Part shown: piece by piece, positions 1 to 64,000 of the stretch
Layout of the letters: the number at the start of each line of letters is the position of its first letter
Position numbering within the stretch: the stretch's first letter is position 1
DNA from: Terrabacter sp. Ter38
GTDB taxonomy: Bacteria > Actinomycetota > Actinomycetes > Actinomycetales > Dermatophilaceae
Direction: 5' to 3'
NCBI RefSeq assembly: GCF_024519435.1
Contig: NZ_JALJRZ010000002.1
Span: 1 to 64,000, forward strand
DNA: 64,000 nucleotides
The notes under the pieces: model-generated
What the model saw: the letters and a program-made list of their open reading frames with translations, nothing else
What the model was told of the DNA's origin: nothing
The model's database searches: none
Made by a program: the position numbers and the translations under genes

Positions 1-144
1 CGGCGCAGACCACCAGCCCGACTCGGGCGCCGCTACCCCGCGCCCTCCGGTGGCACCCTGCACCCGCACCTCGTCGACTTCACCCCGACCTGAGGGCGTG
101 GTCGCCTCGCCTGACGCAAACGGGGGCTCAGGCCCACATCGGCA
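1..144. other. Window edge, no gene supported
   Basis: One plus-strand frame is open from base 1 to a TGA at 91-93 and would end in HPHLVDFTPT, which could be the tail of a gene lying left of the window. The composition gives no further support, so I do not call it a gene. The minus-strand protease ends at 145, so if there is a plus-strand gene the two would be convergent. Confidence 0.3.
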
Positions 145-1020
145 TCAGGCCTGTGTGGCGCCGATCCGCTCGGCGGCCGTCACGTCGGTCCGCTCCCCGA
201 CGCGTCCTCGGACGAACCACACGAGGACCAGGCCCGCGACGATGATGATGAAGCTGAACGACCCCGCGACGGTCAGCAGGGTGTTCTGGGTCCCGTTCGT
301 GCCCACCTCGTCGATGCCACCCGTCGACAGCAGGACGAAGGGGTCGGTCAGCCCGTGGAGCACGATCGCCGGGATGATCGATCGCGTCACGCGCATCGTG
401 AGGTACATGCAGACACCGAACCCGAAGGTGTAGGCCATCGTGACGCCCACGGTCGAGACCGCTTGACCGCTCAGCAGGTTGACCGAGTGGAGCGCCGCGA
501 AGACCAACGAGGAGACGAGCGCCACGACCCGCTCCGAGTGACCCGCATCGCGCAGCATCTTGACGGCGATGCCGCGCGTCAGCACCTCCTCGACGAGTCC
601 GACGAGCAACCCCGTCACGATCGTGAGGACGATGACGGCGATGCCGTACTTCCCGTAGTCCGGGCCGATCACGCGCAGCACGATCGGGATCGTCACGAGG
701 AGCGGGCCGATCCACATCCACCGCGACCCACCGATCGGCTGCGGGCCGAAGATCTCGCGCGTCCAGCCCATCGCCCACAGGAAGACGCCGAGGACGACAG
801 CGCCGACGATGAGCGCGAAGGTGACGTCGACGAAGACGCTGCCGACGGTCGTCAGCAGCTCCTCCTCACTCTGTCGGGCGAAGACCGTCGACGCGAGCAG
901 GCCCGCGCCGAGGTAGATGGCAAGGTAGACGACGACGAGGGGCACGAGCCGCCAGAAGCCGCCCCGGTCGAAGAACGAGCGCAAACGGCCCCTGAGTGCT
1001 GTGGCTGAGACGTCGGACAT
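145..1020 (-). CDS. CPBP family intramembrane metalloprotease
   Basis: Integral membrane protein of 291 residues, probably a CAAX-protease/bacteriocin-processing (CPBP) type glutamate-type protease acting inside the membrane. About eight hydrophobic segments are visible. The conserved motifs are EEVLTRG near residues 144-150 (catalytic Glu pair and Arg), FAALHS with His178, and LHGLTDP with His222, in the order expected for the family. I start at the ATG at 1020 because a GGGAG/GAGG stretch lies just upstream; an in-frame start 13 codons earlier (1059) has no such support. CPBP proteins process peptides or prenylated proteins; the substrate here is unknown. It stands alone and the upstream neighbour is a decayed acetyltransferase. 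Confidence 0.88.
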   Translation of the reverse strand: MSDVSATALRGRLRSFFDRGGFWRLVPLVVVYLAIYLGAGLLASTVFARQSEEELLTTVGSVFVDVTFALIVGAVVLGVFLWAMGWTREIFGPQPIGGSRWMWIGPLLVTIPIVLRVIGPDYGKYGIAVIVLTIVTGLLVGLVEEVLTRGIAVKMLRDAGHSERVVALVSSLVFAALHSVNLLSGQAVSTVGVTMAYTFGFGVCMYLTMRVTRSIIPAIVLHGLTDPFVLLSTGGIDEVGTNGTQNTLLTVAGSFSFIIIVAGLVLVWFVRGRVGERTDVTAAERIGATQA

Positions 1021-1164
1021 GTGGACCTCAACTCCCCTGTCGCGCGATGAGGCTGACACGTCGGCGGGTCAGCGAGTCACCACGATCATCGCGCATCGCT
1101 TTGCTCGATGCCATGCGGGATCGTCACGCCGCGGCGCCCGCCTGCGCCATGCTCCCCACGTGAC

Positions 1165-1337
1165 AGGGGAGGAACTGCGGCCCGCCGTGCGCGCCCGGAC
1201 CGGCTGGGTGCTGGCCGGTGGGTAAGCCCCGAGGCCGCCGGTTCTACGAGAGGCACGGCTGGCGGCCGACCGGCGAGAGCAGCAGGAGCTCGTTCGCGCC
1301 CTGCCCCGAGCTCCTCGGCTACGCGCGCTCGCTCTGA
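1165..1337 (+). pseudogene. Remnant of a GNAT acetyltransferase C-terminus
   Basis: No intact gene exists between 1021 and 1400, but one frame (1239-1337) reads RFYERHGWRPTG and runs to a TGA at 1335-1337. This is the classic C-terminal beta-bulge region of GNAT N-acetyltransferases. About 20 bases upstream, in a different frame, sequence reads GWVLAGG followed by a stop, where the family normally has W-V-L-x-x-N-P-x-A. Joining the two needs at least one frameshift. The N-terminal acetyl-CoA-binding half is not recognisable. I read this as an eroded gene; the left boundary is approximate. Confidence 0.5.
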
Positions 1338-1400
1338 GCACGCCTGACCGCCCAGGTCGAGTACGCATACGGACGCAGGCCACGACAGGGAGCCGAGAGG

Positions 1401-1802
1401 ATGGCGGCCATGAGCGCGGCTGATTCGCAGGAGAGTCGGTGGGGACTCAGCCTGCCGTGGTGGTCACTGGCCATCGGCGTCCTGACGACGGTGTTCCTCG
1501 TCGGTCTGACCTTCGCGCTGCTCGTCCTGCACGCCCTGACCTACGGGTTCACCTCTGTCGCCGGTCTCGGTTCGGTCGACGAGCCGGACGTCGGCCGCTA
1601 CGAGCTGGTGCTGGCGATCGGCATCGGTGTCAACGTCTTCGGCGCACTGGGCCTGTCGCGACTGGCCCTCCGGACGCGGGCCGCCGCGTGGCCCCGGGTG
1701 CTGACGGCTCTGCTGATCGCCGCGGTCACCGGTCTGCTGGCCACGGCCGGGATGTTGGCCGTCCTGGGGATCGACCCGCGGCTGCTCGTCGACGGCGTCT
1801 GA
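1401..1802 (+). CDS. Small membrane protein, unknown function
   Basis: Predicted protein of 133 residues with four hydrophobic segments (about residues 19-45, 65-85, 92-105 and 100-125). No family recognised. Two starts are possible: ATG 1401 has AGGGAG eight bases upstream, and ATG 1410 has GAGAGG nine bases upstream; the difference is three residues. It is convergent with the next membrane protein, whose stop lies 20 bases away. Nothing in its context suggests a role. Confidence 0.6.
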   Translation: MAAMSAADSQESRWGLSLPWWSLAIGVLTTVFLVGLTFALLVLHALTYGFTSVAGLGSVDEPDVGRYELVLAIGIGVNVFGALGLSRLALRTRAAAWPRVLTALLIAAVTGLLATAGMLAVLGIDPRLLVDGV

Positions 1803-1821
1803 CGCCGGAGCACGGCCAGCG

Positions 1822-2163
1822 TCAGCCCTGGGGGTCGCCGGCCTCGCGGCTCTCCGCGGCCGCGGCATCGTCGCGCCCGGCGGCGCGTCGGTCTCGGTGG
1901 GCGCGGACGACGGCGATGACGAGGCAGGCCACCATGCCGAGGAGGAAGAGCGGCAGGGCCGCCAGGTAGCCGAGGAAGAGGACGGCGTCCGAGGGTGCCG
2001 GGGCGCAGCCGAAGCCGAGACCGGTGCACTGCCCCGAGGCGTTGTAGTCGGGGAGGGTCAGGTGCAGCACGAGCACGAGGACTGCCGGGACGACCCAGAG
2101 CAGGCCGAGCGCGATGATGTACGGGCGAACGCTGCGTGGCTCCACGCCCCCAGCCTCGCCCAT
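1822..2163 (-). CDS. Small membrane protein, unknown function
   Basis: Predicted 113-residue protein with two clear membrane segments (about residues 14-36 and 60-87), separated by a loop with two cysteines (QCTGLGFGCAP) that could form a disulfide outside the membrane. The C-terminus is charged and alanine-rich (about residues 88-113). No family recognised. The start ATG at 2163 has no strong ribosome-binding site. Confidence 0.6.
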   Translation of the reverse strand: MGEAGGVEPRSVRPYIIALGLLWVVPAVLVLVLHLTLPDYNASGQCTGLGFGCAPAPSDAVLFLGYLAALPLFLLGMVACLVIAVVRAHRDRRAAGRDDAAAAESREAGDPQG

Positions 2164-2438
2164 GACCGCCAGTCGCGCATCGTCGCCCCTACTCAGTGCC
2201 GCCGACTACCGCCTCGCCTCGCCTCGAGGTCACCGGAAATCCGCCAAGAACCGGTTGCACAGGGACATCCGGGTCGCGGGGAGGGTCCGTGGGACCCCGC
2301 GGAGCGCTAGCGCCTCATCCGCGCCAGGGTGCCCGAGCTCGTCGCCCTCGGCGCGACCGCCGTGCGCGAGGAGACCCTTGGGTGCGGAGTCAGGTCCGCG
2401 TGTCCGACCCACGCACCCATGGCCCGGTCGCGCCGCGC

Positions 2439-3281
2439 TCAGAGGCGCGCGATGACCTCGTCCAGCATCGCCTCGGTGAGCTTGCCCGTGAAGGTGTTCT
2501 GCTGGCTCACGTGGTAGCTGCCGACGAGGCGCACCTGCCGCCCGGCGGCGGTCGCCAGCACGGCCTCGGCGCCGTGGCCGAACCTCGGCTTGGGTCTCGG
2601 CACGTTCCATCCGCGGCGGCGGGCTGCCCCGAGTGCCGCGTCCCAGGCGATGGACCCGAGGGCGAGCATCGAGCGCAGCCGCGGCTCGGAGAGCTCGAGG
2701 TCCCGGTCGAGCCACGCCGCGCACGTTGCCTTCTCCTCGGTCGTGGGCTTGTTGGCGGGCGGGGCGCACCGGACGGCGGCGACGATGCGCAGGCCCGTCA
2801 GCACGAGCCCGTCGCCCGAGGCCACCGACATCGGCTGGCTCGCGTACCCACCCCGGTGGAGGGCGGCGTACAACCAGTCGCCGGAGCGGTCGCCCGTGAA
2901 CATCCGACCGGTCCGGTTGGTGCCGTTGGCCGCCGGAGCGAGGCCGACGACGAGCACCTCCGCGTCTAGGTCCCCGAAGGAGGGCCCGGGCCGCCCCCAG
3001 TACGGCTGGTCCGCGAACGCCGCGCGACGTCCCTCCGTCGCCACCGACTCGCGCCATCCGACGAGCCGCGGGCACGCGCGGCACACGCTGATGCGGGCAT
3101 CGAGCTCGCGTATGCCGTCCGCACCCCGGGCGAGCCGGCGCACCTGCGCCGGGGTGGCCGCGACCGGCGTCTCGGGCGTCGCCGGGTCACCCGGCCAGCC
3201 CGAGCCCGCCGGCACCGGCGACAGGAAGAGGCCGCCGGTGACGGGGTGCTGGGCCGGGTTCGGCAGGTCGGCGGGGCACAT
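2439..3281 (-). CDS. udgB: Uracil-DNA glycosylase, family 5 (UdgB)
   Basis: 280-residue base-excision-repair enzyme that removes uracil, and in known UdgB enzymes hypoxanthine, from DNA. Visible hallmarks are the iron-sulfur cysteine set C-x2-C (Cys67, Cys70) with C-x14-C (Cys172, Cys187), motif [14 protein letters not shown] at 113-125 with the family-5 Ala-Asn arrangement and no catalytic Asp as in family 4, and the DNA-intercalation motif [10 protein letters not shown] near the C-terminus. The N-terminal HPVTGGLF...GWPGDPATP segment matches what I recall of mycobacterial UdgB and supports the ATG at 3281. High-GC genomes often keep this second uracil glycosylase because of deamination load. 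It is transcribed away from the sigma factor locus. Confidence 0.9.
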
Positions 3282-3296
3282 GGTCCCACGCTAGGC

Positions 3297-3481
3297 CGCC
3301 GGAGCCCCGTCCGTCGGTTCCAGGGCTTGGTCCTGATCGGTGATCCGGCCCAGGGGTAGAGCGGCCGTCCACCCAGGGTGAGCTGCTTCTTGCCGTGACG
3401 ATCGTCCCGAGTGACGAGCTCGCCGTCGTGAGCGCGCACCTCGGCGGCGAGCGCCGTCGTGCTGATGGATCGGGTTCGCAT
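3297..3481 (-). pseudogene. Truncated PF03640-like (COG4315) gene behind a SigL promoter
   Basis: An ATG at 3481 follows GAGGAGG (3490-3496) with an 8-base spacing, and a well-matched SigL-type promoter lies upstream. The encoded start MRTRSISTTALAAEVRAHDG is followed by KKQLTLGGRPLYPWAGSP, which resembles the repeat of secreted Yx(FWY)xxD lipoproteins (PF03640), whose unit reads roughly G-x-PLY-x-F-AGD. The frame then loses similarity and runs into udgB in a different frame. No signal peptide is present. I infer the 5' remnant of a SigL-regulon gene, cut off when udgB or its flank was joined here. A short functional peptide cannot be excluded. Confidence 0.4.
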
Positions 3482-3525
3482 CGTGATGACCTCCTCGATC
3501 TCGACGCCCGGGTGGCGTCCACCTC

Positions 3526-3554
3526 GGACACGTCTCCCGGCGTGAGACGGTTCA
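3526..3554 (-). promoter_or_regulatory. SigL-type promoter, leftward
   Basis: On the minus strand TGAACC (3554-3549) and CGTGTC (3532-3527) are separated by exactly 16 bases. This matches the consensus I recall for mycobacterial SigL promoters. It points at the truncated gene starting at 3481. Confidence 0.6.
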
Positions 3555-3567
3555 GGGGTCGACAGAG

Positions 3568-3595
3568 TGAACCGGACGCGCCCGGCAGGCGTCTC
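3568..3595 (+). promoter_or_regulatory. SigL-type promoter, rightward (autoregulatory)
   Basis: TGAACC at 3568-3573 is followed after 16 bases by CGTCTC at 3590-3595, one base off the CGTGTC of the opposing promoter. It sits about 40 bases upstream of the sigma gene start at 3633, as expected for an ECF factor that transcribes its own operon. Confidence 0.6.
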
Positions 3596-3632
3596 TGGAC
3601 GGTGGAGCACCACGTGAGGAGGTGGCTGCGGG

Positions 3633-4121
3633 ATGCCGCTCGACGACGAGGCGGTCGCTGAGATCTACCGCGAGCACGGGCCGATGCTCCGACGCGTCGT
3701 CTGGCGCGCGACGAGCGACGCCAACCGGGTCGAGGACATCGTCCAGGAGGTCATCCTGCGCGTCTGGAAGCAGGCGCCCGAGGCCGACAACCTGCGCGCC
3801 TACCTCATCACGACCGCCCGCCACCTCATCGTCGACCAGCACCGTGCCGCCGGCCGGCGGCCCCAACAGGCGCAGCTCGTCGACCTGGCCGAGGCGGACT
3901 CCGCCCTCGACCGCGCCCTCGACCAGGTGCTCGTCGAGGAAGCCCTCGGCCGCCTCCAGACCAACCACCGTGAGATCGTGCGCTACCTCTACTTCGAACG
4001 CCTGACCGTCGCCGAGACATCCGTCCGCGTCGGGGTGCCCGAGGGCACCGTGAAGTCGCGGGCCTACTACGCCGTGCGCAACCTGCGCGTCATCCTCGAC
4101 GAGATGGGAGTGACGAGATGA
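3633..4121 (+). CDS. sigL: ECF RNA polymerase sigma factor, SigL-like
   Basis: 162-residue ECF sigma factor. Region 2 covers about residues 8-75, with VEDIVQEVILRVW and the DNA-melting stretch RAYLITTARHLIVDQHR. Region 4 covers about 105-158, with the helix-turn-helix ERLTVAETSVRVGVPEGTVK and RAYYAVRNLR. The last segment is very close to what I recall of Mycobacterium SigL. GAGGAGG (3615-3621) precedes the ATG. The stop overlaps the start of the anti-sigma gene by four bases (ATGA), the usual sigL-rslA arrangement. The two opposing TGAACC-N16-CGT promoters upstream suggest autoregulation. In mycobacteria SigL controls cell-envelope and secreted redox genes; the regulon here is not known. Confidence 0.85.
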   Translation: MPLDDEAVAEIYREHGPMLRRVVWRATSDANRVEDIVQEVILRVWKQAPEADNLRAYLITTARHLIVDQHRAAGRRPQQAQLVDLAEADSALDRALDQVLVEEALGRLQTNHREIVRYLYFERLTVAETSVRVGVPEGTVKSRAYYAVRNLRVILDEMGVTR

Positions 4122-4810
4122 CCACCGGATCGGACGACCTGCACGTGCTGCTCGGCGCGTACGTGCTCGGTGGCCTGTCCGACGACGACCACCGTGCCTT
4201 CAGCGAGCACCTGCGCGCGTGCCGGCAGTGCCAGACCGAGCTCGGCCAGGTCTCCGGGATGCCGCGTCTGCTCGACCTCGCCGGCCCCGAGGGTGGTCCG
4301 CACCTCAGCGACACCCCCGTCGCCGTGCCCGCTCCCCTCATGACCGACCACGACGACGAGCACCTCGTCACCCTGCTCGGCGAGGTCGGCCGACGCCGCC
4401 GCCGACGTCGCACGTGGATGTCCGTCGTGGCCGCCGCGGCCGCGGTCGTGCTCTTCGCCGCCGGCGCCTGGCTCGGTCCGCAGCTGCTGACATCGACCAC
4501 GCCCACACTGCCGACGACGCATGTCGCGGCGGCCGCCGTCGCGGGCAGCCAGGTCCGCATCGACATCGCCCTCGTGACGCGCGGCTGGGGCACCCAGCTC
4601 GACGTCAACTGCGAGGACATGCCGACCGACGGTGAGCTGGCCCTCTGGGTCATCGACCGGAGCGGCAAGGCGACGAGCGCCGCGTCGTGGCGGGCGACGA
4701 CCACCGGCTACTCCCGCGTCACCGGGGCGACGGCGCTGCGGCCCAACGAGATCAAGGCTCTCGAGGTGCGCACCGGCACCGGGCAGGTGCTCGCCTCGGC
4801 CCGCACCTGA
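4118..4810 (+). CDS. Membrane anti-sigma factor with zinc finger (RslA-like)
   Basis: 230-residue single-pass membrane protein that should bind and silence the upstream sigma factor. The N-terminal zf-HC2 domain has H-x3-C-x2-C (HLRACRQC, about residues 30-37), the zinc-binding set of redox-responsive anti-sigma factors. An Arg-rich stop-transfer segment precedes one membrane helix (about residues 103-124), and the C-terminal 100 residues should lie outside as a sensor domain resembling RskA-type domains. The ATGA overlap with the sigma gene indicates translational coupling. Oxidation of the zinc cysteines releasing the sigma factor is known for RslA-type proteins and is inferred here. Confidence 0.82.
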   Translation: MTTGSDDLHVLLGAYVLGGLSDDDHRAFSEHLRACRQCQTELGQVSGMPRLLDLAGPEGGPHLSDTPVAVPAPLMTDHDDEHLVTLLGEVGRRRRRRRTWMSVVAAAAAVVLFAAGAWLGPQLLTSTTPTLPTTHVAAAAVAGSQVRIDIALVTRGWGTQLDVNCEDMPTDGELALWVIDRSGKATSAASWRATTTGYSRVTGATALRPNEIKALEVRTGTGQVLASART

Positions 4811-4852
4811 GACCACGTGGGGCGATCACGTCGCCGTCCGGGGACACGCCTG

Positions 4853-4895
4853 AGGGCCCGGCTCGCGACTGATCAGGTCTGCGATCCCGGGCCCT
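4853..4895. terminator. Inverted repeat between convergent operons
   Basis: AGGGCCCGG (4853-4861) and CCGGGCCCT (4887-4895) form a 9-bp stem with a 25-base loop that holds a smaller inverted repeat. It lies after the anti-sigma gene and before the minus-strand GH43 stop, so it may act in both directions. Confidence 0.5.
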
Positions 4896-4947
4896 GATGG
4901 CGGTTAACGTACCTCAACGGGCCAGCCGCCCAAGCGATTCGGGGTGT

Positions 4948-4976
4948 GGTGCGGGGCAGCCCCCCTGCCCCGCACC
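4948..4976. terminator. Strong hairpin terminator
   Basis: A perfect 11-bp GC-rich stem, GGTGCGGGGCA (4948-4958) with TGCCCCGCACC (4966-4976), has a 7-base loop and is followed by GTTTCCCC on the plus strand. It separates the sigL operon from the convergent arabinan operon. Confidence 0.7.
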
Positions 4977-5028
4977 GTTTCCCCTGACACTCAGAGCCGC
5001 GCTCACGGTGGTTGATACACCGCAGACC

Positions 5029-6063
5029 TCACAACCCGGGCGGCAGCCGCGTCGCCGGTGGTGTCACCGAGACCGTCTTCCCGTCGATCGTGACCTCGCT
5101 GAGCCACATCGTCCGCCCGGGCACCTCCGAGCCGATCGAGTCGGGCGCCCACGCGTGGTAGACCATGAGCACGCGCCCGTCCTTCTCGAGGAGCGCGCAG
5201 TGGCCCGGGCCCGCCGCGACGTCGCTGCTCGTCAGCACCGGAGCGGGGTCCTTCGTGAACGGCCCGGTCGGGGACGCCGCGGTGGCGTGCCCCACGGCGT
5301 ACCGGTCGCTGCCGTAGTCGTTGGCGGAGTAGAAGAGGTGGAAGACGCCGTCCCGCTCCCAGACGAAGGGCGCCTCGACGAGCTGACCCTCCCACGGGAG
5401 GTCCTGTCGGACCAGCCGCTTCGGTTCGCCCTCGAGTCGCAAGCCGTCGGCCGAGAGTCGCTGGACGGAGATCCACGTGTCCCTGCCGACCGCGTTGCCG
5501 TCGTTCTTCCAGTAGAGGTATGCCGTGCCGTCCGTCGCGACGAAGGGTGACGCGTCGATGGACCCGCCCTCGTCCTGCTCGCAGACGAGGGGTTTGGTGC
5601 TCGTGTCCCGGTAGGGGCCCTTGGGGTCGTCGGCGACGGCGAGACCGATGCACTGGAGGGCGGGGTCGGGCGCCATCGTCGTGTAGTACATGACCCACCG
5701 GTCACCGAAGCGGTGCGCCTCGGGCGCCCAGACCTTGCCGGGCGTCGTCCACGACGCGAGCTCGGGCAGGGCGTCACTGCCCTGGGTCCACGTCGTGAGA
5801 TCGTCGCTGACGAGGGTCTGGACGTTCATCCCGTTGCCGTTCGTGGCGATGGCCACCCAGCCGTCGCCGTCCGGGAGGATCTGCGGGTCGGGGAAGTGGT
5901 TCGGCCAGACCGGGTTCGTCGCGGCCGGTGCTGCCTGCGTAACGGGGGTGGTCACGGTGCCTCCGGGGTTGGTGGACAGGCTGGTCGGGGTCCCGCCCCC
6001 GCAGCCGGCGAGGAGCACGGCTGCGAGGGCGACGGTCGGGGTGCGGGCGAGGACGCGCCTCAT
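5029..6063 (-). CDS. Exported GH43 glycoside hydrolase lipoprotein
   Basis: 344-residue protein with a lipoprotein signal: hydrophobic residues 9-20 and lipobox LLAGC with Cys21. The rest is a five-bladed GH43 catalytic domain. FPDPQILPDG carries the catalytic-base Asp, VWAPEAH the second conserved acid (Glu in this variant), and LVEAPFVWERDG the acid Glu; GPGHCALL is the metal-site region. GH43 enzymes cut alpha-L-arabinofuranosyl or beta-xylosyl bonds. The start ATG at 6063 overlaps the upstream GH43 stop by four bases, so the two are translationally coupled. It is the last gene of the six-gene operon and would trim arabinan outside the cell. Exact specificity cannot be read from the sequence. 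Confidence 0.85.
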   Translation of the reverse strand: MRRVLARTPTVALAAVLLAGCGGGTPTSLSTNPGGTVTTPVTQAAPAATNPVWPNHFPDPQILPDGDGWVAIATNGNGMNVQTLVSDDLTTWTQGSDALPELASWTTPGKVWAPEAHRFGDRWVMYYTTMAPDPALQCIGLAVADDPKGPYRDTSTKPLVCEQDEGGSIDASPFVATDGTAYLYWKNDGNAVGRDTWISVQRLSADGLRLEGEPKRLVRQDLPWEGQLVEAPFVWERDGVFHLFYSANDYGSDRYAVGHATAASPTGPFTKDPAPVLTSSDVAAGPGHCALLEKDGRVLMVYHAWAPDSIGSEVPGRTMWLSEVTIDGKTVSVTPPATRLPPGL

Positions 6064-8381
6064 CCGGCGCCCGGGTCGGCCGGCCAGCTCGACGCGTAGA
6101 ACCGCAGGTGGTCGACCGCCGCCGTGACGGCCGGGCTCGCACCACCGTGCGCGACGAGCCCGATGCGCGGGTGCGTGTCGGCGCGGAAGGTCCACGTCGC
6201 TCCCCACGTCCAGTGCACGCCGTCGCGGCTCGTGCCGGCCCGGTAGAGGTGCTCGCCGGCGGCGTTCCGGTGGTGGGCGAGGCGCAGCCACAGGGTCGGG
6301 GTCGAGGTGCCGATGACGGCACCCCCGTAGCTCGTCGGGCCGTCGGGCGCGCCCGGGTCGGCCGCGGTCTCCCGACCGAACTCGGTCTGGCGCGTGTTCC
6401 AGATCGCGACGTTCGAGAGGCGCGCGAAGTCGTCGTCGTCCTCGTAGGCGACGAGCCCGACCTGCTGGTAGTTGCGCACGGTGTCGACCCCGAGGTCGAG
6501 CGTCGTCTTCGCCTCGGCGATCCAGTCGCCGTCGCCCGGGGTGTCGTGGAGCAGCACGCTTGCGGTGTTGCCCCCACCGACGAGGTCGGACCCCTCGACC
6601 GGCCAGCGCAGGCTGCCCCCCGAGACGGTGACGGCCGGGTTGCGCCGCACCCACGTGAAGCCGGTGAGGCTGGGGTCGTCGAAGTCGTCGGACTCGAGCA
6701 GGGCGCCGGCGACGGGCACGGGAGCGAGGGACGTGGCATCCCGGGCGGCCGGGTTGACGACGACGTTGTCGACGACGGCGCGGCTGCTGCTGAGTCGCAC
6801 CGGGGCGGCAGCCGGCGTGACGTCGCCGGGCACCGTCACGCGCGCGACGACGTCGGCGAGGTCGCTCTCGGTGACCTCTGCGGTCAGGTCGTCGGCCGTC
6901 GCCTCGACCGTCAGCGTGCGCCACGCCCCGGCAGGGAGGGGTGGCAGAGTGGTCGAGGACGAGCGCACGGTGCCGTCGCGGTCGACCTGGGCGGTCAGGC
7001 GTGAGCCCCTGGGGTCGAGCGAGACCTTGATCGACGGGTCGCGACCGAGCAGGACCCGCAGCGGCTCGGTGCCGCGGTGGTCGAGGCGCACGTGGAGCGG
7101 GCCGGTCGGCGCCGAGGCGGTCGTGGAGGCGGTGCCGTGGACGAGCGCCGTCCGGCCGGCCACCTGATCCGTCGGCCCTGCGTCCAGACCCCTGAAGCCG
7201 CTCGCAGACGGGTCGGTCGTCGTGATCCCGAGCCCGGAGGCCAGCGATGGCGCCGGCTGGGGCGTGTCCGACGGCCCGGCCCCGGCACGGGTGCGCGGCC
7301 AGCCGTCGACCCAGTCGAGGCGGTCGAGGAGCATCGGTCGACGGTTGATGCCGAAGGTCGTCGTCAGCCACGGGTTCGTCCGGTCGATCGCGTGGTAGGC
7401 GATGAAATCACGCCCCTCGGCATCCGTGACGACGGCGTGGTGACCGGCGCCGACGAAGCGGTTGCCGTTCTGCGTCAGGACCGTCGTGCCGCCGACGCGC
7501 GACGTGAGGAGCGAGGTGCCCTCGGCGTCGACGAACGGCCCGAGCGGCGACCGCGAGCGACCGGCGAAGACGGAGTAGCCGGTCGTCGGACCCGCGCAGC
7601 AGTTCGCGGCCGAGCCCATGAGGTAGTAGAAGTCGCCGTGGCGCACCACGTAGGACCCCTCGTAGCGGTTGTCGACGGCGACCTGCGTGGCCGGGCCGAC
7701 CGGGGTCAGTCCGTCGGCCGACATCCTCGTCACCCAGAGGCCGCCGAAGTAGCTGCCGTAGTAGAGGTAGCGCTGGCCGGCGACGTCCGTGAAGCCCGCC
7801 GGGTCGAACGTCCAGAGGAACCCGCCACCCGACGCCGGCCGGGGTGGGACGGCCGGCGCGGGGGCGGGAGTCCAGGGACCTGCCGGGGTGGGCGCCGTCG
7901 CCGCACCGATCGCGGAGTCGTCACCGGGGTTGAGGGTCGTGTCCGTCACGGTGAAGTAGAGGACGTACCGGCCTGCGACATAGCGGACGTCGGGCGCCCA
8001 CAGACCCGACGTCGCGGTTGCCCACGAGGGACGGTTGCCGGCGTCGAAGACCGTGCCGAGATACTCCCAGCTCGACCAGTCCCGGGTGCGCGCCAGGTGG
8101 ATCGCGCCCGGAGCGTCACCCGCGCGCAGCGGGTCCGACGTCGCGTACGCGTACCACCAGCCGTCGCGTCCGCGGATGACGGACGGGTCGGCGAAGGTGT
8201 CCGAGAACGCGTCCGAGACCGCGTTGTCGTAGGTCGCTGGGGCCGCGGCGGACGGCATACGACCGGCGGACGCGGAGGCCTCAGGGACCGCGGCGCTCAC
8301 GCCAACGGCAGCGAGGAACGCTGCGAGACAGGCGGTTCCGCGGCGAAAGGCTCGGCCACGCAGGAAGGTCAGGGGACGCAT
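6060..8381 (-). CDS. Secreted GH43 arabinanase-like enzyme with C-terminal lectin-like modules
   Basis: 773-residue secreted enzyme. A basic N-terminus and hydrophobic segment (about 14-38, SASASAG cleavage region) form a Sec signal. The GH43 catalytic domain spans about residues 55-360: ADPSVIRG holds the base Asp, GLWAPDVRYV the pKa-modulating Asp, YEGSYVVRHG the acid Glu, and GAGHHAVVTD the His pair of the calcium site. NCCAGP resembles the Cys pair seen in some endo-arabinanases. About residues 400-770 form two beta-rich regions resembling concanavalin/DUF1349-type domains that may bind substrate. It lies 9 bases after the permease gene, and its stop overlaps the next GH43 start. Probably cuts arabinan or arabinoxylan outside the cell. 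Confidence 0.85.
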   Translation of the reverse strand: MRPLTFLRGRAFRRGTACLAAFLAAVGVSAAVPEASASAGRMPSAAAPATYDNAVSDAFSDTFADPSVIRGRDGWWYAYATSDPLRAGDAPGAIHLARTRDWSSWEYLGTVFDAGNRPSWATATSGLWAPDVRYVAGRYVLYFTVTDTTLNPGDDSAIGAATAPTPAGPWTPAPAPAVPPRPASGGGFLWTFDPAGFTDVAGQRYLYYGSYFGGLWVTRMSADGLTPVGPATQVAVDNRYEGSYVVRHGDFYYLMGSAANCCAGPTTGYSVFAGRSRSPLGPFVDAEGTSLLTSRVGGTTVLTQNGNRFVGAGHHAVVTDAEGRDFIAYHAIDRTNPWLTTTFGINRRPMLLDRLDWVDGWPRTRAGAGPSDTPQPAPSLASGLGITTTDPSASGFRGLDAGPTDQVAGRTALVHGTASTTASAPTGPLHVRLDHRGTEPLRVLLGRDPSIKVSLDPRGSRLTAQVDRDGTVRSSSTTLPPLPAGAWRTLTVEATADDLTAEVTESDLADVVARVTVPGDVTPAAAPVRLSSSRAVVDNVVVNPAARDATSLAPVPVAGALLESDDFDDPSLTGFTWVRRNPAVTVSGGSLRWPVEGSDLVGGGNTASVLLHDTPGDGDWIAEAKTTLDLGVDTVRNYQQVGLVAYEDDDDFARLSNVAIWNTRQTEFGRETAADPGAPDGPTSYGGAVIGTSTPTLWLRLAHHRNAAGEHLYRAGTSRDGVHWTWGATWTFRADTHPRIGLVAHGGASPAVTAAVDHLRFYASSWPADPGAG

Positions 8382-8390
8382 ACGGACTCC

Positions 8391-9218
8391 TCAGCCCTTG
8401 ACGCCGCTGCTGGCGACGCCCTCGATGACGTAGCGCTGCACGAAGACGTAGAGCGCGAGGACGGGGATCGCGGCGAGCATGGCGCCCGCCATGACCACGG
8501 GGTAGTCGATCGTGTACGCGCCCTGGAGGCGGCTCAGGCCGGCGGGAAGGGTGAGCCGCTCCGGCGAGAAGAGGACGTAGATCGGCCAGATGAAGTCGTT
8601 CCAGTTGGCGAGGTAGCTGAGCACGCCGAGCGTGACGAGCGCGGGCCGCGCGTTGGGCAGCACGATCGACCACCACGTGCGGAAGGGCCCGGCGCCGTCG
8701 AGCCTGGCGCTCTCCTCGAGCTCCCTGGGCAGGCCCAGGAAGAACTGCCGCATGAAGAAGACCCCGAACGCCCCCGCCGCCCCGGGCACGACGAGCGCCC
8801 AGATCTGGTCGAGCCAGCCGAGCTTGTCGAGGAGCAGGAAGTTCGGCATGAGGAAGATGAAGCCCGGCACGAACAGGGTGAGGATGATGGCGCCGAAGAT
8901 CGCCTTCTTGAAGCGGAACTCCATGCGGGCCAGGGCGTAGCCGGCGAGCGAGCAGACGACGAGGACGAGCGCGGCGTGCATCGTCGCGGCTGCCATCGAG
9001 TTGAGGAACCACCGCAGCACCGGGCTCGCAGCGTCCTGGAAGAAGAGGACGTCGAAGGCGCGCAGGCTCCACTCGGACGGGAAGTACGTCGGCGGCACGG
9101 TGCGCGACTCGCTCTGCGACTTGAACGCCGTGAGCAGCACGAGCAGCAGCGGCCCGATGAAGATGACGCTGAGCACGCCCATGCCGAGCCAGAAGAGGGG
9201 TCCGTTGCGGCGCTTCAC
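8391..9218 (-). CDS. ABC sugar transporter permease (MalG type)
   Basis: 275-residue membrane protein with six predicted helices. The EAA loop that docks the ATPase reads EESARLDGAGPFRTWWSIVL (about residues 180-199). The start is the GTG at 9218, which overlaps the stop of the upstream permease (GTGA) and has GGGAGAAG just before it. No ATPase is encoded in the operon; as in many actinobacteria a shared MsiK-type ATPase elsewhere probably energises it (inference). Expected substrate: arabino-oligosaccharides, from its GH51/GH43 neighbours. Confidence 0.9.
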   Translation of the reverse strand: MKRRNGPLFWLGMGVLSVIFIGPLLLVLLTAFKSQSESRTVPPTYFPSEWSLRAFDVLFFQDAASPVLRWFLNSMAAATMHAALVLVVCSLAGYALARMEFRFKKAIFGAIILTLFVPGFIFLMPNFLLLDKLGWLDQIWALVVPGAAGAFGVFFMRQFFLGLPRELEESARLDGAGPFRTWWSIVLPNARPALVTLGVLSYLANWNDFIWPIYVLFSPERLTLPAGLSRLQGAYTIDYPVVMAGAMLAAIPVLALYVFVQRYVIEGVASSGVKG

Positions 9219-10186
9219 GACTTCTTCTCCCTCAGGGCCCAGACGTTGACGAGGGAGACGAGGGCGAGGAAGACCGCGAGCACGTAGCTCATCGCCGAGG
9301 CCTGGCCCATCCGGTACTGCGAGAGGCCGAGGTCGGTGATCTCCATGATCGCCGTGCGGGTCGAGTCGCCCGGTCCGCCCTTGGTGATGAGGTAGCTCTG
9401 GCCGAACATGTTGGCGCTGGCGAGCACCGTGGTGACGACGACGAAGACGAGCACGGGCCGCAAGCCGGGGATCGTGATGTAACGCAGCTTCTGCCAGGCG
9501 GTCGCTCCGTCGATCTCGGCGGCCTCGTAGTGCTCGGCCGGGATGTCGGCGAGGCCTGCGAGGTAGATGACGGCGTTGAAGCCGATGGTCCACCAGACGG
9601 TGACGGCCGCGAGCGAGATCCACGCCCACGGCTGCTCGGTCGTCCACGCCGTGTCGCCCGGCAGGCCGAGCGCGGAGAGCACACCGTTGACCATGCCGAA
9701 CGACGGGTCGAGCAGGTAGCGCCACATGAGGCCGACGACAGCGACCCCGAGCACGAACGGTGCGAAGAAGACCGCCCGGAAGAACGTGCGTCCGGGGAAC
9801 CGACGATTGAGCAGGATCGCGAGCAGCAGCGGCAGCACGACGAGGAACGGCACGCTGATGACCACGAAGATGCCGGTCGCCTTCATGCCGTTCCAGAACG
9901 GCTCGAACTGCGGCGACCCGCTGTCGAAGAGGTCGGCGTAGTTCTGGCCCCCCACGAACGGCTTTTTGGGCAGCAGGAAGTCCCAGTCGTGCAAGGAGAT
10001 CCAGATGCCGAGGAGGCCTGGGACGGCGACGAAGGTGATGAAGAGGAGCAGGAAGGGCGACAGGAAGAGGTAGGGCGTCCACCGGGACCCGTGGATGCCG
10101 GATGTCGCTCCCCGGGAGCGACGCGCACCCGGCGCAGGCGTCGCTCCCGAAGGCGGTCTCGTGGGCTGTGTCGTCGTCACAGCCAT
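9215..10186 (-). CDS. ABC sugar transporter permease (MalF type)
   Basis: 323-residue integral membrane protein with six membrane segments after a Pro/Ala/Arg-rich cytoplasmic N-terminus of about 35 residues. The EAA motif reads EAAEIDGATAWQKLRYITIP. It pairs with the downstream MalG-type permease and the upstream binding protein. The start ATG at 10186 lies four bases after the binding-protein stop. Confidence 0.92.
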   Translation of the reverse strand: MAVTTTQPTRPPSGATPAPGARRSRGATSGIHGSRWTPYLFLSPFLLLFITFVAVPGLLGIWISLHDWDFLLPKKPFVGGQNYADLFDSGSPQFEPFWNGMKATGIFVVISVPFLVVLPLLLAILLNRRFPGRTFFRAVFFAPFVLGVAVVGLMWRYLLDPSFGMVNGVLSALGLPGDTAWTTEQPWAWISLAAVTVWWTIGFNAVIYLAGLADIPAEHYEAAEIDGATAWQKLRYITIPGLRPVLVFVVVTTVLASANMFGQSYLITKGGPGDSTRTAIMEITDLGLSQYRMGQASAMSYVLAVFLALVSLVNVWALREKKS

Positions 10187-10190
10187 GGCG

Positions 10191-11555
10191 TCAGCCGCCG
10201 TACTTCTTGGCGTTGGCCTCGAGGATCTTCGTCGCGCGGCCGGCTGCTTCGGACAGCACCGTCTTCGGGTCCTGCCCGCCGAGCACCGCGGCGTTGACGG
10301 CCTTGTCGAACTCCGGCATGGCGTCGCCGATGCCGGCGACGGCCGGCGTGAAGTGCAGGTCGTCGATCTGGCTGGCGAGCGTCGCCTGCTCGGTCAGGGC
10401 CTTGAACTCGGCCGACTCGCGGACGGAGTTGCGGGCCGGCACCTGGCCGCCCTTGGCCCACTCGAGGCTCTTCGTGCTGATCCAGTTGAGGAAGACACGG
10501 GCCGCGACCTGCTTGTTCGGGTCGGGCGTGCGCATCGTCGGCAGGACGAACTGGTGGGAGCCGGCCCAGGCGGCCTTGGTGCCACCGATGTCGGGCAGCG
10601 GCGCCACGCCCCACTGCAGGCCGGACTTCTCCTTGAGGGTGTTGATCGTCCAGATGCCGTTCCAGTTGAAGGCGGTCTTGCCGTTCTGGAGCGCGACGAT
10701 GTCGGCGTCCTGGGCGATCTTCCCGGCCGAGTATCCCTTCGTGACGAGGTCCTGGAACCACGTGAGCGCCTTGACGCCGGCGTCGTCGGCCCAGAGCACC
10801 TGCTTGCCGTCGTCGGAGAAGAGCGAGCCGCCGAACTGGTAGATGAGCGACTGGATCGACAGGCCGCCGGTGAAGGGGAACGGGCTGGCCCAGTGGCCCT
10901 CGATGCCCTTGCCCTTCATCGTCTCGAGGGCCGCCATGTAGTCGTCGGCCGTCATCGGCGGCTTCTCGGGGTCGAGGCCGCCCTGCTCCATGACGCTCTT
11001 GTTGTAGAAGAAGCCGAGCGGGTGCACGTCGAGCGGGATCGAGTAGCGCTTGCCGTTGTAGACGCCGGCCTTCCACGGCACGGGCGCGAAGTCGCTCTCG
11101 TCGAGCTTGAGGGCGGTGGCGACGTCGTCGAGCGGCTGGACGACGTTGCGTGCGGCGTTCGTCGCGACCGAGTCGACGTGCATGATGCCGATGTCGGGGC
11201 CCTTGCCGGCCGCGACGGCGGCCGGGAGCTTGGCGTAGTAGTCGGCCCACTGCATCGTGTTCATGCTGACGGCGATGTTGGCGTGCTCCGTGTTGAACTG
11301 GTCGACGAGGCGCTTCATGTACGGGCCGTCGCCACCGGTGAAGCCGTTCCAGAACTGGAGGGCCACCTTCGGGCCGCTGTAGCCGGTCGCTCCCCCGCCG
11401 GCCGACACGGCAGGAGCCTGGCCGGGGACGCCGCTCGAGCCGGAGCCGCACGCGGCGAGGCCGGCGACGCCGGCGATCCCGAGCGCTCCCGACAGGATCG
11501 TGCGCCGCGAGAGCGGGGTGAGGGGTGACTGCGGGCGGGGCGTGGTGTTCGTCAT
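10191..11555 (-). CDS. ABC transporter sugar-binding lipoprotein
   Basis: 454-residue extracellular solute-binding protein of family 1. The N-terminus carries a twin-arginine motif (SRRTILSG, about residues 16-23) plus lipobox LAAC, so it is probably a Tat-exported lipoprotein. The body shows the usual LQFWNGFTGGDG opening, QFNTEHANI and PLDVHPLGFFYNK segments of sugar-binding proteins. The ATG at 11555 overlaps the GH51 stop by four bases. It should capture arabino-oligosaccharides released by the two GH43 enzymes for import and internal GH51 cleavage. Confidence 0.9.
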   Translation of the reverse strand: MTNTTPRPQSPLTPLSRRTILSGALGIAGVAGLAACGSGSSGVPGQAPAVSAGGGATGYSGPKVALQFWNGFTGGDGPYMKRLVDQFNTEHANIAVSMNTMQWADYYAKLPAAVAAGKGPDIGIMHVDSVATNAARNVVQPLDDVATALKLDESDFAPVPWKAGVYNGKRYSIPLDVHPLGFFYNKSVMEQGGLDPEKPPMTADDYMAALETMKGKGIEGHWASPFPFTGGLSIQSLIYQFGGSLFSDDGKQVLWADDAGVKALTWFQDLVTKGYSAGKIAQDADIVALQNGKTAFNWNGIWTINTLKEKSGLQWGVAPLPDIGGTKAAWAGSHQFVLPTMRTPDPNKQVAARVFLNWISTKSLEWAKGGQVPARNSVRESAEFKALTEQATLASQIDDLHFTPAVAGIGDAMPEFDKAVNAAVLGGQDPKTVLSEAAGRATKILEANAKKYGG

Positions 11556-13087
11556 TGAACGGTCCCTTCGGTGAGGCGGATGCAGTGCCAGGAGGTGGGC
11601 GGCAGGGTTGCCGTGAGGGTGGTGCCGGTGGTGACGTCGACCGCGGCGTCCCCGGGGCGCGGGGTCACCCGGTCGGGGTGGTCCTCGGTGTTCGTGGCCG
11701 AGGGATCGTCGTCGTGCACCTGCAGGTGCTCGACGAGGGCGTATGCCGTGGGGTGGCCCCCCACGGCGGCCGCGACGTCGAGCGTCAGCTCGGCCGTCTC
11801 GGTGCGGCTCCGGTTGACGACGAAGACGGTGAGGTCTCCGGTGTCGGGGTCGTGGGTCGCGGTGACGACGAGCGCGTCGACGGGCCCGAAGGCCTGGGTC
11901 GGGGTGGCGTCGCAGACGACGGCGGGGCGCAGCACGGTGCCACGGGCATACCTCGCCGTGAGCGCGAAGGGGTGGAAGATCGTCTGCTTCCACGCGGCGC
12001 CGCCGGGGCGGGTGGCGATCGGGGCGATGACGTTGACGAGCTGCGCCTGGCAGGCCATCGAGACGCGGTCGGTGTGCTGGAGCAGGGTGATGAGCAGGCT
12101 CCCCACGACGACGGCGTCGGTGACGTCGTAGACGTCCTCGATGAGCTCGGGCGCCTCGCGGATCTCGAGCGAGCTCTCGCCGTGGAAGCGGTCCTGGAAC
12201 CACACGTTCCACTCGTCGAAGGAGACCATGATCCGCTTGTCGGAGCCCCTGACCGCGGCGACGTGGTCGGCCGTCGCGACGACCGACTCGATGAAGCGGT
12301 GCATGTCCTCGCCGCTCGCGAGGAAGGACTCGACGTCGCCGTCGACGGGCTCGTAGTAGGCGTGCGCCGAGATGTGGTCGACGAGGTCGAAGCAGCGCTC
12401 GAGCACGACCCGCTCCCACGTGCCGAAGGTGGGCATGCCGCGGTTGGACGAGCCGCAGGCGACGAGCTCGAGGCCGGGGTCGACCCGGCGCATGGCGCGC
12501 GCGGCCTCCTCGGCGACCCGGGCGTACTCCTCGGCCGTCTTGTGGCCCATCTGCCACGGACCGTCCATCTCGTTGCCGAGGCACCAGACGCGGATGTCGT
12601 GGGGCTCCGTGTGGCCGTTCTTGGCGCGCCGGTCGGGCCACGACGTGCCGGTCTCGGCATTGCAGTAGAGGAGCAGGTCGATGGCCTCCTGGACGCCGCG
12701 CGTGCCGAGGTTGACCGCCATCATCGGCTCGACGCCGACGCCGCGGGCCCAGTCGACGAAGTCGTCGGTGCCGACCTGGTTGGTCTCGACGGAGCGCCAG
12801 GCGAGGTCGAGCTGGGTGGGGCGGTCGGCCTTGGGCCCGACGCCGTCCTCCCAGCGGTAGTTCGAGACGAAGTTGCCGCCCGGGTAACGCACGACGGTGA
12901 CCCCGAGCTCGCGGACGAGGTGCGCGACGTCGGTGCGGAAGCCCAGCTCGTCGGAGTCGGGGTGGTCCGGCTCGTAGATGCCGGTGTAGACGCACCGGCC
13001 CATGTGCTCGACGAAGGACCCGAACGTCCTCGGCCGCACGGGGCCCACCGTGTAGGCGGGGTCCAGCCGCACCGTCGCTCGTCCCAT
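11552..13087 (-). CDS. abfA: Alpha-L-arabinofuranosidase, GH51
   Basis: 511-residue cytoplasmic enzyme that removes terminal alpha-L-arabinofuranosyl residues. No signal peptide. The acid/base Glu is in LGNEMDGPWQMGH and the nucleophile Glu in VSFDEWNVWFQ, both in the standard GH51 places of the (beta/alpha)8 barrel; the C-terminal beta-sandwich covers about 390-510. I choose the ATG at 13087 because AAGGAGG lies six bases upstream and the family begins here (ATVRLDP); an open extension of 19 codons is not needed. First gene of the six-gene operon; two operator-like repeats lie 44-90 bases upstream. Confidence 0.93.
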   Translation of the reverse strand: MGRATVRLDPAYTVGPVRPRTFGSFVEHMGRCVYTGIYEPDHPDSDELGFRTDVAHLVRELGVTVVRYPGGNFVSNYRWEDGVGPKADRPTQLDLAWRSVETNQVGTDDFVDWARGVGVEPMMAVNLGTRGVQEAIDLLLYCNAETGTSWPDRRAKNGHTEPHDIRVWCLGNEMDGPWQMGHKTAEEYARVAEEAARAMRRVDPGLELVACGSSNRGMPTFGTWERVVLERCFDLVDHISAHAYYEPVDGDVESFLASGEDMHRFIESVVATADHVAAVRGSDKRIMVSFDEWNVWFQDRFHGESSLEIREAPELIEDVYDVTDAVVVGSLLITLLQHTDRVSMACQAQLVNVIAPIATRPGGAAWKQTIFHPFALTARYARGTVLRPAVVCDATPTQAFGPVDALVVTATHDPDTGDLTVFVVNRSRTETAELTLDVAAAVGGHPTAYALVEHLQVHDDDPSATNTEDHPDRVTPRPGDAAVDVTTGTTLTATLPPTSWHCIRLTEGTVQ

Positions 13088-13130
13088 GCGGTCCTCCTTG
13101 ACCGTCGGTGTTCGGGTCGCACCGTCTTTG

Positions 13131-13176
13131 CAACGGTTACCCATTTGCGTCTGGCCTGAAAATTACAACGGTTACC
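13131..13176. promoter_or_regulatory. Pair of LacI-type operator repeats in a divergent promoter region
   Basis: CAACGGTTACC occurs at 13131-13141 and again at 13166-13176, starts 35 bases apart, in an unusually AT-rich stretch between the GH51 operon and the LacI gene. Read leftward each gives GTAACCGTTG, an imperfect palindrome of the size LacI-family proteins bind. The 35-base spacing places both sites on roughly the same DNA face. I infer binding by the adjacent regulator. Confidence 0.65.
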
Positions 13177-13246
13177 GAAAAGTGTCCAGAGGTGTCCGGA
13201 GGTCATCACGCCACGCGTCGGCGGGCGCTAGCCTGTTCCTCGACGG

Positions 13247-13330
13247 GGGCCCACCGAGGGCCCACCGGGGCCCACCGAGGGCCCACCGGGGGCCATCGGA
13301 AGCCCACAGGGCATTCAGGGCATTCAGGGG
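13247..13330. repeat. Short GC-rich tandem repeats upstream of the LacI gene
   Basis: A 10-12 base unit close to GGGCCCACCGA is repeated about four times (13247-13300), followed by two copies of CATTCAGGG (13312-13329). The array lies in the LacI 5' leader, just upstream of the ribosome-binding site at 13352-13356. Confidence 0.7.
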
Positions 13331-13361
13331 CCGGCAGGGCTCCGCACGGACGGAGGCACGG

Positions 13362-14399
13362 TTGGCGGCGCGGCTGCGGGACGTGGCGGAGCGTGCGGGA
13401 GTGTCGGTCAAGACCGCCTCCAACGTGCTCAACCACCATCCCCACGTGAAGGCGAGCACGCGCGAGCGCGTCGAGGCCGCGATGGCCGAGCTGCACTACC
13501 GGCCCAACCTCTCGGCGCGCAGCCTCAAGCACGGTCGCGCCGGGTTCCTCGCCCTCGCCGTGCCGGCGATGGACTCCCCCTACTTCGCCGAGCTCGCGGC
13601 TCGCATCACCGAGGAGGCAGCCACCCTGGGCTTCATCGTCCTGCTCGACGTGACGGGCGGCGATGCCGACGCCGAGCGGGTCGTCCTCGAGGGGATGCGG
13701 TCGCACGTCATCGACGGCGTCATCTTCTCGCCACTCGCCCTGTCCCCCGACGAGATCAGCCGACGGGCCGACAGCCTGCCGATGGTGCTGCTGGGCGAAC
13801 GTCCCGTCCCCACCGGCTTCGACCACATCGCGGTCGACTCCGTCGCAGCCGCGCGCGCCGCCACGGAACACCTTGTGGCACAAGGGCGCCGACGCATCGC
13901 TGCCGTCGGGCGCGAGACGACGAGGGGCACTGCGTCCATGCGCCTGCGCGGCTACCGCCAGGCCCTCAAGGCGGCCGGGCTCGCCTACGACGCCGACCTC
14001 GTCATCGGCGTGCCCCACTTCGAGCGCGCCGACGGCCACGCCGCGATGCAACGGCTGCTCGCGCTGCCCGAGCCTCCCGACGCCGTCTTCTGCTTCAACG
14101 ACCTCATGGCCATCGGGGCCCTGCGCGCCTGCGTCGAGGCCGGCGTGGACGTGCCGGGCGAGGTCGCCATCGTCGGGTTCGACGACATCGCCGAGACCCG
14201 CTACTCCAACCCGACGGTCACGACGATCTCGCCTGACCTCACCGCCCTGGCGCGTGCCGCGCTCGAGCTGCTGTCACGCCGCATCGACGGCGACCACGGT
14301 GACGCCGAGGAGGTCGAGGTGGCGTGGACGCTCGAGGCGCGCGAGACGACGCTCGGGGTCCCGGCCCGCCAGCACCGTGAGACGTCGGCGCCGGACTGA
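13362..14399 (+). CDS. LacI-family repressor of the arabinan operon
   Basis: 345-residue DNA-binding regulator. The N-terminal helix-turn-helix RLRDVAERAGVSVKTASNVL is followed by a hinge-helix region (RPNLSARSLKHGR) and a periplasmic-binding-protein-like sugar domain from about residue 60; FNDLMAIGALRA and VGFDDIAETRYSNP are typical. The start is the TTG at 13362, preceded by GGAGG at five bases; it puts the HTH at residues 4-23, as usual for the family. It is divergent from the GH51 operon and probably represses it until arabinose or arabino-oligosaccharide binds (inference from position). Confidence 0.9.
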   Translation: MAARLRDVAERAGVSVKTASNVLNHHPHVKASTRERVEAAMAELHYRPNLSARSLKHGRAGFLALAVPAMDSPYFAELAARITEEAATLGFIVLLDVTGGDADAERVVLEGMRSHVIDGVIFSPLALSPDEISRRADSLPMVLLGERPVPTGFDHIAVDSVAAARAATEHLVAQGRRRIAAVGRETTRGTASMRLRGYRQALKAAGLAYDADLVIGVPHFERADGHAAMQRLLALPEPPDAVFCFNDLMAIGALRACVEAGVDVPGEVAIVGFDDIAETRYSNPTVTTISPDLTALARAALELLSRRIDGDHGDAEEVEVAWTLEARETTLGVPARQHRETSAPD

Positions 14400-14408
14400 G
14401 GCGACCGT

Positions 14409-15059
14409 TCAGCCGACCGGGTCCGACGCCGGCGCAACGGGTTCGGCGAGGGCGGCGGCGGGCGCGGCAAACGGTGGCTGCACCGGGAGCGTCACGCGGT
14501 AGGTCCGGGTGACACTCGTGCCGACACAGGCCCTCGCGGCCTGGCCGACGCCGCTCGAGGTCGCCGTGTAGCTGGCCGTGACGTCTGCCGTGACGACCTT
14601 CGCGGAGGAGAAGGCGGGCACGAGGACGCGCACGGCCGTGTAGTCGCGCACGGACGCCGCGAGACGGTCCTGGCGGTAGAAGGACGAGTAGGCGCCGGTG
14701 TTGACGGGGTAGCCGACGTCGGCGCCGACCGCCGCCACCGTGACGGAGACGGAGCAGACCGGCGCATCCGTCGTCCACGGGATCCGCACCCACGACTGCT
14801 GTCCGGCGACGACGGCTCCCAGCGCCCGAGTGACGGGGCGCAGGCCGGTGGAGACGCCGGCGTCGACGAGGTCGCTCTCGGGGACGAGCGTCGTGACCGG
14901 TGCGGCCGGCACGTTGCTCACCGGTGCCGCGACGCGAGGCGTCGGCGTGGTTGCCGGGCCCATCGACTGGGCGCCGAGGACGACGGCGCCGGCACCCACC
15001 GCGACCAGGGCGACCCTGCCGAGCAGCGTCCGGCGTGGGGCCTGGGCGGGGGCAGACAT
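14409..15059 (-). CDS. Exported protein of unknown function
   Basis: 216-residue protein with an N-terminal basic stretch (PRRTLLGR) and a hydrophobic segment (about residues 12-32), suggesting Sec export or a membrane anchor. Two cysteines (in PVCSVSVTV and RACVGTSV) could form a disulfide across a beta-rich extracellular domain. No family recognised. Its stop is nine bases from the convergent LacI gene, with no clear terminator between. Confidence 0.6.
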   Translation of the reverse strand: MSAPAQAPRRTLLGRVALVAVGAGAVVLGAQSMGPATTPTPRVAAPVSNVPAAPVTTLVPESDLVDAGVSTGLRPVTRALGAVVAGQQSWVRIPWTTDAPVCSVSVTVAAVGADVGYPVNTGAYSSFYRQDRLAASVRDYTAVRVLVPAFSSAKVVTADVTASYTATSSGVGQAARACVGTSVTRTYRVTLPVQPPFAAPAAALAEPVAPASDPVG

Positions 15060-15212
15060 GGGCGGTCCTCCGGGGACGGTCGGTCAGCAGTGGCGCCGGG
15101 ACCGGCGCCACGACCCCAGTGTGTCGACGCCGCCGCAAGGCCGGGCGCCGGAAGCAGCAGGAATCCCGCAAGGTCGGCGCAAGAGCAGCTGGTCGCGCGG
15201 TGAGCGCCTCCG

Positions 15213-15794
15213 TCAGCCGCCGGATCCCGCTGCGCGTGCCGCCAGCTCCACCCTCTCGCGATGGGCGGCCCAGTCAGCGGCGTCGTCGCTCGTCGAGACG
15301 GCGCCGTCGCCGACGACGCCGTCGACCTGCTCCCGGAGGATGTCCGCGTGGCCGACGTGGCGGCTGGTCTCGGTGAGGACGTGCACCATGAGGTTGAAGA
15401 GCATGACGTCCGGTCGCGGCCACCACGGGACGTGGCCGGGGGCGTCGATCGGAAGCGCCTCGATCGTCGCGTCGGCATGGGCGCAGGCACGGCGGTAGCG
15501 CTCGACGACCTCGGTCCGCGACTCGTCCGCCTTGACCCACAGCTGGTCGCGGCTCACGAAACCCGGGTCGTCGAACTGGGGCAGCGGCTCGGGGAAGGGC
15601 CGTCCCACGATGCCGCCGAGGTAGCGCGCCTCGGACAGCGTGAGGTGCTTGACGAGTCCGAGCAGGTTGGTGCCCGTCGTCGTCAGTGGCCGGCGCGCGT
15701 CGTACTCCGAGACCCCGTCGAGCTGCTGCAGCAGGGACGTCCGGACCCATCGCAGGTTGTCGTGGAGGTATGCCTTGGCGACGTCGTCGATCAC
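15213..15794 (-). CDS. DinB-superfamily protein (DUF664)
   Basis: 193-residue four-helix-bundle protein of the DinB/DUF664 metalloenzyme-like group, to which mycothiol-dependent enzymes also belong. The putative metal His residues are in LVKHLTLSEARYLGG and ETSRHVGHADILREQ, which is the DUF664 signature. I prefer the GTG at 15794, where the family begins (VIDDVAKAYLHDNL); an alternative start at 15827 would add 11 residues. Function in this group is mostly unknown; thiol transfer or detoxification is an inference. Confidence 0.8.
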   Translation of the reverse strand: MIDDVAKAYLHDNLRWVRTSLLQQLDGVSEYDARRPLTTTGTNLLGLVKHLTLSEARYLGGIVGRPFPEPLPQFDDPGFVSRDQLWVKADESRTEVVERYRRACAHADATIEALPIDAPGHVPWWPRPDVMLFNLMVHVLTETSRHVGHADILREQVDGVVGDGAVSTSDDAADWAAHRERVELAARAAGSGG

Positions 15795-15843
15795 GGACCC
15801 AGCCTCGCACGCAGGCCGGCCGCGCACCCGCCGTGCGGCGCGG

Positions 15844-16011
15844 TCACACGGACCGGAAGAACCTCAGGTAGAGGGCCCCGAACACGAGGACGATGCCCAC
15901 GTTGACCATGAGCCGCGCCCACGCGTGGTCCCTGAAGAAGAGGACGTCGACGGCCACGACCACGGCCACCATGACGAGCGCGTAGAGCACGCCGAGCCAA
16001 GGCCTTCCCAT
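15844..16011 (-). CDS. 55-residue small membrane protein
   Basis: Short gene reading MGRPWLGVLYALVMVAVVVA and ending FFRSV. Two hydrophobic segments (about residues 6-26 and 33-50) are joined by a charged loop FFRDHAWARL. A G-run (GGGGG) sits directly before the ATG at 16011. The pattern of two helices, a charged loop and FFRSV at the end looks like a real small actinobacterial membrane protein, but I recognise no named family. It lies nine bases after the alpha/beta-hydrolase stop, so the two are probably co-transcribed. Confidence 0.65.
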   Translation of the reverse strand: MGRPWLGVLYALVMVAVVVAVDVLFFRDHAWARLMVNVGIVLVFGALYLRFFRSV

Positions 16012-16020
16012 CCCCCAGTC

Positions 16021-16713
16021 CTACTCCCGATGTCCGCCGAAAGCCATGAGGTATGCCGTGAGCTCGGCCGGGTGCGAGAGCGCGGCCAGGTGCCCGCCGG
16101 GCACGACGTCGAGCTCGAGTCCCAGCCGCTCGCGGGCCACCCGACGTTGGAGGTCGACCGGGAAGAAGCGGTCGTCGGCACCGGCGACGACACGGGTCGG
16201 CACGTCGGGCCATGCGTCGATGGCGCACGGTGTCTCGAAGGCGCGCTCGGCCTCGGGTCGCTGGTGCTCCTCGCCGCTCGCCGCGACCGCGGGGTCGACG
16301 TCGTGGAGGAAGTAGGTGTCGAGGTCGATCTCCTCGGTCCACCCACCCGCGCGGGCCGCCGCGACCCGCGCCTCCTCGGACCGCACGGCGTCCCACCATC
16401 GGCCCGCGGTCTCGCCGGGGAGCGGGACCATGGCGTTGAGCAGCACGATTCCGGCAACCGGCCGCCGCGCCGCGACCATCGGCACCGTGAAGCCGCCCAT
16501 GGACTGGCCGACGACCACGACGTCGTCACGCCCCTCGACCGCGGAGGTCACGAGGGCGGCATACTCCGGCAGCCCGGCGTCCGGGTCGTCGGCGGGCAGG
16601 TCGACGGCGACGGCCTCGTGGCCGGCCTCCTCGAGGAGCGGCACGACCCGGTGCCAGTACCAGGCGGCGCCGCCGGCGCCGGGGACGAGCGCGAATGTGG
16701 TCACTGTCCACAT
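16021..16713 (-). CDS. Alpha/beta-fold hydrolase
   Basis: 230-residue soluble esterase-like enzyme. The oxyanion HG-equivalent is VPGAGG (10-15), the nucleophile elbow is GQSMGG with Ser71, the acid is in GADDRFFP and the His in GGHLAALSHP. It matches the EstA/MEST-type alpha/beta hydrolases of about 230 residues found widely in actinobacteria. The ATG at 16713 is preferred over an upstream start because the family begins at about this point. Substrate unknown. The 55-residue membrane protein follows after nine bases. Confidence 0.85.
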   Translation of the reverse strand: MWTVTTFALVPGAGGAAWYWHRVVPLLEEAGHEAVAVDLPADDPDAGLPEYAALVTSAVEGRDDVVVVGQSMGGFTVPMVAARRPVAGIVLLNAMVPLPGETAGRWWDAVRSEEARVAAARAGGWTEEIDLDTYFLHDVDPAVAASGEEHQRPEAERAFETPCAIDAWPDVPTRVVAGADDRFFPVDLQRRVARERLGLELDVVPGGHLAALSHPAELTAYLMAFGGHRE

Positions 16714-16757
16714 GCTAGCCCTCGACGGCACCCACGGGGCCGTGCGATCGTGGCCCC

Positions 16758-17006
16758 ATGGCTGACGACCCCTCGATCCAGGACCGCATCGGCTCGCTCA
16801 TCGACGAGGAGCACCGGCTGCGCTCGGCCCTGCAGGCCGGCGACATCACCGTCGACGAGGAGCACGCCCGACTGCGCAGCGTCGAGGTCGAGCTCGACCA
16901 GTGCTGGGACCTGCTGAGACAGCGACGGGCCCGGCGCGAGTTCGGCCAGGACCCCGACGGTGCCGAGGTGCGCTCCGAGCGCACCGTCGAGGGCTACACC
17001 GGCTGA
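16758..17006 (+). CDS. DUF2630 family protein
   Basis: 82-residue soluble helical protein. IQDRIGSLIDEEHRLR, then LRSVEVELDQCWDLLRQRRA and the C-terminal RSERTVEGYTG are the DUF2630 pattern. The middle (about residues 7-60) looks like a two-helix coiled coil. The function of the family is not known; members are short stand-alone proteins in actinobacteria. It is divergent from the hydrolase gene and convergent with the GH3 gene. Confidence 0.85.
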   Translation: MADDPSIQDRIGSLIDEEHRLRSALQAGDITVDEEHARLRSVEVELDQCWDLLRQRRARREFGQDPDGAEVRSERTVEGYTG

Positions 17007-17022
17007 CCGCTCCGATCGCGCG

Positions 17023-18849
17023 TCAGATCGTGAGGCCGTGACCGAAGGCGAAGAGCGGGTCGTCGTAGCCCGGCACGTCCTCCCCGTGCGCGCGCACCTG
17101 GTCCATCGACCGCGGGAGGTCGAAGGGCAGTCGGCCCTCGGGGGCGATGGTGCCGGTGACGGCGTCGAGCAGGGCGTCGTCGCTGCTGCCGTAGCTGCCG
17201 ACGACGGCCGACGCGAAGCGCAGCAACGGGGTGACGACGGCCGGCCGGTCGAGCACGACGTCGACGACGAGCGGGCACACCGCGGCGATCCGCTCGAGCC
17301 GGGCGATGAGGCCGGGTGGGAAGTCGAGCGAGCCCTGGTGGAACCACGACTCGAGGAAGAGGTCCGAACGCGGCTCGAACGGGGCGGTGAGCCGCACGAC
17401 GGCCACGTCGGCGTCCTCGGGCCGGTCGACGAGCTTGCCGTGCCGCACGACCGCCTCGGGTGAGATGCGCTCGGCGTAGATGCGCAGGCCCTGGTCGAGC
17501 GGGAGCCGACCGTCCTCGTTGTGCAGCACGGTCACCGAACGTGCCTGGGCGGCATACCCCTCCTCGCGGAAGTCAGCCCGACCCACGGTCGTGGCGGCGG
17601 CGTCCTCGTCGACGTAGGGGTCCTCGAACAGCCCGAGCCGGAACTTCACCGCCAGGATGCGGCGCGCCGACTCGTCGACACGGGCCTCGGTGACCCGACC
17701 CGTCGCGACGAGGTCGAGGAGGATGTCGACGCACTCCTCCCCGCCGAACTGGTCGGCACCGGCCTGGAGGATCAGCTCCATCCGACCGTGCGGGTCGAGG
17801 TGCTCGACGCCCCACGCGCGCGCGGGGAGCACCTGGTCGCCGACGTGATTGTCGTTGACGAGCTCCCAGTCCGTGACGACGACGCCGTCGTAGCCGAGCT
17901 TCTCGCGGAGCAGCCCGGCGACGACCTGCTGGTTGTAGCCGAAGCCGATCGGCTCGATCGGGGCGCCGTCGACGACGAGATCGACCGGCATGCCGTAGTA
18001 CGGCATGATCCCCGCGGTGCCGGCCTCGATGATCGGCGGGAACGGCTTGAGGTGGTCGGCGAACCGCCCACCGGGATAGACCTGCTCGCGGCCGTAGGGG
18101 AAGTGCGCGTCCTCACCGTCCTTCTGCGGACCGCCTCCGGGGAAGTGTTTGCTCGTGCACGCGACGCTGCCCGGGCCGAGCGAATCGCCTTGGAAGCCCT
18201 TGAGATACGCCACTCCGAGCTCGGTCACGAGGTCCGGGTCCTGGCCGAAGGTGCCGGCTTGGCGCGCCCAGCGCGGCTCGGTCGCGAGGTCGAGCGTCGG
18301 GTGCAGGGCGGCACGGATGCCCACGGCGGCATACTCCTGGCGGGCGATGTCGGCGAAGCGACGCACCGCGTCCGCGTCGCGGAGCGCCGCGAGCCCCAGC
18401 GGCTCGGGCCACTGCGAGAACGCCCCGGCGGAGAACGACACCCCGACGTTCTCGATGAACGCGTGCCGCGGGTCGGTCGACACCGTCACGGGTATGCCGT
18501 GCGGCGTGCGCTCGGCGAGCGCCTGCAGGGCGTTGCTCCAGCGGGCAGCCATGCGGGGGTCGTCGAGGGCGTGGACGTTGAAGTGGGTGAGGTGCTTGTC
18601 GAGCACGACGGTGCTCGTCGGGGACTTGCTGATGGTGCCCGGGCGCTCGAGCACCGTGCCGTCCGCGCCTGTCTCGATGACGGTCTGGAACATCAGCCCG
18701 ACCTTCTCCTCGAGGGACAGGCGCCCGAGGAGGTCCTCGACGCGTGCCTCGACGGGCAGCCGTGGGTCCTCGTAGGGGTCCATCCGGCCGTTGCCGTTGA
18801 GGTCGCGGTAGGCGACGCCGTCCTCGGTGGTGCGAAGCTCCGGGCGCAC
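17023..18849 (-). CDS. Cytoplasmic GH3 beta-glucosidase
   Basis: 608-residue glycoside hydrolase of family 3. The N-terminal 40 residues hold an EF-hand-like loop DLNGNGRMDPYED, seen in a GH3 subgroup. The TIM-barrel domain (about 40-400) contains KHFPGGG and the nucleophile Asp in GVVVTDWELVND; the shorter C-terminal alpha/beta domain ends FAFGHGLTI. No signal peptide, so it acts inside the cell on imported oligosaccharide. The start is GTG at 18849. Last gene of the second sugar operon. With an exported glucoamylase-like (GH144-like) enzyme upstream, a role in beta-1,2-glucan or another beta-glucan is likely, but specificity is inferred. Confidence 0.88.
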   Translation of the reverse strand: MRPELRTTEDGVAYRDLNGNGRMDPYEDPRLPVEARVEDLLGRLSLEEKVGLMFQTVIETGADGTVLERPGTISKSPTSTVVLDKHLTHFNVHALDDPRMAARWSNALQALAERTPHGIPVTVSTDPRHAFIENVGVSFSAGAFSQWPEPLGLAALRDADAVRRFADIARQEYAAVGIRAALHPTLDLATEPRWARQAGTFGQDPDLVTELGVAYLKGFQGDSLGPGSVACTSKHFPGGGPQKDGEDAHFPYGREQVYPGGRFADHLKPFPPIIEAGTAGIMPYYGMPVDLVVDGAPIEPIGFGYNQQVVAGLLREKLGYDGVVVTDWELVNDNHVGDQVLPARAWGVEHLDPHGRMELILQAGADQFGGEECVDILLDLVATGRVTEARVDESARRILAVKFRLGLFEDPYVDEDAAATTVGRADFREEGYAAQARSVTVLHNEDGRLPLDQGLRIYAERISPEAVVRHGKLVDRPEDADVAVVRLTAPFEPRSDLFLESWFHQGSLDFPPGLIARLERIAAVCPLVVDVVLDRPAVVTPLLRFASAVVGSYGSSDDALLDAVTGTIAPEGRLPFDLPRSMDQVRAHGEDVPGYDDPLFAFGHGLTI

Positions 18850-18889
18850 GAGTCAGGCCTTTCGTCGATGAGGGAGGTTCTGAGGCGTC

Positions 18890-20515
18890 TCAGGCGATCG
18901 GGCTGGCGCCGAACTCCTCGATGCCGATGACGGGCTTGAGCGCGCGCGTCACGGCCGGGGTGCTGAAGCCGCGACGGATGACGTCGTTGCCGAGCACGTT
19001 GCCGATCGTGCCCATGACCATGGCCTGGTCGAGCGAGAGGTAGCGGCGCGCCACGGTCCCCGACCGGACGGCGACGGCGTCGAAGAAGCCACCGCGGTCG
19101 TAGGAGTGGAAGTCGGCCTTGAGGTTGGCCAGGTTGGTGAAGGCCTCGTCCGGCTCGTGCATCATCGCGAGGAACGCCGCGTGCGGCGTGGCGACGCCGT
19201 CGCCGTAGGTCGGGTTCGGGTTCGTCGCCGCACGGCAGTCGCCGAAGCCCGGGTCGTAGTTCGTGCTCTCCTGGTCGGACATGTAACCGGTCGGGTTGAG
19301 CCCGAGCGCGTCGACGCCGTACTCCCGGTAGCCGCCGGCCGGGTTGCTCGACGGGCTGAAGCCCCAGTAGCCGTAGCCGGCGTCGACGAGCCCGTGCTCA
19401 CGCTGGGCCCGGACGTGGAGCGGGTGGTTGCGACCCCACGAGCGGGGGGCCCAGGCAGCCTCGTCGACGAAGACGTCGGGCATGAGCTCCTCGAACATGG
19501 AGCCACCCCAGCCGGGCACGATGTGCATGCCGCGGTAGGTGTAGGCGCCCTCGTAGACGTCGAGGCCGTAGTACGTGCGGTTCTCTCCGACGGGCTGCAT
19601 CTCGTGCCATGACCAGTCGCACGTCGCGGGGAAGGTGCGCCACATCGCGAAGTACTGCTTCGCGGGGACCTGACCGGTGATGATGCCGAGGTAGCTCGTG
19701 ATGCGCGTCTCCGACACCGTCGTGTCGTAGTGGTGCGTCGTGAGCCAGACGGGGTCGCCGCCGATGTGGGTGCCCTGGTAGGTGCCGCCGGGACGGCCGT
19801 CCTCGTAGGGGTAGAAGCCGCCGTGGATGAGGCCGCCCGGGCGCACCTGGTGCGCGGGGTCGCTGTTGTCGTTGTAGAAGGAGTCCCAGCGCATCCGGTC
19901 GAAGATCCGCCTGGCCCACGGGGCGGCGGCCCGGTCGGAGCCGGCCACGACGAGCAGCGCCGCCCCGAGCCAGCCGTTGTCGACGCTCGAGGCGAACGCG
20001 TAGACCTTGTCACCCGAACCCGGCCAGGACGTCAGGGCCTTGCCGGTCTCCTCGTCGTACCAGTTGTAGTACATGCCGCTGGGGACATGGTGCTCCATGC
20101 GGTAGAGCGTCTTCAGCGTGCGGATGAGCCGCGCCGTGGCCTCACCGCGGCTGATGATGCCGAGCTCTCGCGCCGCAATCGTCGACCAGAGGTAGCCGCC
20201 GACGTTGGTGGGTGACGTGTAGCCGGAACGGTCGCCGGGCGCGAGCGACTCGGGGATGTTGTCCGCCGGCAGGCCGGTCTGTGGGTTCGTCATCGCGACG
20301 AGGCTGCGCCACGTGTCGGCCGCCCACGTGCGCACCGTCGCGCTCTCGAGGGAGCGGACGCCGTTCGGGCCCGTCGACCGCAGGAAGGCGGGCGCCTGGC
20401 GGGCGCCGGAGGCCGTCGCGGACGCCGAGGGTGCGAGCGCGAAGGCGGCGACGGAGGCGGCGCCGCCGACGATCAGCGAGCGGCGGCTGGGCGTGTAGAG
20501 CTTCTTCTCGGACAT
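18890..20515 (-). CDS. Tat-exported glucoamylase-like glycosidase (PF10091/GH144-like)
   Basis: 541-residue secreted enzyme. The Tat signal has the twin arginine in SRRSLIVGG (residues 10-18), a hydrophobic run to about 28 and an SASA cleavage site near 33. The mature protein resembles the glucoamylase-like domain PF10091, with an (alpha/alpha)6 fold: TNVGGYLWS, YNWYDEETG, SVDNGWLGAALL, GWGGSMFEELMP, YGYWGFSPS and GFGDCRAA. Characterised PF10091 proteins in family GH144 are endo-beta-1,2-glucanases; this is the basis for suggesting that activity. AGGAG precedes the ATG at 20515. It is encoded between the permeases and the GH3 gene. Confidence 0.78.
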   Translation of the reverse strand: MSEKKLYTPSRRSLIVGGAASVAAFALAPSASATASGARQAPAFLRSTGPNGVRSLESATVRTWAADTWRSLVAMTNPQTGLPADNIPESLAPGDRSGYTSPTNVGGYLWSTIAARELGIISRGEATARLIRTLKTLYRMEHHVPSGMYYNWYDEETGKALTSWPGSGDKVYAFASSVDNGWLGAALLVVAGSDRAAAPWARRIFDRMRWDSFYNDNSDPAHQVRPGGLIHGGFYPYEDGRPGGTYQGTHIGGDPVWLTTHHYDTTVSETRITSYLGIITGQVPAKQYFAMWRTFPATCDWSWHEMQPVGENRTYYGLDVYEGAYTYRGMHIVPGWGGSMFEELMPDVFVDEAAWAPRSWGRNHPLHVRAQREHGLVDAGYGYWGFSPSSNPAGGYREYGVDALGLNPTGYMSDQESTNYDPGFGDCRAATNPNPTYGDGVATPHAAFLAMMHEPDEAFTNLANLKADFHSYDRGGFFDAVAVRSGTVARRYLSLDQAMVMGTIGNVLGNDVIRRGFSTPAVTRALKPVIGIEEFGASPIA

Positions 20516-20549
20516 GGTGCAGTGCTCCTGTTTCCGGGGTGGGGAGGGC

Positions 20550-21449
20550 TTACTTGAGGCCGGTGGTGGCGATGCCCTCGATGAAGCGCTTCTGGAAGAT
20601 GAGGAAGACGATGAGGATCGGGATGATGACGACGGTGGCGCCCGCGAGCAGCAGCCCGTAGTTCGTACTGTTCTGCCCGGTCGAGTAGAGGGCCAGGGCC
20701 ACCGGGAGGGTGTACTTGTCCTCGGACTGCGCCACGACGAGCGGCCACAGGAAGTTGTTCCAGCTGCCGAGGAAGGTGAGGATGCCCAGCGTCGCGAGGG
20801 CAGGGCCACAGAGCGGCAGGATGATCTTCCAGAAGATCCGCAGCTCACCTGCCCCGTCGACGCGGCCGGCGTCGAGCAGGTCCCTCGGCAGTCCGAGGAT
20901 GAACTGGCGCATGAGGAAGACGCCGAACGGGCTGACGAGGAAGGGCAGGAAGAGGCCGGGCAGCGTGTCGATGAGACCGGCGTTCGCGACGAGCACGAAG
21001 AGCGGCACGAAGGTCACGACGCCGGGGATCATGAGTGTGCCCATGACCGCGATGAAGATCGCCTTCTTGCCCCTGAAGTCGAGCATCGCCAGCGCGTAGC
21101 CGAGCATCGAGCAGAAGACGAGGTTGCCGGCCGTCACGACGACGGCCACGACGATCGAGTTGGTGAAGAACTGGCCGAAGTTCAGCTTGCTGAACAGCTG
21201 GGTGTAGTTGTCGAGCGAGGGGTTGTCCGGCAGCCAGGTCGGCGGGACCTGGCGCAGCTCTCCCTCCCCCTTGAAGCTGCCGAGCACCATCCACACGAAG
21301 GGTGCGATGACGGCGAGCAGTGCGACGGTCAGGATGACGTAGAGCCACCAGCGGCTGCCCTGGCTGGAGCCGACCATGCCGGACCCGGTCCGGGCCGCCT
21401 TCGGTCCGGGTGCCCGCGTCGTGGGCCTCGGTGCGGTGTCGACGGACAT
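20550..21449 (-). CDS. ABC sugar transporter permease (MalG type)
   Basis: 299-residue membrane protein with six helices following a 33-residue Pro/Ala-rich N-terminus. The EAA-loop motif reads LDAGRVDGAGELRIFWKIIL, and PPTWLPDNPSLDNY precedes the second helix as in other MalG-type permeases. The ATG at 21449 is one base after the upstream permease stop. Works with the partner permease and binding protein of this operon; no ATPase is encoded here. Confidence 0.92.
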   Translation of the reverse strand: MSVDTAPRPTTRAPGPKAARTGSGMVGSSQGSRWWLYVILTVALLAVIAPFVWMVLGSFKGEGELRQVPPTWLPDNPSLDNYTQLFSKLNFGQFFTNSIVVAVVVTAGNLVFCSMLGYALAMLDFRGKKAIFIAVMGTLMIPGVVTFVPLFVLVANAGLIDTLPGLFLPFLVSPFGVFLMRQFILGLPRDLLDAGRVDGAGELRIFWKIILPLCGPALATLGILTFLGSWNNFLWPLVVAQSEDKYTLPVALALYSTGQNSTNYGLLLAGATVVIIPILIVFLIFQKRFIEGIATTGLK

Positions 21450-21450
21450 G

Positions 21451-22461
21451 TCAGGTCCTCTCTCGCAGCAGCCGGAACTGCAGGGCCGTGACGATCGCGA
21501 TGACGACGAAGATGAGATAGCTCATCGCCGATGCGAGGCCGTAGTTGCCGAAGCCGAACTGCTGGTAGGTGTTGTACGAGACCGTGATCGTGCTGTTGAG
21601 CGGGCCGCCCTTGGTCATGACGAACGGCTCCTCGAAGACCTGGAGGTAGCCGATCGAGGTCGTGACGAGGACGAAGAGCAGCGTCGGTCGCAGCAGCGGC
21701 ATCGTGACGTGGCGGAACCGCTTCCAGGCATTGGCCCCGTCGATGGCGGCGGCCTCGTGCAGCTCGGCAGGCACGGCCTGCAGGCCGGCCAGGAAGATGA
21801 TCATCGCGGTGCCGAAGTTGCGCCACGCGGCCATCATGATGAGCGCCGGCATCGACCAGTTCGGGTCGCCCAGCCAGTTGGGCCCGGTGATGCCGAACCA
21901 CCCGAGCACGGTGTTGATGAGGCCGCCCGGATCCTGCAGGAGGAAGCGCCACACGACGGCCACGGCGACGATCGAGGTGATGACCGGCATGTAGAAACCG
22001 AGGCGGAACACCGCTCGGAACCGGGTGATCCCCTTGTCGAGCGCCACCGCGGCGGCGAGCGCGAGGACGAGCGTCAGTGGCACGCCGACGAGGACGAAGT
22101 ACGCCGTGTTGGCGGCGGCCTTGCGGAAGATGGGGTCCGACAGGGCCTTCGTGAAGTTGTCGAGACCGACGATGTTGACGCTGAACGGGTGTCGCAGGTC
22201 CTTCGCCTTGGTGTCGGTGATGCTCATGAAGAGCGACTGGATCACCGGCCATGCCGTGAAGGCGAGGAAGAGCAGGCAGAAGGGGATCGCGAGGATCCAG
22301 GCCGCCCGCCCCTCCCGTCGCCGGGCCGAGCCGACCCGGCCGGGGGAGCCTCCGTCGCCCGCCCCCCGGGACGACCCGGTGTCGAGTCGTCCCGGAGCGG
22401 TGACCGGAGATGGCGTCACGGGTCCGGTGGAGGACCCGGTCGTGCCGGTCTGGGCGGTCAC
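21451..22461 (-). CDS. ABC sugar transporter permease (MalF type)
   Basis: 336-residue membrane protein. The first 50 residues are low-complexity Thr/Ser/Pro/Gly, then six helices follow. The EAA motif reads HEAAAIDGANAWKRFRHVTM. The ATG at 22461 is four bases after the binding-protein stop. Second gene of the transporter block under the palindromic operator at 24957. Confidence 0.92.
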   Translation of the reverse strand: MTAQTGTTGSSTGPVTPSPVTAPGRLDTGSSRGAGDGGSPGRVGSARRREGRAAWILAIPFCLLFLAFTAWPVIQSLFMSITDTKAKDLRHPFSVNIVGLDNFTKALSDPIFRKAAANTAYFVLVGVPLTLVLALAAAVALDKGITRFRAVFRLGFYMPVITSIVAVAVVWRFLLQDPGGLINTVLGWFGITGPNWLGDPNWSMPALIMMAAWRNFGTAMIIFLAGLQAVPAELHEAAAIDGANAWKRFRHVTMPLLRPTLLFVLVTTSIGYLQVFEEPFVMTKGGPLNSTITVSYNTYQQFGFGNYGLASAMSYLIFVVIAIVTALQFRLLRERT

Positions 22462-22465
22462 CGGA

Positions 22466-23752
22466 TCACATTCCCGTGCCGATGGACTCGGCCTGCTGCT
22501 GCGCCGTCTTCAGGCCGGTGGCGGGGTCCTCGCCCGTCTTCGTGATCTTCTCCAGCTCGGTGTCGAGGCCCTTGACGGCCTGCTCCCAGGTCGGGAACGA
22601 GGGCGGCGCCTTGGCGGTCTCGAGCTGCTTGCCGAAGACGGCGAGCTTCTTGTCCGAGGCGAGAGCCGGGTCCTGCCAGGCGCTCTTCACCGACGGCAGG
22701 TCGGTCGAGAGGGTGTACCACTTCGACTGGACCTTCGGGTCGGTGAGCCAGCTGACGAACTTCCAGGCCGTGTCGCGGTTCTGGGTGTTCTTGAAGACGA
22801 CGAAGTTCGAGCCGCCGACGAAGGAGGACGAACCCGCCGAGCCTGCGGGGATCGGGGCGACGTTGTACTTGTCCTTGAAGCCGGCGCCGCCCACCTTCTC
22901 GACCGCGGACATCATCCAGGGACCGGAGATGAACATCGGCACGGTCCCCTTCGCGAAGTCGGGCTCGGTCGTCGGGGTCGCCGGTGCGCTCTTGTTGGAG
23001 ATGCCGTCGGTGAAGAAGGACTGGTAGTACTGCGTGGCCTTGAGCATCTGCGGGCTGTCGAAGTTGTAGGCCTTGCCACCGTCCTTGGTGAGGTCCGCTC
23101 CCTCGCCCCACGCGAACGGCATGAGGGTCTGCCACGAGCCCTCTCCGCCGGCCTGCAGGCCGATGCCCCACTTCGCGCCGGCCTTCGTCTGCATGGCCTT
23201 GGCCATGTCGTGCAGACCCTGCCAGTCGGTGGGAACCGTGTCGTAACCGGCCTTCTTGGCGAGGTCGCTGCGGTAGAAGACCACTCGGGTCTCGACGTAC
23301 CACGGGATGCCGTAGGACGTGCCGTTGACCTCGGTCGTCTTCTGCGCGCCATCGAAGAAGGCGGACTTGTCGATCTGCGCAGGGGTCGGGTCGAGCGCGT
23401 CACTGCTCGCGAACTCGCCCATCCACGTCGTGCCGACCATGGCGACGTCCGGGGTCTTGCCGGCCGTGATCGCCGTCGTGAACTTGTCGTGCGCGGCGTC
23501 CCACGGGATCGCCGTGACCTGGACCTTGACGCCGGGGTTGGCGGCCTCGAAGTCCTTCGTCAGCTTGGGCAGGTTGTCCCCCTCGGCACCCATCGCCCAG
23601 ACGGTGATCGTGCCGGTGGCCTTGCCGGTGCTGACCGCGGCGCCCGTCTGGCCGGCACTGGTGCCGCCGTTCTCGGCGCTGCGACCGCAGGCGGTCACGG
23701 TGAGGGCCGCTGCAGTCATGCACACGACCGTGATGGCTGTGGTGCGTCTCAT
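22466..23752 (-). CDS. ABC transporter sugar-binding lipoprotein
   Basis: 428-residue family-1 solute-binding protein. The Sec lipoprotein signal ends in lipobox TVTAC (about Cys22). ITVWAMGAEGDNLPKL and FEAANPGVKVQVTAIPW are typical openings of sugar-binding proteins, and YGIPWYVETRVVFYRSDL is the hinge region. It lies 100 bases downstream of the lacI-type gene and is probably in the same transcript. By context it should bind the glucan-derived oligosaccharides handled by the downstream glycosidases. Confidence 0.9.
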   Translation of the reverse strand: MRRTTAITVVCMTAAALTVTACGRSAENGGTSAGQTGAAVSTGKATGTITVWAMGAEGDNLPKLTKDFEAANPGVKVQVTAIPWDAAHDKFTTAITAGKTPDVAMVGTTWMGEFASSDALDPTPAQIDKSAFFDGAQKTTEVNGTSYGIPWYVETRVVFYRSDLAKKAGYDTVPTDWQGLHDMAKAMQTKAGAKWGIGLQAGGEGSWQTLMPFAWGEGADLTKDGGKAYNFDSPQMLKATQYYQSFFTDGISNKSAPATPTTEPDFAKGTVPMFISGPWMMSAVEKVGGAGFKDKYNVAPIPAGSAGSSSFVGGSNFVVFKNTQNRDTAWKFVSWLTDPKVQSKWYTLSTDLPSVKSAWQDPALASDKKLAVFGKQLETAKAPPSFPTWEQAVKGLDTELEKITKTGEDPATGLKTAQQQAESIGTGM

Positions 23753-23852
23753 CGGTGTCTCACTTTCTCGGTGTCTCCGACGTCTGTGTCGGGGTTTGGG
23801 GGGCGGGACGGTGGGGGGCGGGGGATGGCGGTGGGGGCGTCGCGGGTGCTGG

Positions 23853-24884
23853 TCAGCGGGTGGGGCAGCCGCAGGACCCGCGGATGACGACTTCCGTGGG
23901 CAGGATCTGGGGCTCGAGCCGGGGCTGGCCCCCGGCGACGCGCTGGTGCAGGCGCTCGGCAGCGAGGACGCCGAGCTCGCGGACGGGCTGGCGCACGGTG
24001 GTGAGGCCGGGCCGTACGTAGCGGGAGGTCATGACGTCGTCCCAGCCGACGACGGCGATCTCGCCGGGGACGTCGCGGCCGGCGTCCTGGAGGTGGCTCA
24101 TGATCGCGAGGGCGAGCTCGTCGTTGGCGCAGACGAGGGCGTCGGCCTCGATCTCGCCGGCGAGGATGCGCTCGGCGACGGCCGCGCCCTCCCCCTCGCG
24201 GAACGGCACGCGGACGGGGGCGGCGGGCTCGAGGCGGCGCGCCCGGTGGGCGTTGACGAAGCCGGCGTGGCGCTCGGCGATGTCGGGTGCACCCTCGGGG
24301 TCACCGACGAAGAGGAGGCGCGTGCGCCCGTGGGCCAGCACGTGCTCGGTGAGCTGCTCGGCGCTGTGGGCGTTCTCGGCGCGGACGCTCTCGATGCCCT
24401 CCTGCGGCGTGCCCGCGATGATGACGACGGGCTTCTGGCCGTGCAGGGCCCGGGCGACGGCGGGTGGCATGGCGGCCGAGCCGAGCACGGCGATGGCGTC
24501 GACCCGGGTGGCGAGCTGGCGCACGGCGCGGGCGAGATCGGCCTTGCCGTCGGCGAGCATCAGGGTGACGCTCTGGCCGAGCTCGGCGGCCCGCGACTCG
24601 AAGCCCATGAGCAGCTCGGAGTAGTAGGGACCGGTGAGCTCGGGCAGCACGAGACCGTGTGCCTCGTGGTGGCGGACGGCGAGGCTGCGGGCGGCACCGA
24701 GTGGCACGTAGTTGAGCTGGTCGACGGCGTCGAGGACCTTCTGCGCCGTCGTCGTCGACACGGTGCCGGCGCCCTGGAGGACGCGGGAGACGGTGGCGAT
24801 GGAGACGCCGGCGCGCTCGGCCACGGAGTAGATGGTGGCGCCCGCCGAGGCCGCGCCGTCCGGGTGCTTGCGTGCTGTCGCCAT
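23853..24884 (-). CDS. LacI-family repressor heading the second sugar operon
   Basis: 343-residue regulator. HTH: TIYSVAERAGVSIATVSRVL (about residues 17-36), hinge VPLGAARSLAVR, then the sugar-sensing domain with GLVLPELTGPYYSELL, CANDELALAIMSHL and VVGWDDVMTSRYVRPGLTTV. It ends RGSCGCPTR with two cysteines. I choose the ATG at 24884, with GAGAGG nine bases upstream, over a GTG three codons earlier. It is the first gene of the operon rather than divergent, so it likely represses itself together with the transporter and glycosidases through the palindrome at 24957-24970. Confidence 0.9.
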   Translation of the reverse strand: MATARKHPDGAASAGATIYSVAERAGVSIATVSRVLQGAGTVSTTTAQKVLDAVDQLNYVPLGAARSLAVRHHEAHGLVLPELTGPYYSELLMGFESRAAELGQSVTLMLADGKADLARAVRQLATRVDAIAVLGSAAMPPAVARALHGQKPVVIIAGTPQEGIESVRAENAHSAEQLTEHVLAHGRTRLLFVGDPEGAPDIAERHAGFVNAHRARRLEPAAPVRVPFREGEGAAVAERILAGEIEADALVCANDELALAIMSHLQDAGRDVPGEIAVVGWDDVMTSRYVRPGLTTVRQPVRELGVLAAERLHQRVAGGQPRLEPQILPTEVVIRGSCGCPTR

Positions 24885-24956
24885 GGGTCCCACCTCTCGC
24901 GTCTCGTCGTTGAGTGATGTGTCGCGACCAGGCCCCTGACCGGGTCACCCCGGCTC

Positions 24957-24970
24957 TGTAAGCGCTTACA
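24957..24970. promoter_or_regulatory. Perfect 14-bp palindromic LacI-type operator
   Basis: TGTAAGCGCTTACA is a perfect palindrome with a central CG, the classic LacI/GalR operator form. It lies 72 bases upstream of the lacI-type start at 24884. I see no second copy next to the binding-protein gene. Confidence 0.8.
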
Positions 24971-25037
24971 TCCGCACCTCCATAGTGCACAGGCCGGCGC
25001 GGGGGCGCAAGACCTCCCCCGCGCCGCAGGTAGCCGT

Positions 25038-25080
25038 GAGGGGCCGGGCGGGCATCGATGATGCACCCTCCCGGCCCCTC
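25038..25080. terminator. Hairpin downstream of the VOC-PPOX operon
   Basis: GAGGGGCCGGG (25038-25048) and CCCGGCCCCTC (25070-25080) form a perfect 11-bp stem; the 21-base loop holds a smaller GCAT/ATGC inverted repeat. On the minus strand it is the second hairpin after the PPOX gene. Confidence 0.5.
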
Positions 25081-25162
25081 GTCACACGGCGTCACCGACG
25101 CCGATCGCGTATGCCGTCACGCCCGCGGGAGCCCTCGCCCCGTCAACCTGTGGCTGGCGTGG

Positions 25163-25185
25163 GATCGACTGCGGCACAGTCGATC
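25163..25185. terminator. Hairpin terminator after the PPOX gene
   Basis: GATCGACTG (25163-25171) and CAGTCGATC (25177-25185) form a perfect 9-bp stem with a 5-base loop, 13 bases beyond the minus-strand PPOX stop at 25199. Confidence 0.6.
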
Positions 25186-25198
25186 TCGACAACCCCGG

Positions 25199-25729
25199 TC
25201 AGTCGTCGGACGCGATCCACCGCCCGTCGATCATCACGTCGCGGCCGCGCAGCTCGTTCTCCTCGCGCCAGGCCTGGATGCGGCTCGGGACGACCCGGAA
25301 GAAGAGGTACGAACCCGAGGTCTCCCGCGGGTCGAAACCGGTCCGCTGGGCGAAACGGTCGGCCTCCGCGGGCTCGAGCGCGGCGGTCGGGACGACCTCG
25401 ACGGACCCGTCGACCATGACGACGTCACGCGTCGCGCCCAGCCCGATCCGCACCCCTGCGCCGGACGCGAGACCACGTCCCGCGGCGCTGCGCTCACCGG
25501 TCGAGAGCAGCATCGTGCGGCCGTCCCAGTCGAACGACAGGGGCACGAGGTGCGGTGACCCGGTGGCGGGGTCGGTCGTCGCGACCCAGCAGTCGATCTC
25601 CCGGCCCAACAGCTCCCGGGTGTCCCGGACCCGCTCCTCGGTGGGGCGCGGCGGAGGAGGGGGCGCGGGCGCCTCGGCGGGCCGGCGGCATACGCCCTCG
25701 CTGCCGTCGGTGACGTCGTCTGCCGTCAT
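25199..25729 (-). CDS. PPOX-family (FMN/F420-binding) putative oxidoreductase
   Basis: 176-residue protein of the pyridoxamine-5'-phosphate-oxidase-like split-barrel fold, which binds FMN, F420 or heme. CWVATTDPATGSPHLVPLSF is the strand pair at the cofactor site and RIGLGATRDVVMVDGSVEVV continues the barrel. A Pro-rich linker (APAPPPPPRP, about 20-30) precedes the domain. The ATG at 25729 overlaps the VOC gene stop by four bases, so the two are translationally coupled. Under an ECF41-type promoter the pair may serve a redox or xenobiotic response; this is inference. Confidence 0.78.
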   Translation of the reverse strand: MTADDVTDGSEGVCRRPAEAPAPPPPPRPTEERVRDTRELLGREIDCWVATTDPATGSPHLVPLSFDWDGRTMLLSTGERSAAGRGLASGAGVRIGLGATRDVVMVDGSVEVVPTAALEPAEADRFAQRTGFDPRETSGSYLFFRVVPSRIQAWREENELRGRDVMIDGRWIASDD

Positions 25730-26064
25730 CCCTGCATCACGCCGATCATGTTGCCGTCGGGGTCGGACAGCACGGCCACGGTGCGACCGCCACCGACCGC
25801 GGTCGGCTGCTGGCTGACGGTCGCGCCGGCCGCGGTGAGTGCCGCGACCGTCGCCTCGAGGTCGTCGACCGACCAGAAGGGCGTCGCACCGGTGATGCCC
25901 TTGCGGTAGCCGCTCGGGTCGAGGGCGATCTCCTGGCCGCCGACGGAGTAGCCGACGTAGTACGACTCGTCGGTGTGCGGTTCCGTGTCGAGCAGGGTCG
26001 TGAAGACCTGCTTCGCGGCGGCGAGGTCGGAAACGGGGTAGATGAGGGTGTTCACGGCGGACAT
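25726..26064 (-). CDS. VOC (glyoxalase/bleomycin-resistance) superfamily protein
   Basis: 112-residue protein with the paired beta-alpha-beta3 VOC fold: NTLIYPVSDLAAAKQVFTTL in the first half and PFWSVDDLEATVAALTAAGA with LSDPDGNMIGVM in the second. Members bind a metal and act on small molecules, or sequester toxic ones. AGGAGA precedes the ATG. An ECF41-type promoter in the divergent intergenic region points at it, so it is a likely direct target of the neighbouring sigma factor. Confidence 0.85.
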   Translation of the reverse strand: MSAVNTLIYPVSDLAAAKQVFTTLLDTEPHTDESYYVGYSVGGQEIALDPSGYRKGITGATPFWSVDDLEATVAALTAAGATVSQQPTAVGGGRTVAVLSDPDGNMIGVMQG

Positions 26065-26116
26065 CGTGGTCTCCTGGGTGGTCTGGCGCTGGTGGTGGTG
26101 GGTTGTCGAGCGGCGA

Positions 26117-26143
26117 TGTCACATCCGGTGGCGCCGGCTCGTC
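26117..26143 (+). promoter_or_regulatory. ECF41-type promoter, rightward
   Basis: TGTCACA (26117-26123), 16 bases, CGTC (26140-26143). This equals the consensus I recall for ECF41 sigma factors and lies 37 bases upstream of the sigma gene start, consistent with autoregulation. Confidence 0.72.
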
Positions 26144-26151
26144 AGTGCTAT

Positions 26152-26178
26152 GACGGATCACGACCGGAGGATGTGACG
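26152..26178 (-). promoter_or_regulatory. ECF41-type promoter, leftward
   Basis: On the minus strand CGTCACA (26178-26172), 16 bases, CGTC (26155-26152). It has one mismatch in the -35 element and the same spacing as the rightward promoter. It drives the VOC-PPOX pair with an untranslated leader of about 80 bases. Confidence 0.65.
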
Positions 26179-26180
26179 AG

Positions 26181-27101
26181 ATGGACGACGAGACCCGCGA
26201 GCAGTGGCTCGCCCGGGAGTTCGAGCAGCAGCGGCCGCGGCTGCGAGCCGTGGCCTATCGCGTGCTCGGCTCGGCCGCGGACGCCGACGACGCCGTGCAG
26301 GAGGGGTGGCTGCGCCTCAGCCGCAGCGACACGACCGAGATCAGCAACCTCGCGGGCTGGCTCACGACCGTCGTCGGGCGGATCAGCCTGGACATGCTGC
26401 GGTCGCGCAGCTCGCGCCGCGAGGACAGCTGGGACGCCGGCCTCGCCGAGCTCGTCGCCGGTGGCGACGTGCGCACCGCGCCGACCCAGCCGACGCGCCC
26501 TTCCCCCGATCCGGCGAGCGAGGCCGAGCTGGCCGACAGCATCGGTCTGGCCCTGCTCGTCGTCCTCGACACGCTCGCCCCGGCCGAGCGGCTCGCCTTC
26601 GTGCTCCATGACCTCTTCGGCATGCCGTTCGAGCAGATCGCCGACATCCTCGACCGCTCCCCGGCTGCGACCCGCCAGCTCGCGAGCCGTGCCCGCCGGC
26701 GGGTGCGCGCGGCCGACGCGGACGAGACCGGCCCGGCCCGCACCCGGCAGCGCGAGGTCGTCACGGCCTTTCTCGCCGCCGCACGCGGCGGCGACTTCTC
26801 CGCCCTGCTCGAGATGCTCGACCCCGACGTCGTGCTGAGCGCCGACGAGGCGGCGGTCGCGATGGGCTCGCCCGACGTGCTCCGCGGACCCGAGGCCGTG
26901 GCCCAGCGGTTCAACGGCGGTGCCAAGTCGGCACGGCTCGCGGCCTTCGACGGGGGCATCGGCGCAGTGTGGACACTGCGGGGCGAGGCCATGGTGGCCT
27001 TCCGCTTCACGGTGGACGACCGCGACCTCGTCACCGGCATCGAGATGGTCGCCGACCGCGCCCGGCTCGACGAGATGGAGATCTGGTTCCTGACCGCCTG
27101 A
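26181..27101 (+). CDS. ECF41-family RNA polymerase sigma factor (SigJ-like)
   Basis: 306-residue ECF sigma factor with a C-terminal extension. Region 2 (about 12-80) has VLGSAADADDAVQEGWLRL; region 4 (about 115-175) has APAERLAFVLHDLFGMPFEQ and ATRQLASRARRRV. Residues 190-306 form a SnoaL/NTF2-like domain, the built-in regulator that replaces a separate anti-sigma factor in ECF41. The start ATG follows a GGAGG (26166-26170). Two promoters of ECF41 type face outward from the intergenic region. Neighbours in this group are usually small oxidoreductases or decarboxylases; here a VOC-PPOX pair takes that place. Confidence 0.9.
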   Translation: MDDETREQWLAREFEQQRPRLRAVAYRVLGSAADADDAVQEGWLRLSRSDTTEISNLAGWLTTVVGRISLDMLRSRSSRREDSWDAGLAELVAGGDVRTAPTQPTRPSPDPASEAELADSIGLALLVVLDTLAPAERLAFVLHDLFGMPFEQIADILDRSPAATRQLASRARRRVRAADADETGPARTRQREVVTAFLAAARGGDFSALLEMLDPDVVLSADEAAVAMGSPDVLRGPEAVAQRFNGGAKSARLAAFDGGIGAVWTLRGEAMVAFRFTVDDRDLVTGIEMVADRARLDEMEIWFLTA

Positions 27102-27143
27102 CCGGCGCGCGAGCCGTCCGCGAGGCGGGCTATCGTCGAGGAC

Positions 27144-28175
27144 GTGGCTGAGGGGATGCGTGCAGCGGTCGTGCTCGGGTCGGGCGGCGCGCGCGGTTAC
27201 GCCCACATCGGCGCGCTCGAGGTGCTCGCCGAGCGCGGCTTCGAGATCGTGACGATCGCGGGCACGTCGATGGGCGCACTCGTCGGCGGGGTCGCGGCCG
27301 CCGGCAAGCTCGACGCGTACACCGACTGGGCCCGGAGCCTGACCCAGCGCGAGGTGTGGCGGCTGCTCGACCTCAGCATCACCTCGCCGAACGGCGCGAT
27401 CCGCGCCGAGCGGATCATCGCGAAGGTCGGGGAGATCCTCGACGGCGCGACGATCGAGAGCCTGCCGATCCCCTACACGGCCGTGGCGACCGACATCAAC
27501 GCGCGCCGTGAGGTGTGGTTCCAGCGCGGGCCGGTCGAGCACGCGATCCGCGCCTCCATCGCCATCCCCGGAGTCATCACCCCCGCCGTCATCAACGGCC
27601 GGGTCCTCGTCGACGGGGGCCTCATCAACCCGATCCCCATCGAGCCGACCGCGGCGGCGTCTGCGGACCTGACCATTGCCGTCTCCCTGTCGGGCATGCG
27701 CGCCACCGGCGGCCCGACGACCCCCGTCAAGGAGTCGTCGGAGCCCGTGTCGCGCGAGGAGTGGACGACCCGACTGCGGCGCGGCGCCGCCGAGGTGCTC
27801 GAGTCCGAGCGGGTCCGCGCCATCACGAGCCGCTTCGGTGGGCACGCCCGCGACCACGACGTCGAGCACGACGTCGAGCACGACGTCGAGCACGACCAGC
27901 CGATCCCGCCGGAGGCCGTCGACCGGCTCCCGCAGACACCCACCGATGCGCTCGTCGTCCGGTCGGCCGACGTCGGGCTCGTCGACCTGCTCAACATGTC
28001 GTTCGAGACGATGAGCGCCCTCATCTCGCGCTACCGGATGGCGAGCAACCCGCCCGACGTGCTCGTCACCGTGCCGTCGAACGCCGTGCGGACGCTCGAC
28101 TTCCATCGGGCCGCGGAGATGATCGAGCTCGGTCGGCAGCTGACGACCGAGGCGCTCGACCACGCCGGCTACTGA
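27144..28175 (+). CDS. Patatin-like phospholipase (RssA type)
   Basis: 343-residue lipid acyl-hydrolase using a Ser-Asp dyad. The oxyanion motif GSGGARGYAHIG spans residues 12-23, the nucleophile is Ser42 in GTSMG, and the Asp is in LVDGGLINPIP. The first 200 residues are the patatin domain; after it an acidic-His repeat (HDVE three times, about 239-250) lies in a linker before a helical C-terminus. The start used is GTG 27144; an ATG at 27156 is also possible. Known members cleave phospholipids or lysophospholipids. The gene stands between the ECF41 gene and a broken dinB. Confidence 0.86.
   Translation: MAEGMRAAVVLGSGGARGYAHIGALEVLAERGFEIVTIAGTSMGALVGGVAAAGKLDAYTDWARSLTQREVWRLLDLSITSPNGAIRAERIIAKVGEILDGATIESLPIPYTAVATDINARREVWFQRGPVEHAIRASIAIPGVITPAVINGRVLVDGGLINPIPIEPTAAASADLTIAVSLSGMRATGGPTTPVKESSEPVSREEWTTRLRRGAAEVLESERVRAITSRFGGHARDHDVEHDVEHDVEHDQPIPPEAVDRLPQTPTDALVVRSADVGLVDLLNMSFETMSALISRYRMASNPPDVLVTVPSNAVRTLDFHRAAEMIELGRQLTTEALDHAGY
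27855..27896 (+). repeat. 12-base tandem repeat in the lipase gene
   Basis: CACGACGTCGAG is repeated exactly three times plus six bases. It encodes His-Asp-Val-Glu units in the linker of the patatin-like protein. Because the unit is a multiple of three, copy-number change would lengthen the linker without a frameshift. Confidence 0.9.
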
Positions 28176-28186
28176 GCGCCCGTTGT

Positions 28187-28242
28187 GATCCGGCGGATCG
28201 TGACGCGGACGATGCCGTGTCTGGTGGGGTGGTCACCCCACC
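28187..28242. terminator. Palindrome and hairpin after the lipase gene
   Basis: GATCCGGCGGATC (28187-28199) is a near-perfect palindrome. GGTGGGGTG (28223-28231) and CACCCCACC (28234-28242) form a tight GC-rich stem. Together they fill the short gap between the lipase stop and the dinB start and may terminate the lipase transcript. Confidence 0.45.
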
Positions 28243-28254
28243 CGGCGCAACCCC

Positions 28255-29327
28255 ATGATGCACGCCATCCGTCGGGCTGTCGGTGGCCGGCCTGAGACTG
28301 GCACGGTGGTGATCCTGCACGCCGACGCCGACGCGTTCTTCGCCTCCGTCGAGCAGCGCGACGACCCGGCGCTCCGCGGGCGGCCGATGGTCGTCGCCCA
28401 CGAGGTCGTCGCGTGCCCGTCCTACGAGGCACGTGCGCTCGGCATCCACGCCGGCATGCCGCTGCGCCAGGTCCAGCGCCGCTGGCCGCACGTGCTCGTC
28501 ACCGGCTACCGCGCGGAGGCCTACGAGGAGGCGTCCGTCCGGCTCTTCGAGGTGTTCCGCCGCTTCACGCCCCTCGTCGAGCCGGGATCGGTCGAGGAGG
28601 CGTTCCTCGATGTCACCGGGCGTGACCGCGGCGATCCGCGCGGGATGGCGGTGGCCCTGCGCGCGGCCGCCCGTGCGGAGGTCGGGCTCCCGGTCTCGGT
28701 CGGCGTCGGACGCACCAAGCTCATGGCCAAGCTCGCGAGCCGACGCGCCAAACCTGACGGCCTCGTCGTCGTCGATGCCGAGCTCGAGGCGCGGGTCCGG
28801 CCTCGTCTGCGCCTCGACGAGCTCTGGGGTGTCGGTCCGACGACCTACGAGAAGCTCCACGCCGCAGGGCTGTTCGTCGTCGCCGATCTCCAGGGTCTCG
28901 ACGAGGACGACCTCAAGCGCCTCGTCACCACGGCGATGGCCCGGCGTCTCGTCTCCATCGCGCGCGGCACCGACGACGCGACGATCCGCCTGCCGGGCCG
29001 CGCAGGTCGGTCAGCGCGAGCCGGTCGCTGCCCGCGACGCGGACCCGGTCCAAGGTCGTGCCGGTGCTCGAGGGCTGTGTCGATCGTGCGGTCGCGCGGG
29101 TGCTCTCGCTCGACGGGCCGCCGCGTCTTCCCCGCCGCCTCGAGGTCCTCGTCCGCTACGACGACGGCACCCAGGTGCTCGAGCGCGGCCCGCTCGAGGC
29201 CCCGTCGCTCGACCCGGCCGTCCTGCGGTCCGCGGCCGGAGACCTGCTCGAGCGCACGGCCTACGAGTGGGACGGGCGAGGCGTGACGATGGTCGGCGTG
29301 ACGCTGCCACTTCCGGCGCCCGCTTGA
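28255..29327 (+). pseudogene. dinB: DNA polymerase IV (Y-family), frameshifted
   Basis: The first frame (28255 to about 29000) encodes the palm, fingers and thumb of a Y-family translesion polymerase: HADADAFFASVE with the metal Asp residues, GSVEEAFLDVTG, SVGVGRTKLMAKLASRRAKP and the helix-hairpin-helix LDELWGVGPTTYEKL. Around 28994-29005 the similarity jumps to another frame, which reads RRSVSASRSLPATRTRSKVV and VLEGCVDRAVARVLSLDG, the little-finger domain, to a stop at 29327. A single missing base in the run GGCCGCGCAGG explains it. Without correction the protein would end in unrelated residues. One catalytic acid is Glu (VEEAF) where E. coli Pol IV has Asp-Glu. It may be a true pseudogene or a sequencing error. 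Confidence 0.8.
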
Positions 29328-29360
29328 CCTCGAGGTGGCTCGAGGTCGCAGGATGACGGG

Positions 29361-30185
29361 GTGACCTCACCGACGACGACCGACGCGCTGACGGCGACCG
29401 AGGCGACGGCATACCTCCGGCGCATCGGGGCGGCGGCTCCCGAGTCCCCGACGCTGGCGGCGCTCGCGTCGCTGCACCGGGCGCACCTGCTGGCCGTGCC
29501 CTTTGAGAGCCTCGACATCTCGCTCGGCCGCCCGATCCGCCTCGACCGCGCGTCGCTGCTGGCCAAGGTCGTCGGTGCCCGGCGCGGCGGTTACTGCTAC
29601 GAGCTCAACGGCCTGTTCGCCCTGCTGCTGCGCAGACTCGGGTATGCCGTCGCCCTCGTCTCCGCGCGCGTGGCCACGGCGGACGGCGGGCTCACCGACG
29701 AGTTCGACCACCTGGCACTCGTCGTGTCGGGTGGCCGTCTCGAGGAGCCGGTGCTCGCGGACGTCGGGTTCGGCGAGGGGCTCGTCGACCCGCTCCCGTT
29801 GCGCGACGGCTTCGAGCGACGCGAACGCGGCCACCTCGTGGGACTCCTGCGGCGCGACGACACGTGGGTCTCTCGCGAGCGCCGCGACGGCGAGGACTGG
29901 TGCGACCGCTTCGTCTTCTCGACGGTGCCCCACCCGCTGTCCGACTTCGCGGCGCGCAACGAGTGGCAGCAGACCTCGCCCGACAGCCACTTCACCCGGT
30001 CGCGCCTCGCATCGGTGCTGACCCCGACGGGACGGGTCACCCTGAGCGGCGACCGGCTCATCACGACGACGCAGGGCCGACGCGAGGAGACCGCGCTCGC
30101 CGACGAGGACGCCGTGCGCGCCGCCCTCGCCGACCGCTTCGGCATCGTCCTCGATCGACGGACGTCGGCGGGTCCGCCTCTATAG
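29361..30185 (+). CDS. nat: Arylamine N-acetyltransferase
   Basis: 274-residue cytoplasmic enzyme transferring acetyl from acetyl-CoA to arylamines and hydrazines. The Cys-His-Asp triad is visible: Cys79 in RGGYCYELN, His117 in DEFDHLALVV and Asp134 in LADVGFGEG. Length and domain order match bacterial NATs. The start is GTG at 29361. In mycobacteria NAT sits with steroid-degradation genes; no such context is present here, so a detoxification role is as likely. MFS exporter follows 31 bases downstream. Confidence 0.9.
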   Translation: MTSPTTTDALTATEATAYLRRIGAAAPESPTLAALASLHRAHLLAVPFESLDISLGRPIRLDRASLLAKVVGARRGGYCYELNGLFALLLRRLGYAVALVSARVATADGGLTDEFDHLALVVSGGRLEEPVLADVGFGEGLVDPLPLRDGFERRERGHLVGLLRRDDTWVSRERRDGEDWCDRFVFSTVPHPLSDFAARNEWQQTSPDSHFTRSRLASVLTPTGRVTLSGDRLITTTQGRREETALADEDAVRAALADRFGIVLDRRTSAGPPL

Positions 30186-30216
30186 ACTCACGCCATTCGG
30201 CCACCGAGAGGGCGAC

Positions 30217-31815
30217 ATGAGCCAGGACCCCACACCCGATTCCGATCCTGATGCCTCAGGGAGCCGACGCCTGATGCTCCTGCTGGCCATGGCGATGTTC
30301 GTCCTCGTGGTCGACACCTCCTTGATGAACGTGTCCATCTCGGCCGTCATCACCGACCTCGACACGACGGCCAGCGGGGTGCAGTCGGCCATCGCGCTCG
30401 AGGCGCTCGTCTCGGCCGCCTTCATCCTCATCAACAGCAAGGTCGGCGACCTCATCGGGCGCAAGCGGGCCTACGTCCTGGGTCTGCTCGGATACGCCGT
30501 CGGCGCGCTCGCGATGACGCTCGCCCAGAGCCTCACGGCGATCATCATCTTCTGGGCGATCATCGGAGGCCTGGGAGCCTCGTTGCTCCTGCCGGCGATG
30601 CAGTCACTGATCCACGGCAACTTCGCCGGGGCGGCCCAGAAGCAGGCCTACGCGCTCGTCGGCGCCTCAGCCGCCATCGCTGCCGCGATCGGCCCGCTGC
30701 TCGGGGGATTCGTCACGACGTACCTGTCGTGGCGGGTCGGGTTCGCACTCGAGGTCCTCATCATCGTCGTCGTGCTGAGCCAGATCCGACTGGTCCGGGA
30801 CGTCGAGTACACCGGCTCGCGCCAGATCGACGTGGTCGGCGCGATCCTGTCCGCCCTCGGCATGGGTGGGGTCGTGCTGGGCATCCTCGTCTGGCAGGAG
30901 GGGGGTCAGTACGTCGGCCTGCTCCTCGTCGTCGGGGCGACGGCGCTCGTGCTCCTGGCCCGGTGGCTCCGCCGCCGCAAGCGCGCCGGACAGGTGACCC
31001 TGCTCGACCCGGACCTGTTCCGGCACCCGAACTTCACGGCCGGCGTCTCGGGCCAGCTGCTGCAGCAGGTCACTCTGGGCGGCGCCATGATCGCCCTGCC
31101 GCTCTACTTCCAGATGACCCTGGAGTACAACGCCCTGCAGTCCGGTCTGTCGCTGGCACCGCTGTCGCTGACGATGTTCGGGGCAGCCCTGCTGGCCGGA
31201 CGCAAGGCCGGTGACCGGCGACCGGCCTCGATCATCCGCACCGGCTTCGTCCTCACGAGTCTGGGTGTCGCGATCATCCTCCCGCTCGTGCCCCGCGCCG
31301 ACAGTGGCTGGTGGTTCGTGCTCCCGCTGGCCATCACCGGCTGCGGGCTCGGCCTCCTCGTGTCGCAGCTGAACAACTACACCCTCGCGCCGGTCGAGGA
31401 GGAGCGCGTCAGCGAGGCCGCCGGCGTCAACTCCGCCGCCGGGTCCTTCGGCCTCTCCTTCGGTCTCGCCATGGCGGGCGGACTGATGCTCGCCGCGCTG
31501 TCCGTCGGTTTCACCCAGATGGCGCAGAACAGCTCCGTCATCCCGGCCGCACAGCAGCAGCAGATCGCCCAGGCTCTCGAGCACGACGCCGAGATCATGA
31601 GCAACAGCCAGCTGGAACAGCAGATCTCGGGCCAGCCGCCCGAGGTGGAGGCCGAGGTGCTGGCCATCAACGAGGACGCCCGCAACCGCTCTCTCCAGAT
31701 CGCGCTGCTCGTCCCGCTCATCGCCGGCTTGCTGGGCCTGCTCAACTCGTTCCGCATGCTGCGGCTGCCCGACCAGAAGCCGTCGGCATCCCTCGACGGA
31801 CTCGACTTCGGCTGA
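30217..31815 (+). CDS. MFS drug-type exporter (DHA2 family, 14 TM)
   Basis: 532-residue membrane transporter with 14 predicted helices. The N-terminal motif region reads FVLVVDTSLMNVSISAVITD (about 28-47), typical of DHA2 proteins, and motif A appears as GDLIGRKRAYVLG between helices 2 and 3. GPLLGGFVTTYLSWRVGFAL is motif C. A long loop near 445-485 (AAQQQQIAQALEHDAE) precedes the last helix. Likely a proton-driven exporter of a toxic or antibiotic compound. No adjacent TetR gene is present. Confidence 0.9.
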   Translation: MSQDPTPDSDPDASGSRRLMLLLAMAMFVLVVDTSLMNVSISAVITDLDTTASGVQSAIALEALVSAAFILINSKVGDLIGRKRAYVLGLLGYAVGALAMTLAQSLTAIIIFWAIIGGLGASLLLPAMQSLIHGNFAGAAQKQAYALVGASAAIAAAIGPLLGGFVTTYLSWRVGFALEVLIIVVVLSQIRLVRDVEYTGSRQIDVVGAILSALGMGGVVLGILVWQEGGQYVGLLLVVGATALVLLARWLRRRKRAGQVTLLDPDLFRHPNFTAGVSGQLLQQVTLGGAMIALPLYFQMTLEYNALQSGLSLAPLSLTMFGAALLAGRKAGDRRPASIIRTGFVLTSLGVAIILPLVPRADSGWWFVLPLAITGCGLGLLVSQLNNYTLAPVEEERVSEAAGVNSAAGSFGLSFGLAMAGGLMLAALSVGFTQMAQNSSVIPAAQQQQIAQALEHDAEIMSNSQLEQQISGQPPEVEAEVLAINEDARNRSLQIALLVPLIAGLLGLLNSFRMLRLPDQKPSASLDGLDFG

Positions 31816-31839
31816 CCGTCTCGGGCGGCAGGGCGTGAG

Positions 31840-32030
31840 GGGCTCAGCCGAGAGGGCCCGCCCGGAGGGAGCTCCGCCGGAGGCGCTCCGCCGGATGGGC
31901 TCCTCGGGAAGGAGCTCAGCCGGAGGGAGCACAGCCGGAGGAGCACAGCCGGAGGGAGCTCCGCCGGGAGGGGCTCTTCGGATGGGCTCAGCCGGAGAGG
32001 GCCCAGCTGGAGGGAGCTCCGCCGGAGGGA
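31840..32030. repeat. Degenerate GGAGGGAGCTCCGCC repeat array
   Basis: About a dozen imperfect copies of a 13-15 base unit close to GGAGGGAGCTCCGCC fill the gap between convergent MFS and VOC genes. Each full unit contains the palindrome GGAGCTCC, so the array can fold into many small hairpins. One strand is strongly purine-rich. It may serve as terminator for both genes, but the length and repetition exceed that need. Confidence 0.8.
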
Positions 32031-32034
32031 CCCT

Positions 32035-32445
32035 TCAGCCCCAGGCGTCCTTGGTCGGACGGCACAGGCAGAACGGGTGGCCGGCCGGGTCGGCGTACAC
32101 GCGGAACCCGCGGTCGGGCGCCGGTCGGGGCGGCTCGACGGGGTCGAGGGCCGCGCCCCCGAGGGCTAGCACCCGCTCGTGGGCGGCGGCGATGTCGGCG
32201 ACGACGAAGTCGAGGTGCGCCTGCTGCTGGCCGCGGGGCCAGTCAGGGGACTCGTGCCCGGGTGCGAGCTGGGTCGCGATGCGCGGCCCGTCCCACAGCA
32301 CGTTGAACCAGTCCCCGTCGGGGTCAGCCTCCACGCGGCCGCCCAGCAGGTCGGCGTAGAAGCGCGCCACTCCTGCCGCGTCCGCGCAGTCGAGCGCGAC
32401 GCAGTCCCAGCTGATCGTCGATCCGGTGCTCTTCTCTGAGGTCAT
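32035..32445 (-). CDS. VOC superfamily protein (glyoxalase-like)
   Basis: 136-residue protein with the VOC fold: SWDCVALDCADAAGVARFYA opens the first half, and HLDFVVADIAAAHERVLALG with VYADPAGHPFCLC forms the second, as in glyoxalase-like domain proteins of actinobacteria. The start is ATG 32445; longer open sequence upstream lacks family similarity. Stand-alone gene; role unknown, possibly binding or detoxifying a small molecule. Confidence 0.85.
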   Translation of the reverse strand: MTSEKSTGSTISWDCVALDCADAAGVARFYADLLGGRVEADPDGDWFNVLWDGPRIATQLAPGHESPDWPRGQQQAHLDFVVADIAAAHERVLALGGAALDPVEPPRPAPDRGFRVYADPAGHPFCLCRPTKDAWG

Positions 32446-32727
32446 GCCCACCACCCAACCACCGCCTGACGACAGCGCGTCAGACCGACGGAGCGGGGAT
32501 CGACAGAACGGGACCGACAGAACGGGATCGTCCAAGGCCCGGCCGGCGGCACCCCGCGCGTGGCGACGCACGACATCGCGGGGTCGGAGAGCGTCCGCGC
32601 GCCGGGGGCGGCCCGCACCTGGACATCGCCCCAGCCCTTCGCTCGCCACCTGCTCCCGCCGAGCAGGGGTCATCGCCACCGGAATGGTCCGGGACCATCC
32701 CGTGCACGTGCCCCGGCCCGCGCCGGG
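32446..32727. other. Non-coding gap with a 13-base direct repeat
   Basis: No convincing gene lies between the VOC start and the DUF222/HNH stop. Two adjacent copies of CGACAGAACGGGA (about 32503-32530) lie roughly 60 bases upstream of the VOC gene and could be regulatory. Open frames here look like GC-rich shadow sequence. Confidence 0.5.
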
Positions 32728-34224
32728 TCAGGGCCGTCGATGCTCGCGCGGTGGCTGCCAGATGACGTGACTCGGCGTGACGATCGCCGTCACCCCGAGC
32801 TGGTGGACGATCGTGTGGTGCCTCCCACAGAGGAGGGCACCGTTGGACAGGTCAGTCGCTCCGCCGTGAAGCCAGTGCACCACGTGGTGCGCCTCGCACC
32901 ACTGCGGAGGTACGGAGCACCCCGGGTAGCTGCAGCCGTGGTCACGCTGCGCCAGCGCCAGCCTCTGGGCGGGAGTGAAGTAGCGATCCTCGCGGCCGAT
33001 GTCGAGCGACTGGGACGGGCCGCCCAGCACCATCGGGATGACCTCGGCCTCGCAGGCCACCCGGCGCACCGTCGCTGCGGACAGGACCTCGTCGTTGTCG
33101 GCCAGCCCGGCACCGCGCAGTCGGTCGAGCAACGCCTCCAGCGACATCGTGACCACGAGCTTCGTCCTCGGCGTCCGGGTGACGCCTTGGGGCGCCGCGA
33201 CGGCGCGTCCGATCAGCTCGAGCAGGGCGTCGGCACGGCGCGTCGCCGCCGACCGGGGATCGACGGACCCGCGCTGGACTCTCGCGCCGCCAGCCTCCGC
33301 ATCGATGCCCCGCGCGCGTCGGCCAGCCGCCCCACCAGCCGCCCCACGCTCGGCGGCTGACCCTCGGCAGATCCGGCCAGATGATTCTTCGCTGCCGGGC
33401 AGCGTGGGCCAACGACTCCAGTCCAGATCAGGGCGCGGCCGCGCCAAGGCGTCGATCGCAGCGTCGACGATCGCCGATCCCTCGGGGTCGAGCCTCCAGA
33501 GGTACTCCGTCATCCCGGCACACCGGCCGATCTTCGTCAGCGAGCCTGCCGCGCGGAGTCGCTGGTCGTCGTCCTCGACGACCGCCGGGGCTCGCAGGCT
33601 CGCCCGGCCGTGCGCTGCCAGTCGCCGCAGCTCCTTGAGGCCGAGCGCCGGGGCGCCCTCGACCATCGCGTCGACGACGCCGTCGACCTGGGCTGCATCG
33701 GCGAACCGGATGACGTCGTCACGGAAGCGCACGATGACCGCAGCCTTGTCGACCGAGAGCGAGCCTGCGCGGACGCCTCCTGACAGAGCAGCCCACCGGG
33801 GCTCGTTCATGGCCGCGCCCACCGCGGTCAGAGCGGCCGACGCACCCGCAGCCAGGCCGGGAGCGTGTCCAGCGACCCAGTCGTTGCGGGAGAGCCCGGA
33901 ACGGTCGGGAAGTCCTCGCGCGCTCACCTCGGCGGCCAGCACCGCCGACAGGTTGTGCGCCATCTCGCGAAGCGCCTGAGCCTGCTCGATCGCGTCACCG
34001 AGCCCCGTCTCGGCCATCGCCCAGAGCGGGGTGGTGCGTGCGACGAGCCGGAGCTCCGCAGCCATGGAGGCCAGTCGTGCCGCGAGCCCCGGGAGGTCGG
34101 TCAGCCCCATCACCTCCGCGACGGCGGCCTCCCGCTCGCCGCCGGGACGCGGCAGCCGATCGGAGGGAGGGACACCCTCGTGGCGCACGCCACCCCCGGG
34201 GCGCTCCTTGGTCGCTGCGATCAT
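32728..34224 (-). CDS. DUF222 protein with C-terminal HNH endonuclease domain (13E12 family)
   Basis: 498-residue protein. Residues about 40-330 form the helical DUF222 domain (DKAAVIVRF, LRRLAAHGRASL), followed by an Arg/Gly/Ala-rich linker and a C-terminal HNH zinc domain: C-x4-C (CSYPGCSVPP), CEAHHVVHWLHGGATDLSNG and LCGRHHTIVH. Such genes are multi-copy in actinobacteria, including the REP13E12 repeats of M. tuberculosis, and are suspected of selfish or defence roles; function is unproven. The ATG at 34224 has no Shine-Dalgarno but TATGAT six bases upstream, suggesting a leaderless mRNA. The repeat at 34268 lies just upstream. Confidence 0.85.
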   Translation of the reverse strand: MIAATKERPGGGVRHEGVPPSDRLPRPGGEREAAVAEVMGLTDLPGLAARLASMAAELRLVARTTPLWAMAETGLGDAIEQAQALREMAHNLSAVLAAEVSARGLPDRSGLSRNDWVAGHAPGLAAGASAALTAVGAAMNEPRWAALSGGVRAGSLSVDKAAVIVRFRDDVIRFADAAQVDGVVDAMVEGAPALGLKELRRLAAHGRASLRAPAVVEDDDQRLRAAGSLTKIGRCAGMTEYLWRLDPEGSAIVDAAIDALARPRPDLDWSRWPTLPGSEESSGRICRGSAAERGAAGGAAGRRARGIDAEAGGARVQRGSVDPRSAATRRADALLELIGRAVAAPQGVTRTPRTKLVVTMSLEALLDRLRGAGLADNDEVLSAATVRRVACEAEVIPMVLGGPSQSLDIGREDRYFTPAQRLALAQRDHGCSYPGCSVPPQWCEAHHVVHWLHGGATDLSNGALLCGRHHTIVHQLGVTAIVTPSHVIWQPPREHRRP

Positions 34225-34267
34225 GATTCGATCATACGTTCGACTGGCGACAGCGCTCTCCGGCTGT

Positions 34268-34326
34268 CCACAGGCCCAGAGACCCAGAGACCCACAGGCC
34301 CGCAGGCCCACAGGCACTCAGGCCCG
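34268..34326. repeat. Short CCCACAGG/CCCAGAGA repeats
   Basis: Imperfect tandem 8-10 base units (CCACAGGCC, CAGAGACC) occupy the gap between the HNH gene start and the LCAT-like gene stop. The sequence resembles the other C-rich short arrays at 13247 in style. Confidence 0.7.
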
Positions 34327-34375
34327 CCGTCGACGAGCCCGTCCACGCACGACGGTCGACGGCGGGCTCGATCCC

Positions 34376-35797
34376 TCAGCGGGTCGGCTTCGGCCAGACG
34401 AGCGTCGTCGAGGTGATGGGTCGCACCGTCGTGGCGGGTCCGGAGCCGCCCACGGTCACGGTGTGCGTGCCAGGGGGAAGGTCGTCGAAGGTCGCGACGC
34501 CATGGCCCTTCCGCAGGGTCGGCTCGACGCTCGCGAGCACCGTGCCCTGCTCGCTCGTGATGGTGACGGTCACGGCCTTGCGCGGCGGGTCGGCCCCGGG
34601 GTCGTCCGCCTCGAGGTCGAAGGCCACCTTGAGGGCCTGGCCCTGCGTCACGAGGTCGGGCACGACGGCACGTACGTTCGTGTCGGTGATCTCGCGACGA
34701 CGGACCGGCTGGGCGGTGAGGATCTCCTGCACCTGGTCGAGGACGAGCTGGTTGCACTGGAGGTTGGTGTGCTGGTCGGGCACCCGCACGGCCAGGTTCG
34801 TGTCGAGAGCCTCGCCGAGACCGACGGCCCCGGTCAGGGGCACCGTGCCGTCACCGAAGTCGTTGTCGGTGCCGAAGTCCTGGTAGGCCGTGGCCGTGCC
34901 ACCCGAGAGCTGGACCGTGGTCGCGGTCGGCTGCCGGATGCCGACGATCATGTGCGAGGAAGTCCGGCTCCCCGGGCGGCCGGACTCCGCGGCCTGGAGG
35001 TCGGTGTGGAAGGCCATCGCGTCGGCGACCATCGCGGTGCTGACGTTGGGCACCGACACCTCGGTCGTCTTCGCATAACCCCCCGCGTTGCCGATGCAGG
35101 CGAACTCCGGCAGCAGCTGGAAGAGCGAGGGCATGCTGCGCGAGAAGTCCGTGAGGTCGATCGACAACGGACCGATGCCCTTCTTGACGCCGTTGACGAG
35201 CTGCGTGAGCGCGTCGGTCGCACCACGCCACGGGGTGCCGAGGGTGATGAGCTTGCGGGTCACCTCGGCGCCGCCGCACTTCTCGATGTACCAGCGGGCG
35301 ACGAGCCCACCCATGGAGTGGCAGACGAAGACGACCTTCGCATCGGCATACGCCCCGCCCTGCGCCCGCAGCTGCTCGAGTGCCGGCTCGACGATGGTCT
35401 TGAGTCGCGCGCCGTTGTAGCGGTTGGAGAGGCGCCAGTCGTACGCGTACGTGATGAGCGTGGCCGGATTGCCGCCGGTGCCCCGCTGGTACCCCTGCTT
35501 CTCCAATGCGGTGACGAGCACGTCGTAGCCGCGGATCGGCGTCCAGATGCCCGGCAGGACGTGGACGTCGGGCATGAGCGCGACGGGCTCGACGCCGTCG
35601 CCCGGGTGGTCGTCGCCGATCCCCTCCGGCAGGACCTTCTTGAGGATCGACTGGCCGCCGGTCAGCAGCTTCCAGACGGCGCCGGCGCTCGGGGCCCAGA
35701 TGAGGTTCTCGCTCGCCGGTGACCCGTCGTCACCCCGGACCCCGAGTGTGCTGCCGGTGATCCCCGGAAGCACCACGACCAGGTCGTTGCTCGTCAT
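34376..35797 (-). CDS. LCAT-like alpha/beta-hydrolase (lipid acyltransferase/phospholipase)
   Basis: 473-residue enzyme. VVLPGITGSTLG (residues 8-19) is the oxyanion/start region of lecithin:cholesterol acyltransferase-like proteins; the nucleophile is Ser161 in VCHSMGGLVARW; the acid is in GDGTVPLTGAV and the His in DQHTNLQCN. The final 90 residues form an Ig-like domain (VTVTITSEQG, LPPGTHTVTVGG). No signal peptide at the ATG 35797. LCAT-family enzymes move or release acyl groups from lipids. A longer N-terminal reading has no support. It is divergent from the hemerythrin gene. Confidence 0.82.
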   Translation of the reverse strand: MTSNDLVVVLPGITGSTLGVRGDDGSPASENLIWAPSAGAVWKLLTGGQSILKKVLPEGIGDDHPGDGVEPVALMPDVHVLPGIWTPIRGYDVLVTALEKQGYQRGTGGNPATLITYAYDWRLSNRYNGARLKTIVEPALEQLRAQGGAYADAKVVFVCHSMGGLVARWYIEKCGGAEVTRKLITLGTPWRGATDALTQLVNGVKKGIGPLSIDLTDFSRSMPSLFQLLPEFACIGNAGGYAKTTEVSVPNVSTAMVADAMAFHTDLQAAESGRPGSRTSSHMIVGIRQPTATTVQLSGGTATAYQDFGTDNDFGDGTVPLTGAVGLGEALDTNLAVRVPDQHTNLQCNQLVLDQVQEILTAQPVRRREITDTNVRAVVPDLVTQGQALKVAFDLEADDPGADPPRKAVTVTITSEQGTVLASVEPTLRKGHGVATFDDLPPGTHTVTVGGSGPATTVRPITSTTLVWPKPTR

Positions 35798-35826
35798 GCG
35801 GACCCACCACCCATCCCTACTCCGCT

Positions 35827-35870
35827 GAACTGCGTCATGAGCTACGTCGGAACTGCGTCGATGAACTGCG
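35827..35870. repeat. Three GAACTGCG direct repeats in a divergent promoter region
   Basis: GAACTGCG occurs at 35827, 35850 and 35863, two followed by TC. They sit between the LCAT-like gene and the hemerythrin gene and could be a regulator-binding array. Confidence 0.5.
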
Positions 35871-36004
35871 CCGGACAGTCCCGACCAACCAACGGTGGCA
35901 CCAGCGGGGCCCGGTGATACGCGAAACGGCCAAGCCCGCGACGGCATCGGGTATGGATGCGGCACAGTGGTTCCGGAACCCGCCGGACGACAGAGAGGCC
36001 TTTC

Positions 36005-36637
36005 GTGGACATCACCGACGTCATCCTCCGCCAGCACGACGAGCAGCGACGGATGTTCGCCATGCTCGAGGAGTGGCCGCGCGACGACCACGAGGGCCTC
36101 GCCGCCGTCTGGAAGCGTCTCGAGATCCTCCTCGAGACGCACGCCGAGGCCGAGGAGCTCTACTTCTACCCGGAGCTGCTGCGCATCGGCACGGGCGGCG
36201 CCGACGCCGAGTCCGTCGACGAGGAGGTCGAGGACGCCGTCAAGGACCACAACGACATCCGCAGGTCCGTGCGCAAGGTCAGGCGCTGCCGCACCGGGTC
36301 CGACGCGTGGTGGACGGCCGTCGTCGACGCCAACGTCCACAACAGCGACCACATGGGTGAGGAGGAGCGCCAGGACCTCGCCGACTTCCGCCAGCGCGCG
36401 AGTCTGGAGCTCCGTCACGAGATCGCGGTCCAGTTCCTGCGCTACGAGGCCGTCCGCTGGGCCGACGGGATCACCCCGAAGGACAAGGACCCCGAGCGCT
36501 ACGTCGCCGCGAAGAAGACGACCAAGGCGTCGGCCACGGCGAAGAAGGCCGCCCGCGACGCGAAGAAGGCCGCCAAGACCGCGCCCGCCCGCGCGGCCCG
36601 CTCCAAGAAGGCCTCCGCAGGCGCCTCCGAAGAGTGA
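36005..36637 (+). CDS. Hemerythrin-domain protein with Lys/Ala-rich histone-like tail
   Basis: 210-residue protein. Residues 1-140 form a four-helix hemerythrin/HHE domain with His11, His46, Glu50, the KDHNDIRR histidine and the HNSDHMGEEE histidines as likely di-iron ligands. After WADGITPKDKDPERY the tail from about residue 164 is AAKKTTKASATAKKAARDAK-like, rich in Lys and Ala in the style of histone H1 or bacterial HupB tails. The start is GTG 36005 with GAGAGG seven bases upstream. Hemerythrins sense or store oxygen, NO or peroxide; the tail suggests DNA or polyanion binding, which is inference. Confidence 0.85.
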   Translation: MDITDVILRQHDEQRRMFAMLEEWPRDDHEGLAAVWKRLEILLETHAEAEELYFYPELLRIGTGGADAESVDEEVEDAVKDHNDIRRSVRKVRRCRTGSDAWWTAVVDANVHNSDHMGEEERQDLADFRQRASLELRHEIAVQFLRYEAVRWADGITPKDKDPERYVAAKKTTKASATAKKAARDAKKAAKTAPARAARSKKASAGASEE

Positions 36638-37855
36638 CTACGCGGTGAGCCGGTCGCGGCGGCGACGTTCGAGTCGGAGGGCGACGAGGACGAGCACACC
36701 GGCGACGAGCCCCCAGAAGGCGGCGCCGACGCCGGCGACGGTGATGCCCGACGCGGCCACGACGAGGGTGACGGCGCCGGCCTCGCGGGTCGAGACGTCG
36801 GTCAGCGCGGCCGCTGCCGCGCTCGCGAAGGTGCCGAGCAGGGCAAGACCGGCGATGGTCTCGATGAGACCGGCGGGCGCCGAACGCGCTGCCGCCGTGA
36901 CGATCCCGGCGAGCGGGCCGAAGGCGAGGTAGGTGACGCCGCACGCGACACCCGCGACCCAGCGCCGGCTCCGGTCCGAGTGCGCCTCGGGGCCCGCGGC
37001 CAGCGCCGCGGAGATCGCGGCGAGGTTGATCGCGTGCGCGCCGCCGACGGCTCCGAGGGCGCTCGCGCCACCGGTGTAGAGCAGGGGACCTCGGATGCCG
37101 GGCCGGTAGCCGAACGACGCGAGCACGGCCATGCCGGGGATGTTCTGGCTCGTCATCGTGACGATGAAGAGCGGGATCGCCACGGCGAGAAGGGTGGTCG
37201 CATCCCACGTCGGTGCGACGAGCACGATGGACGGCACCGCCGACCCGAGGTCGAGCCGCGCGAAGACCCCCTGCACGGCCATGACGACGAGGGCCGCGAC
37301 GAGCGCGCCGATGACGGCCCACCGCCGCGCAACCGCGACGAGGACGAGCCACGTGACCATGACCGGCGCGATGGCGGCCGGCGTCGCGACGACCGCGCGG
37401 AACGGGGCGACGCAGAGCGTCAGCAGCACCCCCGCGAGCATCGCGCTCGCGAGCGGACCGGGGATCGCCTCGACGAGCCGCTCGAGCGGTCGCACGAGGC
37501 CACAGAGGGCCAGCAGAAGTCCACAGACGACGAAAGCGCCCACCGCAGAGGCGAACCCACCGGCCGGCACCGCCGCTGCAGCGAGCAGTGCGGCGCCCGG
37601 CGTCGACCACGCCATGGTGATCGGCATCCGCAGCCGCCACGAGAAGAGCACGCAGCCGAGGCCCATCGTCACGCAGAGGACGAGCAGGCCCGAGGCCGCC
37701 TGCTCAGGGTCCGCGCCGACGGCGCGCAGGCCCGTCAGCACGACGGCGAACGAGCTCGTGAAGCCGACGAGCCCGCAGACGACACCGGCCAGCACCGCGT
37801 GTGCCGTCGAACCGGACGGGACGGACGAGCCCGACGGGCGGTGGTGCGACGTCAC
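36638..37855 (-). CDS. benE: Benzoate/proton symporter-like transporter (BenE family)
   Basis: 405-residue membrane protein with 11-12 predicted helices. GFTSSFAVVLTGLRAVGADP near the N-terminus, MAWSTPGAALL, FIVTMTSQNIPGMAVLASFG and GGASALGAVGGAHAINLAAI are the conserved BenE segments. The start used is GTG 37855, seven bases after the phosphatase-family stop; a start at 37894 overlapping that gene is possible. No benzoate-degradation genes are nearby, so the substrate is uncertain. The stop abuts the convergent hemerythrin stop with no gap. Confidence 0.87.
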   Translation of the reverse strand: MTSHHRPSGSSVPSGSTAHAVLAGVVCGLVGFTSSFAVVLTGLRAVGADPEQAASGLLVLCVTMGLGCVLFSWRLRMPITMAWSTPGAALLAAAAVPAGGFASAVGAFVVCGLLLALCGLVRPLERLVEAIPGPLASAMLAGVLLTLCVAPFRAVVATPAAIAPVMVTWLVLVAVARRWAVIGALVAALVVMAVQGVFARLDLGSAVPSIVLVAPTWDATTLLAVAIPLFIVTMTSQNIPGMAVLASFGYRPGIRGPLLYTGGASALGAVGGAHAINLAAISAALAAGPEAHSDRSRRWVAGVACGVTYLAFGPLAGIVTAAARSAPAGLIETIAGLALLGTFASAAAAALTDVSTREAGAVTLVVAASGITVAGVGAAFWGLVAGVLVLVALRLERRRRDRLTA

Positions 37856-37862
37856 CGCCGGC

Positions 37863-38669
37863 TCAGCGCAGGTGGCTGCTGGCGGCGAGCGCACGGCATA
37901 CGCGGTCGTATGCCGTGGGGCTTCCGGCGGCGACGAGCCCCGGGGGCGCGATGTCGCGCGGTGAGTACGTGACGCCCGCGGTCGTGCCGAGCAGGCCGCC
38001 GGCCTCGGAGAGCAGGAGCGAGCCGGGCACGTGGTCCCACGGCGCGGCCTTGGCGTAGACGATGTAGTCGGCCGCGCCCTCGACGAGCTTGGGGTAGTCG
38101 ATGCCGCACGACACCCACGTCAGGGTCATCGGCTCGAGGCCGTCGAGCGACTGACCGATCCACGCGCGGCGGGAGGTGCGGCCGCGCAGGGCGCCCTCCG
38201 GCCGCTCGGGGACCGTCAGGCGACGCGACCCGTCGGCGTCGTGGCGCCACGTGCCGGCCCCGCGTTCGGCGACGAAGCCGAGCTCGTGCTGCGGCTGCCA
38301 GATCCACGCCCGCACGGCCTCGCCGGCGACCGTCTCGGCGACCATGACGGCATGGTCCTTGGAGCCGTGGACGAAGTTCTTCGTGCCGTCGACGGGGTCG
38401 ACGGTGAACGCGTGGTCGGCGGCGGCATACCGCTCCATGAGCGCGGGGTCGCCCGCGAACGTCTCCTCCCCGAGCACGACGGCGTCGGGGTAGGCGGCGA
38501 CGAGGGCTGCCGTGATGAGCACCTCGGCCTCCCGGTCGGCGTCGGTGACGAGGTCGCCGGGTCGCTTCTCGTGGATCTCGCCGGCCGCGAGCGCCCGGAA
38601 CCGCGGGTTGATGACCTCCTCGGCCACGTCCTTGAGCAGGCTCAGTACCTCGTCGGTCTCCACGCCCAC
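37863..38669 (-). CDS. Inositol-monophosphatase-family phosphatase
   Basis: 268-residue Mg-dependent phosphatase. Metal-binding motifs are all present: GEET (67-70), DPVDGTKNFVHG with Asp91 and Asp94, and APWDHVPGSLLLSEAGG. The KRPGDLVTDADREAE segment (35-49) is the activation loop. Family members act on inositol-1-phosphate, histidinol phosphate or nucleotide phosphates; the sequence does not decide which. Located 23 bases after the XRE-type gene stop and probably co-transcribed with the transporter that follows. Confidence 0.88.
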   Translation of the reverse strand: MGVETDEVLSLLKDVAEEVINPRFRALAAGEIHEKRPGDLVTDADREAEVLITAALVAAYPDAVVLGEETFAGDPALMERYAAADHAFTVDPVDGTKNFVHGSKDHAVMVAETVAGEAVRAWIWQPQHELGFVAERGAGTWRHDADGSRRLTVPERPEGALRGRTSRRAWIGQSLDGLEPMTLTWVSCGIDYPKLVEGAADYIVYAKAAPWDHVPGSLLLSEAGGLLGTTAGVTYSPRDIAPPGLVAAGSPTAYDRVCRALAASSHLR

Positions 38670-38692
38670 AACCTAGCGAGCGACAGGCGACC

Positions 38693-40309
38693 TCAGCGGA
38701 GCGGTCTCAGGTGCTCGGGCACCTCGAGCCACCAGACGAGCGTGGCGCGAGCCTGCTCGGTCATCGCGAGCGGGTCGGACCCCGGCTGCGGCAGAGCGTC
38801 CACGAGAGCCGCGACGAGGTCCTGGCGCCCCCGCATGCCGAGGGCGTAGACGAGGCCGCGGAGCAGCTGGACGTCGGGCTCGGTCCGGCCGGTGGCGACG
38901 ATCTCGGCGATCCGCCGGGCGACGGCCTCCTCCCGCTCGTCGCGCCGCCGACCCCGCGGCTCCACCGTGTTGCCGATGACGTAGCCCGCCTCCTTGGCGA
39001 CGTCCGGGGCGGAGGCCGGCGACAGCGCGACCCGCTCGAAGAGGTCGAGGTCCTCGACCTGGGCCATCCAGGTCAGCACGGTCAGGCTCTCGTGCGCTGC
39101 CACCGTGTCGTGGCGCGCGAGGGCGTCGGCGAACGCCGCGGCGTGGACCCGGCCGACGATCCGGCTCTGCGGCGACAGCATGAGGATGCCGAGGGCGTAG
39201 GAGCGGTCCTCCTCGTTCGTCTCGCCGAGCGCCGTCTGCAGCAGGTCGCCGAGGATCGGCTCGTGGGCGGTCGCCTGCCCCTCGGCCGCCTCGAGCTCGC
39301 TCCGGATGCGCAGGTGCGCCTCACGGATCGCCTGGGCCGTGATGGCTCGACCGTGGCGGATGATCGAGGCAGCCGCACGACGGTCCTCGGCCGTGAGCCC
39401 CGTCGCGACGCGGTGGCCGTCGGGACCCAGCGTGCGCACGAGGTTGGCGGCGCCGCGGTGCACGAGATAGGGGTGGGAGGGGTCGCGCAGGTGCTCGACC
39501 GCGAGCCGGACCGCTTCGAGCCGGGTCTCGGGGTCGAGGCCGGTGCCCCGCACGAGGGTCGTCAGCACGCTGAGGCAGGCCCGCAGCGAGCTGGCGTTGG
39601 TGGGCTCCCGCAACTGGCCCACGAGGACGGCGTAGCCCCGCGGGGCCTCCATGAAGCGCAGCAGGCTCAGGGTGTCGACGTAGAACTGGGCGTCGGGACG
39701 GTCCACGACCTCCGCGGCCAGCGAGGCCACGACGCCGGCGCTGCGCGGGTGCCCGGCCAGGCGCGCGATGGCCTCGGCCCGCTGCACGTAGTCGAGGTCG
39801 AGCCCGAGGCTGACCTCCTGGAGGAGTCGTCGGATCAGCCCCTCCCAGTCGCCGGCCCGCACCATCGCGTGCGGCATCCGGCCGAGGTGGTCCGAGAGCC
39901 GGTCCCAGTCGCCGCCGCTCATCCGCTCGTCGGCGAGCGCCCGCTCGAGCAGGAGCAGCGTCGCGTCGACGTCGGGCGGGGTCGGCGGAGGCAGCGTGGC
40001 GCACGGGCGGACGGGCTGGTACGAGCGCGAGAAGAGGTCGACGGCGGCGAGGAGCCGGCCCTCGCGCAGATCGAGCACCCTCTCGTAGCGGCGCACGAGC
40101 GACCGGGTCACCTCGACGCGGCCGTTCTCCCAGCGCCCGACCTGGGCCCGGTGCACCGGCTCGGCCCGACCCGCGCCCTGGGCGAAGCCCGCGGCGCTGC
40201 GCAGGGCGGGGTCGGCGGCCTGCAGTCGGGCGTTGCGCAGCACCCACTGGACCTGTTCGTTCAACACGGCGACGCCCAGGCGTGGCGCCCTGTTGCGCGT
40301 GGCGCCCAC
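38693..40309 (-). CDS. XRE-type regulator with long helical-repeat C-terminus
   Basis: 538-residue protein. Residues about 14-75 look like a helix-turn-helix: LNEQVQWVLRNARLQAADPA, then HRAQVGRWENGRVEVTRSLV, with the WE-G pattern of XRE recognition helices. The remaining 440 residues are alpha-helical with HEAT/TPR-like periodicity and no enzyme motif; such large sensors often bind a protein or ligand. The start is uncertain: GTG at 40309 or GTG at 40268 (VLNEQVQW), neither with a clear ribosome-binding site. A strongly structured region lies just upstream. Confidence 0.72.
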   Translation of the reverse strand: MGATRNRAPRLGVAVLNEQVQWVLRNARLQAADPALRSAAGFAQGAGRAEPVHRAQVGRWENGRVEVTRSLVRRYERVLDLREGRLLAAVDLFSRSYQPVRPCATLPPPTPPDVDATLLLLERALADERMSGGDWDRLSDHLGRMPHAMVRAGDWEGLIRRLLQEVSLGLDLDYVQRAEAIARLAGHPRSAGVVASLAAEVVDRPDAQFYVDTLSLLRFMEAPRGYAVLVGQLREPTNASSLRACLSVLTTLVRGTGLDPETRLEAVRLAVEHLRDPSHPYLVHRGAANLVRTLGPDGHRVATGLTAEDRRAAASIIRHGRAITAQAIREAHLRIRSELEAAEGQATAHEPILGDLLQTALGETNEEDRSYALGILMLSPQSRIVGRVHAAAFADALARHDTVAAHESLTVLTWMAQVEDLDLFERVALSPASAPDVAKEAGYVIGNTVEPRGRRRDEREEAVARRIAEIVATGRTEPDVQLLRGLVYALGMRGRQDLVAALVDALPQPGSDPLAMTEQARATLVWWLEVPEHLRPLR

Positions 40310-40364
40310 GTGCGCAACGAGGACCCGTCACGGCTCTCGACCTTCGTATCGTGACGTCTGGCAC

Positions 40365-40429
40365 CGGTGGGCCGGGGCGGGAGTCGACGACAGGGGGAGA
40401 CTCCCGCCCCACCACCGGCCTGTCGTCGC
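40365..40429. ncRNA. Putative structured RNA with compound stem and pseudoknot potential
   Basis: Outer stem CCGGTGG (40365-40371) with CCACCGG (40413-40419) and inner stem GGGGCGGGAGT (40375-40385) with ACTCCCGCCCC (40401-40411) are both perfect. The loop sequence CGACGACAGG (40386-40395) is the exact complement of CCTGTCGTCG (40420-40429) directly after the hairpin, so a pseudoknot or a switch between two folds is possible. The transcribed strand is unknown. It matches no riboswitch class I can recall. Confidence 0.45.
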
Positions 40430-40626
40430 ATGAGCGCCGGGCGTCGCCCGCCCCGCTCGTCCCCTGTCTCCACGGCACCCCTTCCTCGCGTCGCGAGCCG
40501 GTCGGCTCCCCCGCATCCTCCCCCGAGGTGCGTGGTCACGGGCTCCCCGCAACGCGTGTTCGTCCGGGCGGCCCATTGGGTACGGTAGGTCTCGGTACGC
40601 AGCCTGTGGAGGGGAAGCGGGCCAAG

Positions 40627-40658
40627 GGACCGGGAGCCAGCACGCTGGCTTCCGGTCC
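40627..40658. promoter_or_regulatory. Long leader hairpin upstream of the double GNAT gene
   Basis: GGACCGG-G-AGCCAGC (40627-40641) pairs with GCTGGCT-T-CCGGTCC (40644-40658) through 14 Watson-Crick pairs and one G-T pair, with only AC between. It lies 65 bases before the GTG at 40723 and is not followed by a T-run. It may be an attenuator or the end of a short transcript from the upstream candidate promoter. Confidence 0.45.
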
Positions 40659-40722
40659 TTCACCGTTCCGGGCGCTCGAATCGCGGGTGACGAGGGCGTA
40701 TGCCGGCTGGCAGGCTGACGCC

Positions 40723-41943
40723 GTGACCGACGCCTCCCAGCCGCCCGCCGTGACCTCCCCCGTGACCTCGCCCGTGACCTCGCCCGTGACCTCGCCTGTG
40801 ACCTCGGCCGTGACTCTGCTGACCGACGGCGTCGTGACGCTGCGCGCCCACTCCGTCGACGACGCCGACGCGATCGTCGAGCAGAGCACGGACCCCGAGA
40901 GCCTCAGATGGACGACGGTCCCGCGGCCCTACGGCCGCGAGGACGCGCTCGGCTGGGTCGAGCGGAACCTCGGCGCCTGGGGTGAGCCCCGGGGCACGCG
41001 GTCGTGGGCCGTCGAGTGGACCGACGCGACGGGCACACCCCGCTACGCCGGCACCATCGACCTGCGTCCCGGCGCGGCGCCGTCGGCCGGCGAGCTCGGC
41101 TTCGGGCTGCACCCGGACGCCCGCGGGCACGGCCTCATGGCGCGCGCGGTCCGGCTCGTCGTCGCGCACGCCTTCGCGACACCGGTCTGGGGCGCCGCAG
41201 TGACCCGCGTCCACTGGCGCGCCGTCGTCGGCAACTGGGGCTCGAGGCGGACCGCGTGGTCCACGGGCTTCACCTTCCACGGCACGATCCCGGGCAGCCA
41301 TCCCGACCCCGAGGGCGGCACCGAGGCGCTCGACACGTGGACCGCCAGCATCACTCCGGGCGTCCCGCTCGAGCCCCAGACACCGTGGTTCGCCGCGGTC
41401 CCGGTCGAGGGCGACCGCGTCCGGCTGCGGCCCTGGCGACCCGCGGACGTCGACGCGATCGAGCCACGCGACGACCCCGAGCACTGGATGCCGTCCCGGT
41501 CGATCCTGCGACGCGAGACCTTCCCCGCGTGGCTGCGCACCCGACAGGAGAGGATGTCCGAGGGCACGGCGGTCGACTGGTGCGTCGCCGACCTCGGCAC
41601 CGACCGAGCCCTGGGCGGCGTCACCGTCTTCAGCCGCGGTGGGGCCATCACCGACACCGCCGAGCTCGGCTACCAGTTCTTCCCGAGCGCCCGCGGCCGT
41701 GGCGCGGCCAAGGAGGCGGCCCGTCTCGCCGTCGCCCACGCGCTGGCCCCGACGAGCGACGGCGGGCTCGGCGTGCGCCGCCTCGTCGCAGAGACGGCCG
41801 CCGACAACGAGGCGAGCAACGGGGTGCTCCGGTCGGTCGGCTTCGTGGAGTTCGGTCGCGAGCACGCGGTCGACCGCGTGGCGGACGGCGGCTGGGGCGA
41901 CGGCCTGCACTGGGAGCTGCTGCCTCCCGGTTCGACCGACTGA
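40723..41943 (+). CDS. Tandem-domain GNAT acetyltransferase (RimJ/RimL-like)
   Basis: 406-residue protein made of two GNAT domains. Domain 1 covers about 35-210 (ADAIVEQSTDPESLRWTTVP, GELGFGLHPDARGHGLMARA) and domain 2 about 225-400 (RVRLRPWRPADVDAI, ELGYQFFPSARGRGAAKEAA, ETAADNEASNGVLRSVGF). The R/H-G-x-G/A acetyl-CoA pyrophosphate loops appear as ARGHGL and ARGRGA. RimJ/RimL-like proteins acetylate protein N-termini or amino groups. The start is GTG 40723. The first 30 residues hold a VTSP repeat with many further in-frame GTG codons, so the true start could lie later. Confidence 0.83.
   Translation: MTDASQPPAVTSPVTSPVTSPVTSPVTSAVTLLTDGVVTLRAHSVDDADAIVEQSTDPESLRWTTVPRPYGREDALGWVERNLGAWGEPRGTRSWAVEWTDATGTPRYAGTIDLRPGAAPSAGELGFGLHPDARGHGLMARAVRLVVAHAFATPVWGAAVTRVHWRAVVGNWGSRRTAWSTGFTFHGTIPGSHPDPEGGTEALDTWTASITPGVPLEPQTPWFAAVPVEGDRVRLRPWRPADVDAIEPRDDPEHWMPSRSILRRETFPAWLRTRQERMSEGTAVDWCVADLGTDRALGGVTVFSRGGAITDTAELGYQFFPSARGRGAAKEAARLAVAHALAPTSDGGLGVRRLVAETAADNEASNGVLRSVGFVEFGREHAVDRVADGGWGDGLHWELLPPGSTD
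40750..40809 (+). repeat. 12-base tandem repeat encoding VTSP units
   Basis: Five copies of GTGACCTCGCCC (with small variations) encode Val-Thr-Ser-Pro repeats near the N-terminus of the double GNAT protein. Every unit begins with GTG, a possible start codon in this genome. Confidence 0.9.
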
Positions 41944-42051
41944 GGCCACGCTGGACAGAGGCGCCCCTGTCGGGGGCCGTTCGGGTATGCCACGGTGGAC
42001 GAAGCGCCGCCGGTCAGCCACCGGGCGGCGCGCCTGACGGAAGGACACGCG

Positions 42052-42606
42052 ATGAGACTCGCGCACGAGCAGGAGCTCGACGCGCCCCCGAGCGTGGTCT
42101 GGACGAACTTCATGGACCTGCGCCGGATCGGCCGCTGCTTCCCGGGGGCCGAGGTCACCCAGGTCGACGGCGACGACTTCGTCGGAGAGATCAGGGCCAA
42201 GCTCGGGCCGGTGTCGATGTACTTCGACGGCACCGGGTCGATGGTCGAACGCGACGAGAAGGCCGGTCGTGCGCGCCTCACGGCCACCGGCCAGGAGCGT
42301 CACGGCCTCGGCAAGGCGACCATCGACATCGCGCTGACGCTCCACCCGGTCAAGGGCGACGACGACCGCACCCGCGCACACCTCGTGACCGACCTCGTCT
42401 TCCTCGGCTTCCCGATGGACTTCGGCACCGGCCTCGTCCAGCGCGCCTCCGACCCGCTCATCGAGCGCTTCCTCACGTGCATGTCGGTGTCGGGGCCGGT
42501 CCCGGACGCCGAGGCGGACGACGACAGCCCGCTCGACCTCGTCCGCTCGGCGACCGACCTCTTCGGCTCCTTCCGGCGCGACCGGCGCGAGCGCAAACGG
42601 CGATGA
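42052..42606 (+). CDS. SRPBCC/CoxG-family protein
   Basis: 184-residue protein of the START-like SRPBCC fold: MRLAHEQELDAPPSVVWTNF, RIGRCFPGAEVTQVDGDDF and EIRAKLGPVSMYFDGTG match CO-dehydrogenase subunit G (CoxG) family proteins. Residues 150-184 form a charged tail. GGAAGGA precedes the ATG at six bases. No CO dehydrogenase genes are present, so this is a general CoxG-like protein, possibly binding a lipid or quinone. The stop overlaps the next gene start (ATGA). Confidence 0.82.
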   Translation: MRLAHEQELDAPPSVVWTNFMDLRRIGRCFPGAEVTQVDGDDFVGEIRAKLGPVSMYFDGTGSMVERDEKAGRARLTATGQERHGLGKATIDIALTLHPVKGDDDRTRAHLVTDLVFLGFPMDFGTGLVQRASDPLIERFLTCMSVSGPVPDAEADDDSPLDLVRSATDLFGSFRRDRRERKRR

Positions 42607-43634
42607 GGGTCGCCGTCGTCGGCGCGAGCGGCTACGTCGGGTCCCGGCTCGTCCCGGAGCTGCTCCGTCGCGGCCACGAGGTCGTGGCCACCCACCACCG
42701 GAGCCCGGCGACGGCATACCCGTGGTCCGGCGACGTGGAGTGGCGACGGGTCGACGTGCACGACGAGGACCGCGTCCTCGAGGCGCTCGAGGGCGTCGAC
42801 GCCATCTGCTACCTCGTGCACGGCCTCGACGCGGACGACTTCATGCAGCGCGACCGCCAGGCCGCCGACAACGTCGCGTACGCCGCGGGCGTCGTCGGTG
42901 CGAGCCGCCTCGTCTACTTCTCCGGGATCGTGCCCGACCTGCCCGACGACGAGCTCTCGGACCACCTGCTCTCGCGGCTCGAGGTCGAGGAGATCCTCGC
43001 GACGGCCGACTGCCCGGTGCTGACCCTGCGCGCCTCGATGGTCGTCGGGGCGGGGTCGACGAGCTTCGAGGTGATGCGCCAGATGTCGACCCGGCTCGGC
43101 CTCGTCCAGACGGTGCCGGCATGGATGGGCAGCTCGGTCATCCAGCCGGTGGCGGTCGCGGACGCGGTGTGGTTCCTCGCCGAGGCGCTCGAGCGACCCG
43201 ACGTGACGGGTCACCTCGACGTCGTGGGCCCCGACCGGCTGAGCTACGTCTCGCTCCTGCGGACGTATGCCGCCCGCGCCCGGCTGCTGCGCGTGCAGGT
43301 GCCCGTGTGGCTGGCTCCCGTCGAGACGGTGGCGCGCGTGGCCGGCGCCCTCGTCGACGTCCCGAACGGGACGGTGGAGTCGCTCATCCCGAGCCTCGGG
43401 CACGACATGGTCGGCGAGCGCGACGCCGCCGACGTGCTCGGCGAGCCGCCGGCTGGACGGCTGGGCGTCGCCGACGCGGTGACCCGGTCCCTCGCGACGA
43501 CCCGGGCCGGCGACGGCGCCCCTGACGGGGCGGCGGTCGACGGGGACCCCCAGGCACCGTCGGTCGGTGACCCGACGTGGTCCCGGCACCGGTCGGCCCT
43601 CGACTGGGCGTGGTCGACCGCTCGCGGCCGCTGA
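42603..43634 (+). CDS. NAD(P)H-binding (SDR/NmrA-like) protein
   Basis: 343-residue protein. The N-terminal Rossmann motif VVGASGYVGSRLVPELLRRG (5-24) and ICYLVHGLDADDFMQRDRQA are typical of atypical short-chain dehydrogenases of the NAD(P)H-binding group; VYFSGIVPDL stands where classical enzymes have the catalytic region, without a clear Tyr-x3-Lys. It may be a redox sensor or oxidoreductase. Translationally coupled to the CoxG-like gene, suggesting both act on the same lipid or quinone-like ligand (inference). Confidence 0.8.
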   Translation: MRVAVVGASGYVGSRLVPELLRRGHEVVATHHRSPATAYPWSGDVEWRRVDVHDEDRVLEALEGVDAICYLVHGLDADDFMQRDRQAADNVAYAAGVVGASRLVYFSGIVPDLPDDELSDHLLSRLEVEEILATADCPVLTLRASMVVGAGSTSFEVMRQMSTRLGLVQTVPAWMGSSVIQPVAVADAVWFLAEALERPDVTGHLDVVGPDRLSYVSLLRTYAARARLLRVQVPVWLAPVETVARVAGALVDVPNGTVESLIPSLGHDMVGERDAADVLGEPPAGRLGVADAVTRSLATTRAGDGAPDGAAVDGDPQAPSVGDPTWSRHRSALDWAWSTARGR

Positions 43635-43727
43635 CGGGCGATGCTCGAACGGGATGCCCCGCGCGCGGGAGTCGGCCGCGCGGGCTGATGAATCAGGGTC
43701 GATCGGGGTCGATCTCGGGGTCGACCC

Positions 43728-43753
43728 GGGTTGCGTGAGACGGTCCCCGGGTA
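43728..43753 (+). promoter_or_regulatory. SigB/SigF-type stress promoter
   Basis: GGGTT (43728-43732), 16 bases, GGGTA (43749-43753) closely fits the GTTT-N15-GGGTA pattern of actinobacterial general-stress sigma factors. It lies 57 bases upstream of the small antitoxin-like gene. Three GGGTCGA repeats sit just before it. Confidence 0.5.
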
Positions 43754-43810
43754 CGACTGTGGATGCAGTGAGCCGACGAGGGTCGGACCAGTGCGAGATG
43801 AGGAGACACC

Positions 43811-44176
43811 GTGTCGTTCGGTGAACAGCTGAAGCACAAGGCGGACGAGGTCCACCTGCAGGAGAAGGCCAAGGACTTCGGCGACGCAGTCGTCGAGATG
43901 GCCAAGGCCGTGATGTCGGTCGCCGCGGGCTACGCCCACGACAACCGGGGCAAGGTCGACGGGGCCCTCGACAAGGCCGAGGCCACGATCGTCGACAAGA
44001 CCGGCGGCAAGCACGCCGACACCGTGACCAAGGTTCGTGCCTCGGTCGACAAGGGCATCGACAAGCTCGTCGAGCATCACGACCAGGCGGCTCCTCCCAC
44101 CCCGGGCGCCTCTGCCGTGCCCGACGACAAGCACAGCGCCTTCGACGAGGACACCCCCGCCGGCAACCCCACCTGA
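43811..44176 (+). CDS. Rv0909/MT0933-like small antitoxin-family protein
   Basis: 121-residue hydrophilic protein with helical Lys/Ala/Asp repeats. The segment IVDKTGGKHADTVTKVRASV followed by DKGIDKLVEHHD resembles the MT0933-like antitoxin family (Rv0909). An acidic Pro-rich tail follows from about residue 93. GAGGAG precedes the GTG start. No toxin partner lies beside it, so a stress-protein role is also possible, which agrees with the SigB/SigF-type promoter upstream. Strong terminator follows. Confidence 0.6.
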   Translation: MSFGEQLKHKADEVHLQEKAKDFGDAVVEMAKAVMSVAAGYAHDNRGKVDGALDKAEATIVDKTGGKHADTVTKVRASVDKGIDKLVEHHDQAAPPTPGASAVPDDKHSAFDEDTPAGNPT

Positions 44177-44192
44177 GCCAGCACCTCCCAGG

Positions 44193-44229
44193 GCCGTATG
44201 CCGCCGAAACCCCCTCGGCGGCATACGGC
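44193..44229. terminator. 15-bp perfect hairpin terminator
   Basis: GCCGTATGCCGCCGA (44193-44207) pairs with TCGGCGGCATACGGC (44215-44229) around a 7-base loop, between convergent genes. It works in either direction. Its arms contain the over-represented GTATGCC/GGCATAC heptamer. Confidence 0.8.
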
Positions 44230-44264
44230 TTCGTCGTGCGGCAGTGGGTCCCGGGCGTACGCGC

Positions 44265-45146
44265 TCAGGGTCGGTCGACGGAGATGTCGCCGGAACCGGT
44301 GCGGATCTGCAGGCTCGAGACGCTGCTGGGGTTGGTGGGGACGCCGACCTCCGTGTCACCGGAGCGCGTCTCCGTGTCCACCGCGTACACGGCGTCCTGC
44401 GCCAGGCGCACGGAGACGTCGCCCGAGCCGGTCCTGACCACCACCGGCGATGACCGGCCCGCGAGCTCGAGGTCGACGTCGCCGCTGTCGGTCTTCGCCG
44501 TGAGCGACAGGACGTCGAGGTTCGATCCGTCGATGTCGCCCGACCCGACGTCGAGGCTGACGCCGCCGAGGGCACCGCTCACGGTGACGTCACCGGAGCC
44601 GTTGCGCACGATGACGGTCGTCGCGTCGGGGACGGTGACGACGTAGTCGATCGAGCACGACGACAGGAACGCGCCGCCGCAACCGGCGTCGACGGTCAGG
44701 TCGCTGCCGGCCCACGTCTCCTTCGGCGCGGGCCGCGACGCGCCCGGTCCCCAGCTGAGGTGCCGCTCGAGGTGGACGGTCCCCGCGGGACCGCCGCCTC
44801 GGACCTCGACGTCGCTCGACCCGCCGGCGAACGTCAGGTCGGTCACTGCACGGCGGTACGTCTGCTGCTCGTCGGCGCTGTGCCACAGGCCGCCGGTGGC
44901 GGCGCCCCACGTCGTGACCCCGGCGGCGCTCGCGAGCACGAGCGTCGCCCCGAGCCCGGCGACGAGCCACCAGCGGCGTGCGGACGGCGCGGGTGGAGGC
45001 GGCGGGGCCGGTGACTCGGCACGCTGGGACGCCAGGGTGGGCCGCAGCCAGGAGTCGCCGTACGGTTCACCCCCGGAGAGGGAGTCGCCGTGGACGCGGT
45101 CGTCGGGGACCGGGGTCGGCCCGCTCGCCCCGTTCGGTTCGTTCAT
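44265..45146 (-). CDS. DUF4097-type membrane-anchored beta-repeat protein
   Basis: 293-residue protein: cytoplasmic N-terminus of about 50 residues with a Pro run (PAPPPPPAP), one membrane helix (about 53-78) and an extracytoplasmic beta-helix-like domain. The latter repeats NGSGDVTVSG, VGSGDIDGSN, DSGDVDLEL, TGSGDVSVRL and TGSGDISVDR, the GSGD signature of DUF4097. Two Cys (GCGGAFLSSC) may form a disulfide. DUF4097 proteins are probable cell-surface adhesin-like structures of unknown role. Starts at ATG 45146. Confidence 0.82.
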   Translation of the reverse strand: MNEPNGASGPTPVPDDRVHGDSLSGGEPYGDSWLRPTLASQRAESPAPPPPPAPSARRWWLVAGLGATLVLASAAGVTTWGAATGGLWHSADEQQTYRRAVTDLTFAGGSSDVEVRGGGPAGTVHLERHLSWGPGASRPAPKETWAGSDLTVDAGCGGAFLSSCSIDYVVTVPDATTVIVRNGSGDVTVSGALGGVSLDVGSGDIDGSNLDVLSLTAKTDSGDVDLELAGRSSPVVVRTGSGDVSVRLAQDAVYAVDTETRSGDTEVGVPTNPSSVSSLQIRTGSGDISVDRP

Positions 45147-45353
45147 CGGGCGCACCGCTTCGGGCGGGCACGGATCGTGGTCACGCGACCACGGTAGAGG
45201 TCGACGGGTGCGCCGGGCCATGACGAGCGGGGCCGTCCGGGATGGGAAAGGGACTGGGAAGGACGGGGGCGAGGGGGCTGCCACCTCCCGGCGATGTCCA
45301 CCATGCTGGGAGTCCGACACCGCCCGACGTCCACCCACGCCTCGGAGGCCACC

Positions 45354-45788
45354 ATGACGCAGCAGCCCGACCAGCCGATCGCCCCGGCACCGCGCGAGAT
45401 CCCGGCCGGCTGGTACCCCGATCCCGAGGGCAAACCGCAGTCGCGCTACTGGGACGGCGACTCGTGGACCGACCAGCTCGGTCCGCTGCTGCCGCCCGCA
45501 CCGGCGCAGCCCGTCCCCGCGGCACCGTCCCTCGCGGCGGCCTTCGCGCCCGTGGCGCTCGACGCTGACGGCATGCCCGTCAGTGACCGGTCGCGGCTCG
45601 CGGCGGCGCTGCTCTGCTTCTTCGTCGGCGTGCTCGGCGTGCACCGCTTCTACGTCGGCAAGGTCGGCACCGGCATCCTCCAGCTCGTCACGTTCGGCGG
45701 CCTCGGCATCTGGGCGCTCATCGACCTCATCCTCATCCTCGTAGGGACCTTCCGCGACAAGCAGGAGCGGTTGCTCGTCAACTGGTGA
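45354..45788 (+). CDS. DUF2510-TM2 domain membrane protein
   Basis: 144-residue protein. The N-terminal DUF2510 motif PAGWYPDPEGKPQSRYWDG (17-35) precedes a Pro-rich linker and a C-terminal TM2 domain: two helices with LCFFVGVLGVHRFYVGKVGT and the conserved acidic/aromatic pattern. GGAGG lies five bases before the ATG. TM2 proteins are small membrane proteins of unknown function in bacteria; DUF2510 often marks membrane proteins in actinobacteria. Confidence 0.85.
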   Translation: MTQQPDQPIAPAPREIPAGWYPDPEGKPQSRYWDGDSWTDQLGPLLPPAPAQPVPAAPSLAAAFAPVALDADGMPVSDRSRLAAALLCFFVGVLGVHRFYVGKVGTGILQLVTFGGLGIWALIDLILILVGTFRDKQERLLVNW

Positions 45789-45930
45789 GCACTCGGCATC
45801 TCGCGAATGCGCCGTGGTGTCAAGTGAATTGAGGCGGCACTGGCACGCGTCCGTTTTGCCCGCGTGGGCCCGGGTTTGGTCTAGGTAGATCGACTCAACC
45901 CGGCCGCCAGGCGTATCTTCCGGCGGTCCT

Positions 45931-45968
45931 GCTCCTTCTGAGGTCTCGACAGTTCGACCTCAAGGAGC
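45931..45968 (+). promoter_or_regulatory. Hairpin sequestering the Shine-Dalgarno of the DoxX-like gene
   Basis: GCTCCTT (45931-45937) pairs with AAGGAGC (45962-45968) and GAGGTC (45940-45945) with GACCTC (45956-45961), a 13-bp stem with a 2-base bulge and a 10-base loop. AAGGAG is the ribosome-binding site of the gene starting at 45976, so the fold would hide it. This is the layout of an RNA thermometer or ligand-controlled translational switch. Confidence 0.6.
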
Positions 45969-45975
45969 AACCACC

Positions 45976-46527
45976 ATGTCGCAGTTCGTCCTCGACCGTC
46001 CCGGAGAGCCCGGAGCCCACCGATCCATCCCGTCCGGCCGCCTCGGATCCCTCCGCGGGACCGTCACCGGCGCAGCCACCACGGCCGTGGACCGCCTCCA
46101 GGCGTTCCTCGTGGCCTACAGCCTCCAGGCCCTGCGGATCAGCCTCGGGCTGGTCTTCCTCGGCTTCGGCGTCATCAAGTTCGTGCCGGGCCTCAGCCCG
46201 GCCGAGGCCATCGCCTCGGCGACGATCGACCGGCTGACGTTCGGCCTCGTCTCCGGCCACACCGCGGTGCTGCTCACCGCCGTCACCGAGACGGTCATCG
46301 GGCTGACGCTCGTCACCGGCAAGTTCCTGCGCGTCGGCATCGTCGTCCTCGGCGGAGCCCTCATCGGGATCATGTCACCGCTCGCCCTCTTCACGGCCGA
46401 GCTCTTCCCGCACGGCCCGACGCTCATGGGCCAGTACGTCCTCAAGGACATCGTCCTGGCCGCCTCGGCCCTCGTCGTCGCCGCCTACGCCCTCGGGGCC
46501 CGGCTGCACGCCGACGCGGACGACTGA
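45976..46527 (+). CDS. DoxX-like integral membrane protein
   Basis: 183-residue protein with four membrane helices (about 47-70, 90-115, 117-140, 150-175) after a 40-residue hydrophilic N-terminus. ISLGLVFLGFGVIKFVPGLS and TAVTETVIGLTLVTGKFLRV are the conserved DoxX/DUF417-like segments. The family includes thiosulfate:quinone oxidoreductase subunits and oxidative-stress proteins; no specific function can be given. The ATG at 45976 has AAGGAG at eight bases, buried in a hairpin. A GTTT-N15-GGGTTT element at 45853-45877 may be a stress-type promoter. Confidence 0.78.
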   Translation: MSQFVLDRPGEPGAHRSIPSGRLGSLRGTVTGAATTAVDRLQAFLVAYSLQALRISLGLVFLGFGVIKFVPGLSPAEAIASATIDRLTFGLVSGHTAVLLTAVTETVIGLTLVTGKFLRVGIVVLGGALIGIMSPLALFTAELFPHGPTLMGQYVLKDIVLAASALVVAAYALGARLHADADD

Positions 46528-46549
46528 CCCGAACCGAGATCACGCAGCC

Positions 46550-46592
46550 GCCGCTGGGTGCACCCTGATGGTGATGGGGTGCACCCAGCGGC
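46550..46592. terminator. 16-bp perfect hairpin
   Basis: GCCGCTGGGTGCACCC (46550-46565) pairs with GGGTGCACCCAGCGGC (46577-46592) around an 11-base loop. It lies between the DoxX-like gene and the next plus-strand gene and probably terminates the former. Confidence 0.7.
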
Positions 46593-46611
46593 CGAGTGAA
46601 GGAGCCCGCAG

Positions 46612-47067
46612 ATGACCGCCCTGACCACGAACCCCGCGCCTGCTCTCGGCGCACCTCGACCCCACCTCGCCGACGTCCCCACGGACCACCGGCTGCACGG
46701 GCGCGGTGGCCGCCGCGACACGCACCGCTTTCCGGCCGCGACCTACCTGTGCCGCAGCGTCGCCCGTGAGGAGCGCGACGTCGCCCAGCAGGCGCTCGCT
46801 GCGACGGACCGTTCCGCGTCCCGCCGTATCGGCGGCCTCGGCGGCGTCGTCGCCCTGCTCTTCACCGCCGCGCTCCTCGTGCTCGCGACCGGTCGTGCCG
46901 ACACGCGCTCGGGCGTGCTGGCGCTCGTCGCCCTCGGTGGGCTCCTGGTCGTCGCGATCGTGACCCTCGTCGCGGTGCTGCGCAGCCACGAGCGCGAGCA
47001 CGACGTCCTCGCCGAGCGGGTGCGGATGTACGACGCCCGTCTGCTCGAGCTGCGGCCCCGCCGCTGA
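46612..47067 (+). CDS. Small membrane protein, unknown function
   Basis: 151-residue protein: hydrophilic N-terminal 65 residues with Arg/His-rich HRLHGRGGRRDTHR, then two membrane helices (about 73-92 and 100-123) and a charged amphipathic C-terminus (SHEREHDVLAERVRMYDARL). AAGGAG precedes the ATG at six bases. No family recognised. Confidence 0.65.
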   Translation: MTALTTNPAPALGAPRPHLADVPTDHRLHGRGGRRDTHRFPAATYLCRSVAREERDVAQQALAATDRSASRRIGGLGGVVALLFTAALLVLATGRADTRSGVLALVALGGLLVVAIVTLVAVLRSHEREHDVLAERVRMYDARLLELRPRR

Positions 47068-47115
47068 CCGTCCAGCCTCCCGGCCGTGGGGACGGACGGT
47101 CGACATACTGACGGC

Positions 47116-47826
47116 ATGACCGAACACGTGACCATCACGACCGACGCCGGCGAGATGCCCGCGCACGTCTGGCTCCCGCCGACCGGGCTCGGGCCCGGGA
47201 TCGTCGTGCTCCAGGAGATCTTTGGCGTCAGCGACTACATCCAGCGCCGCGCCGCCCAGCTCGCCGAGCAGGGCTACGTCGTCGTGGCCCCCGAGATCTT
47301 CTGGCGCCTCGGTGTCACCACGCCCGTCGAGGGCGACGACGCGCTCCAGCAGGGCATGGGTCTCGTGCAGCGCCTCGACTGGGCGGCGGCGGTCTCGGAC
47401 GCCGCCGCCACCGTCGAGTGGCTGCGCGACCGTGACGAGGTCACGGCCGGAGTCGGCGCGGTCGGCTTCTGCTTCGGTGGCGGCCTCGGCTTCAACGTGG
47501 CCGCCCATCTCGAGTCCGACGGCAGTGCGCCCCTCGACGCACTCGTCAGCTACTACGGCTCGGCCCTGCCGGGCCTGCACGAGGCGATGACGGTGACGGC
47601 CCCGAGCCTGCACCACTTCGGCCTCGCCGACTCCTTCGTCGACACCGAGACGGTGCGCCGGATCGAGGCGTCCGTGACCGAGCAGCCCGGCACCGTCTTC
47701 GAGACGTATGCGGGCGCCGACCACGCGTTCGACAACGACGACATGCCGTGGCACGACCCGGCATCGTCGGCACTCGCGTGGGCGACGACGACGGAGTTCC
47801 TCCGCGAACGGCTGCCCGTCGGCTGA
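47116..47826 (+). CDS. Dienelactone hydrolase family protein
   Basis: 236-residue alpha/beta hydrolase with a Cys nucleophile. GFCFGGG carries Cys119, the acid is in FGLADSFVD and the His in AGADHAFDNDDM; EIFGVSDYIQRRA (34-46) is the conserved Glu-containing segment of dienelactone hydrolases. The enzyme opens dienelactone in chloroaromatic breakdown in its best-known form, but most actinobacterial homologues have unknown substrates. The ATG at 47116 is chosen; an open 10-codon extension lacks support. Confidence 0.88.
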   Translation: MTEHVTITTDAGEMPAHVWLPPTGLGPGIVVLQEIFGVSDYIQRRAAQLAEQGYVVVAPEIFWRLGVTTPVEGDDALQQGMGLVQRLDWAAAVSDAAATVEWLRDRDEVTAGVGAVGFCFGGGLGFNVAAHLESDGSAPLDALVSYYGSALPGLHEAMTVTAPSLHHFGLADSFVDTETVRRIEASVTEQPGTVFETYAGADHAFDNDDMPWHDPASSALAWATTTEFLRERLPVG

Positions 47827-47837
47827 GAGCCAGGAGC

Positions 47838-47856
47838 ACCGTCGGGCATCGACGGT
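47838..47856. terminator. Hairpin after the dienelactone hydrolase gene
   Basis: ACCGTCG (47838-47844) pairs with CGACGGT (47850-47856) around GGCAT, 12 bases after the stop. The rest of the gap up to 48050 shows no convincing gene. Confidence 0.55.
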
Positions 47857-48050
47857 CCGTTCAGCGAGGCCAGGGAGGGCTCGGCGGCACGTGGCTCGGT
47901 GCGGCGGTGGAGGCCGTGTGCGGTGTTCGTGCCGGCCCGGGCGCCCACCTTCCGGACCAGCGGCCGCCGACCGGGTGTGCGGGCACGGGAGCGGGTATGG
48001 CCCCGTGGGCTGTTTCTGCCGCCGCGCCCCTGACCGTCGAGGAGTTGCCT

Positions 48051-48497
48051 GTGAAGCTGGACCCGGTCGAGGCGGTGGCTCCCGCCCTCGCCGCGCGCAT
48101 CGCGGGCGCCGAACGTGGTGACGCCCGGCGGTTCGCCTTCCGTGTCGCCCGCCTCGCGTGCACGGTCGCCCGAGTGCACGACCGGAACGCGCTCGAGGTC
48201 GCTCGCGGCGGTCTCGAGCACTATCCGGAGATCGAGGACGTCGTGGCCCTGTGGGACCTCGAACGCGACCTCGACTCCGCCTGTGAGGCCCACCTCGGGA
48301 CCCACCCCAGCACGTGCAACCTCGACCGGATGCGCCTGTACGACGAGTGCATCGAGGCGCGTGCCGTCGCCGCCGTCATCGCGGCCCTCAGGCCCGACCC
48401 GCTCGTCGCCGCTCGTCAGGCCACCCAGGAGGCCCTTGCCGCCGGGTGCGAGACCGCGGCGCTCGAGGCGCTCGCCGACCAGGTGCTCGTCAACTGA
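48051..48497 (+). CDS. Hypothetical helical protein
   Basis: 148-residue soluble, mostly helical protein rich in Ala, Glu and Arg (VARLACTVARVHDRNALEVA, LWDLERDLDSACEAHLGTHP). No family recognised. I choose the GTG at 48051 because GAGGAG (48038-48043) lies seven bases upstream; an ATG at 47997 would add 18 residues. Four Cys are scattered without a metal-binding pattern. Convergent with the biosynthetic cluster. Confidence 0.55.
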   Translation: MKLDPVEAVAPALAARIAGAERGDARRFAFRVARLACTVARVHDRNALEVARGGLEHYPEIEDVVALWDLERDLDSACEAHLGTHPSTCNLDRMRLYDECIEARAVAAVIAALRPDPLVAARQATQEALAAGCETAALEALADQVLVN

Positions 48498-48498
48498 C

Positions 48499-48518
48499 CC
48501 CTGCCCCACGGGGCAGGG
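48499..48518. terminator. Compact hairpin between convergent genes
   Basis: CCCTGCCCC (48499-48507) and GGGGCAGGG (48510-48518) exactly fill the 21-base gap between the two stop codons and should terminate both transcripts. Confidence 0.7.
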
Positions 48519-49223
48519 TCAGGCGTGCCGCCGACCGAGCCGTCGGGCCCACCGATAGGCGGGCTCGCGCAGGGCGACGACCCAGGCCGGCGGGGTGGTG
48601 CCGGCGAGCTCGTTGACGACCGGGTCGAACCGCGTGGCGGCGTCAGCCTGCTCGCGGAGCAGCTGCAGGAGGCCGACGGCTCGCCAGGGGCCGCCGTCGA
48701 GGGAGACGGCCAGCTCGAACTCGCGCGCCACGGCCTCGTCGCCGATCGGTCTCGCGAGCAGGGCGAGCGAGTGCTCCCCCGACCTCGTCGGCAGCAGCGT
48801 CGTCAGCGGTCGTCCCGTGGCCCGCCGGACGGGACGCAGGACGTAACGGCTGACCCGTCCGGTCCCGGTCGTGGCGAGGAGCAGGTCGGCGGGCCCGCCG
48901 GAGGTCCCGGCCGCGGGCAGACGCACCGCGAGGCCACCGATGTCCCACCAACCGGGCCTCGTGCTCATGGCGCGGGAGACCCGCGCCGTGCACGGGTGCA
49001 CGCCGCGGTCGACGAGCAGCGGGACCCCCACGTGTGCGGCCGGCTCGTCGATGCGCAGCTCGGCGTCCCAGGTCCTCCCGACGGCATGAAGGGGCTTGCG
49101 TCCGGAGGCCCACGCGACGAGCCCGAGTCCTGCGGCGAGCACGACGCCGGCAGCACGCTCGGGAGGGGTGGGCATCCGGGGCGGAGCGGGTCGCGCGAGG
49201 GGGGTGGCGGTCACGAGGTCCAC
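48519..49223 (-). CDS. Unknown protein, last gene of the polyketide-prenyl cluster
   Basis: 234-residue protein with one possible N-terminal membrane helix (about 24-40) and a beta-rich body. WWDIGGLAVRLPAAGTSGGP and ADLLLATTGTGRVSRYVLRP faintly recall the catalase-like fold of small proteins sometimes named phosphodiesterase in Streptomyces, but the heme ligands are not evident. The start ATG at 49223 directly abuts the idi stop (no gap), so it belongs to the same operon. A later ATG at 49175 is possible. Confidence 0.6.
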   Translation of the reverse strand: MDLVTATPLARPAPPRMPTPPERAAGVVLAAGLGLVAWASGRKPLHAVGRTWDAELRIDEPAAHVGVPLLVDRGVHPCTARVSRAMSTRPGWWDIGGLAVRLPAAGTSGGPADLLLATTGTGRVSRYVLRPVRRATGRPLTTLLPTRSGEHSLALLARPIGDEAVAREFELAVSLDGGPWRAVGLLQLLREQADAATRFDPVVNELAGTTPPAWVVALREPAYRWARRLGRRHA

Positions 49224-49844
49224 CTACCCAGTCGAGCGGGAGGACATCGCTGGTGGGAGGGCGGCGGCGGCGCCGGTGGGCCAGTCCGCCGGCTCGGGGC
49301 CGAGGGCGGCCAGCTCGGCCACCTGCTCCCGGCACCACGTCGACACGTCGCGCCGCCCGGACCTGACGTCGGCGGCGAACTCGCGCCACGGCACCCACTC
49401 GGCAGCCTCGACCTCGGCCGGGTCGAGGCCGGGCCGGGGTGCGACCCCGCTGACCTGGCCCACGAGGACCGGGCAGAGCTCCCACTCGACGACGCCGTCC
49501 ATCTCGGCGCGGTAGGAGAAGCGGGGCAGCACGAGGCGCAGGCCGTGCACGTCGAGGCCGAGCTCGTCCCGGGCGCGGCGCCGCACGGCGTCCTCGACGG
49601 GCTCACCGGGCGCCGGGTGTCCGCAGGCGGAGTTGGTCCAGACGCCGGGGAAGGTCGCCTTGGCGAGGGCGCGCTGCGTCACGAGCAGGGAGCCGGCGTC
49701 GTCGAGGAGGTAGACGGAGAAGGCGAGGTGGAGCGGGGTGTCGGCATGGTGGACCGTCGCCTTGGGCGCCGTGCCGATCGCCTCACCGTCCGGGGAGACG
49801 AGGACGACGAGCTCCTCGGCAGCGTCCCGCATCACGACGGTCAC
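49224..49844 (-). CDS. idi: Isopentenyl-diphosphate delta-isomerase (type I)
   Basis: 206-residue Nudix-fold enzyme that interconverts IPP and DMAPP. The catalytic Cys is in WTNSACGHPAPGE and the Nudix-like helix reads AVRRRARDELGL; VVEWELCPVLVG carries the second catalytic Glu. LFxxNK-equivalent LVTQRALAKATFPGVW precedes the Cys. The GTG at 49844 overlaps the oxidoreductase stop (GTGA); an ATG at 49832 is also possible. In this operon it would feed prenyl donor to the UbiA enzyme. Confidence 0.92.
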   Translation of the reverse strand: MTVVMRDAAEELVVLVSPDGEAIGTAPKATVHHADTPLHLAFSVYLLDDAGSLLVTQRALAKATFPGVWTNSACGHPAPGEPVEDAVRRRARDELGLDVHGLRLVLPRFSYRAEMDGVVEWELCPVLVGQVSGVAPRPGLDPAEVEAAEWVPWREFAADVRSGRRDVSTWCREQVAELAALGPEPADWPTGAAAALPPAMSSRSTG

Positions 49845-50956
49845 CGACCCGGCCTCGCGAGCTCGTTGACCGCCCCGCGGAAGACCGGGGGCAGGGTCGC
49901 GGCGGCGGGGACGAGCAGCCGCCGGGTCCAGGCCGGTCGCGTGACCTGGACGAGCGCGTGGGTGAGCAGCGTGTAGCGCCGGGTGGCCGCACGCCACGAC
50001 CGCTCGTAGGACTGCGGGTCGTCAGCGACGACCGCCGCGACCGCCGCCCGCGCGTGGGCGAGGCCGAGGGAGATGCCCTCTCCCGTCAGGGCGTCGACGT
50101 AGCCGCTCGCGTCCCCCGCGAGCAGGACGCGGCCCGCGACGCGGCGCGTCGTGCGCTGGCGCAGCGGTCCCGCGCCGCGCACCGACGTCACCACCGGTGC
50201 CCCGTCGAGGCGATCGCGCAGCTCCGGGAACTCGGCGAGACTCTCGGACAAGGGGTTTCGCTGCTTGCTGAGCACCGCCACCCCGACGAGGTCGTCGGCG
50301 ACGGGCGTCACGTACGCCTCCCCGTGAGCGCCCCAGTGCACCTCGACGTGGTCTCCCCAGGGGCGTATGCCGTAGTGCTGGCGCAGCCCGTAGCGGCGCA
50401 GGGGACGCGCGTCGGCGGTCCGAGCGACGCCTCCGCTCCCGCTGGGGAGGCGGCGGACGGTGGTGTGGTCGCGGTCGAGCCCGAGCGAGCGGCGGGTCGG
50501 CGAGTGCAGTCCGTCGGCGGCGATGGCCCACGGCGCGGTGAGTGTCGGCCCGTCATCGCCCGAGTCGTCGGTGCGCACGGTCACGCCGGTGTCGTCCTGC
50601 GTCACCTCGGTCGCGCCGAACGGGAGCACCTCGACGCCGGCGGCAGCGACGGCCTCGCTCAGGGCGGCGTGCAGGGTGGTTCGCCGGATGCCGCGGCCGG
50701 GGCCGGCCGTGAAGTCCGCCTCCGCGACCCGGCCCCGGGCGACGTAGCGGATGCCGCGGAGGTCGTGTCCGTCCGGGTCGACCCCCAGGCCGGCGAGCGC
50801 CTGGAGACCGCCGGGCATCAGACCCTCGCCGCAGGCCTTGTCGATGGAGCCGGCCCGCGGCTCGAGGACAACGGGTGACAGGCCGGAGCGGACGGCATAC
50901 AACGCCGTGGCGAGACCGACGGGCCCGCCGCCGATGACGATGACGTCGACGCTCAC
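49841..50956 (-). CDS. FAD-dependent oxidoreductase (geranylgeranyl-reductase/monooxygenase type)
   Basis: 371-residue flavoprotein. VIVIGGGPVGLATALYAVRS (5-24) is the FAD-binding Rossmann motif, CGEGLMPGGLQAL the second conserved segment of the geranylgeranyl-reductase group, and LLAGDASGYVDALTGEGISL the GD motif near the flavin. It either reduces prenyl chains or hydroxylates an aromatic ring; the SrsC hydroxylase of the Streptomyces phenolic-lipid operon is a functional parallel, not a demonstrated homologue. The GTG start overlaps the methyltransferase stop by four bases. Confidence 0.85.
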   Translation of the reverse strand: MSVDVIVIGGGPVGLATALYAVRSGLSPVVLEPRAGSIDKACGEGLMPGGLQALAGLGVDPDGHDLRGIRYVARGRVAEADFTAGPGRGIRRTTLHAALSEAVAAAGVEVLPFGATEVTQDDTGVTVRTDDSGDDGPTLTAPWAIAADGLHSPTRRSLGLDRDHTTVRRLPSGSGGVARTADARPLRRYGLRQHYGIRPWGDHVEVHWGAHGEAYVTPVADDLVGVAVLSKQRNPLSESLAEFPELRDRLDGAPVVTSVRGAGPLRQRTTRRVAGRVLLAGDASGYVDALTGEGISLGLAHARAAVAAVVADDPQSYERSWRAATRRYTLLTHALVQVTRPAWTRRLLVPAAATLPPVFRGAVNELARPGR

Positions 50957-51504
50957 GGGGCGGCCCCGCTGGGAGCGTCTGCGGGCGAGGCGATCTCGCG
51001 GAGGGCGGCGTTCTCGACGCGGATGCGGACGGCGAGCAGGGCTGCGTTGGCGACGGTGAAGACGAGCGCCGTGACCCAGGCGGTGTGCACGAGCGGCAGG
51101 GCGAAGCCCTCGACGACGACGGCGACGTAGTTCGGGTGGGGGATGACGCCGTAGGGCCCTCGGCGGACGAGCGCGAGCCCCGGCACGACGATGACGCGCG
51201 TGTTCCACTGGTTGCCGAGGGTCGTGATGCACCACCAGCGCAGGGCCTGGCTGGCCACGACGAGCGCGAGCATGATCCAGGCGAGGGCCGGGACCAGCGG
51301 GCGGTCGGCGAGCCACACCTCCGCGACGGCGCCGACGAGCAGCCCGGTGTGGAGCACGACCATGACGGGGTAGTGCGACTGGCCGCGCTCGACGCCACCG
51401 CGCGAGAACGCCCACGCCGCATGGCGTTTCGACACGACGAGCTCGGCGAGGCGCTCGAGGCCGACGAGCAGGACGAGGCCGGTGAAGAGCCACTGGGACG
51501 TCAT
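50953..51504 (-). CDS. Isoprenylcysteine-carboxyl-methyltransferase-like membrane methyltransferase
   Basis: 183-residue membrane protein with four to five helices. NTRVIVVPGLALVRRGPYGV and HPNYVAVVVEGFALPL form the ICMT SAM-binding signature. Beside a type III PKS this family methylates phenolic lipids (as SrsB in Streptomyces griseus), which fits better here than protein methylation. AGGAG lies eight bases before the ATG at 51504. Confidence 0.88.
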   Translation of the reverse strand: MTSQWLFTGLVLLVGLERLAELVVSKRHAAWAFSRGGVERGQSHYPVMVVLHTGLLVGAVAEVWLADRPLVPALAWIMLALVVASQALRWWCITTLGNQWNTRVIVVPGLALVRRGPYGVIPHPNYVAVVVEGFALPLVHTAWVTALVFTVANAALLAVRIRVENAALREIASPADAPSGAAP

Positions 51505-51516
51505 CGGCCACTCCTG

Positions 51517-52587
51517 TCAGTCGGCCGCGCGGAGCAGGACGAGCTCGAGGCAGAAGCCGGGGCCCATCGCCATGAGCACGCCCCACGAGCCGGGCGCGGG
51601 GGTGTGGTCCGCGAGGGTGTCGGCGAGCACGTGGAGCACGGAGGCGGAGCTGAGGTTGCCGATGCGGTCGAGCGAGCTCCACGTGACGCCGAGTGCCTCG
51701 CGCTCCACCTCGAGGGCCTCCTGCATCGCCTCGAGGACCTTGGGGCCGCCGGGGTGGGCGACCCACCAGCCGATGTCGGCGCGGGTCAGGCCCTGGCCCG
51801 CGAGGAAACGGTCGACGTCGTCGCGGACGTTCTCGCGCACGAGGTCGGGGACCTCGGCGCCGAGGACGATGCGCAGTCCTGTCGCGCCGACGTCCCAGCC
51901 CATGGCGCGCTCGGTGCCGGGGTAGAGCCGGCTCCGGGTGGCGACGACGCGCGGCTGGTCGGGCGCGAGCGCCGCGGCGCGGTCGGCCCCCACCATGACG
52001 ACCGCGGCGGCCCCGTCGCCGAAGAGGCCGCTGGCGACGAGGTTCGCGGTCGACCGGTCGTCGCGCTGGACGGTGAGGCTGCACAGCTCGACCGAGAGGA
52101 GCACCGCGACGTCGGCGGGGTGGCCGACGAGGTGGTCGTGCACGCGGGCCACACCGGCGGCGCCGGCGACGCACCCGAGCCCGACGAGCGGGACGCGCTT
52201 CACGTCGTCGCGCAGGCCGATCTCGGCGGCGACGCGGGCCTCGATCGACGGGACGGCGAGGCCGGTGATCGTCGTCGACATGATGAGATCGACGTCCTGC
52301 GGGGTGAGACCGCACGCCGCGAGCGCCTTGGAGACGGCGTGTGAGCCGAGCTCGGTGGCGACCCGGATGAACTCGTCGTTGGCCGCCCCGAAGTCGGCGA
52401 GCTGCCAGTAGCGCTCGAGGGGCAGGGCGAGGTGACGCTGGCTCACCCCGGCGTTGGCGTGGAACCGCTCGAGGAGCGCTCGGTCGGAGCCGGTGGAGCC
52501 GAGCACGTCGGCGAAGGCAGCCGTGACCTCGGCCTGCGCGTAGCTGTGCTCGGGCAGGACGCCGCGGACGGCCGCTAGGTGGCTCAC
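51517..52587 (-). CDS. Type III polyketide synthase
   Basis: 356-residue chalcone/stilbene-synthase-type homodimeric enzyme that extends an acyl starter with malonyl-CoA and cyclises it. The Cys-His-Asn triad is visible: Cys139 in [12 protein letters not shown], His in [12 protein letters not shown] and Asn in [20 protein letters not shown]-like [12 protein letters not shown] precedes it in the fold. It resembles alkylresorcinol/alkylpyrone synthases of actinobacteria. GTG start at 52587 with AGGGTGGGCAGG just upstream. The product here may be an alkylresorcinol-type ring that the neighbouring enzymes methylate, oxidise and prenylate. Confidence 0.92.
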
Positions 52588-52669
52588 CCTGCCCACCCTA
52601 GGTGGCCCGTGGCCCGACGAGGTCCTGACGCTGGACACCCTTGCGTCCCTGGCGCTGGCACCTGCCATC

Positions 52670-53485
52670 TCAGCGACGAGCGACGAGGGCCACGACATTG
52701 ACGAGCGCGATGCCGATGGCGGCCACGAAGGGGAGCCGGCCCCGTGCGAGGACCGCGACGGCGGCGAGCGCCCCACAGACGCCGAGCACCAGGACGCCCG
52801 CGGCATCCAGGCCGGGGCCGGAGGCCGCCACGACGGTCCCCGCGAGCAGCACGACGGGGGCCAGCCAGCGCACGGTCCGTGCGCCCAGCCGCTGCGGCAG
52901 TCCCTTGACCCCCGTGGCCTCGTCGTCGGCGAGGTCCGGCAGGGCGTTGAGCAGGTGCGCCCCGACGCCGAGGAGCGCGCCCGTCACCATGACCCAGGCC
53001 GCCGGCCACACGGGCGCGGGGAGCGCGAGCGTCACGACGGCGGGCAGCGCGCCGAAGGCGATGGCATACGGCAGCGGGGAGAGCACGGACCGCTTGAACC
53101 AGAGGTTGTAGGCCCACCCCGACGCGACGCCCAGCAGGAGGTGGACGAGCCCGGAGGCGAGGCCGCACGCGAGCGACAGGACGGTGCAGGCGGCGAGCGC
53201 GACCCCGGTGGCGACGCGCACCGTCCGCTCCGACACGACGCCGCGTGCGATCGGCTTGTCGGCGCGGCCGACGGCCCGGTCCCGGGCGGCGTCGAGCAGG
53301 TCGTTGCTCCAGCCGATGGAGAGCTGGCCCGTGAGGACCGCTGCGGTCACGAGCAGACCGCGCTCGAGCGTGTGCCCCGCCGACCACGCGAGCAGGGCCG
53401 TGAGGACCGTGACGGCGAGCGTGGGCCCGGGGTGGCACGCGAGCGCCAGACCCTGCAGCGTCGCTCTCCCTCGCCCGGCCGGCAC
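52670..53485 (-). CDS. UbiA-family membrane prenyltransferase
   Basis: 271-residue protein with eight or nine membrane helices. Both prenyl-diphosphate-binding Asp motifs are present: [18 protein letters not shown] (61-78) and [18 protein letters not shown]. Members attach prenyl chains to aromatic rings or quinone precursors in the membrane. GTG start at 53485. It heads the minus-strand cluster, 82 bases before the PKS gene. With idi, PKS, methyltransferase and oxidoreductase it suggests a prenylated aromatic or quinone product. Confidence 0.88.
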
Positions 53486-53607
53486 CCGCCGAGCCTACGG
53501 CGCGAATCCCCGTTTCCCGGCAGGGCGCCACGGCCCGGCGCTAGCCTGAGGAGTCGGCGTGACGACCGTGCGCCGGACCCGCGGAACCGAAGCAGTCGGG
53601 GCTGCCG

Positions 53608-54903
53608 ATGCGTGAGTACCCCTACGCGTTCCACGTCGCCCTCGACGGGAACGGCCTGAACGGCCTCGAGGGGCGGGCTGGCGTGTGCCTCTTCCGCTAC
53701 GACCCCGTGACCGGCGACCACTCCTACAAGGTCAGCTACTTCCACGGGGCCTCCGGGGGCCACGCGCCGAGCGTCGACCCGAGCCGGCGGGTGGGCTTCC
53801 TCGGCAACACCGGTCAGCACCTGCTGTTCTACGACCTCGCCACGCTCGAGGAGGTCGACCGGGTCTCGACGCTGCGCTTCGAGGTGCCCGACACGACGAT
53901 CAAGGGCAGCACCCACCTCGTGTGGCTCGACGACACCCAGTTCGTCACGGCGATCGGCGAGCACCTCTGGCGCTTCGACGTCAACCGGCTCACCAAGGCG
54001 GAGGTCGTCGCCCCGCACGGCCTCAAGGTCCCGCACGCGATGAAGCGGACGGCGTCGGGGCGATACATCGTCTACGGCGGCATGGACCACCCCTCCCGCG
54101 GCGAGGCGCGCGAGGTCGGCATCCTCGACACGGTCTCGGGCGAGGTCCGCACCCTGACGCTGCCGACGACCTGCTGGCACGTCGTGTGCCACCCGGTGCT
54201 CGACGTCTTCTACGCCGTCTCCTTCCGCGTGCACCCGGCTGACCGGAGCGACTACGCGCACTGGGGCATGGCGTGGCTGCGGCAGTACGCGTTCGAGATC
54301 GACGCCGAGCAGGGCCAGGTGCTACGCCACTGGGTCGCCGACCGCGACGTGCCGGCGCACATCAACTCCGACGTCACGATCTCGGACACCGAGCTCATCT
54401 TCTGCACCGGGGGCAGCCACACGGTCGTCCTCGTCGACCTCGAGACGATGACCCACCACCGCCTCGTGGACGAGCACCCCGGGAGCCTCGAGTCGTGGGC
54501 CTACCCGCGCCAGTCGCTCAACACGCTCGCGGAGTCCTTCATGCGGGCCAACGTCGTCAGCAACGCCAACCTCTTCGCCGAGTCGTTCCGCGTCAGCCGC
54601 GGCTCGCTCATCGACGGCATCTACGCGTGCCAGCTCTCGGCCGACCAGACGCTGCTCTTCACGGCCAACCGGGGGCAGAACCACATCAGCGTCTACGACT
54701 ACCCGTCGCTGGAGCTGCGCGACCGCATCGTCATGCCGGAGCTCGGCGAGATCGACGCCGGCCTGTCGGACTGGTCCGACCCCCGACTCGGCTTCCACCA
54801 CTCCTACCTCGTCAGCCCCGACACGCCGGAGAGCCCGGACAGCCGGGACGGACCCGACAGCACGTCCCACCCGCAGCGCACAGCCCAGGCAGGAGAGCTC
54901 TGA
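53608..54903 (+). CDS. Beta-propeller protein heading an uncharacterised operon
   Basis: 431-residue soluble protein without signal peptide or membrane helix. The pattern of about seven repeats with alternating strands (FLGNTGQHLLFYDLATLEEV, TISDTELIFCTGGSHTVVLV, LSADQTLLFTANRGQNHISV) indicates a seven-bladed beta-propeller of the YVTN/WD-like type. Conserved-looking His residues (HVVCHPVLD, GSTHLVW, HAMK) could sit in a central metal or substrate site, as in lactonase or oxygenase propellers; this is inference. The Ser/Asp/Pro-rich tail (about 405-431) is disordered. The TGA overlaps the next ATG by one base. Confidence 0.72.
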   Translation: MREYPYAFHVALDGNGLNGLEGRAGVCLFRYDPVTGDHSYKVSYFHGASGGHAPSVDPSRRVGFLGNTGQHLLFYDLATLEEVDRVSTLRFEVPDTTIKGSTHLVWLDDTQFVTAIGEHLWRFDVNRLTKAEVVAPHGLKVPHAMKRTASGRYIVYGGMDHPSRGEAREVGILDTVSGEVRTLTLPTTCWHVVCHPVLDVFYAVSFRVHPADRSDYAHWGMAWLRQYAFEIDAEQGQVLRHWVADRDVPAHINSDVTISDTELIFCTGGSHTVVLVDLETMTHHRLVDEHPGSLESWAYPRQSLNTLAESFMRANVVSNANLFAESFRVSRGSLIDGIYACQLSADQTLLFTANRGQNHISVYDYPSLELRDRIVMPELGEIDAGLSDWSDPRLGFHHSYLVSPDTPESPDSRDGPDSTSHPQRTAQAGEL

Positions 54904-55349
54904 TGGCCACCTACTCGATCGACACCGCTCTGAGCGGGAGCGTCAACAGCGACGTCATGGCCGACGTCACGAGCCAGCTCGCCGGGCTCGACGACATGAA
55001 GCTGACCCTTGCCGGCGACAACACCGTGCACACCGACTCCAGCGTCGCGCTCGCCCCGGTGACGACGACCTCGACCGTCGACTCGACCGCCAAGCTGGAC
55101 TCGACGTCCACGCTGGACACCGCCTCGAAGATCGACTCGGCGGCCGTGGTCGACCTGCGGCCCGTCGCCGTGGACTCGTGCGTGCGTCTCGAGCTGGCGC
55201 CACCGCCCGCGACGGAGGTGTCGACGCCCTACGAGCAGCAGTGGAGCTGGTCGGTGCTGGGCCTCGAGGTCTTCGGCGTCACCGTGCGCGGCCGCACCTC
55301 GACGCACGTGCGCCCGGTCCCCGGCGGCCCCGTCGTCATCGACCTCTGA
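54903..55349 (+). CDS. Ser/Thr/Asp-repeat protein of unknown function
   Basis: 148-residue protein. The first 100 residues are polar with a recurring S/T-x-x-D pattern (STVDSTAKLDSTSTLDTASK) and could form a beta-stack or solenoid; the last 45 form a compact region with Trp (YEQQWSWSVLGLEVFGVTVR). No signal peptide, no family recognised. Its ATG overlaps the propeller stop (TGATG) and the next gene begins nine bases later, so it is a firm member of this operon. Confidence 0.65.
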   Translation: MATYSIDTALSGSVNSDVMADVTSQLAGLDDMKLTLAGDNTVHTDSSVALAPVTTTSTVDSTAKLDSTSTLDTASKIDSAAVVDLRPVAVDSCVRLELAPPPATEVSTPYEQQWSWSVLGLEVFGVTVRGRTSTHVRPVPGGPVVIDL

Positions 55350-55358
55350 GGTGTGGCC

Positions 55359-56060
55359 ATGCCGACCCCACGTCGCAAGCCGACCGCCGCGAAGTCCCCC
55401 TCGACCGAGAGCCGGCCACCCCGCCGACGACGTCCTGCAACCAAGCCCGACGACGCCGTGGTGCTCGCGGGACCGCCGGGCCGGCTCACGACCACCGTGA
55501 CGGTCGAGAACCTCACCGCCGACCGGCTCGTCGTCCGGCGCCCCACGCTGCACCTCGACGGCGAAGCCGTGACCGGCGCGGCGAGCGCCGTCATCCGGGC
55601 GGGCCGGACCGTCGAGGTCCCGGTCGTCGTGCCCCTGCCTGCCACCACCCCACCCGGTCGTCACGAGGCCGAGATGGAGCTCGGCGGCGTGCGCCACCGC
55701 GTCGTCGTCGAGGTGGCCCCCCACTTCTCGCTCGAGCTGAGCCCGCGCCGCGTCCTCGCGGTCGAGGGGAGCCAGGACGTGGCCCTCGTCGTCACCAACA
55801 CCGGCAACGTGCGTATGCCGCTGGCCGCGGTCACGATGGCCCGCACCGACGACGGTGGGCCGGACCCGGGCCCCGACGTCGTCCTCACGCTCGACGCCCC
55901 TGTGGTCGTCGAGCCCGGCGAGACCGTCACGCTGGCCGCTCGTCTCGAGGTCCCCGCCGGGCTCGAGGCCGCACGGCGGCACACCGCCTCCGTCCCCGTC
56001 GGCACCGCCGACCTGGACGTCGTCATCCTTCCGCGAGACCGATCGGAGTCGGAAACATGA
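55359..56060 (+). CDS. Ig-like (NEW3/CARDB-type) domain protein
   Basis: 233-residue protein. A very basic N-terminus (RRKPTAAK, PPRRRRPATKP, 1-28) is followed by two tandem Ig-like domains: GRLTTTVTVENLTADRLVVR, IRAGRTVEVPVVVPLPATTP, then FSLELSPRRVLAVEGSQDVA, VVTNTGNVRMPLAAVTMART and VVVEPGETVTLAARLEVPAG. No signal peptide, so it is cytoplasmic or exported by another route. I choose ATG 55359, with GAGG just upstream, over GTG 55353. Overlaps the next gene by ATGA. Function unknown. Confidence 0.7.
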   Translation: MPTPRRKPTAAKSPSTESRPPRRRRPATKPDDAVVLAGPPGRLTTTVTVENLTADRLVVRRPTLHLDGEAVTGAASAVIRAGRTVEVPVVVPLPATTPPGRHEAEMELGGVRHRVVVEVAPHFSLELSPRRVLAVEGSQDVALVVTNTGNVRMPLAAVTMARTDDGGPDPGPDVVLTLDAPVVVEPGETVTLAARLEVPAGLEAARRHTASVPVGTADLDVVILPRDRSESET

Positions 56061-57016
56061 GCACCTCAACGCCTGACCTTTTCACCACGTTGCGCAACGG
56101 CTGGGTCGATGCCGTCCAGCAGTGGTCCGACGCGTCCCAGTCGCTCTGGGACGAGGTCGCCGCGCCGTTCACGGGTGGCGGCAGTGCTCCGTCCGGCTCC
56201 GCGTGGACCGCGTGGCCGGCGTGGGGCCAGCAGCGCTCCCGGCCTGCCCACGGGCACGACCACGGGCACCACCACGGGCACCACCACGGGCGCCACGACG
56301 GTCCGCACCACGACGAACGACACGACCACGAGCACTGGCACGACGATCACGACCACAGGCGCCATGGGAAGGACCACGACGGCTACGGGTGCGGCTGTGG
56401 TGGCGGCTGCGGTGGCGGCTGCGGCTGCGAGGAGCGGGGCGAGGCCCACGGCAGCTCGACGTGCGGCTGTGGGGGTGCCTGCTCCTGCTGCGTCCCCGAC
56501 GCCGACGTCGTGGTCCACACCCGCGTCGGCGAGCGGCGCATCGTCCCGCTGGCCCTGCACAACTCGTGGCGTCGCGAGCGCCCGGTCACCCTCGCTGTCG
56601 GTCCTTGGCACCTCGGCAGCGGCACCGACCTCGCGGTCGTCGCGGTGCTCGAGGAGGAGCAGGTGACCCTCGCGCCGTGCGAGGACCGCATCGTGCGTCT
56701 TGTCATCGGCGTCACGACCACGGGCGACGGTGGGGGCAAGCCCGGCGACGGCAACGGCAATGGCAATGGCACGGGCGGCACCGGAGGGGGCTCCGACGCG
56801 AACGGCCCGAGCGATGGGAAGGGCGGCTCCGACATCCACCTCGACACGCATGTGGGGATGGGTCAGGGCCGGATGCCCGGCGACCTCGACGCGTGCGCGT
56901 CCGCCTATGCCGACGTGCGCTTCGAGGGCTGCTCACGGCCCCTCCGGGTCGCCGTGGTCGTGAGCCCGGCGCCGTGCCATCCGGTCGAGGCCGGCTGCGA
57001 CTGCGGCTGCTGCTGA
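56057..57016 (+). CDS. His-rich / Gly-Cys-rich metal-binding protein with Ig-like domain
   Basis: 319-residue protein. Residues 1-40 form an amphipathic helix (LRNGWVDAVQQWSDASQSLW). Residues 65-107 hold 20 His among Gly, Asp and Arg, and residues 112-145 hold ten Cys in GCGCGGGCGGGCGC and CGCGGACSCC. Residues 150-215 read like one Ig-like domain (VVVHTRVGERRIVPLALHNS), then a Gly/Asn-rich linker, and a C-terminal part ends in GCDCGCC. The two clusters should bind many metal ions (zinc, nickel, copper or iron are candidates). ATGA overlap with the gene before it. No family recognised. Confidence 0.7.
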   Translation: MSTSTPDLFTTLRNGWVDAVQQWSDASQSLWDEVAAPFTGGGSAPSGSAWTAWPAWGQQRSRPAHGHDHGHHHGHHHGRHDGPHHDERHDHEHWHDDHDHRRHGKDHDGYGCGCGGGCGGGCGCEERGEAHGSSTCGCGGACSCCVPDADVVVHTRVGERRIVPLALHNSWRRERPVTLAVGPWHLGSGTDLAVVAVLEEEQVTLAPCEDRIVRLVIGVTTTGDGGGKPGDGNGNGNGTGGTGGGSDANGPSDGKGGSDIHLDTHVGMGQGRMPGDLDACASAYADVRFEGCSRPLRVAVVVSPAPCHPVEAGCDCGCC

Positions 57017-57027
57017 GGAGGCGCGCG

Positions 57028-57822
57028 ATGTCGTCGAACTCGAGGAGCCAGGACGAGATGCTGGCGAGGATCACCGAGCTGGCGCGCGATGCCTGGTCGG
57101 CGCAGGCCAGCCTCGCCCGCCAGTCGATCGAGCTGGGCCGTGCCACGCTCGCGTCCGAGGTGGACCCGACCGCCGCGGGGCGGGCGTGGATGGAGGCGGT
57201 GAGCCGTGAGGGCGCCCGCTACTGGAAGGACGTGGGTGAGCTCGGCCTCGACGTGGCCGGCAGCCTCGTCGCCATCGGCAGCCGGAGCATGGCCCGGGTC
57301 ATCTCCGACACCCGGTCCGCGACGCGGGCGGCCACCCGGGCCGAGCCGGGGCGACGACCCGCGGCCGGCCCGGCACCGCACCGGGCCCACCGGGCCCACC
57401 GTGACGGTCGCGATGATGGCGACGATCCCGCCGACGTCGTCGTCACCGGTCCGGCTTCGGAGGGCGACGGGGCCGGGGCGCAGGGGGCCGGGGACGGCAG
57501 CCGGCGAGCCCGGGTGACGCTGCGCGGGCGACCGGGAGAGACGGCGACCGGCACCATCACGCTGTCCAACGCGCACCCTCGGGCCCGCAAGGTCCTGCTG
57601 TCGGCCGGCGCGCTGCAGCCCGACACGGGTCGGCACGTCGAGCTCGGGCTGCGGCTCGATCCCGAGGGCGTCACGATCCCGGCGGGCTCCGAGCACGACG
57701 TCCTGCTCGAGGTCGACCTCGCCCCTGACGTGGTGCGTCCGGGTGAGCGCTACACGGGCGTCATCCAGGTGACGGGCGGCGTCGAGGCGGAGCTGGACGT
57801 GGTGGTCGTCGTCGAGGAGTGA
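57028..57822 (+). CDS. Helical-Ig-like protein, last gene of the operon
   Basis: 264-residue protein. Residues 1-95 are helical (EMLARITELARDAWSAQASL, LGRATLASEVDPTAAGRAWM, YWKDVGELGLDVAGSLVAIG) and resemble phasin-type amphipathic coats; the N-terminus of the preceding His/Cys protein is similar. An Arg/Ala/Gly linker leads to a C-terminal Ig-like domain (RVTLRGRPGETATGTITLSN, GSEHDVLLEVDLAPDVVRPG). GAGGAGG lies seven bases before the ATG. The 3' end overlaps the convergent epimerase gene by 62 bases. Function unknown. Confidence 0.68.
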   Translation: MSSNSRSQDEMLARITELARDAWSAQASLARQSIELGRATLASEVDPTAAGRAWMEAVSREGARYWKDVGELGLDVAGSLVAIGSRSMARVISDTRSATRAATRAEPGRRPAAGPAPHRAHRAHRDGRDDGDDPADVVVTGPASEGDGAGAQGAGDGSRRARVTLRGRPGETATGTITLSNAHPRARKVLLSAGALQPDTGRHVELGLRLDPEGVTIPAGSEHDVLLEVDLAPDVVRPGERYTGVIQVTGGVEAELDVVVVVEE

Positions 57823-58945
57823 CGGTTCGGCCCGACGTCGACCCATGGCCGTCCGACCGTGGCCCTGCGTCGGGCGCGACCTCCGTGAGCGGCCGGGGCT
57901 CGAGCGGACGGGCCGCCCGCACCGCCGGAGCGAGGCGCAGCGACTCCCGCACGACCCGGGGCAGGTCGGGTCCGACGGCCAGCCACGCGAGAGAGCCGGC
58001 CACGGCCTCACGGGCTGGGCGGGCGGCATACCCGATCTCGCGGGCCCGGTCCGAGGCGTACCAGTAGTAGCGCCCGACCGTCGTCGCCTCCTCGCGGGTC
58101 GACAGCGGAGGCGTCGACGTGAGCAGACCCCAGGCCTCGCTGGCACCGGCCGCCAGCCAGGCCGCTGCGGCGGGAAGCTCGAACACCGGCCGACCGACGC
58201 CGGCCAGGTCCGCGACGAGGCCGTGCAGCGTGTGCCACGAGACGTCCTCCCCACCGATGAGGTAACGCTCGCCCGGCAGACCGCGTTCGAGCAGTGTCAC
58301 GTGACCCGCGCCGACGTCGCGGGCATCGACGACGTTGCAGCCGCCGGGGAACGTGCTGCGGGTGGCGTCGAGGAGGTAGCGCAGCACGATGGCATTGCTC
58401 GGGCCCAGCCGGTCGTACGGTCCGCCGAGGACGACGGTCGGCAGGGCGAGCACCACCTCGAGCCCGGTGCGCTCGGCGACCTCGAGGGCTACCTGCTCCT
58501 GCAGGACCTTGCTCGCGTAGTAGGCGGGGGCCGGTTCGGTGCCGAGGTGGTGGCTCTCGTCGCGGGGCAGTGGTTGCAGGCTCGATCCGCGGGTCACCGC
58601 GGAGCTCGTCACGACGACCCGAGTGGCACCGGCAGCAGCCGCCGCCTCGAGGACGGCCCGGGTCCCGGTGACGTTGACGTCGGTGAGGTGGGCCGTGGCG
58701 GCGGAGTCGTAGGAGTAGATGGCGGCGCAGTGCACCACGGCGTCCACGCCCTCGAAGGCACGGGTGAGGGAGGTCGCGTCGGTCAGGGTCGCGCGCGCCT
58801 GGCCCACCGTGCCGAGGGCGAGCAACCGCTGGGGCGGCCGGCGCCCGGGGCGGGTCACGGCCACCACGTCGTGGCCACGGGTCACCGCGGCCGCGACGAC
58901 GTGGTGGCCGACCAGACCGGTGGCACCGGTGACCGCCACCCTCAC
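57761..58945 (-). CDS. NAD-dependent epimerase/dehydratase-family protein
   Basis: 394-residue extended short-chain dehydrogenase. VAVTGATGLVGHHVVAAAVT (3-22) is the Rossmann motif; the catalytic Tyr-x3-Lys is YYASKVLQEQ, with Ser in VTSSAVT. GGCNVVDARDVGAGHV is the conserved later segment. It resembles sterol/sugar epimerase-like (dihydroflavonol reductase-like) enzymes. GTG start at 58945 overlaps the DUF362 gene stop. An Arg/Pro-rich tail of about 25 residues runs into the plus-strand operon; a shorter product would end before it only by an earlier stop, which is absent. Confidence 0.85.
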   Translation of the reverse strand: MRVAVTGATGLVGHHVVAAAVTRGHDVVAVTRPGRRPPQRLLALGTVGQARATLTDATSLTRAFEGVDAVVHCAAIYSYDSAATAHLTDVNVTGTRAVLEAAAAAGATRVVVTSSAVTRGSSLQPLPRDESHHLGTEPAPAYYASKVLQEQVALEVAERTGLEVVLALPTVVLGGPYDRLGPSNAIVLRYLLDATRSTFPGGCNVVDARDVGAGHVTLLERGLPGERYLIGGEDVSWHTLHGLVADLAGVGRPVFELPAAAAWLAAGASEAWGLLTSTPPLSTREEATTVGRYYWYASDRAREIGYAARPAREAVAGSLAWLAVGPDLPRVVRESLRLAPAVRAARPLEPRPLTEVAPDAGPRSDGHGSTSGRTVTPRRRPPRPAPPRRRPSPG

Positions 58946-60927
58946 GGCGCCGCCCCGGCCCGGGTGCCACGCACGTGCCGGAAGCCGTGCTGGTCGAGAG
59001 CGGGGTCGGGCGCGCCGGCCGGTTGGGCGCCGCCCCTTCCTCCACCGTCGCCGCTGCCGATGCGAGAGGTGAGGGCGTCGACGAGCATCCGCACCGACTC
59101 GGTGAGCAGGGGCTCGGACGGGTCGGGCGGCGGACGGCCGATGCGATGCTCGCGGCCCTCGAAGCAGGCCTCGAGGTTGTCGAAGGTCGAGGTGAAGAAG
59201 CGGCGGTAGGCCTCCTCGAGGAGGGGCCGGTGCAGCTCGGGCACCGAGGGTAGGTCGACCGCCTCGAGCGCCGTGGGCAGCGTGAAGAGCTGCCGGCCCC
59301 GGATGGTCACCATGGTGCCGGACCCACCGGCACGGTCGAAGGTGAGGGTGCCGTCGTCGTGCACGGCCGAACCGTTGGGGCTCGAGACGGTCCGCCACAG
59401 CAGCCGGTGGCGGTCCGGGCCGCGTTCGACGAGCTCGATCTTGCAGACGTCGATGGGCTCGCCGCCCCACGCGGCCAGGTAGTTCGGCTGCGGCAGGTAG
59501 AGGTTGCGCTCGGCCTGACGCTGTCGTGCGTCGCCTCCCCCCTCGGCTGGCACGGCATCCCCGACGAGCACGCGCCGGCCGCCGATGTAGTCGGCCATGA
59601 GGCTGATGCCCTCGGCGACGTCGACACGCTCGACCCACGCGTCGAAGTCGCCCGGGACGAGCCGGCGGACCTCGAAGAGGGTCGCCCCGTTCACGAGGCA
59701 CCACCGCAGGGCGTCGGGGTCGTCCGACATCGGCAGCCGGTCGATGACCGCGTCGACGCGGGCGAGCTCCTCGGGGAGCCCGTCGTAGTCCGCAGCGGAG
59801 TGCACGCCGGGGTCGAAACCGAGGGAGACGACCCGCCGCTCGACCCGTGACTTGTCCATCGTCGCGGCCCAGGTCTCGCCGCCCGCGGCCAGTGTCGCGG
59901 CCAGACCGAGCAGGGCCACGAGGCCGGCCTGTCCGACGGGGTCGGTGGCGGCCCGGACCGCCTCGGTCACGACCGGCCGCAGGGCCGCGAGCACGGGGTC
60001 GGCCCGGACCGACCCGGCATCCGGGCCGCCTGTCGCCGCGCTGAGGACCCGAGCCAGGCGAACGTCCCGAGCCACCCGACGGACTGCCCTGACGGCCAGC
60101 GGGTGGGCGCGGGCGACCCCGCGGAAGGGCCGATGGTCGCCCTCCAGCGTCCCGGACGGCGCCCCGATCGCTGCCACGGCTCCCTTGACCAGCGACGAGC
60201 TCGACGGGTCGACCCCGAGCAGGCCCGCGAGCGTGATGTCCGCCAGCACCGGATCGCGCGCGACGACGACGGTGTCCGTTTCCGTCACGTCCGGGAGGCG
60301 GCCACCGTCGGCGCCGCCGCTCGTCGAGAGGGCGTCGAGCAGCGCGAGGTGCGGGCCGAGGTGCCGGACCACCTCGACGGCCACGTCAGCGGGCTCGCAC
60401 CCGGCGACCTCCGGGGCGGCACGGAGCAGCGCGTCGAGGCACCCGGCATACGTGTCGACGAGGTCGGTGACGGCACGGCCGACGACGACGCGGGTGCCGG
60501 CGGTCAGCCACGCCCTCGAGACCGGCTGCGCCTCGAGGGCGCTGGTCCCGGGGGCCGGTGAGGGAACGAGGTCCTCGGCGAGGTCGATGACGGCATACGA
60601 CCGTCCCCGATCCGTGGTGCCGGTGAGGCCCGCAGCGTGCGCGAGCGCCCCCACCTCGCGGTGCCCGCGGTCGCGGTCCCGGCTCGTCAGCAGGCCCGCG
60701 ACGGCCACCTCGCACCCCGCCTCCACGAGCACGTCGACGACGACGTGCACGACGGTCGCCGACACCGGGGTCGGCGGTGAGAGCCGAACGAGGACGACCG
60801 CCGTGCCCGGTAGGGGCGACGGCGGCAGCACCCGGCGCACCGCTGCTGCGAGGAGCGCGGGGTCACGTCCTCGGACGACGATGGCGTCCGGAGGGTCAGA
60901 CGTTTCGGCGAGGCCGGCGGGCCACAT
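58942..60927 (-). CDS. DUF362-domain protein
   Basis: 661-residue protein. The N-terminal half fits DUF362 (AVVLVRLSPPTPVSATVVHV, VVDVLVEAGCEVAVAGLL, RSYAVIDLAEDL) and the C-terminal part is a conserved extension (LRWCLVNGATLFEVRRLVPG, DVAEGISLMADYIGGRRVLV) that I recall in actinobacterial members. The four-Cys iron-sulfur motif of some DUF362 proteins is not present. ATG at 60927 follows AGGAGG very closely. Translationally coupled to the epimerase. Function unknown; a two-step modification of one metabolite is a reasonable guess. Confidence 0.7.
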   Translation of the reverse strand: MWPAGLAETSDPPDAIVVRGRDPALLAAAVRRVLPPSPLPGTAVVLVRLSPPTPVSATVVHVVVDVLVEAGCEVAVAGLLTSRDRDRGHREVGALAHAAGLTGTTDRGRSYAVIDLAEDLVPSPAPGTSALEAQPVSRAWLTAGTRVVVGRAVTDLVDTYAGCLDALLRAAPEVAGCEPADVAVEVVRHLGPHLALLDALSTSGGADGGRLPDVTETDTVVVARDPVLADITLAGLLGVDPSSSSLVKGAVAAIGAPSGTLEGDHRPFRGVARAHPLAVRAVRRVARDVRLARVLSAATGGPDAGSVRADPVLAALRPVVTEAVRAATDPVGQAGLVALLGLAATLAAGGETWAATMDKSRVERRVVSLGFDPGVHSAADYDGLPEELARVDAVIDRLPMSDDPDALRWCLVNGATLFEVRRLVPGDFDAWVERVDVAEGISLMADYIGGRRVLVGDAVPAEGGGDARQRQAERNLYLPQPNYLAAWGGEPIDVCKIELVERGPDRHRLLWRTVSSPNGSAVHDDGTLTFDRAGGSGTMVTIRGRQLFTLPTALEAVDLPSVPELHRPLLEEAYRRFFTSTFDNLEACFEGREHRIGRPPPDPSEPLLTESVRMLVDALTSRIGSGDGGGRGGAQPAGAPDPALDQHGFRHVRGTRAGAAP

Positions 60928-61006
60928 GCCTCCTATGAAACCAGCGCCGCGTCCAGCCCAGTCAGAATCGGCCGGAAAGGGCCGAGGGTTCCTTGCCGGT
61001 TGCGCG

Positions 61007-61408
61007 TCAGGGGGTCGGGACGATCCGGACGACGACGCGGGTGCTGTTGCCGCGACGCACGACCCACTCGATGGCCATGAAGATGCGGAACTCGACACCG
61101 TACTTGCGGCTGAGCCGGCGGTTCACGGCCTCGGAGGCGGCCGAGTCGCGGATGATCTCGGCGCGGCCCTCGACGACGGGCGCGTCGGGCTTGACGTTGC
61201 CGCGACGGTCGCACGGCTGGAGCGTGACGCGCGGGTCGTTGCGCAGGCGCTTGAGCTTGCCGGCACCCTCAGGAGTGCTGACGATCGCGGCGCCGGCGTC
61301 GGGCAGCACCCACACGGGGGTCGGGACCGGCTCGCCGTTGCGGCGGTAGGTCGTCAGCAGCACGAAGCGTTCGCCGCCGAGATTGTGGAGCGTGGGCGCC
61401 TGGGTCAT
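61007..61408 (-). CDS. PPOX-class F420-dependent oxidoreductase-like protein
   Basis: 133-residue split-barrel protein: FVLLTTYRRNGEPVPTPVWV and AAIVSTPEGAGKLKRLRNDP followed by VTLQPCDRRGNV and VEGRAEII are typical of actinobacterial F420-binding PPOX proteins (Rv1155-like). These reduce or oxidise small molecules with F420. ATG at 61408 is preferred over an upstream GTG at 61414. Located divergently from the polymerase-ligase fusion. Confidence 0.85.
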   Translation of the reverse strand: MTQAPTLHNLGGERFVLLTTYRRNGEPVPTPVWVLPDAGAAIVSTPEGAGKLKRLRNDPRVTLQPCDRRGNVKPDAPVVEGRAEIIRDSAASEAVNRRLSRKYGVEFRIFMAIEWVVRRGNSTRVVVRIVPTP

Positions 61409-61460
61409 GGGCACGACGTACCCGCTCCGGCCGCGCCGCGAGCGGGGGCCCCGGTCGCCA

Positions 61461-61545
61461 CGCTGTGCATTGGGTCACCCCGTGACTCACGGCCCCTTCG
61501 TCCTGCTGCCGCGGAGCCGAGTCATCCCCTGACCGATGCACAGCG
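61461..61545. repeat. 10-bp inverted repeat in a divergent promoter region
   Basis: CGCTGTGCAT (61461-61470) and its exact complement ATGCACAGCG (61536-61545) flank 65 bases containing a smaller GTCACCCCGTGAC palindrome. It lies between the PPOX gene and the polymerase-ligase gene and could be an operator pair. Confidence 0.55.
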
Positions 61546-61576
61546 CGTGGTCCGTCCCGTGGTCGCACCTCGTGGC

Positions 61577-61582
61577 TACGAT
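61577..61582 (+). promoter_or_regulatory. Possible -10 element for a leaderless transcript
   Basis: TACGAT lies six bases before the GTG at 61589, with no Shine-Dalgarno. This spacing suits a transcript starting at or near the start codon. No clear -35 element is seen. Confidence 0.4.
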
Positions 61583-61588
61583 CGGCGG

Positions 61589-63790
61589 GTGAGCGCCAAG
61601 CCCGTCGTCGTCGAAGCGCCCAGTCCGTCGAGCCCGTCGGGCGTGCGGGAGGTCCGCGTCTCGAGCCCCGACCGGGTGCTGTGGCCCGCGGTGGGGATGG
61701 CCGACGGGCAGCCGGTCACGAAGCTCGACATGGCGCACTACCTCGTCGCCGTCGCCGACCCGATGCTCCGGGCGCTCGGCGACCGGCCGGTGACCCTCCA
61801 GCGCTTCCCGGAGGGCATCGAGGGCGAGGAGTTCTTCTCCAAGAACCCGCCCAAGGGCGTGCCCGAGGGCACGCGCACCGTCATGTGCACCTATCCGTCC
61901 GGCCGCAAGCACCCGCAGCTCGTCATCGACGAGATCGCCGACGCCGTGTGGGCCGCGCAGATGAACACCATCACCTTCCACCCGTGGCCGGTCCGCACGG
62001 GCGATGTCGACAAGCCCGACGAGCTGCGGATCGACCTCGACCCGCAGCCGGGGCGCGGCTTCAAGGACGCCGTCGAGGCGGCGGTCGCGCTGCGGGAGGT
62101 GATGGCCGAGATCGGGCTCACCGCGTGGGCCAAGACGTCGGGCAACCGGGGCGTCCACGTCTACGCACGGGTCGCGCCGACCCACGAGTTCCTCGACGTG
62201 CGCCACGGCGTCATCGGCATCGCGCGCGAGCTCGAGCGCCGGCTCCCCGACCTCGTCACCACCTCGTGGTGGAAGGAGGAGCGCGGCGAGAAGATCTTCG
62301 TCGACTTCAACCAGGCGTGCCGCGACCGCACCATCGCCTCGGCCTACTCGCCCCGGCCGCTCCCCGGCGCGCCGGTCTCGACGCCGGTCACCTGGGACGA
62401 GCTCGGGTCCGTCGACCCGAGGGAGCTGACGGTGCGCACCGTGCCGCAGCTCGTCGCCGACCGCGGCGACGCCTGGCGCGGCATCGACGACGAGGTCGGC
62501 GACGTCGCAGCCGCGATCGCCCTCTGGGACCAGGACGTCAGCGAGCGTGGCCTCGGCGAGCTGAACTTCCCGCCGGACTACCCCAAGATGCCGGGTGAGC
62601 CGCCGCGCGTGCAGCCCAGCAAGCGGCGTCAGGACAAGGCCGACACGGAGTACATGGCTCCCAAGGCGGAGCGCGACGCCGACCTGCGCACGACGTGGGG
62701 TATGCCGGTCGTCCCTCCGGTGTCCCCGATGCTCGCCAAGCCGGTCAAGGACTTCACGGCCGTCAAGGTCGACGTGCTCTACGAGCCGAAGTGGGACGGC
62801 TTCCGGTCGATCATCTTCCGCTCCGGAGACCTCGTCGAGATCGGGTCGCGCAACGAGAAGCCGATGACGCGCTACTTCCCCGACGTCGTCGAGGCCGTGC
62901 TCGCGAACTTCCCCGACAGGTGCGTCATCGACGGCGAGATCATCCTCGTGTCACCGGAGTCGGGTGACCGTCTCGACTTCGACCTGCTCCAGCAGCGCAT
63001 CCACCCGGCGGCCTCACGCGTCAAGAAGCTCGCCGCCGAGACACCGGCGTCGTTCGTCGCCTTCGACCTGCTCGCGCTCGGGGAGGAGTCCTACCTCGAC
63101 AAGCCGTTCGCCGAGCGCCGGGCCGCGCTCGAGAAGGCCCTCGCCACGACCGAGGCCCCGATCCACCTGACGGCGGCGACCGCTGACCGCGAGGTCGCCA
63201 AGGGCTGGTTCACCCAGTTCGAGGGCGCCGGGCTCGACGGGGTCATCGCCAAGCCCGTCGACGTCGCCTACGAGCCGGACAAGCGCCTCATGTTCAAGAT
63301 CAAGCACGAGCGCACGGCCGACTGCGTCGTGGCCGGCTACCGCGTGCACAAGAGCGGACCCGACGCCATCGGCTCGCTCCTGCTCGGGCTCTACGGAGAG
63401 GACGGACAGCTCGCCTCGGTCGGCGTCATCGGCGCCTTCCCCATGGCTCGCCGCAAGGAGCTCTTCGAGGAGCTCCAGCCGCTCGTCGCCGAGTGGGGCG
63501 AGCACCCCTGGAACTGGGCGGCTCCCGCGGAGGACACCGGCGGCGTACGCACTCCCCGGTCGTCGGAGTACTCCCGCTGGAACAACCAGAAGGACCTCTC
63601 GTTCGTGCCGCTCCGGCCCGAGCGGGTCGTCGAGGTGCGCTACGACCACATGGAGGGCACGCGCTTCCGGCACACGGCGCAGTTCGTCCGGTGGCGCGAG
63701 GACCGCACCCCCGAGTCGTGCACCTTCGACCAGCTCGACGAGCCCGTCAGCTACGACCTCGCCGACGTCCTCTCCGCCGGATCCGACTGA
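61589..63790 (+). CDS. PrimPolC-LigC fusion: DNA repair polymerase joined to ATP-dependent DNA ligase
   Basis: 733-residue two-domain enzyme. Residues about 20-310 form a LigD-type archaeo-eukaryotic primase-polymerase domain: Asp149 and Asp151 in RIDLDPQPGRG, the KTSGNRGVHVY motif and IFVDFNQACR hold the catalytic acids and nucleotide-binding His. Residues about 375-730 are an ATP-dependent ligase with adenylated Lys401 in EPKWDGFRS, EIGSRNEKPM, CVIDGEIIL and GLDGVIAK, ending in an OB-fold. The ligase half resembles mycobacterial LigC, and the order polymerase-ligase without a LigD phosphoesterase resembles adjacent prim-polC and ligC genes fused. Role: gap filling and nick sealing in repair. 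GTG start at 61589, probably leaderless. Confidence 0.85.
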   Translation: MSAKPVVVEAPSPSSPSGVREVRVSSPDRVLWPAVGMADGQPVTKLDMAHYLVAVADPMLRALGDRPVTLQRFPEGIEGEEFFSKNPPKGVPEGTRTVMCTYPSGRKHPQLVIDEIADAVWAAQMNTITFHPWPVRTGDVDKPDELRIDLDPQPGRGFKDAVEAAVALREVMAEIGLTAWAKTSGNRGVHVYARVAPTHEFLDVRHGVIGIARELERRLPDLVTTSWWKEERGEKIFVDFNQACRDRTIASAYSPRPLPGAPVSTPVTWDELGSVDPRELTVRTVPQLVADRGDAWRGIDDEVGDVAAAIALWDQDVSERGLGELNFPPDYPKMPGEPPRVQPSKRRQDKADTEYMAPKAERDADLRTTWGMPVVPPVSPMLAKPVKDFTAVKVDVLYEPKWDGFRSIIFRSGDLVEIGSRNEKPMTRYFPDVVEAVLANFPDRCVIDGEIILVSPESGDRLDFDLLQQRIHPAASRVKKLAAETPASFVAFDLLALGEESYLDKPFAERRAALEKALATTEAPIHLTAATADREVAKGWFTQFEGAGLDGVIAKPVDVAYEPDKRLMFKIKHERTADCVVAGYRVHKSGPDAIGSLLLGLYGEDGQLASVGVIGAFPMARRKELFEELQPLVAEWGEHPWNWAAPAEDTGGVRTPRSSEYSRWNNQKDLSFVPLRPERVVEVRYDHMEGTRFRHTAQFVRWREDRTPESCTFDQLDEPVSYDLADVLSAGSD

Positions 63791-63823
63791 GCGCCAGCGC
63801 GCGTTCGACCGGTTGGTGCCGTA

Positions 63824-64000
63824 TCAGTGACGGGGCTGCCGGGGACGGCGGTCGTGGTGGCGGTCGGCGGCCTCGCGCAGCTGGGAGACGACCTTGGCCT
63901 CCGCGTCTTTGAGCGCGGCCTTGGTGTCGGTCAGGTGTGAGACCCCGATGACGGTCGGCAGGCCGCTGACGCAGACCTCGACGGAGGTGTGCATGCCCGG
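63824..64000 (-). CDS. C-terminus of an unknown protein, cut by window edge
   Basis: 58 codons are open from the window edge to the stop at 63824-63826. The peptide includes HTSVEVCVSGLPTVIGVSHL and an Ala/Glu/Lys helix followed by a basic His/Arg tail (DRHHDRRPRQPRH). An ATG at 63994 could be the start of a 56-residue protein, but upstream sequence is missing. No family recognised. Convergent with the polymerase-ligase gene, 33 bases apart. Confidence 0.5.
   Translation of the reverse strand, partial: PGMHTSVEVCVSGLPTVIGVSHLTDTKAALKDAEAKVVSQLREAADRHHDRRPRQPRH

Follow-up and report, generated by a model that had tools for sequence, protein, structure and literature searches.

What do five consecutive genes of Terrabacter sp. 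Ter38, none of which reaches the cut-off of a known protein family, make together? The genes, A–E, occupy positions 53608–57822 of the window, the whole stretch of 64,000 nucleotides analysed here, and follow each other on the plus strand with a 1-base overlap, a 9-base gap, a 4-base overlap and an 11-base gap. An earlier note on this DNA had described them as a five-gene operon that might encode a cytoplasmic assembly, for example a coat on a granule. Its five genes and their junctions are confirmed by the coordinates (Table 1), as is its statement that none matches a known family as a complete protein, since A–E all remain below the Pfam and NCBIfam cut-offs. The extent of the operon had to be revised: F and G on the minus strand also belong to the set, and the gene system comprises at least seven neighbours. 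F is convergent with E, the two 3′ ends overlapping by 62 bases, and G overlaps F by 4 bases; an alternative GTG start at 61098 would extend G to 718 aa.

Table 1 Positions in the window and main features of genes A–G
Gene	Position	Strand	Product
A	53608..54903	+	431 aa; predicted seven-bladed beta-propeller; no family; no PDB relative; ten invariant His
B	54903..55349	+	148 aa; repeat protein; conserved C-terminal stretch
C	55359..56060	+	233 aa; Ig-like (NEW3-like)
D	56057..57016	+	319 aa; amphipathic N-terminus; variable His tract; Cys-rich Ig-like core
E	57028..57822	+	264 aa; phasin-like amphipathic N-terminal half and Ig-like C-terminal domain
F	57761..58945	-	394 aa; GTG start; NAD-dependent epimerase/dehydratase-type reductase
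G	58942..60927	-	about 660 aa (ATG at 60927); DUF362-related N-terminal part; unnamed C-terminal part

Genes A–G are real genes under purifying selection. The ratio dN/dS is 0.08–0.37 against the nearest relative (L013) and 0.15–0.33 against L014; for L017 and L052, which are further removed and show partial saturation at synonymous sites, it is 0.20–0.87, with the top value for E in the comparison with L017. Another 47 loci, in scattered species that represent six phyla, have relatives of A. Among 48 sources, picked by A and including several short contigs, G is present in 40, F in 30 (counting one distant weak match, L030), E in 27, D in 20, B in 19, C in 18 and H, a protein encoded outside the window, in 10; the models of D and E cross-match. 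F lies near A in most loci. B, C, D and E keep one order and one strand in all 17 loci that have at least three of the four. D is in pieces in L023, and L025 counts as B-C-D only, because its D and E calls share one frame at the contig end.

The earlier note had suggested asking whether the genes co-occur and keep their order, and they do: besides the fixed order, A and C coincide exactly, each in the same 4 of the 198 genomes searched in the host's order, with at most 13 or 6 candidates for C scored per genome. The note had named two outcomes against its proposal, the lack of a conserved neighbourhood and membership of the genes in known unrelated families, and neither was observed. The distribution of A is patchy, with 14 of 149 genomes in the host's family and 4 of the 9 shown for its genus. 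Strong matches to C occur in 7 of 17 genomes, rather than the 11 of the automatic tally, since four weak matches (E 6e-8 to 1e-4) were taken to be other Ig domains and set aside; genome G508, with an A match of 27% identity over 114 residues (E 5e-4), was excluded from the counts. Many loci keep A and G without B-C-D-E, and strong C is absent elsewhere in those genomes, so the enzymes would not depend on the scaffold that we propose below. We can name no system that the complete gene set fits, and a literature search, thin on subscription journals, found no account of it. A mobile-element origin was considered and rejected, A having no match in plasmid records, phage records or viral contigs.

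A had been called a propeller that might act as enzyme or scaffold. The predicted structure (pLDDT 83.5, pTM 0.85) agrees, its strand pattern giving a count of seven blades, and the protein carries an enzyme-like set of invariant residues. Ten histidines (H9, H52, H103, H137, H143, H191, H241, H251, H397 and H398) are invariant in the 43 of 48 A sequences that were aligned; L018, L019 and L059 were missed by the motif finder, and L056 and L058, in which A is split over two frames, were left out. In the model, H52, H103, H143, H191 and H397/H398 lie at most two residues from the strands that we assign as innermost in blades 1, 2, 3, 4 and 7. Because ten histidines are invariant and several lie near inner strands, the histidine-rich centre of the modelled propeller is likely a metal site. 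Histidine-centred propeller enzymes include the carotenoid oxygenases and NirN/NirF. A is like them in its seven-blade model with histidines near the inner strands, but unlike them it has no sequence family match, no Pfam family being found at E up to 1, carotenoid cleavage oxygenase included. The seven-bladed propeller of that oxygenase recurs in the A model; the oxygenase holds iron by four axial histidines, and several of the ten invariant ones of A lie beside inner strands of the model. Sequence searches of known structures with A, E and a relative of G gave nothing below E 0.057. Foldseek, run with a first, poorer model of A (pLDDT 69.4), returned 1813 matches at E up to 0.001 with NirN ranked first (E 1.7e-12). 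Among the best 50 of the 1813, TM-scores on the query do not exceed 0.54 and many unrelated kinds of propeller match alike, and therefore no enzyme class can be assigned to A. A search of the host genome for the Copper-bind family returned nothing.

C, D and E share an Ig-like domain, as had been noticed before: profile-profile comparison gives probabilities of 98% for D–E (E 1.4e-13), 96% for C–E (E 2.2e-9) and 81% for C–D (E 1.3e-5). Against the Pfam NPCBM_assoc/NEW3 model, C of the window scores 17.6 bits (cut-off 24.4), and C and D of the relative L050 score 17.5 and 12.8 bits, also below cut-off. The N-termini of D and E are amphipathic, in line with the earlier description. Their hydrophobic moments were reached by 0 (D) and 6 (E) of 500 shuffles; the corresponding numbers are 1, 2 and 2 in relatives and 26 in a Streptomyces short form, where the signal is consequently weak, so that five of six segments stand at 6 of 500 or fewer and the sixth at 26. 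The place of E is taken, in Streptomyces, Mycobacterium, Novosphingobium and a Verrucomicrobia bin, by a short phasin-like protein that lacks the Ig domain. Phasin family models of Pfam match neither D and E of the window nor five relatives at E up to 1. No 19-residue window in A–E exceeds 1.46 on the Kyte-Doolittle scale, so that neither a membrane span nor a signal peptide is clearly present, the lack of the latter as previously stated. One point of the earlier note, a His/Cys-rich metal-binder among the five proteins, calls for a correction. The D protein of the window contains 18 Cys and 27 His; 9 to 18 Cys are found in all 8 D proteins counted, whereas the histidine tract is not a family feature, with 27 and 24 His in the two proteins from the family of the window but 2 to 10 in the remaining six. 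A cytoplasmic multi-protein assembly, as the note had proposed, would still be the most natural reading of these proteins.

F is an NAD-dependent epimerase/dehydratase (PF01370, 97.8 bits, cut-off 20.9). Its best NCBIfam model is HpnA (193.4 bits, cut-off 367.65, E 4.6e-57), followed by SdmB (110.7 bits, cut-off 600, E 1.2e-31) and OleD (70.7 bits, cut-off 580, E 1.4e-19); F shares the NAD-epimerase superfamily with these reductases and is nearest to HpnA, but it falls below all three cut-offs and is the equivalog of none. The G relative of Streptomyces noursei (L036) reaches DUF362 with 73.7 bits (cut-off 24), whereas window G alone stays below the cut-off, and about 300 aa at the C-terminus of G form an unnamed half that can stand alone. 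In Streptomyces and Saccharothrix/Crossiella, A adjoins only this half. An SRPBCC label for the C-terminal half of G, suggested by motifs, found no support in the libraries tried, G having no such match in Pfam. H lies near Polyketide_cyc2 'lipid transport' (E 1.9e-4, below cut-off), and H of L011 scores 22.2 bits (cut-off 27.4) and 19.3 bits (cut-off 23.4) against SRPBCC/Polyketide_cyc models. In Saccharothrix L057, A has as its neighbour an SRPBCC protein that does pass the cut-off (PF03364, 63.3 bits).

The phenolic-lipid/prenyl cluster at 49844–53485, to which the earlier note had tentatively linked the operon, encodes real enzymes. Its four genes are confined, among 53 sources, to the window and L013–L015; the sole exception, in L034, is a weak match to a type III synthase (25% identity, E 2e-4). 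Because the cluster is common only to these three Terrabacter records, conservation does not support the link. A polyprenyl synthase (PF00348, 1.2e-47) adjoins B-C-D-E, without a detected propeller, in two related genomes (L086 and L089, the synthase of L089 being cut by the contig end). The propeller searches of G428 and G602, the latter 59% complete, came back empty, an answer that is not proof of absence. An SCP2-like match in the L086 and L089 genomes is weak (15.1 bits, cut-off 21.3), and L012 holds a 17-residue synthase relic at E 0.001 only. Motifs suggest a CrtC-like label for a 437-aa protein of L086/L089 and a terpene-synthase-like one for a protein of L040; the libraries tried did not back these labels.

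We tentatively favour an explanation in which B-C-D-E build a scaffold or coat in the cytoplasm, with amphipathic, phasin-like helices, and A, F, G and H modify a hydrophobic, perhaps isoprenoid, compound there. B would be the repeat rod of the scaffold and C a linker of Ig-like domains, while D and E would each combine an Ig-like domain with an amphipathic, phasin-like stretch of helix able to lie on a hydrophobic surface. At the scaffold surface A, a propeller whose histidine-rich centre likely binds metal, would act on the compound together with F, G and H; F would reduce a carbonyl, and holding the compound would fall to H and the unnamed C-terminal part of G. We infer the coat, the lipid surface, the metal, the isoprenoid and this division of labour: the scaffold because C, D and E share an Ig domain, N-termini are amphipathic and A–E have no membrane span; the hydrophobic substrate because F is near HpnA/SdmB/OleD, H is near Polyketide_cyc2, a PF03364 protein lies by A and a polyprenyl synthase is a neighbour. 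Several results weaken the explanation: (i) D and E have no phasin match and the Streptomyces amphipathic signal is weak, (ii) B-C-D-E are missing from many A/G loci, (iii) the polyprenyl link comes from two related genomes and F is below the HpnA/SdmB/OleD cut-offs, and (iv) no library backs an SRPBCC domain in G. Were it true, coated surfaces in bacteria would gain a new kind and propeller enzymes a new family. Distinctly unlikely would be an organelle-like compartment, an isoprenoid-type lipid body with a B-C-D-E coat and a resident histidine-centred propeller metalloenzyme, encoded by a cassette passed between phyla with exchangeable enzyme and coat parts.

Comparison with known systems is partial. 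With the phasin coats of polyhydroxyalkanoate granules, D and E share amphipathic N-terminal segments, and the enzymes have a short helical protein beside them; in contrast, D and E have no match among phasin families, the Ig-like domains and B are additional, and no polymer synthase family was named among the genes tested here. The lipid-droplet coat protein MLDS of Rhodococcus, which reportedly covers neutral lipid with a layer of protein (PMC5504291), would be alike in concept to the proposed scaffold. The polyprenyl synthase beside a protein-assembly operon in L086/L089 recalls the family 2 encapsulins, which reportedly take up polyprenyl cargo (PMC8346489, PMC8049743). The L086 synthase has the family 2 encapsulin cargo model as its second-nearest, but at 152.7 bits it stays below that model's cut-off of 450, and no HK97-fold shell gene was recognised among the shared families, an indirect look.

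Rather unlikely is a soluble specialised-metabolite pathway, in which a small molecule would be the product of A, F, G and H, with B-C-D-E as its carrier, chaperone or delivery complex and no lipid coat. The A loci of Streptomyces and Saccharothrix/Crossiella do resemble a biosynthetic cluster, with nearby genes for a PhyH-carrier-protein, TauD, an aldehyde dehydrogenase and a class III aminotransferase, and the patchiness of A would fit; yet these very loci lack B-C-D-E, and comparison of neighbourhoods with flanks of up to 10 kb shows no carrier-protein or synthase gene common to these and the other groups. That B, C, D and E form a protein-only filament, sheet or shell gathering enzymes without lipid is unlikely. 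The repetitive B, the Ig-like C-D-E, their fixed order and joint encoding, and the encapsulin-cargo likeness of the L086 synthase speak for such an assembly, but it would leave the amphipathic segments without a surface to bind, and the same indirect look at families shared between groups revealed no shell-type gene. Metal handling, with D storing metal or delivering it to the histidine-rich propeller, would draw on the 18 Cys and 27 His of window D and the invariant histidines of A; it is improbable, as most of the counted D relatives have lost the histidine tract and A, F and G are also found where D is missing. High G+C content yields many long spurious frames, but an accidental neighbourhood or spurious frames can be dismissed here as next to impossible because B-C-D-E keep their order in each of 17 loci from different phyla, A and C co-occur and A–G are under purifying selection.

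Should the scaffold-and-enzyme explanation prove wrong, the strict co-occurrence would still provide a natural comparison set, together with the loci that have the enzyme part only, E only or the scaffold part only, and the relatives of the window include culturable Terrabacter, Phycicoccus and Streptomyces.

The five plus-strand genes that the earlier note had described as an operon of unfamiliar proteins, encoding A (propeller), B (repeat protein), C (Ig-like) and D and E (amphipathic N-terminus plus Ig-like), were recovered with the same junctions, and none of their products reached a Pfam or NCBIfam cut-off, in keeping with the claim that they fit no known family. The system exceeds these five genes, since F, encoding a NAD-epimerase-type reductase, and G, encoding a DUF362-related protein, run convergently to E. 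All seven genes are under purifying selection: dN/dS ranges from 0.08 (A) to 0.37 (E) against the nearest relative, L013, and from 0.15 to 0.33 against L014. With L017 and L052, which are more distant and partly saturated at synonymous sites, the values climb to 0.20–0.87.

Coordinates of the system and of the neighbouring cluster in the window
Feature	Position	Strand	Remark
A	53608-54903	+	gene 1 of five
B	54903-55349	+	gene 2 of five
C	55359-56060	+	gene 3 of five
D	56057-57016	+	gene 4 of five
E	57028-57822	+	gene 5 of five
F	57761-58945	-	62-base overlap with the end of E
G	58942-60927, alternatively from 61098	-	4-base overlap with F
Cluster	49844-53485	-	FAD oxidoreductase, ICMT-type methyltransferase, type III polyketide synthase and UbiA prenyltransferase genes; divergent from A

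An alignment of six A sequences, applied via two short peptide patterns to 84,980 species genomes, yielded 47 A loci, assigned by record title to Actinobacteria, Acidobacteria, Proteobacteria, Gemmatimonadetes, Verrucomicrobia and Bacteroidetes, with many metagenome bins and a few possible binning errors among them. Profile searches of 48 sources, these loci plus the window, which are thus selected by A and in several of which the system runs off the contig end, detected G in 40 and F in 30, the L030 match to F being distant and weak. They gave E in 27 and D in 20, with cross-matching between these two profiles, B in 19, C in 18 and H, a further small protein encoded outside the window, in 10. 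The neighbourhood is conserved: all 17 sources with at least three of B, C, D and E keep the order B-C-D-E on a single strand (L025 with B-C-D only), including a Lamellibrachia symbiont bin (L038), Gemmatimonas (L041), Nitriliruptorales (L045), Saprospiraceae (L050, L051) and Opitutaceae (L059), and around this block the arrangement of A, G, F and H is not constant. In L056 and L058 the A gene is broken across two reading frames near 9776–10734, as a pseudogene or through assembly error.

Within the window's order, A occurs in 4 of 198 genomes and C in the identical four, the window's own among them. In a phylum sample A and C were each detected in 5 of 396 genomes, one of the A genomes being discounted as a weak match; they occur together in four, two of which are also in the order sample. 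The family holds A in 14 of 149 genomes and the genus shown in 4 of 9, always as a single copy. By these counts, close relatives have the system either whole or not at all, in a patchy distribution.

The model of A, built from 43 sequences (pLDDT 83.5, pTM 0.85), has strands that we read as seven four-stranded blades, the seventh apparently closed by the C-terminal strand 396–402 with three N-terminal strands, and a less confidently modelled helical insert around residues 293–329. Ten His are invariant across the 43 sequences; H52, H103, H143, H191 and H397/H398 lie at most two residues from the strands taken as innermost in blades 1, 2, 3, 4 and 7, and D255 and D336 lie near those of blades 5 and 6, so that a ring of His and Asp would sit at one channel mouth. 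Metal- or haem-binding propellers have such a residue ring at the channel mouth. No PDB relative of A was found by sequence. A Foldseek search made with a preceding model of lower quality scores NirN, NirF, YVTN, WD40 and designed propellers alike among the matches listed, and so confirms the fold of A, not its class.

F matches PF01370 with 97.8 bits; HpnA, SdmB and OleD are closest to it, and it scores far under their cut-offs. A Streptomyces relative of G matches DUF362 and scores 838 bits with a profile started from the window's G and its L012 relative. The C-terminal half of G matches no named family in the libraries searched, and these searches lent no support to its assignment as an SRPBCC domain. 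Profile comparison bears out the Ig-like domain proposed for three proteins (C, D and E), and the two amphipathic N-terminal segments are those of D and E. B combines short, lineage-specific repeats with a conserved C-terminal stretch. In eight D proteins the Cys count stays between 9 and 18, and only some actinobacterial members carry the His tract. The E proteins of L011 and L012 carry a Cys-rich C-terminal tail with a CPxC...C pattern, absent from the window's E, that looks like a zinc ribbon.

None of the features that decide membership among phasins, encapsulins, carotenoid oxygenases or HpnA was demonstrated for the system, and literature searches limited to open-licence papers listed no account of this gene set; we therefore rate its gene families and their organisation as new. 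We tentatively propose that B-C-D-E would form a cytoplasmic scaffold or coat with its amphipathic segments on a hydrophobic surface, at which A, F, G and H would modify a hydrophobic, perhaps isoprenoid, compound. The analysis demonstrates the linkage, domains, selection and fold behind this proposal; we infer where the system is located, its substrate, the metal and the sequence of reactions. Close rivals are a soluble metabolite pathway, which we consider rather unlikely, and an assembly of protein only, which we regard as slightly less likely still.

The enzyme genes also occur without the full scaffold: A, F and G accompany a short, phasin-like relative of the N-terminal half of E in the absence of B-C-D in six Streptomyces loci (L033–L037, L039) and in Mycobacterium L027, Novosphingobium L042 and Verrucomicrobia L044. 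Acetobacteraceae L043 and L048 retain A, H, F and G, and no phasin-like gene was found in these two loci. Eleven loci of Streptomyces, Saccharothrix and Crossiella (L028–L032, L040, L053–L057) have A next to a protein equivalent to just the C-terminal half of G, near PhyH-carrier-protein, TauD, aldehyde dehydrogenase or class III aminotransferase genes, and these neighbourhoods look like biosynthetic clusters. In those of Saccharothrix and Crossiella the half-G protein is encoded twice, around A. A frame of L040 (5269–6249, minus strand), ~4 kb from A, has motifs resembling those of class I terpene synthases; this frame was found in no other locus. Strong C matches were obtained in 7 of 17 genomes searched, namely those with C in the locus, the others giving none or weak matches.

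Scaffold genes, for their part, are found apart from the enzymes: in genome G428 (L086, 7949–14837), B-C-D-E lie within one minus-strand run alongside a polyprenyl synthase (PF00348, 1.2e-47), a second E-like protein, a family-less 437-aa protein, a methyltransferase and an SCP2-like protein (15.1 bits, under the cut-off of 21.3). Genome G602 (L089, 1–5944), from a different genus of the same family, holds relatives of the synthase, second E-like, 437-aa and SCP2-like proteins together (53–74% identity), with B-C-D-E on the opposite strand. A was found in neither genome (G602 being 59% complete), nor F, G or H in the 20-kb stretches of the two loci; C occurs in 4 of 66 genomes of their class. 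L012 combines A and G with B-C-D-E and bears upstream of B a 17-residue relic (2253–2624, minus strand) resembling the L086 synthase (E 0.001). This polyprenyl synthase context is the chief pointer to an isoprenoid substrate, and a thin one. The phenolic-lipid/prenyl cluster, to which the earlier note had tentatively tied the operon, is common to the window and L013–L015 only among the 53 sources searched, save for a weak synthase match in L034.
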